A stretch of 37,264 nt of DNA from Deltaproteobacteria bacterium (GTDB lineage Bacteria; Desulfobacterota; Desulfobulbia; Desulfobulbales; Desulfurivibrionaceae): assembly GCA_026388695.1 (NCBI GenBank), contig JAPLJH010000016.1:1-37264 (forward strand), in the 5' to 3' direction. Below are positions 1-37,264 of this stretch, piece after piece. The notes under the pieces were generated by a model that had not been told where the DNA came from, made no database searches, and was given only the letters and a program-made list of their open reading frames with translations. Within the stretch, counting starts at the first letter, position 1, and every line of letters starts with the position of its first letter. Both the position numbers and the translations under genes were made by a program.

Positions 1-111
1 ACCTATCGGGCGCTTGATCGAACCCTGGATGACGAAACAGTTGGCAAGATTCACCAAAAAATTATCGAGATGATGATTTCCCGTTTTAACGGTCAGTTAC
101 GTGAGGCATAA
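1..111 (+). CDS. pheT: Phenylalanyl-tRNA synthetase beta subunit, C-terminal end (partial)
   Basis: The first 36 codons are open and end in TAA; the gene starts outside the window. The peptide (YRALDRTLDDETVGKIHQK, then a helix ending FNGQLREA) matches the end of the FDX-ACB anticodon-binding domain that closes bacterial PheT, where a Y-R-x-x-x-R-T-L-x-D-x-E-V pattern and a final F-x-x-x-L-R are usual. PheT is the large subunit of the alpha2-beta2 enzyme that charges tRNA-Phe. ihfA follows after three bases, the classical pheST-ihfA arrangement, which supports the call despite the short fragment. Confidence 0.85.
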   Translation, partial: TYRALDRTLDDETVGKIHQKIIEMMISRFNGQLREA

Positions 112-114
112 TAG

Positions 115-408
115 ATGAAACGATCCAACCTTACCAGAAAAGAACTCTCGCAGACCATCAACGAGAAGATGGGACTTTCCCAGCGGAGCGCAGGAGAAAT
201 GGTTGATGCTGTTTTTGATGCGCTGAAGAAAACCCTGCTTCAGGGGGAGGCCATCAAGATCGTGCAGTTCGGCACCTTCACTGTGCGGAAGAAATCCTCG
301 CGGGTGGGACGCAATCCCCGGACCGGAGAAACCATGGAGATTTCCAAGAGGCACATGGTATCCTTCAGGCCCAGCAAGGTGGTTCGGGAGAATCTGAACA
401 AGGAATAA
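115..408 (+). CDS. ihfA: Integration host factor alpha subunit (HU/IHF family)
   Basis: This 97-residue protein has the full HU/IHF fold: an N-terminal helical part (LTRKELSQTINEKMGLS) and the DNA-binding arm with the family signature (VQFGTFTVRKKSSRVGRNPRTGE). IHF binds and sharply bends DNA at a defined consensus, in phage integration, replication initiation and activation of sigma54 promoters. The position directly after pheT is typical of the alpha subunit and separates it from ordinary HU. The ATG lies three bases after the pheT stop, with a GTGAGG ribosome site inside the pheT end, so translation is probably coupled. An exact IHF consensus occurs elsewhere in this window (31224-31236), in front of a sigma54 promoter. 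Confidence 0.95.
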   Translation: MKRSNLTRKELSQTINEKMGLSQRSAGEMVDAVFDALKKTLLQGEAIKIVQFGTFTVRKKSSRVGRNPRTGETMEISKRHMVSFRPSKVVRENLNKE

Positions 409-417
409 AGGACCAGT

Positions 418-840
418 GTGACCAAAATATCTTGCCAGAGTTTTGATGAGGGTCTAGGAACAGCAGGTGCCCGTCTGCCTGGGATTCCTGACAAGCGGTA
501 CTTCAAGATCGGCGAGGTGTGCGCGATAACCGGGGTAAAGCAGCATGTGCTTCGGTACTGGGAGTCGGAGTTCAGAATCCTCCACCCGCAGCGGGCCCAG
601 TCCAAACAGCGGCTCTACCGCCGGGTAGATGTGGAAACGGTTCTGGCGATCAAAAGGCTGCTCAAGGATGAGGGCTTTACCATCAGCGGGGCCAAGAAAG
701 CCTTGGCACGGGATGGCAACGGGCAGGAGCACGACGTGGTCGGGGCCGAAGCGGAGCAGCAGTTGCCAGGGAAGTCCGCAGATATTTTTGGCCAAGTCAA
801 GGCAGAGCTGTTGGCCTTGCAGAAAATTCTTGAGGAATAA
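418..840 (+). CDS. MerR-family transcriptional regulator
   Basis: This 140-residue protein starts at GTG, with an AAGGA ribosome site a few bases upstream. Residues about 22-92 form a MerR winged helix-turn-helix: [20 protein letters not shown], then the wing R-L-Y-R-R-V-D-V and [16 protein letters not shown]. The remaining 45 residues are a short helical tail with no cysteine pair or effector domain, so a metal-sensing role is not supported. It lies nine bases behind ihfA and probably belongs to the pheT-ihfA transcript. A small MerR-type gene behind ihfA is a recurrent arrangement in Desulfobacterota and other bacteria. Its target is unknown. Confidence 0.85.
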
Positions 841-861
841 AGCCGTTGGCGAGAGTCCAGC

Positions 862-890
862 TTGACAGGTACCTCGGGCCATGCTAAATA
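862..890 (+). promoter_or_regulatory. Sigma70 promoter of the tRNA-Pro gene
   Basis: A perfect TTGACA (862-867), a 17-bp spacer and TAAATA (885-890) with an extended -10 TG at 882-883. A GC-rich GGGGCC follows the -10, like the discriminator of stable-RNA promoters under stringent control. The expected start near 897 is about 27 bases before the mature tRNA. Confidence 0.75.
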
Positions 891-923
891 GGGGCCAACC
901 TGTTGAGTTGAAATATATTTTGT

Positions 924-1000
924 CGGGATGTAGCGCAGTCTGGTAGCGCACTTGGATGGGGTCCAAGGGGCCGGAGGTTCGAATCCTCTCATCCCGACCA
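924..1000 (+). tRNA. tRNA-Pro (anticodon GGG)
   Basis: A complete 77-nt cloverleaf with encoded CCA. The acceptor arms CGGGATG and CATCCCG pair perfectly, the D-arm has AGCGCAGTCTGGTAGCGC, and the T-arm has GGAGG-TTCGAAT-CCTCT. The anticodon stem CTTGG/CCAAG encloses the loop ATGGGGT, giving GGG, which reads proline codon CCC and by wobble CCU. Overall it closely resembles bacterial tRNA-Pro. Confidence 0.97.
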
Positions 1001-1008
1001 GCAATAGT

Positions 1009-1044
1009 AAAGGGGTTAACCGTTTTCGGTTAACCCCTTTTTTT
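1009..1044 (+). terminator. Intrinsic terminator after tRNA-Pro
   Basis: A perfect 14-bp stem, AAAGGGGTTAACCG (1009-1022) and CGGTTAACCCCTTT (1027-1040), with a TTTT loop and a T-run of seven across the end of the stem. It lies nine bases after the tRNA. Because the 5' arm begins AAA, it could also end minus-strand transcripts of the transferase gene that stops at 1066. Confidence 0.9.
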
Positions 1045-1065
1045 CGTCCAAATATTTGGCAACAA

Positions 1066-2103
1066 CTACACTTCTTGCTGCTCCTTTGCCCCAGCCTTGT
1101 AGTGAAACGCGCACCGCACCAGCGGCGCATAGGCGATCAGCAGTCCGACCAGGCCAGGGAGCGATCCCAGCGCTACCAGCAGGGCAATGGGAAACAGCCA
1201 GAGTAGATTGATCAGCCCAACTGCGATGGACACATGTCGGTGCGTGGCAAAACGGCGGGAGGCGTACTGGTAAGCGTGACTGCGATGGGCTTCGTGAAAT
1301 GCCTCCCCCCGGATCACCCGGCGCAACAAAGTCGTGGTGGCGTCAACGATAAAGACCCCGAGCAAAATAAGCCAGCACCAGAAGAGTTCCGGGTCAACCT
1401 GGGCCGCTTGAATCGAAAGAAGCCCCAGGATCAGCCCCAGAAAACCACTGCCCGAGTCTCCCATAAAGATTTTGGCCCGGGGAAAATTCCAAAAAAGAAA
1501 GCCGGCAACCGCAGAGAGCATTAATGCGGGAGCCAGCCAAGACTGCCCGGCAGGAGCAGAGAGTGCATAGGCAATGCTCCCGCCCAGACAGACCGTGATC
1601 GCCTCAATGCCAGCGATGCCATCGATGCCGTCCATGAAATTGTATAGGTTGAGCAGCCAGACTAGATATACTGCGGCCAGCAAATAGCCGGGCCAACCGA
1701 GATACAATAGGTGTCCGAAGACAGAGAGGGGCGGCAATTGCCCCAGCCAGAAAAGTCCCCAGGCGGCCCCGAGAAAATGGGCGGCCAATCGCCATCTTGG
1801 TGCAATATGGCGGCGGTCATCCAAAAAACCAACCCAGGCGACCAGTCCTCCGGCGCCAGTCAGAGCTAACAATACCTGCGTCGGCAAAAAGTCTGTCAGC
1901 CGCAAGCATAACAGCCCTGCAAAAAAAGTTACCACAATAGCCATTCCACCCCCGCGCGGAGTAGGAACCTGGTGCGAGCTCCGCATGTTGGGAACATCAA
2001 TAAGATTGCGCGCCAAAGCGTAACGCCGGATGAACCCGGTCAGCAGCAGAGACACCCCTGCGCTCAAAAGAAAAAATCCCCAGAGATGTACTATGCTAGG
2101 CAT
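1066..2103 (-). CDS. WecA/MraY-family undecaprenyl-phosphate sugar-1-phosphate transferase
   Basis: This 345-residue polytopic membrane protein belongs to glycosyltransferase family 4 (PNPT superfamily). Such enzymes move a sugar-1-phosphate, often GlcNAc or a relative, from a UDP-sugar to undecaprenyl phosphate on the cytoplasmic face, starting O-antigen or other surface polymers. Conserved loops are visible: DVPNMRSSHQVPTPRGGG near the start, FLDDRRHI with the Asp pair for Mg2+, NLYNFMDGIDGIAG, FMGDSGSGFLG, and a final basic loop with HEAHRSHAYQYASRR. The short length and the HRSHAYQ loop resemble WbpL/WecA more than MraY, and no peptidoglycan genes are nearby. It is 27 bases downstream of the LtaS-like gene on the same strand, probably one operon. 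The exact sugar cannot be read from the sequence. Confidence 0.85.
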   Translation of the reverse strand: MPSIVHLWGFFLLSAGVSLLLTGFIRRYALARNLIDVPNMRSSHQVPTPRGGGMAIVVTFFAGLLCLRLTDFLPTQVLLALTGAGGLVAWVGFLDDRRHIAPRWRLAAHFLGAAWGLFWLGQLPPLSVFGHLLYLGWPGYLLAAVYLVWLLNLYNFMDGIDGIAGIEAITVCLGGSIAYALSAPAGQSWLAPALMLSAVAGFLFWNFPRAKIFMGDSGSGFLGLILGLLSIQAAQVDPELFWCWLILLGVFIVDATTTLLRRVIRGEAFHEAHRSHAYQYASRRFATHRHVSIAVGLINLLWLFPIALLVALGSLPGLVGLLIAYAPLVRCAFHYKAGAKEQQEV

Positions 2104-2130
2104 GATTTTTTTGTCGGGATTGTATCGACG

Positions 2131-3891
2131 TCATTGTGCGCACTGCGTCTTTGCTCCGATCATGCGGATGGCTGAACCGGCATCCATTGCCTGGGACATG
2201 ATGTCCAGGTAGTCGTCCCGGGAGGCGTTTCTGGCAACCGGGGTATTGTGGGCCGTGAAGTTGCAGTCATGCTCTTGGCAGTATTTTCCCCTGGTCGCGA
2301 AGTTGAGGATGATGCGGGGAATATCATAATGATGAATGGTGTTCTGCCGCACCGGGCGGCCGTTTTCGATGATGTAGATCCGGTTAAGAAAAGTGGCTTC
2401 CACGGTTCCACCGAGATAGTTGAGATCCTGGTAGGTTTTGCTTCCCGAGAGGCTTGGCAGATGGTCGCTCACTATGACGATTAGTGACTTTGGGTCTGCT
2501 GCGATCAGACCTTTAACAAAGGTGGCAATGGCCTCGGTGCGGTAGTAGTACTGGTTGACGGCTTTTTCCAGCCCCTCGTCCTGGTAATTTCCAAGCATCT
2601 TGACAACCATTGGCCGTTTGGCAAGGTTGAGGTCATGGGGGGTATGGCCGTACATGCTGATGATATAGTTGAAGATGGGGAGTTTCGGGTTTTCCTTGAT
2701 TCTCTTGGTGATGAACGCCAGATTCTGGGAGAAAAGCACTCCGTCGAACATGTAATCCTCGTCCGTTACGTCCCCTGCGGAGAAATACGTGTCGTAGCCG
2801 GCGGCGAATTCCTGCGGGTAATATCTTTTTTCAAAGCCAATCCCGGTATAGGCGTTGGTTGAATTAAAGAAATCAGGTTTGTAGGCGTTGGTGGAGTTGG
2901 TCTCGTAGCCGCCCTGGGCAAGAATTCTAGGAAGACAGGGGGTTTTGGCCCCGGTGAATACATCGAATTCGATGCCGGAGAACTCACGCAGGGCCGGAGC
3001 CCCGCAGAGAACCTCGAACTCGGCCTGGGCGGTACCCCCGGCAAACACCGGGGAGATGGAGATGCCCCCTTTTTTCGCCAGAAGTTTGCTGAAAGAGGGA
3101 TGGGCAGGGCTGCGAGAAAAACAGGCTTTCTGTAAAAGCCCTGGGTCGAGAAAGCTCTCAAGAACGATGAGGTGAATATTCCGTTTTCCTTGCTGGCCTT
3201 TAAGCTCAGCGATCACCTTGTCGGAATCCATCAGGGAAGCGGGATTCATCTGATGCCCGGCAATCTTTTTGCGGTAGCTTTTCCGCCTGGCTTCATTGTA
3301 CAGCATCATGCTCAGACGACCGTTGTTGCGGGCGCTGGCCGTGTCGGAATAGAGGAAGATTTCCTGTTGGGTTTCCTGGAAAGCGGTCATGAAGAAATCC
3401 GGGGTTATCTCCACCATCAGCAGTAGCGCTAGGAGAGGCAGCGAAGCCTTAGCCATTGCCGCTCGCCGGGTGCGAAATTCAAGGGAAGCGAGAAAGGTCA
3501 AGAGGGGGAGGCCGATCAGCGCTCCGATCAGGGCGAGGGCCAGGGGGGGGAGCACCTGGAACATCTCCGGCAGTTCGGTTATTTCGGTTATCCGCAGCAT
3601 CCTGCCAAACATGATGAAGTAGGCATCGGACACACCATAAAACAGAACGAGCGGTGCTGCGGCCACAAACGGCTGTAGGCGTGATTTGCGGAGGAGCTGA
3701 TTGAGAAAAAAGTAGAGATAGAGGAGCAGGGGGATTTCCAGGCGCCAGGCCGGCAGCAATGAAGGCAGGCCGCCCTGCTGTTGGAGAATTGCCGTATAGC
3801 CGAAGAGAAAGAGCAGGAATGCGGCATAGCGGTTTGTCGTCAGGGCTTTCAGCCGGGCGAAATATGGGCGCAAGGTTGGGGGCATGGTCAT
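2131..3891 (-). CDS. LtaS-like membrane phosphotransferase/sulfatase-family protein
   Basis: This 586-residue protein has about five N-terminal membrane segments (residues about 22-38, 52-68, 75-96, 113-135, 150-170) and a large domain outside the membrane of the alkaline-phosphatase/sulfatase superfamily. Metal-site pieces are visible: LIVLESF (E about 245) and VIVSDH near residue 480. A likely nucleophile is Thr287 in FAGGTAQAEFEVLCG. Family members (LtaS, OpgB, phosphoethanolamine transferases) move head groups from phospholipids to glycans, lipoteichoic acid or lipid A. A Gram-negative context argues for glycan or LPS decoration rather than teichoic acid. It pairs with the transferase gene downstream, and the 237-bp upstream gap is shared with a divergent two-component operon. 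The substrate is unknown. Confidence 0.8.
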   Translation of the reverse strand: MTMPPTLRPYFARLKALTTNRYAAFLLFLFGYTAILQQQGGLPSLLPAWRLEIPLLLYLYFFLNQLLRKSRLQPFVAAAPLVLFYGVSDAYFIMFGRMLRITEITELPEMFQVLPPLALALIGALIGLPLLTFLASLEFRTRRAAMAKASLPLLALLLMVEITPDFFMTAFQETQQEIFLYSDTASARNNGRLSMMLYNEARRKSYRKKIAGHQMNPASLMDSDKVIAELKGQQGKRNIHLIVLESFLDPGLLQKACFSRSPAHPSFSKLLAKKGGISISPVFAGGTAQAEFEVLCGAPALREFSGIEFDVFTGAKTPCLPRILAQGGYETNSTNAYKPDFFNSTNAYTGIGFEKRYYPQEFAAGYDTYFSAGDVTDEDYMFDGVLFSQNLAFITKRIKENPKLPIFNYIISMYGHTPHDLNLAKRPMVVKMLGNYQDEGLEKAVNQYYYRTEAIATFVKGLIAADPKSLIVIVSDHLPSLSGSKTYQDLNYLGGTVEATFLNRIYIIENGRPVRQNTIHHYDIPRIILNFATRGKYCQEHDCNFTAHNTPVARNASRDDYLDIMSQAMDAGSAIRMIGAKTQCAQ

Positions 3892-4128
3892 TGTGTGGGG
3901 AAAAGAGGTCTCGTTGCCGGTAATTCCGGCATGTTCCGGACAATAATGAGCTTAGGGCCGAAAAACAACATAGCGCGAAACTATACCATACAGCCCGATC
4001 TGCTCGCACATATTCTTTTTTTGCGAAAGGCGGCCATTCTCTTTTCTGGCAAAGTTCTGATTGCCGGTTGAAGGCAGGCCTGCTAATCTTTGTGAGGGAG
4101 ACGGTGATTATTTTAGGATAAGGTGGCC

Positions 4129-4803
4129 ATGCGCATACTCGTAGTTGAAGATGACCCTAAAATTGCCTCCTTTATCAGCATGGGACTCCGTCAGGCTGGT
4201 TTTTCCGTTGATGTTGCCGACAATGGCGAGGATGGCCTTGTCCGGGCGCTGGATGGCGCCTATGATCTTGCCGTTCTTGATATCATGCTGCCAAGGCTTG
4301 ATGGCCTTTCCCTGCTGGATCAGCTTCGCCGTCGGCAGGTCAACACCCCGGTGATCATCTTGAGCGCCAAGCGTTCGGTTGAGGATCGGATCAAGGGGCT
4401 ACAGGCCGGGGGGGACGATTATCTCACCAAGCCGTTTTCTTTTTCCGAGTTGCTGGCCAGGGTGCAGGCCCTGATCCGCCGGGCAGGCGCCGCGCCGGAA
4501 GCCACGATCCTGCGGGTAGGGGATTTGTCTCTAGATAAATTGAAGCGGGAGGTTTACAGGGCAGAGCGCAAGATCGATCTCCAGCCCAGGGAATTTTCGC
4601 TTCTTGAATATCTCATGAACAACCCAGGTCGAGTCATCTCAAAAACCATGATTCTGGAGCATGTCTGGGATTATAATTTTGATCCCCAGACCAATGTGGT
4701 GGATGTGCTCATCTGCCGGCTGCGCAATAAGATTGACCGGGATTTCGGACGCAAGCTGATTCAAACGATTCGCGGGGTCGGCTATGCCCTTGGTAACGAT
4801 TAA
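4129..4803 (+). CDS. OmpR/PhoB-family response regulator
   Basis: A receiver domain opens with MRILVVEDD; the phospho-acceptor is Asp51 (LDIMLPRLDG) and Lys101 lies in LTKPFS. A C-terminal winged helix (about 130-222) follows, with the usual LQPREFSLLEYLMNNPGRVIS stretch and final GVGYAL. The protein is 224 residues, normal for the family. I chose ATG 4129 because TAAGG lies six bases upstream; an in-frame GTG at 4123 would add two residues. The kinase gene begins inside its last 20 bases. The linker and partner resemble CusR/QseB-type pairs. The flanking membrane phosphotransferases suggest an envelope-related signal, but this is inference. Confidence 0.93.
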   Translation: MRILVVEDDPKIASFISMGLRQAGFSVDVADNGEDGLVRALDGAYDLAVLDIMLPRLDGLSLLDQLRRRQVNTPVIILSAKRSVEDRIKGLQAGGDDYLTKPFSFSELLARVQALIRRAGAAPEATILRVGDLSLDKLKREVYRAERKIDLQPREFSLLEYLMNNPGRVISKTMILEHVWDYNFDPQTNVVDVLICRLRNKIDRDFGRKLIQTIRGVGYALGND

Positions 4804-6199
4804 ACGACTGACAAAAACCACGGGCTTCCGGCTGGCCCTGTGGTATTCCCTTATTTTTATTTCCAGCTCCCTCCTGCTTTTCGCCCTGCTCTATTTCCCC
4901 CTGCGTTCCGCGATCAAAGAAAAGGATCGTAACATTATTCTGGCCAAACTCAACGAATACACCTTGCAGGAAGAGCAGAGCGGTCTTCAGGGAATGCTCT
5001 CCGAGATCCGTCTTGAGGATGATCATAACAGCCAGGCTGGTTTTTTTGTGCGGGTAGCCGACTCCACTGGGCAATCGCTGATTGTCACTCTGCCGCCGGA
5101 GTGGCACCAGCTGGACAGAGAATTTTCCCCCCTGTTCCGTAGTGGGGGAGGAGCCGATGGCTGGATCGTCCTTCCTGCTGAAGGAAGAGATGATTCCCTT
5201 GAGATTGTCAGCAGGCGGCTGGGGAGCGGATATCTGCTCCAAATTGGCAGGGGTTCAGGGGAACGGCAAAAAATCCTGGAATATTTCGGGGAGGTTTTTG
5301 CGGGAATCATGCTGCCGATGATTATCTTCGGGTTTGCTGGGGGGTTCTTTTTGGCCTTCCGCTCCCTACGCCCGGTACGCGACCTCATTCAGGTCGTACG
5401 CAGCATCGATATCGGTAAAATGGACGCCAGGGTGCCATCGCGGCAGACCGGCGACGAACTGGACGAACTGGTTCGTCTTTTCAACACCATGCTGGAAAAG
5501 ATCGAGCAACTGCTCACCGGTATGCGGGCGGCTCTGGATAATGTGGCCCATGATCTGCGTACCCCGGTGACCCGCTTGCGGGCCGGGATCGAAACTGCTC
5601 TACAGTCCGACAATAAGGCCGAGACCTTGCGCGAGGCCCTGCTGGACTGTGCCGAGGAGTCAGAGCGGATCATCACCATGCTCAACACCCTGATGGACAT
5701 CTCCGAGGCGGAGACAGGGGTGATGAAGTTGCATCGGCAACCCGTTGCGGTTGTTGCCCTCCTTGCCGAGGTGGTTGATCTGTACCAGTATGTGGCCGAG
5801 GAAAAGGGGGTGACGGTTTCTGTTTCCGGGGCGTCTGATCTCACACTGATGGCGGATATCGACCGGATGCGGCAGGTTATCGGCAATTTGCTGGATAACA
5901 GTCTCAAACATACGCTGTCCGGAGGTCGCATCGAACTCACCTGTGCCCGTCAGGCTGGGAAGGTGGTGATTCGGGTGCAGGATACCGGGGCAGGTATCCC
6001 GGCGCACGATCTGCCTCGGATTTTTGACCGTCTGTATCGGGGAGATCACAGCCGCAGCCAGCGGGGCCTTGGTCTGGGCTTAAGCCTTGTCAAGGCGGTT
6101 ATTCATGCCCATGCCGGGAGTATCGAGGTGGAAAGTGCGCCCGGTCAGGGGGCGACGTTCATTTTGCGGCTGCCTGCCGAGTGCTCATTGTTGTCCTGA
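4784..6199 (+). CDS. HAMP-domain sensor histidine kinase
   Basis: This 471-residue inner-membrane kinase has a first membrane helix at about 14-38, a periplasmic sensor region of about 130 residues, a second helix at about 168-190, and a HAMP linker. HisKA follows with the phospho-His at 256 in NVAHDLRTPVTR. The ATPase domain shows the N-box GNLLDNSLKH, the G1 box DTGAGIP, and GLGLGLSLVKAV. It overlaps the response regulator by 20 bases, so the two are a cognate pair and probably translationally coupled. The layout is like CusS/QseC. The periplasmic part has no cysteine or His cluster typical of metal sensors, so the ligand is open. Confidence 0.93.
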   Translation: MPLVTIKRLTKTTGFRLALWYSLIFISSSLLLFALLYFPLRSAIKEKDRNIILAKLNEYTLQEEQSGLQGMLSEIRLEDDHNSQAGFFVRVADSTGQSLIVTLPPEWHQLDREFSPLFRSGGGADGWIVLPAEGRDDSLEIVSRRLGSGYLLQIGRGSGERQKILEYFGEVFAGIMLPMIIFGFAGGFFLAFRSLRPVRDLIQVVRSIDIGKMDARVPSRQTGDELDELVRLFNTMLEKIEQLLTGMRAALDNVAHDLRTPVTRLRAGIETALQSDNKAETLREALLDCAEESERIITMLNTLMDISEAETGVMKLHRQPVAVVALLAEVVDLYQYVAEEKGVTVSVSGASDLTLMADIDRMRQVIGNLLDNSLKHTLSGGRIELTCARQAGKVVIRVQDTGAGIPAHDLPRIFDRLYRGDHSRSQRGLGLGLSLVKAVIHAHAGSIEVESAPGQGATFILRLPAECSLLS

Positions 6200-6251
6200 T
6201 TCCCTTCCTCTGTGCATGCTCGTCCCGCTTGTCCATGAGCCCATTCAAACT

Positions 6252-6277
6252 TGAACCTTTCACGTTTGTAAGGTTCA
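6252..6277. promoter_or_regulatory. Operator-like inverted repeat upstream of the second LtaS-like gene
   Basis: Perfect 8-bp arms TGAACCTT (6252-6259) and AAGGTTCA (6270-6277) are separated by 10 bp, in the 181-bp gap between the kinase and the next gene. The 18-bp centre distance would put both half-sites on the same face of the helix at just under two turns. It could be a repressor or activator site, or the base of an RNA hairpin; no T-run follows. Confidence 0.4.
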
Positions 6278-6380
6278 GGCAATCTTCTGGCAATTGTTGG
6301 CATGCTAGATTCAGGCGAAGCAATGCTCTGCCCCTGGGAAAAATTTGTGGTCATTCCGACTACAGGCAAGGGGTGGCCTT

Positions 6381-8468
6381 ATGCAATGGAGCTGGCTGGC
6401 CCCCATTATGTCAAAAATCATATCTAACGTATTGTCTCGTCTTCCGTCTCTTGCTCGTTTTCAGCTCCTCCGTCTGTTCTTTCTTTGGTACAGCCTGTAT
6501 GCCTTTGGTGTGCGCCTGGCGTTATTGAGCTGGAGTTGGTCACAGATCGGGCATTCCCCCCTAACCGTGGGGGGGATTTTTCTAGTCGGCCTGTTGTACG
6601 ATCTGGCCAATGCCGTGTATTTTTCCATTCCTATTGTTCTGTATCTGGTGCTCATGCCCCAGCGGTTTTTTGCCAGCCGCTGGCAGCGGGTTGTTCTCTA
6701 TCCCCTTGCCTTTGCCCTGAGTTATGGCCTGGTTTTCTCTGCCCTGGCTGAATGGCTCTTCTGGGATGAGTTTGGCGTACGTTTCAACTTCATCGCCGTG
6801 GACTATCTGGTCTATACCCATGAGGTGATCGGCAATATCCGCGAATCCTATCCGGTGTCCCTGCTCCTCTCCATGGTTGGCGTTGTTGCAGGCCTGGTTT
6901 TTATCGTTATCCGGCCTCGGCTTGAAGCGGTCATTGCCTCGGAGCGACTACAGGGACGCTCCGCCTCCGGTTTTGTCGCCCGCCTGGGTGCTGGCGCAGC
7001 CTTTCTGCTCGTACCCATACTTCTATTTCTGACCGTGGATGGCTCCCTTGTTGGTAAGGCCTTTGATAACCGCTATGAAAAAGAACTGGCGGAGAATGGC
7101 ATCTACCAGTTGTTTTCCGCCTTTCGCAACAACAGTCTGGACTACGCGACCTTTTATAAAAATATGGATGAAAAGGCCGCGTTCAACGGTCTGCGTTCCC
7201 TGCTTGCGACCAAAAACAGCCGCTATGTCGATGACAACCCCACGGACATAGAGCGGGTGCTTACCTCCGTGGCTCCGGAGAAACTCCATAACGTCGTGTT
7301 GATCATGGTGGAAAGCCTGAGTGCGGAGTATCTCGGCGCCTTTGGCAATACTGCGGGCCTTACCCCCAATCTCGACGCCCTGGCCAAGGATGGACTGCTG
7401 TTTAATCGGCTGTATGCCACGGGCAATCGGACGGTGCGTGGGATGGAGGCGGTCACCCTCTCTGTGCCGCCGACGCCTGGGCAGTCCATTGTCAAACGGC
7501 CCAACAACGCCAACATGTTTTCCTTAGGTTTTGTTTTTCGGGACAAAGGCTATGGCACCCGGTTCTTCTATGGCGGGTTCGGGTATTTTGACAACATGAA
7601 CGCCTTTTTCGGCGGCAACGGCTTTGATGTTACCGATCGCGGTAATCTCAGAGCAGACGAGATCAGCTTTGCCAATATCTGGGGTGTGTGCGACGAGGAT
7701 ATCCTGGGCCGGGCCTTGCGGGAATTCGACCAGTCCGCGAGCCAAAAGAAGCCATTTTTCGGGTATGTGATGACCACCTCAAACCACCGGCCTTTCACCT
7801 ATCCCGAAGGGAAGATCGATATTCCTTCAAAAACCGGGCGGCCAGGGGGGGTCAAGTATACCGATTACGCCATCGGCAGGTTCATTGCCGAGGCGCGGCA
7901 TCACTCCTGGTTTGACAATACTATTTTCGTTATTGTCGCGGACCATTGTGCCGGGAGTGCCGGGCGGCAGGAACTTCCGGTGCACAGCTATCATATCCCC
8001 TTGATTTTTTATGGCCCAGGCATCATTAAGCCGGGGGTGAACTCTACCCTGGCAAGCCAAGTGGACCTAGGACCCACCCTGTTTGGCCTTTTGAAGTGGC
8101 AATACCACAGCAAGTTTTTTGGTAAGGATATTTTGGCGGCTGATTTCACGCCCCGTGCCTTTATCGGAAACTACCAGCGGCTTGGCTATCTGGAAGGGGG
8201 GTATTTGGCCATCCTCAATGAACGGCAGGGGATTGGCCAGTATCAGGTGGTCGAAGAAACCATGCAGGATGCGGTGCTGGTTCCGGTGGCAGAGAATAAG
8301 GAACTCAGCGCTAAGGCCATCTGCTCCTATCAGGGAGCCAGTCTGCTCTACCAAAGAGGCCTGGATCACTGGTCCTCGGAAAAGAGACTTCCCAGAATAG
8401 CGGCCACGGTATCCCGATCCGGGCCTAAAAAAGAGGGGATAAGCATGGATTTTCGTCGCGCTTTGTGA
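6381..8468 (+). CDS. LTA synthase/OpgB-family membrane phosphotransferase
   Basis: This 695-residue protein has roughly five N-terminal membrane helices and a large extracytoplasmic alkaline-phosphatase-superfamily domain. Catalytic landmarks are VLIMVESLSAEYLGAF (Glu311 as metal ligand), the nucleophile candidate Thr351 in GNRTVRG, and VIVADHCAG (Asp521, His522), followed by HIPLIFYGPG. This pattern is closest to LtaS/OpgB-type phosphoglycerol transferases. I chose ATG 6381 because AAGGGGTGG lies just upstream; a TTG at 6345 would add 12 residues without a ribosome site. It follows the two-component pair on the same strand after 181 bp that include an inverted repeat, so it is a plausible target. 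It is the second enzyme of this family within 6 kb. Confidence 0.85.
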   Translation: MQWSWLAPIMSKIISNVLSRLPSLARFQLLRLFFLWYSLYAFGVRLALLSWSWSQIGHSPLTVGGIFLVGLLYDLANAVYFSIPIVLYLVLMPQRFFASRWQRVVLYPLAFALSYGLVFSALAEWLFWDEFGVRFNFIAVDYLVYTHEVIGNIRESYPVSLLLSMVGVVAGLVFIVIRPRLEAVIASERLQGRSASGFVARLGAGAAFLLVPILLFLTVDGSLVGKAFDNRYEKELAENGIYQLFSAFRNNSLDYATFYKNMDEKAAFNGLRSLLATKNSRYVDDNPTDIERVLTSVAPEKLHNVVLIMVESLSAEYLGAFGNTAGLTPNLDALAKDGLLFNRLYATGNRTVRGMEAVTLSVPPTPGQSIVKRPNNANMFSLGFVFRDKGYGTRFFYGGFGYFDNMNAFFGGNGFDVTDRGNLRADEISFANIWGVCDEDILGRALREFDQSASQKKPFFGYVMTTSNHRPFTYPEGKIDIPSKTGRPGGVKYTDYAIGRFIAEARHHSWFDNTIFVIVADHCAGSAGRQELPVHSYHIPLIFYGPGIIKPGVNSTLASQVDLGPTLFGLLKWQYHSKFFGKDILAADFTPRAFIGNYQRLGYLEGGYLAILNERQGIGQYQVVEETMQDAVLVPVAENKELSAKAICSYQGASLLYQRGLDHWSSEKRLPRIAATVSRSGPKKEGISMDFRRAL

Positions 8469-8572
8469 TAATAAAGGAAGCTGATTTGTAACAATCGCGC
8501 GAAGCATCCGGACTGTGGCGTACGCCCATGGCCGAATTCCACAATACTATTCGAGCAGAAGAAGAGGGCTTC

Positions 8573-9307
8573 ATGGCTAAGGATAAAATTTTCGCAACCC
8601 CACAGGGCACGGTGGCGGATTTCAGTTTTGACGCGAAGACCGCGTCCGTCTTTGACGACATGCTGGTCCGTTCGATTCCTTTTTATCTGGAATTGCAGCG
8701 AATGATGGCCGAACTGACCCTGGATTTCGCCGTACCGGGGACGAACGTCTACGACCTTGGCTGCTCCACCGGAACGACCCTGATCCAGCTTGATCCGATT
8801 CTCCCTGCGGGCGTAAGGATGGTGGGCTGCGATTATTCTGAGGAGATGCTGAAGAAAGCAGAAGAAAAGCTGAAAGGTCACGGCATGCAGCATGACTACC
8901 ATCTTGAGTGCATGGATCTCAATAACGAGGTGCGGGTTGAGAACGCCTCGGTGGTGATCATGAACCTCACCCTCCAGTTCGTTCGCCCCCTGAACCGGGA
9001 GCGCTTGATCCAGAGCATCGCCAAGGGAGTCAACGAAAACGGCTGCATGATCCTTATCGAGAAGGTGCTGAGCCGGGATTCGCTGCTCAACCGGTTCTTC
9101 ATCAAGTACTACTACGATTTCAAGGAGGCCAGCGGCTACAGCAAGCTTGAGATCAGCCAGAAACGCGAGGCCTTGGAAAATGTCCTCATCCCCTACCGGG
9201 TGCAGGAAAATGAGGAACTCGTCTTGAACAACGGCTTCAGCGAATGCGAGATCTTTTTCAAGTGGTACAACTTCTGCGGCTATATCATTCGCAAGGTGGC
9301 AAAATGA
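8573..9307 (+). CDS. cmoA: Carboxy-S-adenosyl-L-methionine synthase (CmoA-like)
   Basis: This 244-residue class I SAM-dependent enzyme has the SAM loop YDLGCSTGTT at about 60-69. CmoA makes carboxy-SAM from SAM and prephenate; CmoB then uses it to build the cmo5U wobble base in tRNA. The CmoA hallmarks are present: ENASVVIMNLTLQFV, a DFKEASGYSKLEISQKREAL stretch almost identical to the E. coli protein, and its length (247 in E. coli). The LEISQKR stretch contains the arginine that I believe binds the carboxylate. ATG 8573 follows GAAGAGGG and aligns with the E. coli start; ATG 8528 would add 15 residues. No cmoB is in the window. A related methyltransferase remains possible but less likely. 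Confidence 0.85.
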   Translation: MAKDKIFATPQGTVADFSFDAKTASVFDDMLVRSIPFYLELQRMMAELTLDFAVPGTNVYDLGCSTGTTLIQLDPILPAGVRMVGCDYSEEMLKKAEEKLKGHGMQHDYHLECMDLNNEVRVENASVVIMNLTLQFVRPLNRERLIQSIAKGVNENGCMILIEKVLSRDSLLNRFFIKYYYDFKEASGYSKLEISQKREALENVLIPYRVQENEELVLNNGFSECEIFFKWYNFCGYIIRKVAK

Positions 9308-10050
9308 GATTGAGCAATCCCTTTATGGTTGGGGCGGGGAACTTCTTTTTTCGCTACCGGGCCTATATGTTCCCGGTCATCTTCATCGTCATGCTCTTTG
9401 TGTTCAGGCCGCAGGTGATCGTCAACGAGACCGTTACCAACTGGCTGACCAGTCTGGGGCTGGTCGTGACCTTGCTCGGCGAGGGCTTGCGTTTCTTTAC
9501 CATTGGTTTTGATTACATCGAGCGGGGCGGGAAAGATGGCAAGGTCAACGCCAGCCGCCTGGTGACCGGCGGGATCTACAACCATGTCCGTAACCCCATG
9601 TATCTGGGGAATATCCTGATCGCCATCGGTATCGGCCTGTATGGCGGTGCGCCCTTGGCCTTTGTCACGGTGCTGCCGTTCTTCGTTTTTTTCTACTATG
9701 CGATTATGGCCACCGAGGAGAAGTTCCTGTACGGGAAATTCGGGGAGGAATACGAAGCTTTCTGTCGCAGGACATGCCGGTTGTGGCCGTCGTTTGCCAA
9801 GATCGGCCAGACCTTGTCCGGGTTTAATTTCCATTGGTGGCGCGCCTTGATCAAGGACAGCGGCACCGCCTTCTGGACCTTTGTCGCCCTGGCGCTGATT
9901 CCGTTGTGGCGGGAGTATTTCCTCCACGGCACCACGCTCAGCGAATCGGCCTACGCACCCTATGCCGCAGGCATCGTTGCCGTGCTGCTCCCCACCTACA
10001 TCTGGCTGCGCATCCTCAAGAAAAAAAGCACCATCGACATCTCGTCGTAA
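9304..10050 (+). CDS. Isoprenylcysteine carboxyl methyltransferase (ICMT/PEMT)-like membrane protein
   Basis: This 248-residue polytopic protein starts at the ATG that overlaps the cmoA stop (ATGA). The ICMT/PEMT-type signature is clear: LVTGGIYNHVRNPMYLGN at about 80-97, then ATEEKFLYGKFGEEYEAFCRR at about 137-157, the SAM- and substrate-contacting parts of these membrane methyltransferases. About six membrane segments are visible, the last two after the catalytic region (about 195-212 and 222-240), giving a longer tail than minimal family members. Bacterial members methylate varied small or lipid substrates, and many are uncharacterised. The four-base overlap implies coupled translation with cmoA, but a functional link to tRNA modification is not evident. 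Confidence 0.75.
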   Translation: MRLSNPFMVGAGNFFFRYRAYMFPVIFIVMLFVFRPQVIVNETVTNWLTSLGLVVTLLGEGLRFFTIGFDYIERGGKDGKVNASRLVTGGIYNHVRNPMYLGNILIAIGIGLYGGAPLAFVTVLPFFVFFYYAIMATEEKFLYGKFGEEYEAFCRRTCRLWPSFAKIGQTLSGFNFHWWRALIKDSGTAFWTFVALALIPLWREYFLHGTTLSESAYAPYAAGIVAVLLPTYIWLRILKKKSTIDISS

Positions 10051-10055
10051 GCCGT

Positions 10056-10724
10056 CTACTCGTCGTAAAGCTCCGGCGTGTGCCGGATGATCTGGGCATC
10101 GACCAGATAGATGACATCCTCGGCGATGTTGGTCGCATGATCAGCAATGCGCTCCAGGTGCCGGCCCACGGAGAGAACGTGCAGCAGGTTGTTCACATGG
10201 TCGCTATCGGTGGTGAGCATCCCCTTGAGTTGGGTGTACATCTCCCGGTTCATGGCGTCCATGGTGTCGTCCGCTGCCCGAATCTGGTGGGCCAGGCGCA
10301 CATCATGGTTGATCAGGGCGTCGATACTTTCCGTGACCATTTTTTCGGCCAGAGTGACCATGGCTGAAAGGTCAAAGGGAATTTCGAATTGTTCCTGCGC
10401 GGCAAGGAATAACCCCCGCTCGGCGATGTTCACCGCCAGATCCCCGATCCGCTCCAGATCGCTGTTGATTTTCAGCGCCGCCACGATGAAACGTAGGTCG
10501 ATGGCTACGGGCTGATACAGAGCGAGAATCTTCAGGCAATCCTCTTCGATGTCCACCTCCATGTCGTCAACGTCCCGATCCCCTTTGATCACCGCATTTG
10601 CCTTGACCGGATCGCGGTTGATCACGGAAAGCGTGGCCTGATAGACCCGGTCTTCCACGGCTTCGCCCATGGCGATGATCTTTGCCTTCAGTTTGTCGAT
10701 GTCGTGCTGCATGTGTTTTGGCAT
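10056..10724 (-). CDS. phoU: Phosphate uptake regulator PhoU
   Basis: This 222-residue all-helical protein has the two PhoU repeats, each a three-helix bundle with the E/D-x-x-x-D metal-binding pattern: DRDVDDMEVDIEEDCLKILAL in the first and DDTMDAMNREMYTQL in the second. The conserved stretch LRFIVAALKINSDLERIGDLAVNIAE is typical, repeated as HLERIADHATNIAEDVIY. PhoU links the Pst transporter to the PhoR kinase and damps phosphate uptake. It ends the pst cluster, 177 bases behind pstB, a gap that holds a strong hairpin. It converges on the ICMT-like gene with five bases between stops. No phoB or phoR lies in the window. Confidence 0.96.
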   Translation of the reverse strand: MPKHMQHDIDKLKAKIIAMGEAVEDRVYQATLSVINRDPVKANAVIKGDRDVDDMEVDIEEDCLKILALYQPVAIDLRFIVAALKINSDLERIGDLAVNIAERGLFLAAQEQFEIPFDLSAMVTLAEKMVTESIDALINHDVRLAHQIRAADDTMDAMNREMYTQLKGMLTTDSDHVNNLLHVLSVGRHLERIADHATNIAEDVIYLVDAQIIRHTPELYDE

Positions 10725-10829
10725 GATTTCTACTCCACGCTGTAACTGTTCAGTTCACCAGGGGGACAAAAGTTTCGTTAATTCTGATATTGTAATCGTT
10801 TGGCAATATTGCAGATGCGCGAAAGAGGT

Positions 10830-10860
10830 CTGCCTGGCATACGCATGGTATGCCAGGCAG
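10830..10860 (-). terminator. Strong hairpin between pstB and phoU
   Basis: Perfect 13-bp arms CTGCCTGGCATAC (10830-10842) and GTATGCCAGGCAG (10848-10860) surround a five-base loop. In the minus direction it lies 41 bases after the pstB stop and is not followed by a T-run. It is therefore better read as a partial terminator, or an mRNA-stabilising or processing element that lets phoU be expressed at a different level from pstSCAB. Confidence 0.55.
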
Positions 10861-10901
10861 GCCGATGACAAAGCAGATGCGGTGTTGTCGAACGATTATG
10901 C

Positions 10902-11696
10902 TCATCCGAAGCGGCCGGTTATGTAATCTTCTGTCTGTTTCTGCCGGGGGTTGGTGAATATTTTTGGGGTGGCATCGCATTCGATCAGGCGGCCTTCGTA
11001 AAAAAAGGCGGTGTAGTCGGAAACCCGGGCGGCCTGCTGCATGTTGTGGGTGACGATGACAATGGTGTAGTTGGTGCGCAGTTCGCCGATGAGGTCCTCA
11101 ATCCGCGTGGTTGATTTGGGGTCAAGGGCCGAGGCAGGCTCGTCCATGAGCAGAATCTTCGGCCCGACGGCCAGGGCTCTGGCGATGCAAAGCCGTTGCT
11201 GCTGGCCGCCTGAAAGCCCCATGGCATTGGCGTGCAGGCGGTCCTTGACCTCGTCCCAGATGGCAGACTGTTGTAGGCTTTGCTCGACAATCTCCGCCAG
11301 GCGTTTCGGATTTTTTTCCCCGTGAATCCTCGGGCCGTAGGCAACGTTGTCGAAGATGGATTTTGGGAAGGGGTTCGATTTCTGGAACACCATCCCTACT
11401 TCCTTGCGCAGCTCCACAACATCGGTGCCCGGCGCATAGATATCCTTTCGGTTGATGGATATCTCCCCTTCCACCCGACTGTGGGGGATGGTGTCGTTCA
11501 TCCGATTCAGACATCGCAAAAAGGTGGATTTGCCGCAACCGGATGGGCCGATCAGGGCCGTCACGTGCTTGGCTGGGATCAGCAGAGAGATGTCGAAAAG
11601 CGCCTGGGTTAGGCCATAGAAAAAATTGACCTGGTTGGTGGTGATGACCATCTCCAGATCTTTGGGATAATTGGGGTAAAGAGACTGTTCTACCAT
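10902..11696 (-). CDS. pstB: Phosphate ABC transporter ATP-binding protein PstB
   Basis: This 264-residue ABC ATPase shows Walker [10 protein letters not shown], the PstB-specific [12 protein letters not shown] right after it, the Q-loop [22 protein letters not shown], the signature LSGGQQQR, Walker [14 protein letters not shown] and the switch His in [15 protein letters not shown]. It powers high-affinity phosphate import through PstA and PstC. The ATG at 11696 overlaps the end of pstA by seven bases. A second ATG 15 codons in would also leave an intact enzyme. Confidence 0.98.
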
Positions 11697-12538
11697 CGGA
11701 ATTTTTTCCTAAAATGGGTTCGGATGAGTATGGCGCCAAGGCTTAAGCCCAAGACCAGCAGAAGAAGAACCAGGGCGGTGCCGTATTGCATATGTCTGAT
11801 CCGGTCCGCTTCCGGATGCTGGGTGGCAAGGATGTAGAGATGGTAGGGTAGGGCCATGACCTGATCAAAAATAGAGTGGGGCAGCCGGGGGAGAAAAAAA
11901 GCAGCCACCGTCAGGAGGATGGGGGCGGTTTCCCCGGCGGCTCGGCCAATGCCCAGGATCGAGCCGGTTATCATGCCGGACATGGAATAGGGCAGAATGT
12001 TGGTGCGGATCATCTCCCACTTGGTGGCACCCAACGCCAGGCTGGCATCGCGGAAGCCCTTGGGTACGGCGCGCAGCGATTCTTCACTGGCCACAATAAT
12101 GGTGGGCAGGACCATGCAGGCCAGGGTCAGGCTGCCTGCCAGGATCGAAGGGCCAAAGCCGCAAAAGAGTACAAAGATGCCAAGGCCGAACAGGCCAAAG
12201 ACGATGGAAGGCACCCCGGCCAGGGTGACAATGGCCAGGCGGATCAGGGTGTTGAATTTGTCCTGCTCCGCATATTCGGCAAGATAGATAGCCCCGCCGA
12301 TGCCTAGAGGCAGGGAAACGGCGATGGTGCCCACCACCAGAGACAGGGTGCCGACAATGGCCGGAAAAATGCCGCCCGCCGCCCCGCTTCTTCGAGGGAA
12401 ACCGCTGATAAACTGCCAGTTCAAAGCTGGTGCCCCGTTTCGGATGATATCGAATAGAATATAGCCGATCACCAGAACAATGGCGTAGGTGATGAGCCGC
12501 AGGGCAAAAAGAATGAGTTTTTCCGCAGTGTTGTTCAT
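11690..12538 (-). CDS. pstA: Phosphate ABC transporter permease PstA
   Basis: This 282-residue inner-membrane permease has six predicted helices. The ABC coupling loop [26 protein letters not shown] at about residues 150-176 contains the EAA-type sequence that docks on PstB. A conserved [14 protein letters not shown] opens the permease core. The start codon overlaps the pstC stop in ATGA, and the gene overlaps pstB by seven bases, so pstC-pstA-pstB are tightly coupled. Confidence 0.96.
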
Positions 12539-13422
12539 TTCATCATGCCGTATTTCTTCAGCACGCGCTGTGCGATGATGTTGAGGAAAAAGGTGATGAC
12601 CAGCAGGATGATACCTATCCAGAAAAGCGCCTGATAATGGACACTGCCAAAGGGCACCTCGCCCATCTCCGCTGCGATGGTGGCGGTCATGGTCCGCACC
12701 GAGGACAAGGGGGATGCGGTGAGAATGGCTGAATTGCCGGTAACCATCAGCACGGCCATGGTTTCCCCGATAACCCTGCCGATCCCGAGCATCACCGCCG
12801 CCACGATTCCCGGCAGGGCCGCAGGCAGGGTAACCCGGAAGATGGTCTGTAGGTGGCTGGCGCCCAGGGCCAGGGAGGCATTTTTCAGGGCGTAGGGCAC
12901 GCTGACCAGGGCATCCTCCGACAGAGAGATGATGGTGGGGATAGCCATGAGCGAGAGGAGCAGGGCGCCGGTCAGGGCGGTGAGCCCGGTGCTGAGGCCG
13001 AAGGTCGTTTTGATGAGGGGCGCCACCACCAGCAGGCCGAAAAAGCCCAGAACCACCGAGGGGATGCTGGCCAGGATTTCAATGAACGGCTTGAGAAACT
13101 CCCGTTCGGTGGGATGGGCAATCTCCGCGATGTAGATGGACACCAGCACGGAAATGGGCACCGTCACCAGCATGGCCAGGGCGGTTACCAGGGCGGAGCC
13201 GGCAAGCAGCGGGCCAACGCCGAAATGCTCCTCCTGAAAGGAAACTGGAATCCATTGGCTGTCCAGAAGCTTGCCCAGCCCGGGGTTAAGCGCAAACGGT
13301 CCGGCCTCCCTGAAGAGAAAGAGGAAGATCAGGCAGACGACAAGGACGCTGGTCGATGCGGCGCCAACCAGCAGCAGCCGCATCAACTTGTCGGTTATGA
13401 ATAGCTTACGAGACCGGGACAT
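12535..13422 (-). CDS. pstC: Phosphate ABC transporter permease PstC
   Basis: This permease of about 295 residues pairs with PstA. Helices are visible from about residue 16 on, and the coupling loop reads SEDALVSVPYALKNASLALGASHLQTI. SIPSVVLGFFGLLVV and ALTGALLLSLMAIPTIISLSEDAL are typical PstC regions. I chose ATG 13422; the upstream in-frame TTG at 13440 would add six residues. The start lies inside pstS (17-base overlap), unusual because pstS is often separated by a hairpin to allow excess binding protein. Confidence 0.95.
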   Translation of the reverse strand: MSRSRKLFITDKLMRLLLVGAASTSVLVVCLIFLFLFREAGPFALNPGLGKLLDSQWIPVSFQEEHFGVGPLLAGSALVTALAMLVTVPISVLVSIYIAEIAHPTEREFLKPFIEILASIPSVVLGFFGLLVVAPLIKTTFGLSTGLTALTGALLLSLMAIPTIISLSEDALVSVPYALKNASLALGASHLQTIFRVTLPAALPGIVAAVMLGIGRVIGETMAVLMVTGNSAILTASPLSSVRTMTATIAAEMGEVPFGSVHYQALFWIGIILLVITFFLNIIAQRVLKKYGMMK

Positions 13423-14266
13423 ATCCCGTTTCTCTGACAATCTTCTGTCCTGCCGGACTCAGGCAGAAATCGATGAATTGTTTTGCCGTGTCCTTGGGCG
13501 CGCTGTTGGTATAGAAGAAAAGCGGCCGGGAAACGGGGTATGCGCCGGAACGCACGGTCTCCTCGCTGGGTGTCACCGGGCTCGGCTGATCCTTGCCCTG
13601 TACGCCAATGGTTTTCGCTTTGCCTTTTGCTTCGGCGGCAAAGCCCAGGCCCACATAGGCGATGGCCCCGCGATCAGCAGCCACAGCCTGCACCAGGGCG
13701 GAGGTGCCGGGTAGCAACCGGGCGGAGGAGCTGAAGTCCTCCTTGTTCAGGACATGCTCTTGGAAGAAGATAAAGGTGCCGGAGCTGGACTCGCGGGAGA
13801 GTAGGAGAATGGGGGTGTCGGCACCTCCGACCTCCTTCCAGTTGGTCACCTTGCCCGTGTAGATCAGGCGTAGCTGGTCGAGGGTCAGGCTGTTTACCGG
13901 ATTTTCCGGATGCACAATCAGGGCGATGCCGTCGCGGGCTACCGGGATTTCCACGGGGGAGACCTTGTTTGTTTGAGCCTCTTTCTGCTCTTTTTCCTTC
14001 ATGCCCCTGGAGGCCGCGCAGATATCGGTGGTGCTGTTGATCAGAGCGGCGATGCCGGTGCCGGAGCCGCCGCCAGTCACGGAGATGTCAACCGCTGTGT
14101 TGGTTTTCATAAATTCTTCTGTCCAGGAACTGACCAGATGGACCATAGTGTCAGAACCTTTGATGGAAAGGGTTTGGATGGGCGCGGATTGTTGCTTGGG
14201 GCCGGAATCGCAACCGGTTAGCGCTGTTGCGATCAGCAGGCCAAGGGCCAGGGTGATTTTTTTCAT
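13406..14266 (-). CDS. pstS: Phosphate-binding lipoprotein PstS
   Basis: This 286-residue periplasmic phosphate-binding protein has a lipoprotein signal (MKKITLALGLLIATALTGC), so it should be lipid-anchored at Cys19. Binding-site segments are recognisable: IKGSDTMVHL, VTGGGSGTGIAALI, DICAASRGM, VARDGIALIVHP, LLSRESSSGT and ADRGAIAYVGLGF. ATG 14266 has GGAGGAGATC directly before it; an open frame extends 72 codons upstream but has neither signal peptide nor ribosome site. It is the first gene of the pstSCAB cluster. I found no convincing Pho box in the 196-bp gap upstream, although an IHF-consensus match lies at 14340-14352. Confidence 0.95.
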   Translation of the reverse strand: MKKITLALGLLIATALTGCDSGPKQQSAPIQTLSIKGSDTMVHLVSSWTEEFMKTNTAVDISVTGGGSGTGIAALINSTTDICAASRGMKEKEQKEAQTNKVSPVEIPVARDGIALIVHPENPVNSLTLDQLRLIYTGKVTNWKEVGGADTPILLLSRESSSGTFIFFQEHVLNKEDFSSSARLLPGTSALVQAVAADRGAIAYVGLGFAAEAKGKAKTIGVQGKDQPSPVTPSEETVRSGAYPVSRPLFFYTNSAPKDTAKQFIDFCLSPAGQKIVRETGYVPVS

Positions 14267-14462
14267 GATCTCCTCCGTGTGCGGTGGGCACAATGGTTGG
14301 TGAAGCTCCAAACTAGGGGGAAAATGGGTTGTATGTCTATAACTATTTGATTTTACGTGAGCCGGACGAATCAATTCCTGCACAGCCCCGATACCAGAAA
14401 TCCGGGCTATTTGCCAGTGTAAAATTATACAGAAGATTGGAGTGTGAGCCTGCGAAAAAAAA

Positions 14463-15107
14463 TCAGCCGGTTCGGTCCACATGACAGAGGGTTGTGATAA
14501 TGATCAGGGTGCCGATCAACAGCCAGCCCGGCCCGAAAAGCCATAAGGCCAAGGGCACAGAGAGGTAATAACCTCGCATCCCCAAGGTATAGTGGGTCGC
14601 GCCGTACTGGATTGTTTCGACCACCGAGGCAGGTGCCGAGGAATCCGAATCCGAGGGGGCATTGATCATGAAGCCCAGATGGTTGTAGTAGCGGATGGCC
14701 ATGGTGAAATTGAAGAAGGTGAAGAAGAAATCCACCGAGAGGATGAGCAGCTTGATCTGGTGCAGGCTCTCGATTCTTTTGCCCAAGAAACTGAACACCT
14801 GCATGCTGGCGTCGGTGGGATGGTCTGGGCTCAGGACGATATTGAGCAGGGCCAGGGCGATGAGGATGGCTGTGGAGGCGAGAAAGCTTGCGGCCATGGT
14901 CCAGTTGCGCAGGGTCTGCACGGCCAGGATGTCTCGCTGGTTCTCCATCATTTCCCGAACCCAGGCTGCCCTGGTTTTGGCGTTGCGGGCATAGATCGTT
15001 GCCTCCGGGCAACAGTCTTTCATGACTAGTAACCCCAGATGATAGACGAGCAAGAGCAGAAATGCCGAGGCTGTGAACGGGTCTATTTCAAGGGAAAAAA
15101 GCGTCAT
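14463..15107 (-). CDS. DUF599 family membrane protein
   Basis: This 214-residue protein has about four membrane segments (about 10-28, 68-92, 112-135, 178-202). The DUF599 pattern is visible: [29 protein letters not shown] near the start, [22 protein letters not shown] in the middle and [21 protein letters not shown] near the end. No biochemical function of DUF599 is known to me. Its ATG overlaps the stop of the RND pump gene (ATGA), making it the fourth gene of an efflux operon and probably coupled in translation. That suggests an accessory role in export or envelope stress, but the context is the only evidence. Confidence 0.8.
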
Positions 15108-18100
15108 GGGGTCTTCTCGGCGAGCTGGGTTGTCGTCTCCGTTAGCGGTTGGCGGTGGGTGCGCAGCATGAAGTAGAGAACCGGCACCGCCATGCGGCTG
15201 ATCAACAGCGAGGCGATCTCCCCGAACATCAGCGAGATGGCCAGCCCCTGGAAGATCGGGTCGGCCAGGATCACCGAGGCCCCGACCACTACGGCCAATG
15301 CGGTAAGGAGCATGGGACGAAAACGGATGGCTCCGGCCTCCACCACCGCGTCCTTGAGTGGCAGACCGTGGCTGATGCGCAGCTCAATGAAGTCGACGAG
15401 GATAATGGAGTTACGCACCACGATTCCGGCCCCTGCCATGAAACCGATCATGGAGGTGGCGGTGAAAAAGGCGCCAAAGGCCCAGTGGGCCGGGAGAATG
15501 CCGATGAGCGAAAAGGGGATGGCGGCCATCACCACCAGCGGCACGCTGTAATCCTTGAACCAACCCACCATGAGCATGTAGATGAGGATCATCACCGCGC
15601 AGAAGGCAAGGCCCAGATCCCGAAAGACCTCCAAAGTGATGTGCCACTCGCCGTCCCACTTGATCGCCGGTTCTAGCTCGGAAAAAGGCTGTTTGAGGTT
15701 GTAGATGGTGATGGCTTTTTGCTTGCCGCCGTATTCCCTGCCATCGAGTTGGCCGAGTTTTTTGTTCAGGGCGAAGATGGCGTAGGCTGGGCTTTCCGCT
15801 GCCCCTGCCACATCGCCGGTCACATAGATAACCGGTTTCAGGTTTTTGCGGTAGATGGGCTGGTCAATGGGTGTTTCCGTCACGGTGACCAGTTCCCTTA
15901 GGGGCACCAAGGGTCCGGCGGGAGTCAGCCCGGAGCGGAGCTGGATGTTCAGGATGCTCTCAACCCGTGCCCGCTGAGCCTTAGGCAGCTCCAGCACGAT
16001 ACTGATCCCCTCCTTGTCCTCGGGCCGGTGGAACAGGCCGATGGGCAACCCCTTGCCCCCCAGATCGACGGCCTGGGTGATCTCGCCTTCGGAGATGCCG
16101 TTGAGGGCGGCTTTTTCTTTATCCACCGCGATAACGGTTTTAACCCGCTCTGCCTCGCGGTACCAGTCCACATCGACAACCCCTTCCGTGGCGAGGAAGA
16201 GTTCCTTGACCCTAGCGGCCAGCTTCAGCCGCTGGGCATCGGTTTGCCCGTAAATCTCGGCCACCAGGGTTTGCAGTACCGGAGGTCCAGGCGGCACCTC
16301 GGCCACTGCCACGGCGGCGCCGTATTTCTTAGCGATGGCTTCAACCTTGGGCCGGATGCGTTTGGCGATTTCGTGGCTTTGGGCCTTGCGCTCGCCCTTG
16401 GGCAGGAGATTGATCTGGATATCCGCCAGGTGGGCATTGTTGCGCAGGTAGTAATGGCGGACCAGACCGTTGAAATTATACGGAGACGCAGCCCCGGCAT
16501 ACACCTGGTAGTTGATCACCTCCGGCTCTTGGTCAACGATTGCGGCCATCTCCCTGGCGGCCTGGGTGGTTGCCTCCAGGGGGGTGCCTTCTGGCATATT
16601 CAGGATAATCTGGAACTCGCTCTTGTTGTCAAAGGGCAGCATCTTGACCTTGACCAGCCCGAAATAGACCATGGAGCAAGAGGCAAGGAGCAGGCCGACA
16701 ATGCTGAGAAAGAAGATCAGCCGCCAGCGGGAATGGGCCAGAAGCGGGTCCATGACCCGGTGGTAGAGGCGGGTGAAAAAGTCATCCGGGGCCTGGCCAT
16801 GCTCTGCTTCCTGTTCTACTTCCGCTTCGGCATCGATGGGGCATTCCGCAGGGGAGCAGTTTTTTTTCAGCACCCGGATTGCAGCCCAGGGCGTCACGGT
16901 GAAGGCGATGAGCAGCGAAAAGATCATCGCTGCGGAGGAGCCGATGGGGATTGGCCGCATATATGGGCCCATCAGCCCGCCGACAAAGGCCATGGGAAGG
17001 ATGGCTGCAATCACCGCCCAGGTGGCGAGGATGGTGGGGTTGCCCACCTCGTTTACCGCCTCGATGGCGATGGTGAGCACAGACTTTTTGGTGTTTCCCG
17101 GCAGCCGTAGATGGCGGACGATGTTTTCCACCACCACGATGGCGTCGTCCACCAGGATGCCGATGGAAAAGATCAGGGCGAACAGGGTGATGCGATTCAG
17201 GGTGTAGCCGTACAGGTAGAAGAGCAGCAGGGTCAGGGCCAGGGTCGAGGGTATGGCGAGGATGACGATGATCGACTCCCGCCAGCCCAGAAAAAAGAGG
17301 ATGAGCAGGGTCACGCCGAACACGGCGATGCCCATGTGCAGCAGCAGCTCGTTGGATTTTTCCGCCGCGGTCTCGCCGTAGTTTCTGGTCACGCTCACGG
17401 TGACGTCGCTGGGGATGACGGTTCCCTTGAGGGTCTCGATCTTGGCCAGCACCGTTTCCACCACCTGCACGGCGTTGGCTCCTGGACGCTTGGCCAGCGA
17501 AAGGGTCACTGCGGCCTCTTCCGCCTGCCCCTTGCCTTGGCCGAAAAGCACATAGCTGGTCGGTTCTTCCGGGCCATCGATCACCGTGGCCACCTCGTCG
17601 AGATACACGGGCCGATTGGAGTAAACGCCAACAACAATGCGGCCGATCTCCTTGGCCGAGGCAAGGAACTGGCCGGTTTGCAGGAGCATTTCCTTGTTCT
17701 GGGATTGCAGATTGCCGGAGTACGATTGCCGGTTGGACTGTTGCAGCCTTGGTGCGATCTCCGTAGCAGTCAGCCGGCGGGAAGCAAGCCGGGCGGGATC
17801 GAAGAGCACCCGCACCTGCCGCTTGGCGCCGCCGATGAGCTTGGTTTCCGCCACCTCGGGGATGTTCTTGACCGCGTCGTCAAGCTGGGCTGCGAGCCGC
17901 CGGAGGGTATAGTGATCGTAATGCGGGCTGTGCAGGGTCAGGGCAAGCACCGGCACGTCATCGATGGTGTGCGGCTTGACCAGCGGAGGCACAACGCCGT
18001 AAGGGATGCGGTCGAAATTGGTGGCCAGCTTCTGGTTGAGCTGGACGATGGCATCCTCCATTTTTCTGCCTACATAGAAGCGGGCAACAAGCAGGGATTG

Positions 18101-18394
18101 CCCCGGCATGGAGGTGGTGTAGATGTATTCCACCCCAGGCAGTTCGTAGATGAGTTTTTCCATGGGGATGGAAACGCGCTCCTCCACCTCCTTGGCTGTG
18201 GCGCCGGGCATGGCGACCATGACGTCGATCATCGGCACCTTGATCTGCGGCTCTTCCTCCCGGGGCAGCATGACAACGGCTACGATCCCAAGGAGCAGGG
18301 AGGCGATGATCAGGATGATGGTCAACCTGGATTCAACGAAGATCGAGGCGAGCCTGCCGGCAAAACCGTGGTGTGTGTTTGGATGTTGGCTCAT
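15104..18394 (-). CDS. RND efflux pump permease (AcrB/HAE1-like)
   Basis: This 1096-residue inner-membrane pump has 12 expected helices and two large periplasmic loops. It begins [22 protein letters not shown]; the first porter domain has [22 protein letters not shown]4 carries the proton-relay Asp pair in [19 protein letters not shown]. The end of the second half has [15 protein letters not shown]. It resembles hydrophobe/amphiphile exporters; metal-pump (CzcA) signatures are not seen, but the substrate cannot be assigned. It is slightly longer than AcrB (1049), partly from a charged stretch around residues 510-540. Start and stop overlap the adaptor (TAATG) and DUF599 (ATGA) genes, so all form one operon. 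Confidence 0.95.
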
Positions 18395-19428
18395 TACGGC
18401 ACAATGTGTACGGGTTGGCCATCAACGAGCTGTGCGCCGCTCTGGATCACGACCTGCTCTCCGGCATTGAGGCCGGCAAGGATCTCCACCTGGCCTTCCC
18501 GGCGTTCACCGCTGCGCACCAGCCGCAAATGGGCCTTGCCGTTTTGGATTACGAAAAGCCGCTCCATCTGGCCGAAGCGCGACAGCGCCGACTCCGGCAC
18601 CAGAAAGGCGTTGACTCCAGCACCGCCTGGGAGAGCCACCCGTGCATACTGCCCAGGCTGCAAGGCAGAGGTGCCGTCGATTCGGATTTTGACCAGGGCG
18701 GTGCGTGAGGCGGTGTCCGCAGCCGGGCTGATCTCGGTCACGGTCCCGGACTTGGCAAATTCGGCGGCCGGAACAGTGACCGCCAGTGCGTCTCCTTTCT
18801 TGATTTTTAGAGCCAAACCCTCCGGCGCTGCCGCAACCACCTGCAACTGTTCGGTGTTTTCCAGCACCAGGAGAGGCATTCCAGGGGTGGCCAGGTCCCC
18901 GGTGTTGGCCGTTTTCTGGGTAACGATTCCGGCAAAGGGGGCAGTGATCACGGCGTAGTCGCGCACGGCCTTTGCCTCGCGGACACCAGCCTCGGCCACC
19001 CGGTAAGCGTCTTCCAGGGAGTTGACCGTTTCCCTTGTGGAAGCGTCTTTTTCCAGCAATCGTTTTTCGCGTTCGAAATTCCGTTGTGCCTGGGCGAGCT
19101 GCGTTTCGGCCTGGGACAACCGGGCGGTGATCTCTCCGGCACTGATTCGTGCCAGAAGTGCGCCTTTTTTTACCGCCAGACCCAGGGATATGGGCATTTC
19201 CTCGATGGGGCCGGGAACCTTGGCCGCAATGGTTGCCCGCTGGACCGACTCGACGGCGCCTGCCACTTCATTTTGCTGTAAGGCCGCTTGACCGGCCACG
19301 GTGATGATCCGCACTTCTGCGGCGGGAATCTGTTGCTCGGCTGTGCCATCGTGGGCAGGACCTTTGCACCCGACGGCGCCGAGGAGCGCGATGAAGAGAA
19401 GTGTGGGGAAAAGATGTTTGTGCAGCAT
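18394..19428 (-). CDS. RND efflux periplasmic adaptor (membrane fusion lipoprotein)
   Basis: This 344-residue lipoprotein has a signal [21 protein letters not shown], acylated at Cys21. It shows the membrane-fusion layout: a lipoyl half-motif ([18 protein letters not shown]), a coiled-coil hairpin ([23 protein letters not shown] onward), the second lipoyl half ([22 protein letters not shown]), beta-barrel, and a membrane-proximal end ([20 protein letters not shown]). It bridges the pump to the TolC-type channel. It lies 24 bases after the tolC-like gene and overlaps the pump by one base. Confidence 0.95.
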
Positions 19429-19452
19429 GGTTTAAATATCCTGTTCCAGGGC

Positions 19453-20886
19453 TTATTTGGATGCCATTGTTGTTTCAGCTTGGGGGTCTCTTGGTGCTTC
19501 CGATGTCTCCGGGAACTGCTCCAGACCCAGAGCGCGTCGCAGGTCGGCAACAGCAATGCGCTGGGAGGTCTCCGCCACGATGCGCCGTGTCTGCGCATCG
19601 GTCAGGCGATTTTCCGCTCCGAGCAGATCAGAGGCGAGGAGGTTGCCTTCCTTGAACCGGAGCCGGTTGATGCGGGCGCTTTCCTGGGCCTGGGCCACGC
19701 TTTTTTCCGTAACCTGCAAGCGCTCATTGGCGTCTTGCACGGCAAACTCTGCCTGCTTTATTTCAAGGCCGATGGCCAGCTCGGTTTTGCGTTTCCGTTC
19801 CTGCGCCTCGGCAAGCAGGGCCGATGCCTTGGCAATCTCTCCGGCGGTGCGGCCACCTTCGGAAAGATTGAACTGCAATTTGACTCCAGCCTGCCATGAG
19901 TCACCGAAGCCGTCGGTGACATAGCCTTTGTCCCCGTCATATCCGGCATATCCTTCCAGCGTTGGGTAGTAGCCGCCCTGGGCCTGCCGGACCCTGGCCT
20001 TTGCCGCCAAAATCAGGGCCTCCATGCTTTTCACCTCAGGCCGCTGGTCATGGCTGGCAGTCTGGGGAGCTTCCTGGGCGCAGCCCTGGGCGGAATCGAG
20101 AACAACCGGGCCATCGTCAAGCCCCAGCAGGCTGAGGAATATTCTGCGGCTCACCTCAAGGCCGTGTTTGGCCTGGCTGAGATTTTCCTGCGCCTTGGAC
20201 TGTTGCACTTCCAGATCAAGAAGGTCGGCTTTGAGCAGAACGCCTTCCTGATACCGGGCTTGCGCCACGGCAGTGGAAGCAGTGATTGCATCTACCGCAG
20301 ATTGCTGGGCCTTGACTAGTTCCTCCGCCTGAACGATAAGTTGGAAGGAGCGGATCACCTCAAAGGCGAGCTGGGCCTGTACTGCGGAAAGCTCCATTTT
20401 TGAGGAGACCGCCTGGGCTTCGGCAGCCTTCAGCCCGGCCAAGTCGCGGCCGCCGTTGAAAAAACGGTAGCCAAGCCGGACTCCCGCGCTCAGGGAGTCG
20501 GTGCGGCCGGGATGGTTGAAATCGATAGCGTTGTTGAATGCCCCCTGGTTCAGGATGTTGCCGAAGGAGTACATGGGATTGTTGGTCTGGTCGTATCGGG
20601 AGTTCAGGTCAAGCCTTGGGAAAAAGGAGGACCGCTCCAGGGTGATGGCGGCCTGGGCCGCTTCGATCCGGTTTTTACCCATTCGACTGTCCGGATTGTT
20701 TTTGAGGGAAAAACGCACCGCGTTGCGGACGGTCCATGCCCCTGGAGTTGCCATGGGAGTGCTTTCGACGGCATGGGAAAGGCTGGTCGAAAGCAGGAAG
20801 CCGACGCAGAGGAGACTGACCCTTCGTAGGGAGGCGAGTGGGCGATTGGTGTTTCCGGTGTGTGTGGCTTGGCAAGTCATGGTCAT
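19453..20886 (-). CDS. TolC-family outer membrane efflux channel
   Basis: This 477-residue protein has an N-terminal signal (core VSLLCVGFLLSTSLSHAVES) and two TolC-type repeats of long helices. Each begins with the usual pattern: TVRNAVRFSLKNNPDSRMGKNRIEAA and later PEVKSMEALILAAKARVRQAQGGYYP. The beta strands RLDLNSRYDQTNN and GVKLQFNLSEGG are typical barrel parts. It is first in the operon, so channel, adaptor, pump and DUF599 are made together. Two ATGs (20886, 20880) are possible; the first is given. A 34-bp palindrome lies 48 bases upstream. Confidence 0.93.
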   Translation of the reverse strand: MTMTCQATHTGNTNRPLASLRRVSLLCVGFLLSTSLSHAVESTPMATPGAWTVRNAVRFSLKNNPDSRMGKNRIEAAQAAITLERSSFFPRLDLNSRYDQTNNPMYSFGNILNQGAFNNAIDFNHPGRTDSLSAGVRLGYRFFNGGRDLAGLKAAEAQAVSSKMELSAVQAQLAFEVIRSFQLIVQAEELVKAQQSAVDAITASTAVAQARYQEGVLLKADLLDLEVQQSKAQENLSQAKHGLEVSRRIFLSLLGLDDGPVVLDSAQGCAQEAPQTASHDQRPEVKSMEALILAAKARVRQAQGGYYPTLEGYAGYDGDKGYVTDGFGDSWQAGVKLQFNLSEGGRTAGEIAKASALLAEAQERKRKTELAIGLEIKQAEFAVQDANERLQVTEKSVAQAQESARINRLRFKEGNLLASDLLGAENRLTDAQTRRIVAETSQRIAVADLRRALGLEQFPETSEAPRDPQAETTMASK

Positions 20887-20933
20887 TGTCTCTGTGTGAA
20901 AGCCCTTTGTGGTCCGAGGAGAGCCTTGATAGT

Positions 20934-20967
20934 GTTCAGTATTTAATTATATAATTACAAACTGAAC
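20934..20967. promoter_or_regulatory. 34-bp palindrome, candidate operator of the RND operon
   Basis: Outer arms GTTCAGT (20934-20940) and ACTGAAC (20961-20967) are perfect, and the centre TAATTATATAATTA (20944-20957) is a perfect 14-bp palindrome; only two of the three base pairs between arms and core fail to match. Read on the minus strand, the core contains TATAAT, a possible -10 for the efflux operon, with no good -35. A dimeric TetR- or MarR-type repressor binding over the -10 would fit, but no such regulator gene is in the window. Confidence 0.6.
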
Positions 20968-21101
20968 TGTTCGCCACAGATTTTTTTCACCTGTATACGA
21001 TCGCACGGGAGATTTTATAACATTATACCATGGAGGAATGGCCAGGAAGCAAGGGGATATTTTTCCGGAAAAAACTCGGGTTGCTTTGGTTTGCTGGTTT
21101 T

Positions 21102-22184
21102 TTAAAACCATTTTTTCTTTTTGAAGTAGATCAACATGGTGATGGTTGTCCCAGCCATCAACAAGAGGGCGAAGGGGTAGCCGAAATACCAGTTGAGTTC
21201 CGGCATATTAAAGGGGCTCTGGCTGGTGTTGAAATTCATGCCGTACAGCCCGGCGATGAAGGTTAGGGGGATGAAGATCACCGCGAAGATGGTTAGTACC
21301 TTCATTACCTCATTCATCCGGTTGCTCACCGAGGAGAGGTAGATGTCGATCATGCCCGAGATGATGTCCCGAAAGGTTTCCACCGTGTCCAGCACCTGAA
21401 TGGTATGGTCGTAGAGATCCTTGAGGTAGACGCGGATTGATTCCCCCATGAATGCGGTTTCATCCCGTTGCAGCCCGTTGATGACCTCTCGTAGCGGCCA
21501 GACCGATTTGCGGAGCAAGATCATCTCCCGTTTCAGGGAGTGGATAGTTTGGAGGGTTTCCGGGGAAGGATCGGCAATCAGCTCCTCTTCCAGCTCTTCA
21601 ACCTCCTCGCCGATTTTTTCCAGCACGGAAAAGAAATTGTCCACCACCCGGTCGAGCAGGGCATACAACAGATAATCGACTCCCATTTTTCGGGTGCGGC
21701 CCTTGTTGTTATGGAGACGGGCCAGCACATCGTCAAAAATGTCGTCGTTCTTTTCGTGAAAGGTGAGCAGGTAGTGGGAGCCAAGCACGAAGCTGATCTG
21801 TTCCATGCTCAATTCTCTGGTGGCCTCGTCATACTTGATCAGGTTGAGGACCAGGAACAGATAGTCGTCATAGTGGTCAATCTTCGGGCGTTGACCGGTA
21901 TGGAGAATATCTTCGATGGTCAGGGGGTGTAGGCCGAAACTGAGGCAGAAGCTGTTGACGGCCTCGGCATCATGCAGGCCGTTGATTCTGATCCAGGTGT
22001 TGCTGGGGGTTTCTTTTAGCAAAGGGAACTTGTCAAGCCGGACTGGGGTGCTGACAGAAAGGTTCTCGGCATCGTAGTCGACCATGTCCAGGCCGAATTT
22101 CTCTGTTACTTTTTCTCCAATGAACACGGGACTGCCCGGAGAAAGCCCGGCTTTTTGTGAGGTGGTTTTAACAAGCTTCAGCAT
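21102..22184 (-). CDS. corA: CorA-family magnesium/cobalt transporter
   Basis: This 360-residue protein has a long cytoplasmic N-terminal domain (alpha/beta followed by helices) and two C-terminal membrane helices. The selectivity signature YGMNF lies right after the first helix (FAVIFIPLTFIAGLYGMN), and a polylysine tail (YFKKKKWF) ends the second. The loop between them, SPFNMPELNW, matches the E-x-x-W region typical of CorA. The pentamer lets Mg2+ into the cell and closes when internal Mg2+ is high. I chose ATG 22184, preceded by AGGGA; ATG 22244 would add 20 residues. It is a single gene, divergent from the fliS-like gene. Confidence 0.95.
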   Translation of the reverse strand: MLKLVKTTSQKAGLSPGSPVFIGEKVTEKFGLDMVDYDAENLSVSTPVRLDKFPLLKETPSNTWIRINGLHDAEAVNSFCLSFGLHPLTIEDILHTGQRPKIDHYDDYLFLVLNLIKYDEATRELSMEQISFVLGSHYLLTFHEKNDDIFDDVLARLHNNKGRTRKMGVDYLLYALLDRVVDNFFSVLEKIGEEVEELEEELIADPSPETLQTIHSLKREMILLRKSVWPLREVINGLQRDETAFMGESIRVYLKDLYDHTIQVLDTVETFRDIISGMIDIYLSSVSNRMNEVMKVLTIFAVIFIPLTFIAGLYGMNFNTSQSPFNMPELNWYFGYPFALLLMAGTTITMLIYFKKKKWF

Positions 22185-22437
22185 GTTTGTCCCTGCTAAT
22201 GGATGATGAAATTCCGGGGGTAAGCTGTGTAAAGGCAAGCCCACTGTTTGCCGGAACAGGATACCATATCCGGTGTTTTTCCGTGAACTCGATTGTCTGC
22301 GCTGCTGGAATATTTTTATGGAGTTTCAAAACGGGGAAGATTTTTTCAAAAAGGCGCTATGGAAACCCGGTCTGATATGCGAGGATAAGAGTAAATGGAG
22401 GCGCGGGGAAGAGCCCCAGGCAGAGATAAGGGAAGCG

Positions 22438-22839
22438 ATGGCGATGAAACAGCCCGGTCCGCAGTATCTGAAAACCATGGTCGAGACCGCAAGCCCGGTG
22501 CGCAACATCATCGCGTTGTACGAGAAATGCCTGTTTCACCTGGTAACTGCGCGGGAAAGTCTTGCCAGTGGGGACATTGCCCTCAAGGTGGAAAGCCTGC
22601 GCAAGGCCATGGATATTCTCTTTTACCTGGACAGCGTTCTTGACGCCACCGAGCCGGAAGTCGCGCAACCGTTGCACGATAGCTACCAGATGATCCTGGC
22701 CCAATTGAGCTTGGCTAACAGTGAAAATTCCCAGGAATCCCTGCGGATGGCTGAGAAATGGCTGGTTGGCCTGCTGGAGGCATGGCAGGGTGTTGCGCCT
22801 GGCGGCGGAAATCAGGGGCGGGTGGAACCGAATCCTTGA
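22438..22839 (+). CDS. fliS: FliS-like protein (flagellar export chaperone family)
   Basis: This 133-residue helical protein starts at ATG 22438 (AAGGGA upstream; ATG 22444 also possible). FliS binds the end of flagellin and prevents premature assembly. The family pattern is seen in order: TMVETASPVRNIIALYEKCL, HLVTARESLASGDIALKVESLRKAMDILFYLDSVLD, HDSYQMILAQLSLAN, and LVGLLEAWQ near the end. The length also fits. FliS genes normally sit beside fliD and fliC; here the neighbours are corA and a DUF116 gene, so this is either a displaced chaperone or a FliS-fold protein with another client. No flagellar gene is in the window. Confidence 0.7.
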   Translation: MAMKQPGPQYLKTMVETASPVRNIIALYEKCLFHLVTARESLASGDIALKVESLRKAMDILFYLDSVLDATEPEVAQPLHDSYQMILAQLSLANSENSQESLRMAEKWLVGLLEAWQGVAPGGGNQGRVEPNP

Positions 22840-22944
22840 AAACTGCCTGCCAGAGGCGGGATATTATGGTAAGTTAAAAAAGATAAGCTTGTGGAAGATT
22901 GCCGTTGCCCGTATGTAAGAAAAAATACTAGACCCATCGAGACC

Positions 22945-23553
22945 ATGACACTATCCCTGCCCTCCTGGCTGACCCTCCCCGTTCTTGTTTTTCTCTACCA
23001 CCCACTGACCCGGCTCTTTCCGAAGATGGACAAGGATGCCTATGTCCGCAAGGTTGTAACGGCGGGGAACCGCTTTTTCCGGAGGAGATTTGTCCGCACC
23101 CCCTATGCCGAACGGATGCTTTTTTTGCCCTACTGCCTGCGGGCCGAAGGCTGTGCCACGGTCATCGACCAGGAAAAAGGCCTGTTGTGCCAGGACGATT
23201 GCCTGGTTCCCTGCCGTCTGCGGGAGATGCGTGAGATTGCCTTGGCCTTGGGCTACCGGGACGTTTGCGTGGTGGTGAGCGGCAAGCTGCACAAGAAAGA
23301 TGGGGTGCTTCGTAGCCGGGATTTCTTGGTGCGCCAGATTGAGCAGCTTCAGCCGCGTGCGGTGTTGGGCTGCCTGTGTACCCGTGACCTGCGGGAGAAG
23401 TACCTGCGTTCCGCCAATGTCTCGCCCGAGGGCTCTCTGGGAGGGCATGGGCTCAAGGTGATTCCCCAGGTCTGTCTGCTTGCGGATTGTAACTGTCGGC
23501 AGAGCTCCGTGGACTGGCAGGAGCTTGAGTCGCTTATCCGGTCTAAGGGCTGA
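22945..23553 (+). CDS. DUF116 domain-containing Cys-rich protein
   Basis: This 202-residue protein has a short hydrophobic start (WLTLPVLVFLYHPLTRLF) and then a DUF116 domain. Eleven cysteines stand out, nine of them in clusters: LPYCLRAEGC, LLCQDDCLVPC, LGCLC and LADCNC. Such an arrangement suggests a metal or Fe-S cluster, though no standard ferredoxin motif is complete. DUF116 proteins are common in anaerobes and their function is not established. I chose ATG 22945, where the hydrophobic start begins; a GTG at 22891 would add 18 residues. It converges on mscS with 26 bp between stops. Confidence 0.75.
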   Translation: MTLSLPSWLTLPVLVFLYHPLTRLFPKMDKDAYVRKVVTAGNRFFRRRFVRTPYAERMLFLPYCLRAEGCATVIDQEKGLLCQDDCLVPCRLREMREIALALGYRDVCVVVSGKLHKKDGVLRSRDFLVRQIEQLQPRAVLGCLCTRDLREKYLRSANVSPEGSLGGHGLKVIPQVCLLADCNCRQSSVDWQELESLIRSKG

Positions 23554-23579
23554 AAAAACGGCTTGCCCTATCGGCTGGG

Positions 23580-24395
23580 TTATGCCGGTTGTTTCACGAA
23601 AAGATGCACATCCTGCTGGGGAAAGGGAAAGCTGATCCCCTCCTTGTCAAACTCGTTCTTGATTTTTTCCGTAAGCTCAAAACGTACGTCCCAGTAATCC
23701 GGGGTATTCACCCAGGGCCGTACCGCCAGGTTGATGCTGGTGGCGCCCAGTTCGAGCACGGCGATGGCCGGAGCTGGCTCCGCCAGGATACGGCTGTCTT
23801 CCTTGAGCAAGCGGGTCAGGGCCTCCCTCGCCTTGGCAATGTCATCCCCGTAGCTGATGCTGACCAGCAGATCGATGCGGCGGGTCGGGTTGGCAGTGAT
23901 GTTGGTGATGATGTTGCCCATGATGGAGCTGTTTGGAATCAGAACCTTTTGGTTGTCCGGGGTGGCCAGTTCGGTGTTGAAGACGGAGATCGCCTTTACC
24001 GTGCCGCTCACCCCTCCGGCTGTTACCTGGTCGCCCACCTTGAAGGGGCGAAAAAGGATGAGCATGACTCCGGCGGAGAAATGGCCGAGGGAGTCTTTTA
24101 GGGCCAGGCCGATGGCCAGCCCTGCCGCGCCGATTACAGTGAGAAAAGAGGCGGTATTGATCCCCAACTGGCTTAGGGCAGCGATGATCACTGCGGCCAG
24201 CAGGGCGTAATAGGTGATGTTTTTCAGAAAGCTGACCAGGGTGGCCTCGGTTTTGTTTTTTTCGAGCATTGTGGCAAAGAGATTGGTTGCCCGGTGGGCC
24301 AGCCATTTGCCGACCAGCAGGATCAGGATCGCGGACACGAGCTTGAGGGAAAAATCGGTGAGCCAAAGCCAGAGGGTGTGGGCGGAAAGGTCCAT
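23580..24395 (-). CDS. mscS: Small-conductance mechanosensitive channel (MscS family)
   Basis: This 271-residue protein is close in size to E. coli MscS (286). Three membrane helices are visible (about 15-38, 57-80, 85-110), the last with the Gly/Ala-rich pore TVIGAAGLAIGLALKDSLGHFSAGVML. It is followed by the MscS beta domain FRPFKVGDQVTAGGVSGTVKAISVFNTEL and the signature IPNSSIMGNIITN. It opens under membrane tension and releases osmolytes on osmotic downshift. ATG 24395 has GAGG seven bases upstream; the open frame runs 23 codons further but lacks support. It is a single-gene unit. Confidence 0.95.
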   Translation of the reverse strand: MDLSAHTLWLWLTDFSLKLVSAILILLVGKWLAHRATNLFATMLEKNKTEATLVSFLKNITYYALLAAVIIAALSQLGINTASFLTVIGAAGLAIGLALKDSLGHFSAGVMLILFRPFKVGDQVTAGGVSGTVKAISVFNTELATPDNQKVLIPNSSIMGNIITNITANPTRRIDLLVSISYGDDIAKAREALTRLLKEDSRILAEPAPAIAVLELGATSINLAVRPWVNTPDYWDVRFELTEKIKNEFDKEGISFPFPQQDVHLFVKQPA

Positions 24396-24510
24396 GGTGT
24401 GCCTCGCTGAGGGGGAGTGGTTGTTGAGGTGTAATAACGGCTGAGGATGGTCCCTGGACCGCACATCTTGTCTTGTAATCCGGAAACCGGAAAAAAGTCA
24501 AAAGTAAAAG

Positions 24511-24540
24511 AAACGCCGTGCTCGAAGAACACGGCGTTTT
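24511..24540 (-). terminator. Intrinsic terminator after the DUF3365 gene
   Basis: Perfect 10-bp arms AAACGCCGTG (24511-24520) and CACGGCGTTT (24530-24539) enclose a 9-base loop that can add further G-U pairs. On the minus strand the stem is followed by a T-rich tract (TTTCTTTTACTTTTG), about 75 bases past the stop of the sensor gene at 24615. Confidence 0.75.
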
Positions 24541-24614
24541 CCCAAGGCATGCCAATTGTATCAGCAAGCCATTTTTTTAGACGAACTTGTCATCAGGCTT
24601 TGCAAGAGACTGGT

Positions 24615-25778
24615 TTAATCCGGCTTTGTGTCGGTTGGGGTATCTGCCGGAAAAATTTCCGGATACAGTTTCTTCGCGCAATCCGGGCAGATGCCGTGGC
24701 TGAACTCGGCATCGGAATGTTTGTGGATGTAGTTTTCAATCTGGGTCCAATATCCTTGGTCGTCCCTGATTTTTTTGCAGGACGCGCAAATGGGCAGCAG
24801 CCCCTTGAGCGTCTTGACCTTGGCCATGGCCAAGGTCAACTCCTTGGTGCGGTCCTGCACCCTTTCCTCCAAGTGATCCTTCTGGTGCCGCAGGTTTTCC
24901 GACATGGTATTGAAGGCGGCCGCCACATCCTGAAACTCCTTGCTCGTGGGCAGTTCAATTTTCTCGCCCAAGTGCGCTTCGTCTTCGGCGATGAGTCTGG
25001 CCTTGTCCCGGATCATCTGCAATGGTCCCAGAATCAGGGCGCGGTTGAGGAAGAGCTGGGCCAGGTACATGGCAAAGAGGACAAAAATAAGGAGGCCGGA
25101 AAGACCCCAGGTGAAGCGGTCCGCCTCCGCGTAGGCTTCGCTCATGGGAATGCGGATGGAAACGGCGGAGATTACCTCACCCAAACTTCTGCCAAAGCTG
25201 CGCGTCGGGCCGTAGATATCCACCAGGCCTTTGGGGGCGTGCTCGGGGGTGCTGTGGCATATGAGGCAGCTGGCAAGCATCGTTTCCCCTCGGCGCAGAA
25301 CGACAAAAAACGGCTGGCCATTGATCCGCATGATATCCGAACGGACCTGCAGGGATGGGTTGGCGTTGAGTGCCTGGATAAAGGCGCGTTCATGGGGATC
25401 GGCTTCGTTGGTTGGGGTGCGGGCATTGATGGCGCAGTTTTTGAAATAGTATTTGCCTTTGTTTCGTTCGTTGAAATATTGGTCAATGCCGCGATTGGCA
25501 TAGGTGGAGGACATCCAGGTTGGATCAAAATGGTCGGCTGGCCGGTATTTTTCGCTGAGGGCGAAAACAGCGGGTTTGAGTTTGTTGGTAAAATAATCGT
25601 GGGTCGCCATGTTTCGGTCGAGGAGAATCATGGCCTTGGCCTGGGCCTCGACCAGGGCCTGTTTCCGCATGGCTTCCCGGACCAGAAAAACAACGACCAC
25701 CGAGGCCAGGATGAAGAAAATGGAGAGGATCAGGTTGAGATACACAGTGAGGCTGAATCGGGCAGGTCTGTTTCGCAT
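24615..25778 (-). CDS. DUF3365 haem-motif sensor with HAMP and C-terminal Cys module, no kinase
   Basis: This 387-residue membrane protein has TM1 at about 10-33 and an extracytoplasmic DUF3365 (Tll0287-like) domain with one c-type haem motif CLICH (171-175). TM2 follows at about 220-240, then HAMP, a coiled coil of about 40 residues, and a C-terminal module LLPICASCKKIRDDQGYW...ICPDCAKKLYPE with two CxxC pairs, likely binding a metal. The module is frequent at the ends of sensory proteins in this phylum. There is no HisKA, GGDEF or methyl-accepting domain, so output must go through a partner. ATG 25778 has AGGAGG upstream. It is divergent from the fatty-acid-hydroxylase-like gene and followed by a terminator. 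Confidence 0.8.
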   Translation of the reverse strand: MRNRPARFSLTVYLNLILSIFFILASVVVVFLVREAMRKQALVEAQAKAMILLDRNMATHDYFTNKLKPAVFALSEKYRPADHFDPTWMSSTYANRGIDQYFNERNKGKYYFKNCAINARTPTNEADPHERAFIQALNANPSLQVRSDIMRINGQPFFVVLRRGETMLASCLICHSTPEHAPKGLVDIYGPTRSFGRSLGEVISAVSIRIPMSEAYAEADRFTWGLSGLLIFVLFAMYLAQLFLNRALILGPLQMIRDKARLIAEDEAHLGEKIELPTSKEFQDVAAAFNTMSENLRHQKDHLEERVQDRTKELTLAMAKVKTLKGLLPICASCKKIRDDQGYWTQIENYIHKHSDAEFSHGICPDCAKKLYPEIFPADTPTDTKPD

Positions 25779-25932
25779 CGGCGCCTCCTGAAGCTTTTCG
25801 ATGTTAGCCTTTATTGTATGGGAGAATAGCTGAAAGTGAAACATGATTTTTTCCCGTTTTTGGCAGAAAGCGTGGTAATTTTTTAGGAAGATTAGAAACC
25901 GCATCTATATATTGCGTATTTCGGAGGACGCC

Positions 25933-26718
25933 ATGGAACTGTATGCAGTCAAGCCCTACCTCTATTGGGGGGGAGTTGCCTTTTTTCTCCTGTGCGAGCA
26001 GGTTTTTTCCTACCGGGTGCCCACCGTGGCCCGCACCAGGCGCTGGCTCGCCAATCTACCGTTGTCCATTCTGAATGGCACGATCTACCATCTGCTCTAC
26101 ACCAGCGCCATTGTCGCCCTGATTCTTGCCGGGCAGGAAAGAAATCTCGGCCTGCTCAATGTCTGGCCCTTGCACGAGTGGTTTAAGATTGTCGCAGGTA
26201 TCCTGATCCTGGATTTCTTCATCTATCTCTGGCATCTGCTCACCCATGCGCTGCCCTTTCTTTGGCGGTTTCATAGGGTCCACCATAGCGATCTGAACAT
26301 GGACGTGACCACGGCCAACCGTTTCCACCTGGGTGAGTTTCTCGTCACCGGTCTGATCAGGCTGGCGGTGATCTATACCTTCGGCATCCCTCTCACCGCC
26401 TACTTCCTTTTCGAGATTCTGGTGAATATGTCCGTGCAGTTCCACCACAGTAGCATCCGGGTGCCCTCCTGGTTTGAGCGGGTGTGGGTGCTCCTTTTTG
26501 TCCCGCCTTTTTTGCACCGCATCCACCATTCGGTGCGGATCAAGGAGCGGGATTCCAATTACGGGGTGATCTTCTCTGTCTGGGACCGGATGCTGGGCAC
26601 CCTGACCACTGAGGTCGTCCAGGAAAAGATCGTTATCGGCATTGGTTCGCACCGGGAGATCGAACAATTGGGTTTCTGGCGGCTGCTGGCGCTGCCCTTC
26701 ACCCGCAATACTCCGTGA
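25933..26718 (+). CDS. Sterol desaturase/fatty acid hydroxylase family membrane protein
   Basis: This 261-residue integral membrane protein has the histidine boxes of di-iron hydroxylases: HLLTH at about 103-107, HRVHH at about 116-120 and HRIHH at about 197-201. Members hydroxylate or desaturate lipids using O2, which is notable in a genome that looks anaerobic. It may act under microaerobic exposure. ATG 25933 has a strong CGGAGG seven bases upstream. Four to five membrane helices surround the boxes. The rhodanese-rubrerythrin gene follows after 43 bases on the same strand, so the two may be co-transcribed. The substrate is unknown. Confidence 0.88.
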   Translation: MELYAVKPYLYWGGVAFFLLCEQVFSYRVPTVARTRRWLANLPLSILNGTIYHLLYTSAIVALILAGQERNLGLLNVWPLHEWFKIVAGILILDFFIYLWHLLTHALPFLWRFHRVHHSDLNMDVTTANRFHLGEFLVTGLIRLAVIYTFGIPLTAYFLFEILVNMSVQFHHSSIRVPSWFERVWVLLFVPPFLHRIHHSVRIKERDSNYGVIFSVWDRMLGTLTTEVVQEKIVIGIGSHREIEQLGFWRLLALPFTRNTP

Positions 26719-26761
26719 AGGCAGGATGATCGCGGCGAGAGATTAACCAAAGGAGTGAGCG

Positions 26762-27583
26762 ATGAACTGGAAGAATCTGTTTGTGCCGGGTGAGGATTTC
26801 AGCGTGACCCAGGCCAAGGAGTACATGGAAGCGCGGGGGGCGGACGCGTACCAGCTGCTGGATGTCCGGCAGCCCAAGGAGTATGAGGAGGGGCATCTGG
26901 CCGGGGCCAAGCTCATCCCGCTTAAGGAGCTGCCTGTCCGGCTTGGTGAGCTGGAAAAGGGAAAGCCAGTTATTGTTTATTGCGCTGTCGGTGGCAGAAG
27001 TAAAGCCGCAGCTCAGCTCCTCGCTGGCAAGGATTTTGCAAGCGTCTACAATATGGCCGGAGGCATCAAGGCCTGGCAAGGACATCAGGCCAAGGGGCCG
27101 GAAGAGGCCGGATTGGAGTTTTTCACCGGTCAGGAAGAGTATGAGGACGGGGTGAGCCTGGCCTATGCCATGGAGGATGGGTTGCAGGAGTTTTACCGGC
27201 TCATGGCTGAGCGGGCAAAAGATGAGGAAGCGCGGCAGCTCTACACCCGTTTGATGGGCTTTGAGGATGCGCACAAGGCTCGGCTCCTCGCCGAGTACCG
27301 ACAGGCGCACGGGCTGGAGGCCATGCCAGGCAAAGCGGTGGCCGGAATCATGGAGGGCGGCACCAGGGTGGAGGCTTTTCTCGCCCAGGCCGAGGCCTAT
27401 TTGCACGGCAATCGGGATATTTTGGAGTTTGCCATGGGGCTTGAGACCCAAGCACTTGACCTATACAGCCGCATGGCGCAAAAGAGTGGGCAGCAAGAGG
27501 TTCGGGCGCTTTTTCTGCGTCTGGCCGACGAAGAAAAAGCGCATCTCGCCTATTTGGCCGATGCGCTGGACAAGGTGCTGTAA
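26762..27583 (+). CDS. Rhodanese-rubrerythrin-like fusion protein
   Basis: This 273-residue soluble protein begins with a rhodanese domain (about 12-112) carrying DVRQPKEYEEGHLAGA and the active-site loop with Cys74 in VYCAVGGRSKAA. The second half (about 130-270) is a ferritin-like four-helix domain with E-x-x-x-x-Y and E-x-x-H repeats: LQEFYRLMAERA, MGFEDAHKARLL, LETQALDLYSRMAQ and LADEEKAHLAYL. These are the di-iron ligands of rubrerythrin; the rubredoxin-like Cys4 end is missing. Such fusions occur in sulfate- and sulfur-metabolising anaerobes and probably deal with sulfane sulfur and peroxide. A kinase gene follows 43 bases on, so oxidative or sulfur stress may be the input of that system. 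Confidence 0.88.
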   Translation: MNWKNLFVPGEDFSVTQAKEYMEARGADAYQLLDVRQPKEYEEGHLAGAKLIPLKELPVRLGELEKGKPVIVYCAVGGRSKAAAQLLAGKDFASVYNMAGGIKAWQGHQAKGPEEAGLEFFTGQEEYEDGVSLAYAMEDGLQEFYRLMAERAKDEEARQLYTRLMGFEDAHKARLLAEYRQAHGLEAMPGKAVAGIMEGGTRVEAFLAQAEAYLHGNRDILEFAMGLETQALDLYSRMAQKSGQQEVRALFLRLADEEKAHLAYLADALDKVL

Positions 27584-27626
27584 ACATAAAGGCTGCGGCG
27601 CGGTCTTGGAAACAAACAGGTGGATA

Positions 27627-29138
27627 ATGGGAAATAAAAAACAGGAGTGCGGAGACGCCAGGGATGAAGAAATCAAGGCCCTGCGTCAAACCAACCTGGA
27701 GTTGCAGCAGGAGCTTGCTCAGGCCGAGCTTACGCTACGGGTTATTCCCAGCGCCGCTCTGAGCCTTGACCTGAATGGCACGATCACCAGCTGGAACAAC
27801 AAGGCGGAGCGGGTTACCGGCTTCAGGCGGGAAGAGGTGTTGGGCCATTCCTGCGATATCTTTGTTCTTCCCCCCTGCTCCCAGGAGTGCGGGGCATTTG
27901 TCGATGGTCAGGGAAAACCCCTTATGGGTAGGGTCTGCCAGATCAAAACCAAGGGCGGCAAGGTGCGGAGTGTTTCCAAAAACACCGATCTGCTTAAAGA
28001 CCCGGACGGCACGGTGACAGGGGCGGTGGTGACATTCAGGGATATCACCGAGCAGTTGGAAGTCGAGTTGCAGCTGCGCACCGAGCGGGACAAGTTTCGC
28101 GGGATTCTCTCTGCCCTCGATCAGGGCATGCACATCCTTAACCGGGATTATGTGATCGAATACCAAAACGAGATCCTGCGCCGGACCTTTGGCGACAAAA
28201 TCGGCGAGAAATGCTACGAGGTCTACAAGCAGCGCGACAAGCCCTGCGAGGTGTGCCGCATGCATGCCGCCATCGAGCGCAACGAGATCCAGCGCACCGA
28301 GGAAATTATGTCCGACCGCCGCCATTATGAGCAGAGTTATGTGCCCTTTGCCGATGTGGACGGCCAGACCAAGGCCCTGATCCTTCTGCGGGATGTCACC
28401 GAGGAAAAGATGTACCGGGCTGAAACCATGCGGGCCGGGCAGCTTGCCTCTATTGGCGAACTGGCTGCCGGGGTGGCCCATGAGATCAACAATCCCATCA
28501 ATGGCATCATCAACTACGCCCAGCTTTTGCAGGACGACCTCACCGAGGGCGACCCCGGGGCAGAGATGCTCGACCGCATTATCAAGGAAGGGGAGCGGAT
28601 CGCCTACATCGTGCGCAATCTTCTCTTCTTTGCCCGTCAGCGGGAGGAAGAAGCGGAGGTGGTCGCAATCGAGGCGATCATCCACGATTCTCTATCCCTG
28701 ATCAAGCACCAGCTCCAGAAAGACGGGGTGATCATCCACACCGATATCCCGGAGGACCTGCCGAGCATCCGGGTGCATCCGCAGCAGTTGCAGCAGGTTT
28801 TTCTCAACCTGCTCAGTAATGCAAGATACGCCCTCAATCAACGCTATCCTGGGCGGGACCCCGGCAAGAAGGTGGAAATCCGCTGTCGGGCCGTGCAGAG
28901 CCAGGGCCATGCCGTGCTTAGAACGGAAATCACCGATTATGGCGCCGGAATACCGCCGGAGCTGCTTCCCCAGATCTTTGAGCCGTTTTTTTCCTCCAAG
29001 AAACCGGGGGAAGGGACCGGTCTGGGGTTGTCCATCAGTGCCGGGTTGGTCAGAGATTTTCAGGGGGAGATTAGGGTGGAGAGCGAAGTTGGAGCACGCA
29101 CCACCCTGACCATTGATCTGCCTGCATATGAAGAGTGA
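27627..29138 (+). CDS. Soluble histidine kinase with two Cys-rich PAS domains
   Basis: This 503-residue protein has no membrane helix. It has a short coiled coil (10-38), PAS1 (about 38-140), PAS2 (about 155-258), HisKA with His285 in AAGVAHEINNPINGI, and an ATPase domain with NLLSNARYAL, DYGAGIPPE and GEGTGLGLSIS. PAS1 contains Cys76, 84, 88 and 104 (PPCSQECG); PAS2 has Cys196, 207 and 210 (KCYEVY...PCEVC). Such clusters suggest a metal centre or thiol redox sensing. ATG 27627 follows AGGTGG; the reading frame is open further upstream but overlaps the rubrerythrin gene. The sigma54 activator gene follows 45 bases later, making an NtrB/NtrC- or ZraSR-like pair. Confidence 0.92.
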   Translation: MGNKKQECGDARDEEIKALRQTNLELQQELAQAELTLRVIPSAALSLDLNGTITSWNNKAERVTGFRREEVLGHSCDIFVLPPCSQECGAFVDGQGKPLMGRVCQIKTKGGKVRSVSKNTDLLKDPDGTVTGAVVTFRDITEQLEVELQLRTERDKFRGILSALDQGMHILNRDYVIEYQNEILRRTFGDKIGEKCYEVYKQRDKPCEVCRMHAAIERNEIQRTEEIMSDRRHYEQSYVPFADVDGQTKALILLRDVTEEKMYRAETMRAGQLASIGELAAGVAHEINNPINGIINYAQLLQDDLTEGDPGAEMLDRIIKEGERIAYIVRNLLFFARQREEEAEVVAIEAIIHDSLSLIKHQLQKDGVIIHTDIPEDLPSIRVHPQQLQQVFLNLLSNARYALNQRYPGRDPGKKVEIRCRAVQSQGHAVLRTEITDYGAGIPPELLPQIFEPFFSSKKPGEGTGLGLSISAGLVRDFQGEIRVESEVGARTTLTIDLPAYEE

Positions 29139-29183
29139 ACCGTGTAATTTGTTGGGCATTGGCTTGCCTGGGGAGCAGCAATA

Positions 29184-30971
29184 ATGATTGATTTGGACAA
29201 ATCAGAGACCAGAATACTGGTAGTGGATGACGAAGAAAGCCTGCGGCTGACCTTTCAGATGTTTCTTGATCGCGAGGGGTACGGTCCGGTGCTGACCGCC
29301 TCGACCTTTGAAGAGGCCCTGGGGCTCATCGAGCAGCAGACCTTTGACCTGATTATCAGTGATATCGTCATGGAGGGGGCCTCCGGCATCGATCTGCTGC
29401 GGCGGGTCCGGGAGCTGGGATTGGAGTGCCCGATGGTAATGGTTACCGGCTATCCCAATATCAACACCGCTGCCGAGGCGGTGCGGTTGGGGGCCTTTGA
29501 CTATTTGGCCAAACCGGTGAAAAAGGCCGACCTGCTGCGTACCGCGCGCATGGCCTTGCAGCAGTATGCCCTTTGGAAGGAGAAGGAGCGGCTGACCGGT
29601 GAAAAGGAGCGTTCCCAGCAATATCTCGAAACGATCTTCCGCAGCGTCCGGGACATGATCATCACTGTTGATTATGATATGCGGGTGGTGCAGATGAATG
29701 ATCAGGCCAAGACTTGGGCGGCAATGCACATGCCTAGCCTTGCCATTGGTGCCAGTCTGGAAGAGGTTGCCGACTCCTTCACTGTGTTTGTCACCGATGC
29801 GCGGAAGGTGTTGGAATGTCGGGAAGCGGTGAGTGAGCATCGCATCGAGGTCACCCAGGAGAATGGCGGCCATGTGGTTTTTCGGCTCTGCGCGGCGCCC
29901 CTGGAAAGCCAGCATGGCAAGGACTTTCTCGGGGCGGTGTTGGTGTTCCGTGATGTGAGTCGGCTGGAAGATCTGGAAAAGCGGGGCAAGCGCACCTATT
30001 TCCACCGGTTGGCCGGGGTGAGTCGGGCCATGCAGACCGTGTACACCCTTATCGAAAACGTCGGCCAGGTGGACACCTCGGTGTTGATCACCGGAGAATC
30101 CGGGACAGGCAAGGAGCTGGTGGCCGAGGCTCTGCATGCGGAAAGCCCGCGTCGGGACATGCCCCTGGTGAAGTTCGACTGCACGTCCATCCCGGAAAAC
30201 CTGATGGAAAGTGAGCTGTTCGGCCACAAGAAGGGCTCCTTCACCGGGGCGGATCGCAACCGGGAGGGGCGGATTCTCCAGGCGGACGGTGGCACCCTGT
30301 TCCTTGATGAGATAGGCGATATCTCGCCGCTCATGCAGCTGCGGCTGCTGCGCTTTCTCCAAGAACGCACCTTCTACCCGGTTGGCGAGGATAAGCCTGT
30401 CACAGTGGATGTCCGGGTGGTAGCCGCCACCAATGCCGACCTGAAACAGAAGGTTCAGCGGGGAGAATTCCGGGAGGATCTCTATTACCGGTTGCGGGTG
30501 ATTGACATTACCTTGCCGCCGTTACGAGACCGGCAGGGGGATCTCCCTATTCTTGCGGAGTTGTTTCTGGCCCGGTTCAGCAAACGTCTGAACAAGAACA
30601 TCAGCGGGATTTCCGATCAGGCCCTGCAATTGCTTGCCGCCTACCGCTGGCCGGGAAATGTTCGGGAGCTGGAGCATGTGGTGGAGCGGGCCTGTGTGTT
30701 GTGTTCGGACGATACGATCACCACCACCAATCTTCCGGAAGAGGTGCGCAGTGGTGGCCGCACGGTCCCTGCAACACTAGGGGGTGGCGGGGCTGAAGCC
30801 GTGGCTGCCGCTGAGGCCACCGGATATGCCCCTGTCTCGCAGGAGAGCGAGAAGGCGCACATCCTCGATATCATCGCCCAGACCGACGGCAACAAGGCCA
30901 AGGCTGCCAGGCTGCTTGGTATTGACCGCAGTACCCTGTACCGAAAAATGAAGGCATACGGCTTGGAATAG
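29184..30971 (+). CDS. Sigma54-dependent response regulator (REC-PAS-AAA+-Fis)
   Basis: This 595-residue NtrC-type activator has a receiver with acid pair Asp15/16, phospho-acceptor Asp60 and Lys110. A PAS domain (about 143-258) is inserted between receiver and ATPase, which is uncommon and could add a second signal. The AAA+ domain has Walker A GESGTGKE (304-311), the sigma54-contact loop GSFTGA (351-356; GAFTGA is the consensus), and Walker B LFLDE (372-376). A Fis-type helix-turn-helix (about 555-595) ends the protein. It opens sigma54 promoters from distant sites. Candidate sites begin three bases behind its stop codon, and three -24/-12 promoters lie in the next 3.3 kb. Confidence 0.96.
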   Translation: MIDLDKSETRILVVDDEESLRLTFQMFLDREGYGPVLTASTFEEALGLIEQQTFDLIISDIVMEGASGIDLLRRVRELGLECPMVMVTGYPNINTAAEAVRLGAFDYLAKPVKKADLLRTARMALQQYALWKEKERLTGEKERSQQYLETIFRSVRDMIITVDYDMRVVQMNDQAKTWAAMHMPSLAIGASLEEVADSFTVFVTDARKVLECREAVSEHRIEVTQENGGHVVFRLCAAPLESQHGKDFLGAVLVFRDVSRLEDLEKRGKRTYFHRLAGVSRAMQTVYTLIENVGQVDTSVLITGESGTGKELVAEALHAESPRRDMPLVKFDCTSIPENLMESELFGHKKGSFTGADRNREGRILQADGGTLFLDEIGDISPLMQLRLLRFLQERTFYPVGEDKPVTVDVRVVAATNADLKQKVQRGEFREDLYYRLRVIDITLPPLRDRQGDLPILAELFLARFSKRLNKNISGISDQALQLLAAYRWPGNVRELEHVVERACVLCSDDTITTTNLPEEVRSGGRTVPATLGGGGAEAVAAAEATGYAPVSQESEKAHILDIIAQTDGNKAKAARLLGIDRSTLYRKMKAYGLE

Positions 30972-30973
30972 AA

Positions 30974-31028
30974 TAGCAGAGTGTTGCACCCGCAACACTC
31001 TGCTACACATGCAACAGCAAAAGTGTTG
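30974..31028. promoter_or_regulatory. Candidate activator binding cluster A (GTGTTGC/GCAACAC)
   Basis: A perfect palindrome with 14-bp arms, TAGCAGAGTGTTGC (30974-30987) and GCAACACTCTGCTA (30992-31005), has a 4-bp spacer. GCAACA (31011-31016) and GTGTTGC (31023-31029) follow. The core TGT-N10-ACA form is like upstream activator sites of NtrC-family proteins. It lies about 280-330 bp before the predicted sigma54 start. No T-run follows the palindrome, so a simple terminator is less likely, although the RNA could still fold as a 3' hairpin. Confidence 0.6.
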
Positions 31029-31223
31029 CTCCGCAATCTGCGGTGCCACACTTTTATATTTTCCCCTCCCTGTTTTCCTCCTGCCATCCCTCTGTTGTAG
31101 ATTTTCTTGGATTATCCTCGGTATTATCTCGTAACATTCTGATATAAAAAGATTTTTTTACCTTGTGGTCGGCTCGGTACCCCTCTCTTTTTCCGGCGGC
31201 AGATTCTTTTTTATTTCCTTTGT

Positions 31224-31236
31224 TATCAAATAGTTA
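31224..31236 (+). promoter_or_regulatory. IHF consensus site
   Basis: TATCAAATAGTTA is an exact match to WATCAANNNNTTR. It sits about 70-82 bp before the predicted sigma54 transcription start, between the activator cluster and the promoter, where IHF-induced bending usually helps looping. About one exact match per 37 kb is expected by chance, so position is the main argument. Confidence 0.55.
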
Positions 31237-31278
31237 AATCCATGGATTGGAAAATTGCCCCCTGTTTTCGGGGAGGTG

Positions 31279-31296
31279 TTGGCACACCCTGTGCAA
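31279..31296 (+). promoter_or_regulatory. Sigma54 promoter of the small membrane protein operon
   Basis: TTGGCACACCCTGTGCAA has the invariant GG (31281-31282) and GC (31293-31294) at the correct 12-bp offset and a perfect TGGCAC -24 box. The expected start is near 31306. It shares TTGGCA and TGTGC with the promoter at 34232. Confidence 0.85.
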
Positions 31297-31363
31297 TGTC
31301 TCCTAATCAAACGAGATCAACATCGTGATAAGAACGAAAAAACAAAACCATAGGAGGCTCACC

Positions 31364-31579
31364 ATGAAGAACACATTGCAAAAACAAGGACTCGGTCTTG
31401 GCGAAATTGATCAGGCAGCAATCGGTGAGGGAATCTCTCAGGCAGGTGTAGCAGTCATCCTTACCTTGGCAACATTGATCGGTGTATGGGGCATTGCCTG
31501 TCTGATCGGCGGGATGAGCTCCATGGGTGGGGTCATGGAGCTGGGCCGGGGCTGGCTCACCGCAGTAACGGGGATGTAA
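31364..31579 (+). CDS. Small single-pass membrane protein, unknown function
   Basis: This 71-residue protein has an excellent ribosome site (AGGAGG, six bases before ATG). A polar start (MKNTLQKQGLGLGEIDQAA) is followed by one hydrophobic helix (about 27-50, AGVAVILTLATLIGVWGIACLIGG) and a short Gly-rich tail. I do not recognise a family. It is the first gene behind a sigma54 promoter and forms a two-gene unit with the next small membrane protein, closed by a terminator. Size and context fit a regulatory or assembly subunit of a membrane complex or a client or adaptor of the adjacent FtsH, but neither role is shown by the sequence. Confidence 0.8.
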   Translation: MKNTLQKQGLGLGEIDQAAIGEGISQAGVAVILTLATLIGVWGIACLIGGMSSMGGVMELGRGWLTAVTGM

Positions 31580-31651
31580 GCAGGCGAAAAATACGATAGC
31601 GATCATATTTAGGATCATAGGGATAAACTAATTTTCACAAGGAGAAGCATC

Positions 31652-31960
31652 ATGGCAAAGGCAACAGCAGAAAACAAGGGCGCAGGAGTCTTCATGGCAA
31701 TAATGGGCGGTATCGGTGCGGCCGTTGGCTTGTGGGCGCTTGCCGCCCTGAGTCTCAGCCTTTCCAAGGCGGGGTTGAGTGAAGTAGCGCGGCAGTACAT
31801 GGTGGCCATCGGCCTGATCAGTGAGCAGGCAACCCTGGTGGATTTTTACACCCACATTAAAGGCGTGGAGTACTTGGTATGTCTCGCCTTCTTCGCAGCA
31901 TTCCCGGTATTTTTTAAGTATGTCAACACCCCGAAGGTTACGGTTCCCGGCCAACGCTGA
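31652..31960 (+). CDS. Small two-pass membrane protein, unknown function
   Basis: This 102-residue protein follows the first small gene by 72 bases and has a good ribosome site (AAGGAG). It has two membrane helices: about 13-36 (VFMAIMGGIGAAVGLWALAAL) and about 71-88 (YLVCLAFFAAFPVFF). The intervening loop is mildly amphipathic, with SEVARQYMVAIGLISEQATL. No conserved catalytic or metal motif is visible and I do not recognise a family. A terminator follows 22 bases after the stop, so the two small genes make their own transcript, separate from ftsH. Confidence 0.8.
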   Translation: MAKATAENKGAGVFMAIMGGIGAAVGLWALAALSLSLSKAGLSEVARQYMVAIGLISEQATLVDFYTHIKGVEYLVCLAFFAAFPVFFKYVNTPKVTVPGQR

Positions 31961-31982
31961 TAACCTTGTAGTACCTCCCCTG

Positions 31983-32009
31983 AGCCCGGGTTCGCCCGGG
32001 CTTTTTTTT
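31983..32009 (+). terminator. Intrinsic terminator after the two small genes
   Basis: A perfect 8-bp GC-rich stem AGCCCGGG/CCCGGGCT with a TTCG tetraloop, followed by a run of T to 32009. This is a strong rho-independent terminator and separates the small-gene operon from ftsH. Confidence 0.95.
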
Positions 32010-32049
32010 GCCGTTTTTTCATGGGAACTGGCAGACTGGCACAGCTGCA

Positions 32050-32066
32050 TGGTCCGGTTGTTGCAA
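32050..32066 (+). promoter_or_regulatory. Possible sigma54 promoter of ftsH
   Basis: TGGTCCGGTTGTTGCAA has GG (32051-32052) and GC (32063-32064) at the correct offset and a perfect TTGCA -12 box; the -24 box is weaker (TGGTCC). The expected start near 32076 is about 51 bases before ftsH. The -12 lies inside the 10-bp palindrome TGTTGCAACA (32059-32068), and TGTTGCA recurs at 32074, the same half-site as in clusters A and B. Confidence 0.45.
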
Positions 32067-32126
32067 CATATCCTGTTGCACAACGCATTCATTCTGTATC
32101 GTACCCATTCTGTCTCGGAGGAGATC

Positions 32127-33935
32127 ATGGCCAAATACGTGCGAAATTATTTGCTGCTTATGCTGGCGGCAATCCTGGTCGTTGTCGCGTATAACGTCTG
32201 GATTGTGGAAAACCGTCCCCCCATGCTCGAATATTCGGGGTTTCTTGTCAAACTGGACAATAACGAGATACAGACAGCGCGGATACAGGGTCAGGAGATC
32301 AGCTCCACGGACAGCTATGGCCAGGCATTTTCGACCTATGTCCCGGATGTGCAGCTTCTGCTTCCCAGACTTGAGAAAAAGAATGTCCGCATTTCCGCCA
32401 AGGCGCCCCAGGGGGCTTCGCCTTTCTGGGCGTCAACCTTCCCGGTTCTCCTGCTCATGGGCGGCTGGATGTTTTTCATGCTCCGCAACCAGAAAGGCGG
32501 GAGTAGCGGTTTTGGCAAAAAAAAGATCGCCACGGATCCGGACAAAACCAGGCGGGTGACTTTTGACGATGTAGCTGGCATCCCGGAGGCCAAGGAAGAG
32601 CTGGTCGAGATCGTGGACTTCTTGAAGGATTCCAAGAAAATCACTCGCCTCGGCGGTAAGATTCCTAAAGGGGTAATGCTGCAAGGCCCCCCTGGAACCG
32701 GGAAAACCCTGCTGGCCAAGGCTATTGCCGGGGAGGCAGGCGTTCCTTTTTATAGCATCAGCGGCTCTGATTTTGTCGAGATGTTTGTCGGGGTCGGCGC
32801 CTCGCGGGTGCGCGATCTTTTTGCCCAAGCCAAGAAAAGCGCGCCCTGCATTGTCTTTATCGATGAAATTGACGCGGTGGGCCGCAGCCGAGGGGCTGCC
32901 GGGGCCATGGGCGGCCAGGATGAGCGGGAGCAGACCCTCAATGCCTTGCTGGTGGAGATGGATGGTTTTCAGAGCGATCAAACCGTCATCATCGTAGCGG
33001 CAACCAACAGGCCGGATGTGCTGGACCCGGCCTTGATGCGACCGGGCCGGTTTGACCGTCAGGTCACCATCATGCCTCCTGATGTTAAAGGGCGACGCAA
33101 GATTCTCGAAGTGCATTCCCGCAACGTGATGATGGATCCAGACGTTGACCTGCAGATCGTGGCCCAAGGCACGCCGGGGTTCACCGGCGCCGAGCTTGCC
33201 AACCTCATCAATGAGTCTGCCCTGATGGCAGCGCGCAAGGGCAAGGAGGGAATCCAGCTCAGCGATATCGAGGATGCCAAGGACAAGATCCTCATGGGCG
33301 CGGAGCGAACCGGACTGGTTATCAGCGAACAACAGCGCAAGGTCACGGCCTACCATGAAGCTGGGCATGCGATCATCGCCAAGGTCCTGCCAAACACCGA
33401 TCCGGTGCATAAGATCACCATTATCCCCAGGGGCCAGGCCATGGGGGTTATGCAGCAGATGCCCATTGATGATCGCCATGCCTATTCCAAGGAATATCTG
33501 ACCAACCGGATCACCATCCTGCTTGGCGGCAGAACATCGGAGGAGATTATCTTTAATGAATTTTCCACCGGCGCCAGCAACGATTTGCAGGTGGCCACGG
33601 ATATCGCCACCCGTATGGTCTGCGAATTTGGCATGAGCGAACGGCTTGGGCCACGGGCCTTTGTTACCCCGGATCAGGGATTCCTCGGCCTCGGCTCGCG
33701 GCAGCGGCCTTACAGTGAAGAGATCGCCAGGGCCATTGATGAAGAGGTCACCCGAATTATCGCGGAGTGCTATCAGGAGGCGATCATTGTTCTTGAAGGG
33801 CGGATAACCTTCCTGCACAAGCTGGCAGAGGTGCTTCTGCTCAATGAAACCATTGATGCGGAAGAGGTTGATATCATCGTGACCTGCCCCAAATTGACCG
33901 AAGAAAATAAAGCGCAAACCGGGTTGTCCAGTTAG
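32127..33935 (+). CDS. ftsH: ATP-dependent zinc metalloprotease FtsH
   Basis: This 602-residue membrane AAA+ protease extracts and degrades membrane and some soluble proteins. TM1 is at about 8-25, a small periplasmic domain spans 26-100 and TM2 about 101-119. The AAA module has Walker A GPPGTGKT (187-194), pore loop [10 protein letters not shown], Walker [11 protein letters not shown] and arginine-finger region MRPGRFDRQ. The zinc motif is HEAGH (410-414), with a third ligand expected in the [15 protein letters not shown] helix. ATG 32127 follows CGGAGGAG; the frame is open 102 codons upstream but crosses the terminator. Most FtsH genes lie beside tilS/folP or hpt; here it sits inside a sigma54 gene cluster, so it may be a dedicated second copy. 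Confidence 0.95.
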
Positions 33936-33957
33936 GCCGGTCACATTTTGGGCAACC

Positions 33958-34003
33958 TGTCGCATGCAACACTTCTGTCGCGCCACATGTGTTGCATGCG
34001 ACA
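33958..34003. promoter_or_regulatory. Candidate activator binding cluster B (GCAACAC/GTGTTGC)
   Basis: Perfect 15-bp arms, TGTCGCATGCAACAC (33958-33972) and GTGTTGCATGCGACA (33989-34003), are separated by 16 bp. Each arm is itself near-palindromic (TGTYGCATGCRACA), so two dimers could bind three turns apart; the right one fits TGT-N10-ACA (33988-34003). It shares GTGTTGC/GCAACAC with cluster A and lies about 280 bp before the predicted cytochrome promoter start. No T-run follows, so it is not a usual terminator for ftsH. Confidence 0.6.
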
Positions 34004-34026
34004 CTACTTTGCCGCGTTGCACAATG

Positions 34027-34040
34027 TCATCGCGCGATGA
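34027..34040. promoter_or_regulatory. Palindrome TCATCGCGCGATGA
   Basis: A perfect 14-bp palindrome, with a further half-site GCGATGA at 34051-34057. It is unlike the GTGTTGC motif and may be the site of another regulator of the cytochrome operon. There is no direct evidence of binding. Confidence 0.35.
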
Positions 34041-34231
34041 AACTCTGTGTGCGATGATCTTTTTTATCCCCGTTCGATAATTTCTCCCCGTCTGCCATTA
34101 CCCCTACGGAATTGTTGTTTCCCCGCAGTTCGGTTTTTCCGCAGGTATTGCCCGGCATTCCGAGATCCTCTCAGCTTTGGATTTTTGTCTCAGAGTGTGG
34201 CATCAGCCATTAGTGTCCTCCGAGATAATGG

Positions 34232-34249
34232 TTGGCATAGGATGTGCTT
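34232..34249 (+). promoter_or_regulatory. Sigma54 promoter of the cytochrome-ferredoxin-NrfD operon
   Basis: TTGGCATAGGATGTGCTT has GG (34234-34235) and GC (34246-34247) at the required offset and TGGCAT as -24 box. It parallels the promoter at 31279 (TTGGCA, then TGTGC). The expected start near 34259 gives a long leader of about 133 bases. Confidence 0.8.
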
Positions 34250-34391
34250 AAACAGATTCTGGGATTCTCTGAACGCCGCCTGAAGAGGGCTGTAAGCCTA
34301 GCCCGGGCGAAGGGCATTTCCTCTAGTCGCACTGATAATGCAAACGGAGTTTGTTTTTTTTACGAGATTACTTTTTCAGAAGGAGAGCAAC

Positions 34392-34925
34392 ATGGGAGGA
34401 AGAAAGAAAACACTCTTGGGCATGGCAGCGCTGATGCTCCTGACCGCGCCTCTTGCCGCGCAGAGTTGGGCCGCAGAAGGCCCTGGCACGGTGGAGCTTG
34501 GCAGCTTGGCAAATCATTATTCCGCAGTGACCTTTGATCATGCCATGCATACTGGGGTGGCGGCAAGCTGTGCTGAATGCCATCACCACACAACCGGGCT
34601 CGCGCCCATCGATCCAAACTGCGCCCGGTGTCATAAAGCTGGGGACAAGGCGAACAGGGTTGCCTGCAAGAGTTGTCATTCAGACAAGCGCTTTTCCGCG
34701 GAAGATCTGGCAAAAATTGAGGGAAATCCGCTGCTGCACCACAAGGGGAAGCTTGGCCTGAAAGGGGCCTATCACCAGAAATGTCTTGGTTGCCACACCG
34801 CCATGGGTGGACCGACTGGCTGTCAGGATTGTCATACCCGCAACGACAAGGGGGATGCCTTTTTTCATTCGGGCAAATACACCCCGGCTCCTAAGGCTTC
34901 CGCCGAGCATGGCGGCGGTCATTGA
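34392..34925 (+). CDS. Periplasmic pentahaem c3-type cytochrome
   Basis: This 177-residue protein has a Sec signal (MGGRKKTLLGMAALMLLTAPLAAQSWA, cut near residue 28). Five CxxCH haem motifs start at Cys60, 77, 92, 131 and 144 (CAECH, CARCH, CKSCH, CLGCH, CQDCH). Surrounding His residues (42, 50, 53, 65, 66, 116, 117, 128, 159) can provide second ligands. The spacing resembles class III cytochromes, which usually have four haems, so five is unusual. It should carry electrons in the periplasm and pass them to or from the ferredoxin/NrfD partners downstream. ATG 34392 has AAGGAG upstream; an earlier ATG (34338) would break the signal peptide. Confidence 0.9.
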   Translation: MGGRKKTLLGMAALMLLTAPLAAQSWAAEGPGTVELGSLANHYSAVTFDHAMHTGVAASCAECHHHTTGLAPIDPNCARCHKAGDKANRVACKSCHSDKRFSAEDLAKIEGNPLLHHKGKLGLKGAYHQKCLGCHTAMGGPTGCQDCHTRNDKGDAFFHSGKYTPAPKASAEHGGGH

Positions 34926-34980
34926 TTGAAAATCTCAGAGGCTTGGAGTTTACGCTGAAACGATATCAGAGGGTTACACT

Positions 34981-35907
34981 ATGAAAAAGTTAAACCGCAG
35001 AAGTTTCTTGAAAGGCGGACTGGCCGGTGGCGCTGCCATCGCCGCCGTCGGAGCAAGCAAACAGGCCGTGGCCGGAACGCATAATTTTGGCGGCTATCCG
35101 GACAGTATGGGCGTGCTTGTTGATCTTACCAAATGTGTCGGCTGTCGTACTTGCGAAGCAGCCTGCAATAAGGAGCAGGACCTGCCCGAGCCGGACAAGG
35201 CATTTGACGACCCATCGGTGTTTGAGGAGAGGCGCGAGGGTGGCCTGCCGAGAAGGACAACGGAAAAGGCTTACACCGTCGTGCAGAAATATGATGTGCC
35301 GGGCCGGGAACACCCGCTTTTTCGCAAGGTGCAGTGCAACCATTGCAACGAACCTGCCTGCCTGACCTCCTGTTTTGTCAATGCCTACAAGAAGACACCG
35401 GAAGGCGCAGTTATCTACGATAAGACCGTGTGTGTCGGCTGCCGGACCTGCATGGTCGCTTGTCCCTTCTATATCCCGGCCTACAGCTATTCCAGCGCCA
35501 TCAACCCGGTGGTGAAAAAATGTATCATGTGCTACGACACCCGCCTCAAGTTTGGTCGGCCGCCTGCATGTGTCGAGGCTTGCCCCCAGGAAGTCATGAC
35601 CTTCGGCAAGCGCAAGGATCTCCTCAAGCTGGCCCATCAGCGGATCAGCGATAAGCCTGATGCCTACGTGGACCATGTGTATGGAGAAAACGAGGTTGGC
35701 GGCACGGCCTGGATGTATCTCTCAGACGTGCCCTTTGACAAAATTGGCTATGACACCCATCTGGGAACCCAGCCGATCATCAGTTATGTCAAGGAGTTCC
35801 TTGGGATGGTGCCGATGGTTCTCACCATCTGGCCTGCGCTTTTTACCGGTTTTCATTTGCTGAGCAACCGGAAAGACGCACTGAAAAACGACGATAATAA
35901 AAGCTGA
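34981..35907 (+). CDS. Tat-exported 4x[4Fe-4S] ferredoxin subunit (HybA/HmcB-like)
   Basis: This 308-residue protein has a twin-arginine signal (NRRSFLKGG, residues 5-13) followed by a hydrophobic Ala/Gly stretch, so it folds with its clusters before export. Cys groups for four [4Fe-4S] clusters are visible: CVGCRTCEAAC, CNHCNEPACLTSC, CVGCRTCMVAC, and CIMCYD with CVEACP. A C-terminal membrane helix (about 276-295, FLGMVPMVLTIWPALFTGF) anchors it, as in HybA and HmcB. It should relay electrons between the cytochrome and the NrfD subunit. It is 55 bases behind the cytochrome gene and 16 bases before nrfD. Confidence 0.92.
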   Translation: MKKLNRRSFLKGGLAGGAAIAAVGASKQAVAGTHNFGGYPDSMGVLVDLTKCVGCRTCEAACNKEQDLPEPDKAFDDPSVFEERREGGLPRRTTEKAYTVVQKYDVPGREHPLFRKVQCNHCNEPACLTSCFVNAYKKTPEGAVIYDKTVCVGCRTCMVACPFYIPAYSYSSAINPVVKKCIMCYDTRLKFGRPPACVEACPQEVMTFGKRKDLLKLAHQRISDKPDAYVDHVYGENEVGGTAWMYLSDVPFDKIGYDTHLGTQPIISYVKEFLGMVPMVLTIWPALFTGFHLLSNRKDALKNDDNKS

Positions 35908-35923
35908 GGAGAGGTGGAAGACG

Positions 35924-37174
35924 ATGAATAGCTTAAAATCACAAGGGTTCGCCCCTGTTGTCTCCGATCTCAAAAAAGATGGGAGCGAGTGGACCGTAAA
36001 AGAGAAGATTATGTTGGGGCTCAGCCCCAAAGAGTATTGGGCGGTTCAGCTCCGCAACCCGTTCAACTGGGTGCTCTGGGCCATTTATGCCATCGGGCTG
36101 CCGATCCTGGTGGGTCGGTTTATCTTTGGCCTGGGCTGGGTCACGCATTCCTCCTATGATTATCCTTGGGGGTTGTTTCTGGGCTGGGGGTTGTTCACCA
36201 TGGTGCCGCTTTCCGCTTCCGGCTTCATGATGGGAACCACGGTGGAGCTTTTTGGCCGTAAGGACTTCAAGTCCATTGAGCGGCTTGGGCTGCTGAACGG
36301 GCTTCTTGGCTATACGTTCGCGGTCATGTTTTTGCAGGTGGATCTTGGCCAGCCCTGGCGTCTGATCTACCCCATGTTCGTTTCTCTGGGACCGGCGGCC
36401 GTTCTGTTTCTCGTGGCCTGGCATGTGGCCACCTATCTTACTTGTCAGGTGGCGGAGCTGGTCCCCGCCTTTTCCGAGTGGATGGGTTTCCCCAAGGCCA
36501 AGAAGTTCATTAAGAGCATCGTTCTCGGCTTGACCATTGCCGGGATTATCCTTTCTACCTTGCATCAGGGGGCACTGGGTGCGTTGTTCACTTATGCTCC
36601 AGGCAAGGTGCATCCGCTCTGGTATTCCTCGCCTTTTCAGTGGCTGCACTTTTTCGTTTCCGCAGTGTTTGCCGGGTTGTCCATGCTCATTGTTGTCAGC
36701 ACCTTAACCAAATGGTTCATGCGCTGGCGGTGTGATGAAAATTATCTGAACAATCTCAGCAAACTGACCCTGGGCCTGGCCAAGGGCGCTTCCATGGCCT
36801 TGATCACTTATCTGGTCATCAAGATCATCGGGATTGCCCATGACAATAACTGGGCGTATCTGCTCACCGGTTGGGGCGCCTGGTTTATGTTCGAGATGGT
36901 GGTGGGCGTTATCCTACCGCTGATTTTCTACACCATGGCCGTGCGGAACAGCAATGCTTCCCTGGCCCGTTTCGCTGCGATTCTGGCGGTATTTGGGATT
37001 GCCTTGAACCGGTTGAACACGGCGCTCATTGCCTTCAACTGGCAACTGTATCGGGAAATCCCCCACTGGCGTGAATTGGTGATCGTCTTCACCGTCTATG
37101 CCACCTATATCGTGGTTTATCGCGCAGTTCTGGCCAGGATGCCGATTCTGTACACCTGGAAGGAAAAGAAGTAG
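35924..37174 (+). CDS. NrfD/HybB-family quinone-interacting membrane subunit
   Basis: This 416-residue integral membrane protein has about ten helices (for example LWAIYAIGLPILVGRFIFGL, WGLFTMVPLSASGFMMG, GPAAVLFLVAWHVATYL and IVFTVYATYIVVYRAVL). It matches HybB/HmcC-type members of the NrfD family, which exchange electrons and protons with menaquinone and have no haem of their own. A HybB-like FNRLNTALIAFNW-type stretch appears near the end (NRLNTALIAFNWQLY). With the ferredoxin and cytochrome it forms a three-part periplasmic quinone module. No hydrogenase or molybdoenzyme gene is in the window; further subunits could follow beyond it, although the gap after the stop suggests the operon may end here. 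Confidence 0.92.
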   Translation: MNSLKSQGFAPVVSDLKKDGSEWTVKEKIMLGLSPKEYWAVQLRNPFNWVLWAIYAIGLPILVGRFIFGLGWVTHSSYDYPWGLFLGWGLFTMVPLSASGFMMGTTVELFGRKDFKSIERLGLLNGLLGYTFAVMFLQVDLGQPWRLIYPMFVSLGPAAVLFLVAWHVATYLTCQVAELVPAFSEWMGFPKAKKFIKSIVLGLTIAGIILSTLHQGALGALFTYAPGKVHPLWYSSPFQWLHFFVSAVFAGLSMLIVVSTLTKWFMRWRCDENYLNNLSKLTLGLAKGASMALITYLVIKIIGIAHDNNWAYLLTGWGAWFMFEMVVGVILPLIFYTMAVRNSNASLARFAAILAVFGIALNRLNTALIAFNWQLYREIPHWRELVIVFTVYATYIVVYRAVLARMPILYTWKEKK

Positions 37175-37196
37175 CACTGTTTCAGTGATGAAAAAG

Positions 37197-37223
37197 GGCA
37201 GGGCCGGATCTTCCGGCCCTGCC
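37197..37223. terminator. Hairpin after the NrfD gene
   Basis: A perfect 12-bp stem GGCAGGGCCGGA/TCCGGCCCTGCC with a 3-base loop starts 22 bases after the stop. The plus side has no T-run, but the minus side continues CTTTTT. It may end a minus-strand gene arriving from outside the window as well as the NrfD operon. Confidence 0.6.
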
Positions 37224-37264
37224 GCAACTTGCAAATCCGGGCTGAGACAAATGGCATTTCCACT

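Follow-up and report, generated by a model that had tools for sequence, protein, structure and literature searches.

A probable sigma54 regulon centred on an Hmc-like membrane redox complex

Introduction

Do a sensor kinase and a sigma54-dependent activator control the neighbouring genes for small membrane proteins, an FtsH protease and a cytochrome-quinone complex as one regulon? This question is raised by the end of a contig from a deltaproteobacterium of the Desulfurivibrionaceae (JAPLJH010000016.1; the window, i.e. the whole stretch of DNA that was analysed, comprises 37,264 nt). An earlier note had described the locus as a candidate for a self-contained sigma54 regulon. The present analysis of sequences suggests that it is probably a sigma54 regulon with an Hmc-like membrane redox complex at its centre. 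With such a regulon, a respiratory complex whose role in sulfur-cycle bacteria is unsettled would have a concrete code of activator, site and promoter and would be linked to a dedicated FtsH. Moreover, the regulon marks out a widespread family of small membrane proteins, which is unmatched in Pfam and NCBIfam here. The code is directly testable because it predicts which dispersed gene pairs are members of the regulon.

Gene content and synteny

The genes in the window are arranged in the order rhodanese/rubrerythrin gene, HK1, RR, sm1-sm2, ftsH, cyt-hmcB-hmcC and the start of HK2 (Table 1). Pfam and NCBIfam matches together with the open reading frames confirmed the gene set that had been claimed, which consists of a kinase, a REC-PAS-AAA+-Fis activator and three further units. 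For the rhodanese/rubrerythrin gene, tblastn matches were found only in stretches of the window's own family f1 (L033-L035, L037-L041, L045, L075), and its membership in the system is uncertain.

Table 1 Features of the locus, ordered by position in the window
Feature	Position	Strand	Remarks
Rhodanese + rubrerythrin/ferritin-like protein	26762..27583	+	PF00581, PF02915
HK1, PAS-PAS-HisKA-HATPase sensor kinase	27627..29138	+	Pfam
RR, REC-PAS-sigma54 AAA+-Fis HTH activator	29184..30971	+	Pfam, alignment
Half-site array upstream of sm1	30979..31053	.	six half-sites, 10.3-14.3 bits
IHF-like site	31224..31236	+	TATCAAATAGTTA; between array and sm1 promoter
sigma54 -24/-12 promoter of sm1-sm2	31280..31295	+	TGGCACACCCTGTGCA; 84 nt before ATG
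sm1	31364..31579	+	71 aa, one predicted TM (by eye), multi-copy family
sm2	31652..31960	+	102 aa, N half sm1-like, C half HmcD-type (TLVDFYTHIKGVEYLVC)
Terminator-like hairpin and T tract 3' of sm2	31983..32009	+	read directly from the sequence
sigma54 -24/-12 promoter of ftsH	32050..32065	+	TGGTCCGGTTGTTGCA; 77 nt upstream
Half-site matches near ftsH	32056..32080	.	three, first overlapping the -12 element
FtsH	32127..33935	+	TIGR01241 768.3 bits (cut-off 600)
Half-site array upstream of cyt unit	33955..34006	.	two TGTNGC-AT-GCNACA palindromes, 32 bp apart
Further half-site upstream of cyt unit	34193..34202	+	GAGTGTGGCA
sigma54 -24/-12 promoter of cyt-hmcB-hmcC	34233..34248	+	TGGCATAGGATGTGCT; 159 nt upstream
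Pentahaem c-type cytochrome (cyt), probably periplasmic	34392..34925	+	five CxxCH
HmcB-like Fe-S protein, TAT signal	34981..35907	+	NF045715 408.7 bits (cut-off 420); PF10518
HmcC-like NrfD-family membrane subunit	35924..37174	+	NF045714 363.9 bits (cut-off 550); PF03916
HK2, NarQ-like membrane sensor	37251..37264	+	first codons (MAFP); contig ends inside gene

The activator RR contains the domains PF00072 (REC), PF00158 (sigma54-interaction AAA+) and PF02954 (Fis HTH), and it scores below the curated NCBIfam cut-offs for ntrC, atoC and zraR. The genome also encodes RpoN (TIGR02395, 438.2 bits, cut-off 277.35). Kinase and activator had been called a redox two-component system. As worded, this designation is not supported; it is an inference from conserved PAS cysteines, seven of which in HK1 are kept in 75-100% of the rows that reach them (20-24 rows). 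HK2 is a second sensor 3' of hmcC, whose start lies about 76 nt past the hmcC end both in the window and in L033, where the gene is visible from position 17227. PDB profile searches with HK2 gave nothing convincing.

Both genes of the 'two small membrane proteins' are there, but the description has to be corrected for sm2, whose C-terminal half appears, judged by sequence, to be a subunit of the HmcD type. Elsewhere in the phylum, a small HmcD-type gene lies directly 5' of cyt-hmcB-hmcC in 9 of 18 stretches, and matches to NF045712 were found. Alone, sm2 reaches 13 bits against this model (cut-off 34); a search with the sm2 profile leads to L132 (E 3.6e-9), and L132 in turn reaches 67 bits against NF045712. 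At the thresholds used, neither sm1 nor sm2 matched Pfam or NCBIfam. PDB profile searches with sm2 gave no useful match, nor did Foldseek with its predicted structure (pLDDT 75, pTM 0.39), and a PHROGs search yielded nothing convincing. A hairpin similar to that 3' of sm2 in the window was also read directly 3' of sm2 in L038 and L042.

FtsH comprises PF06480 (FtsH_ext), PF00004 (AAA) and PF01434 (M41), with the HEXXH motif present as HEAGH, and it is among five M41 proteases found in its own genome. A single origin of the cluster FtsH was not supported, as two changes are needed and the own paralogue L152 stands beside the arm of the window.

Collinearity of ftsH-cyt-hmcB-hmcC was found in 30 of 55 stretches, and RR lies within 27 of these 30; the arrangement recurs across one order of sulfur-cycle bacteria. 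Among 257 genomes, 107 have both sm2 and RR (a match at 1e-120), 16 only sm2, 53 only RR and 81 neither (Fisher p = 9.8e-16, uncorrected for kinship); incomplete genomes and RR paralogues may in part cause the occurrence of one gene alone.

Promoters

A promoter scan bore out that each of the three units is preceded by a -24/-12 match. Sites were scored by a scheme with hand-set weights and a threshold of 19. On sequence alone, a score of 19 is unexceptional, with 12 sites on both strands of the window reaching the same value; the matches are credible because they are conserved in relatives. Scores of at least 19 are common 40-130 nt upstream of sm1 (65 of 74 regions) and rare in random windows (60 of 5000). 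Within 400 nt, such scores were found upstream of ftsH (18/34) and cyt (18/31), and in the controls upstream of RR (1/31) and HK (2/22). The ftsH promoter is conserved in part of the lineages: the score stays below 19 in the ftsH upstream regions of L044, L074, L076 and L108, and at the f6/f7 loci in 12 of 14 ftsH and 13 of 14 cyt upstream regions. Thus, the three-unit regulon is not universal, because the latter mostly have no sigma54 match of 19. For the HmcD-like gene in other orders, 3 of 13 upstream regions reach 19 (L127, L128, L137).

Half-sites

De novo expectation maximisation on 33 hand-picked sm1 upstream regions, including that of the window and excluding its ftsH and cyt regions, yielded AaGTGTkGCA, which matches the half-site reported before (log-likelihood 421 versus 46-76 in shuffled sets). 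The resulting matrix finds 7, 3 and 7 sites in the sm1, ftsH and cyt control regions of the window, i.e. 17 in 1014 bp versus 1.88 per kb in the remainder of the stretch. The claim that GTGTTGC/GCAACAC recurs in all three regions holds for sm1 (30981, 30992, 31023, including the palindrome GTGTTGC-N4-GCAACAC at 30981-30998) and cyt (33966, 33989), but near ftsH there are only 6-mers (32059, 32063, 32074), partly within the -12 element. The remaining three exact 7-mers of the window start at 21997, 22790 and 30771.

Conservation at orthologous loci, which the earlier note had proposed as its own test, gave a similar picture: it was found for sm1 and cyt, but ftsH has few half-sites. Per kb, AaGTGTkGCA sites number 19.9 (sm1), 9.1 (cyt) and 4.4 (ftsH), versus 2.4 and 1.7 in the RR and HK controls. 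Compared with dinucleotide shuffles, TGTNGC on both strands is enriched beyond chance for sm1 (372, mean 75.8) and cyt (97, mean 26.9) and weakly for ftsH (44, mean 21.9, maximum 35); the controls gave 18 (RR, mean 18.3) and 8 (HK, mean 13.5). Furthermore, TGTNGC-N2-GCNACA palindromes account for 46 both-strand matches (23 places) in 12 of 30 cyt upstream regions, with a shuffled maximum of 0. GTGTKGC is absent from 13 of 74 sm1 upstream regions, and the controls are not empty, at least one half-site of 7 bits being present in 16 of 31 RR and 9 of 22 HK upstream regions. IHF-like sites were found 22 times in 20 of 74 sm1 upstream regions (shuffled mean 1.7, maximum 8) and three times in the 31 RR controls (mean 0.5, maximum 3).

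As a genome-wide marker, the strict palindrome GTGTDGC-N2-4-GCHACAC is too rare, with one site each in five of nine genomes. The looser TGTNGC-N2-4-GCNACA has seven sites in the own genome, three of them inside the window (reversed-pattern control, one). The other four (C28, C53, C74, C105) are not regarded as targets because they lie within stop-to-stop frames of 166-507 codons and their 3-kb loci have no strict sigma54 match, a pattern that would also miss the window's own ftsH promoter.

As far as tested, the regulon is self-contained in its own genome, but in relatives dispersed sm1-sm2 pairs share promoter and sites. The own genome also has an sm1-like pair beside another FtsH (C44), where regulators and cytochrome differ.

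Proposed mechanism and alternatives

A single sigma54 activator for sm1-sm2 and the cytochrome complex is supported because promoters, half-site arrays and the strongly conserved HTH of RR are conserved together and because sm2 and RR co-occur; the part of the earlier proposal that includes ftsH is weaker. Another NtrC-family activator could also read the half-sites. In the mechanism that we propose, HK1, and probably also HK2, which is encoded with the complex, would report the redox or quinone state. Phosphorylated RR would bind the AaGTGTkGCA arrays roughly 100-300 bp upstream and, probably assisted by IHF bending, activate RpoN polymerase at the promoters of sm1-sm2 and cyt-hmcB-hmcC, perhaps also of ftsH. 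The complex would consist of the pentahaem cytochrome, the HmcB-like Fe-S protein, the HmcC-like quinone subunit and the HmcD-type subunit sm2. The paired sm1 would act as a small partner protein, and the dedicated FtsH would clear unassembled or damaged membrane subunits. From the sequences we infer the functions of the proteins in this system, including the signal and the FtsH substrates, and likewise any stoichiometry or direction of electron flow.

Several other readings have to be weighed. The perfect 14-bp arms right past the RR stop codon, and also AAAAGTGTTGC...GCCACACTTTTATATTTT, would fit inverted repeats (30974-31060) that terminate RR transcription and do not bind a protein. This is very improbable, as these half-sites also occur, in several orientations and spacings, in front of cyt and of solo sm1-sm2 pairs that have no RR upstream. 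A possible, if rather unlikely, arrangement is that activator and half-sites act on sm1-sm2 and the cytochrome operon alone and that ftsH is constitutive or under another activator. In favour of this, the ftsH upstream regions contain three GTGTKGCA (mean 0.8, maximum 5) and no palindromes; on the other hand, the ftsH promoter retains the GG/GC spacing in f1, f8, f9 and f13 while other bases vary, and activators can work from a distance.

It is also conceivable, but doubtful, that the core is an often sigma54-controlled membrane-proteostasis module of sm1 and FtsH, with the Hmc-like complex as one client or passenger among several. Consistent with this, searches with the sm1 profile give as many as 11 places in a genome, some of which may be sm2. 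Among 21 other stretches there are five in which sm1-like genes adjoin an FtsH with 50-58% identity (L154 from the own genome, L183, L184, L190, L194), none of the five with an hmcC match; in L190 they are accompanied by an RR with 55% identity and by sigma54 promoters, with half-sites numbering 7 and 5. Against it, FtsH could not be matched at 50% identity in 16 of the 21 stretches, some of which are short contigs, L154 has no convincing sigma54 site or array, and the HmcD-type domain of sm2 ties the window's pair to the complex. We keep the regulon built around the complex as the preferred reading. More tentatively, it may belong to a membrane quality-control response of the Desulfobacterota, in which the paired small TM proteins of the sm1 family, with copies scattered over the genome and switched on by sigma54 activators, would partner FtsH or, under regulation by FtsH, serve as assembly factors of quinone-cytochrome complexes. 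If this were true, electron transfer, assembly and turnover would form one feedback loop, because redox would be sensed through the complex, with which HK2 is encoded.

Comparison with known systems

In systems of the NtrC/AtoC/ZraR type, a kinase adjoins the REC-AAA+-Fis activator, and the upstream sites are palindromic. The architecture here is the same, with an internal PAS domain in the activator and a different half-site and targets. The Psp response joins PspF, sigma54 and membrane proteins; membrane proteins are likewise probably under sigma54 control here, but the locus differs by the REC activator of a two-component system, by FtsH, by a redox complex and, at the thresholds used, by small proteins without a Pfam or NCBIfam match.

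The earlier statement that no such system has been described stands insofar as none was found in the literature covered, which includes few subscription papers: searches gave no system joining HmcB and FtsH in Desulfo- and none with FtsH and small membrane proteins in sulfate-reducing bacteria. It is also absent from the parts covered of PMC4641369, PMC3333781, PMC12316311, PMC6303296, PMC2702500, PMC13047784 and PMC5109826, the last of which names the Hmc gene set HmcABCDEF. However, the pairing of a sigma54 activator with a cytochrome-quinone complex has a precedent: in Desulfovibrionales, the sigma54 enhancer-binding protein DVU3142 adjoins ohcBAC and is its predicted controller (PMC4641369). 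The complex is a different one, the activator is divergent from one ohc operon, and the account in the parts covered includes neither FtsH nor a small-protein family (PMC4641369).

Like the Hmc complex, the locus described here has HmcB-like and HmcC-like components (NF045715, NF045714), both scoring under the curated cut-offs (Table 1), and probably one of the HmcD type (NF045712). The Hmc complex of Desulfovibrio comprises HmcABCDEF. Its HmcA has 16 haems, whereas the cytochrome of the window has five, its CxxCH motifs all being kept in each of the 28 aligned rows, and it matches NF045713 in part (38 bits against a cut-off of 400). Moreover, neither hmcE nor hmcF lies between hmcC and HK2, and the locus differs from Hmc by the extra sm1-like TM of sm2 and by the linked FtsH and sigma54 activator.

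Gene content and conservation of the locus

The window makes up the whole of contig C94, one of 114 in a genome of 2.58 Mb that is about 87% complete. The named relatives of its sigma54 activator RR are Desulfobulbaceae/Desulfurivibrio MAGs, and the host order is probably Desulfobulbales. An earlier note had proposed a self-contained sigma54 regulon joining a two-component system, FtsH and a quinone-cytochrome complex, and the gene set that it listed was borne out, with two sensor kinases (HK1, HK2) now named. Neither Pfam (threshold E 0.01) nor NCBIfam (E 0.001) gave a match for the small membrane proteins sm1 and sm2. In the host genome sm2 is a single-copy gene, sm1-like genes also occur elsewhere and five M41 proteases are encoded. 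A fatty acid hydroxylase-family gene (25912-26718) lies upstream of the locus and occurs in eight stretches including the window, one of which, L074, comes from another family; an RND efflux set (15104-20886, minus strand) comprises an AcrB-type pump, a HlyD-type adaptor and an outer-membrane factor.

Genes of the locus and their positions in the window
Gene or product	Position	Remark
HK1	27627-29138	
RR	29184-30971	
sm1	31364-31579	
sm2	31652-31960	
ftsH	32127-33935	
cyt, five-haem cytochrome	34392-34925	
HmcB-like protein	34981-35907	
HmcC-like NrfD protein	35924-37174	
HK2, first codons at contig end	37251-37264	MAFP start as in HK2 of L033

Of the 257 genomes of the host order, 123 contain a relative of sm2 and 160 a match to RR at E 1e-120; both occur in 107 genomes, sm2 only in 16, RR only in 53 and neither in 81. 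For synteny, the window was compared with 40 stretches around sm2 from other lineages and 14 around RR (L032-L045), so that the presence of sm2 or RR is built in, whereas the order ftsH-cyt-hmcB-hmcC is not. This order is collinear in 30 of the 55 stretches including the window, 27 of which also carry RR, with L042 and L073 being the same region counted twice. In many loci of families f6 and f7, sm1-sm2 pairs lie downstream of hmcC, and extra pairs stand solo or in tandem. Some f6/f7 loci (L077, L089, L092, L093, L098, L101, L106) have an additional gene that lies in the RR-ftsH interval or otherwise upstream of ftsH; its product is perhaps a domesticated transposase, the L098 copy having the zinc ribbon of an IS1595 transposase. 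The stretch L044 (10962-12511) has HK-RR-ftsH without sm1-sm2 in between, and a site resembling a sigma54 promoter stands 62 nt ahead of its HK.

Sigma54 promoters and half-site arrays

A sigma54 score of at least 19 was reached 40-130 nt before the ATG in 65 of 74 distinct sm1 upstreams, compared with 60 of 5000 random 90-nt windows. Among the nine misses, L097 falls marginally outside the limit with a site at 52 nt; by our own reading, the other eight are sm1 genes in second position within a tandem module. Within 400 nt, the threshold was reached in 18/34 ftsH and 18/31 cyt rows, some sites being distant (L102, L103; L076) and L073 duplicating L042, as against 1/31 RR (L081) and 2/22 HK control rows (L044, L080); in both form and distance from the gene, the L044 site looks like a genuine promoter. 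Scores below 19 were obtained for 12/14 ftsH and 13/14 cyt rows of f6/f7 loci, and also for the ftsH rows of L044, L074, L076 and L108. At such loci, sigma54 control seems, to judge from these scores, to be restricted to the other units.

The sm1 upstreams are also rich in half-sites. Of the 74 sm1 upstreams, 35 contain GTGTTGCA (vs 0.5 in mononucleotide shuffles) and 26 contain GTGTGGCA (vs 0.6). Against dinucleotide shuffles, GTGTKGCA was counted 88 vs 4.2 times before sm1, 30 vs 1.0 before cyt and 3 vs 0.8 before ftsH, the controls giving 1 vs 0.5 (RR) and 1 vs 0.4 (HK). Kinship inflates these motif counts, which the controls and the spread of GTGTKGC (61/74 sm1 upstreams, all seven families sampled) offset in part, not formally. 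From 33 upstreams, one per hand-picked locus (two loci from one genome), de novo EM yielded AaGTGTkGCA with about 206 sites and a log-likelihood of 421 vs 46-76 for shuffled sequences. At least one site of at least 7 bits is present in 33/33 sm1, 24/31 cyt and 25/34 ftsH upstreams, and likewise in 16/31 RR and 9/22 HK upstreams; single half-sites are thus common by chance, and it is their density that carries the argument (sites per kb: sm1 19.9, cyt 9.1, ftsH 4.4, RR 2.4, HK 1.7). Upstream of cyt in the window (33958-34003), two TGTNGC-AT-GCNACA palindromes are separated by 18 bp; L079 has the same layout and L075, L081 and L099 have variants of it. IHF-like sites number 22 vs 1.7 in sm1 upstreams, with 3 vs 0.5 in the RR controls as well.

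A looser palindrome has seven sites in the host genome, three of them inside the window. The regulon looks self-contained in this incomplete genome, where arrays occur only at this locus as far as tested, whereas relatives carry arrays elsewhere too. In L127 and L128, near-perfect sigma54 promoters precede HmcD-like-cyt-hmcB-hmcC, an RR lies on the other strand and TGTNGC sites are almost absent (0 and 1), perhaps reflecting a different activator site.

Sensors and activator

In the rows that extend to it, the RR helix-turn-helix (window version: GNKAKAARLLGIDRSTLYRKMK) shows strong conservation and small substitutions, for example GFDRST or IDRTT. In HK1, each of the two PAS domains contains conserved cysteines (76, 84, 88, 104; 196, 207, 210), as would fit a sensor of redox state or metals. 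In L033, HK2 follows hmcC and opens with the same MAFP start as the last gene of the window; a search of 38 stretches located its sensor domain downstream of hmcC in 23. A model of the L033 copy (pLDDT 83) gave no structure match below E 0.001; its five best matches are all NarQ entries (E 0.0074-0.018, TM-score up to 0.74 for 5jef_B). The modelled sensor domain thus resembles the NarQ sensor fragment in fold, which does not amount to evidence that it senses nitrate. HK2 copies differ in the kinase part: in L099, HisKA and HATPase exceed the Pfam cut-off, L033 has GAF and a sub-threshold HATPase, and L093 has no Pfam match. Another kinase lies near the gene cluster in L076, L080, L081, L099, L100 and L109, with a Tll0287-like domain in the L081 copy and a CxxCH motif in one member.

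The small proteins and FtsH

Across the phylum, 38 of 395 genomes have a match to the sm2 profile; beyond the host order most matches extend over just the C-terminal half of sm2, and chance may account for the weakest. Eighteen stretches were taken from the matches outside the order. Nine of them (L123-L131) encode a free-standing protein of 53-77 aa directly before cyt-hmcB-hmcC. Elsewhere, the protein resembling the C-terminal half lies before cyt, where it is longer (L133, L134), before hmcB (L135) or after hmcC (L132), and L137 carries sm1 and sm2 as a complete pair together with FtsH, RR and the complex. The NCBIfam HmcD model NF045712 (cut-off 34) scored 67 bits for L132 and 38.3 for L135, and below the cut-off 28 for L139, 24.5 for L124 and L125, 13.6 for L131 and 13 for sm2. 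Because these intermediates link the sm2 profile to NF045712, sm2 is predicted to be an HmcD-type subunit; its added N-terminal TM is taken to be related to sm1, since the two profiles cross-match. In L136 (8163-8909) and L139 (7878-8588), the HmcD-like TM next to hmcB/hmcC runs on into a further domain, which is GcvH-like (PF01597) in L139. Another small protein, with an apparent signal peptide and TM by eye, precedes the HmcD-like gene in L123-L126, L129 and L131 and is possibly an sm1 analogue.

The sm1 profile matched 42 of 58 relatives at up to 11 places each, many of them paired, although some matches may be the N-terminal half of sm2. Twenty further stretches and the host-genome locus C44 (L154) were surveyed, and in five of these 21 (L154, L183, L184, L190, L194) an FtsH of 50-58% identity adjoins sm1. 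The heart of the system could thus be a membrane-proteostasis module of sm1 and FtsH; we consider this unlikely but, because the link recurs, worth keeping beside the reading of the locus as a sigma54 regulon of the cytochrome complex. L154 (3776-10846) contains two sm1-like genes, an FtsH paralogue (57%), a NapC/NirT-type cytochrome, and a membrane kinase and short REC-HTH_8 regulator that we take to be RegB/RegA-like; no convincing sigma54 site or half-site array was found there. A molybdopterin oxidoreductase gene precedes this locus on the opposite strand. At several other sm1 pairs, TGGCACG-N4-TGGCA or a close variant of it occurs together with few half-sites; such pairs are perhaps read by another activator. 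Pairs or triples with this unusual -12 element and few half-sites are seen in L176-L179, L182, L185, L187-L189 and L193, some with a kinase and RR nearby.

Comparison with known systems

In Desulfovibrionales, the enhancer-binding protein DVU3142 has been predicted to control ohcBAC (Kazakov et al. 2015, PMC4641369); the searched main text of that paper has no FtsH, Hmc or NrfD. The likeness lies in a cytochrome-quinone complex under predicted sigma54 control, and, as far as that text goes, such control is therefore of an already known kind. Within the reach of our searches, four features are new: this set of genes, the half-site, the link to FtsH and the family of small proteins.
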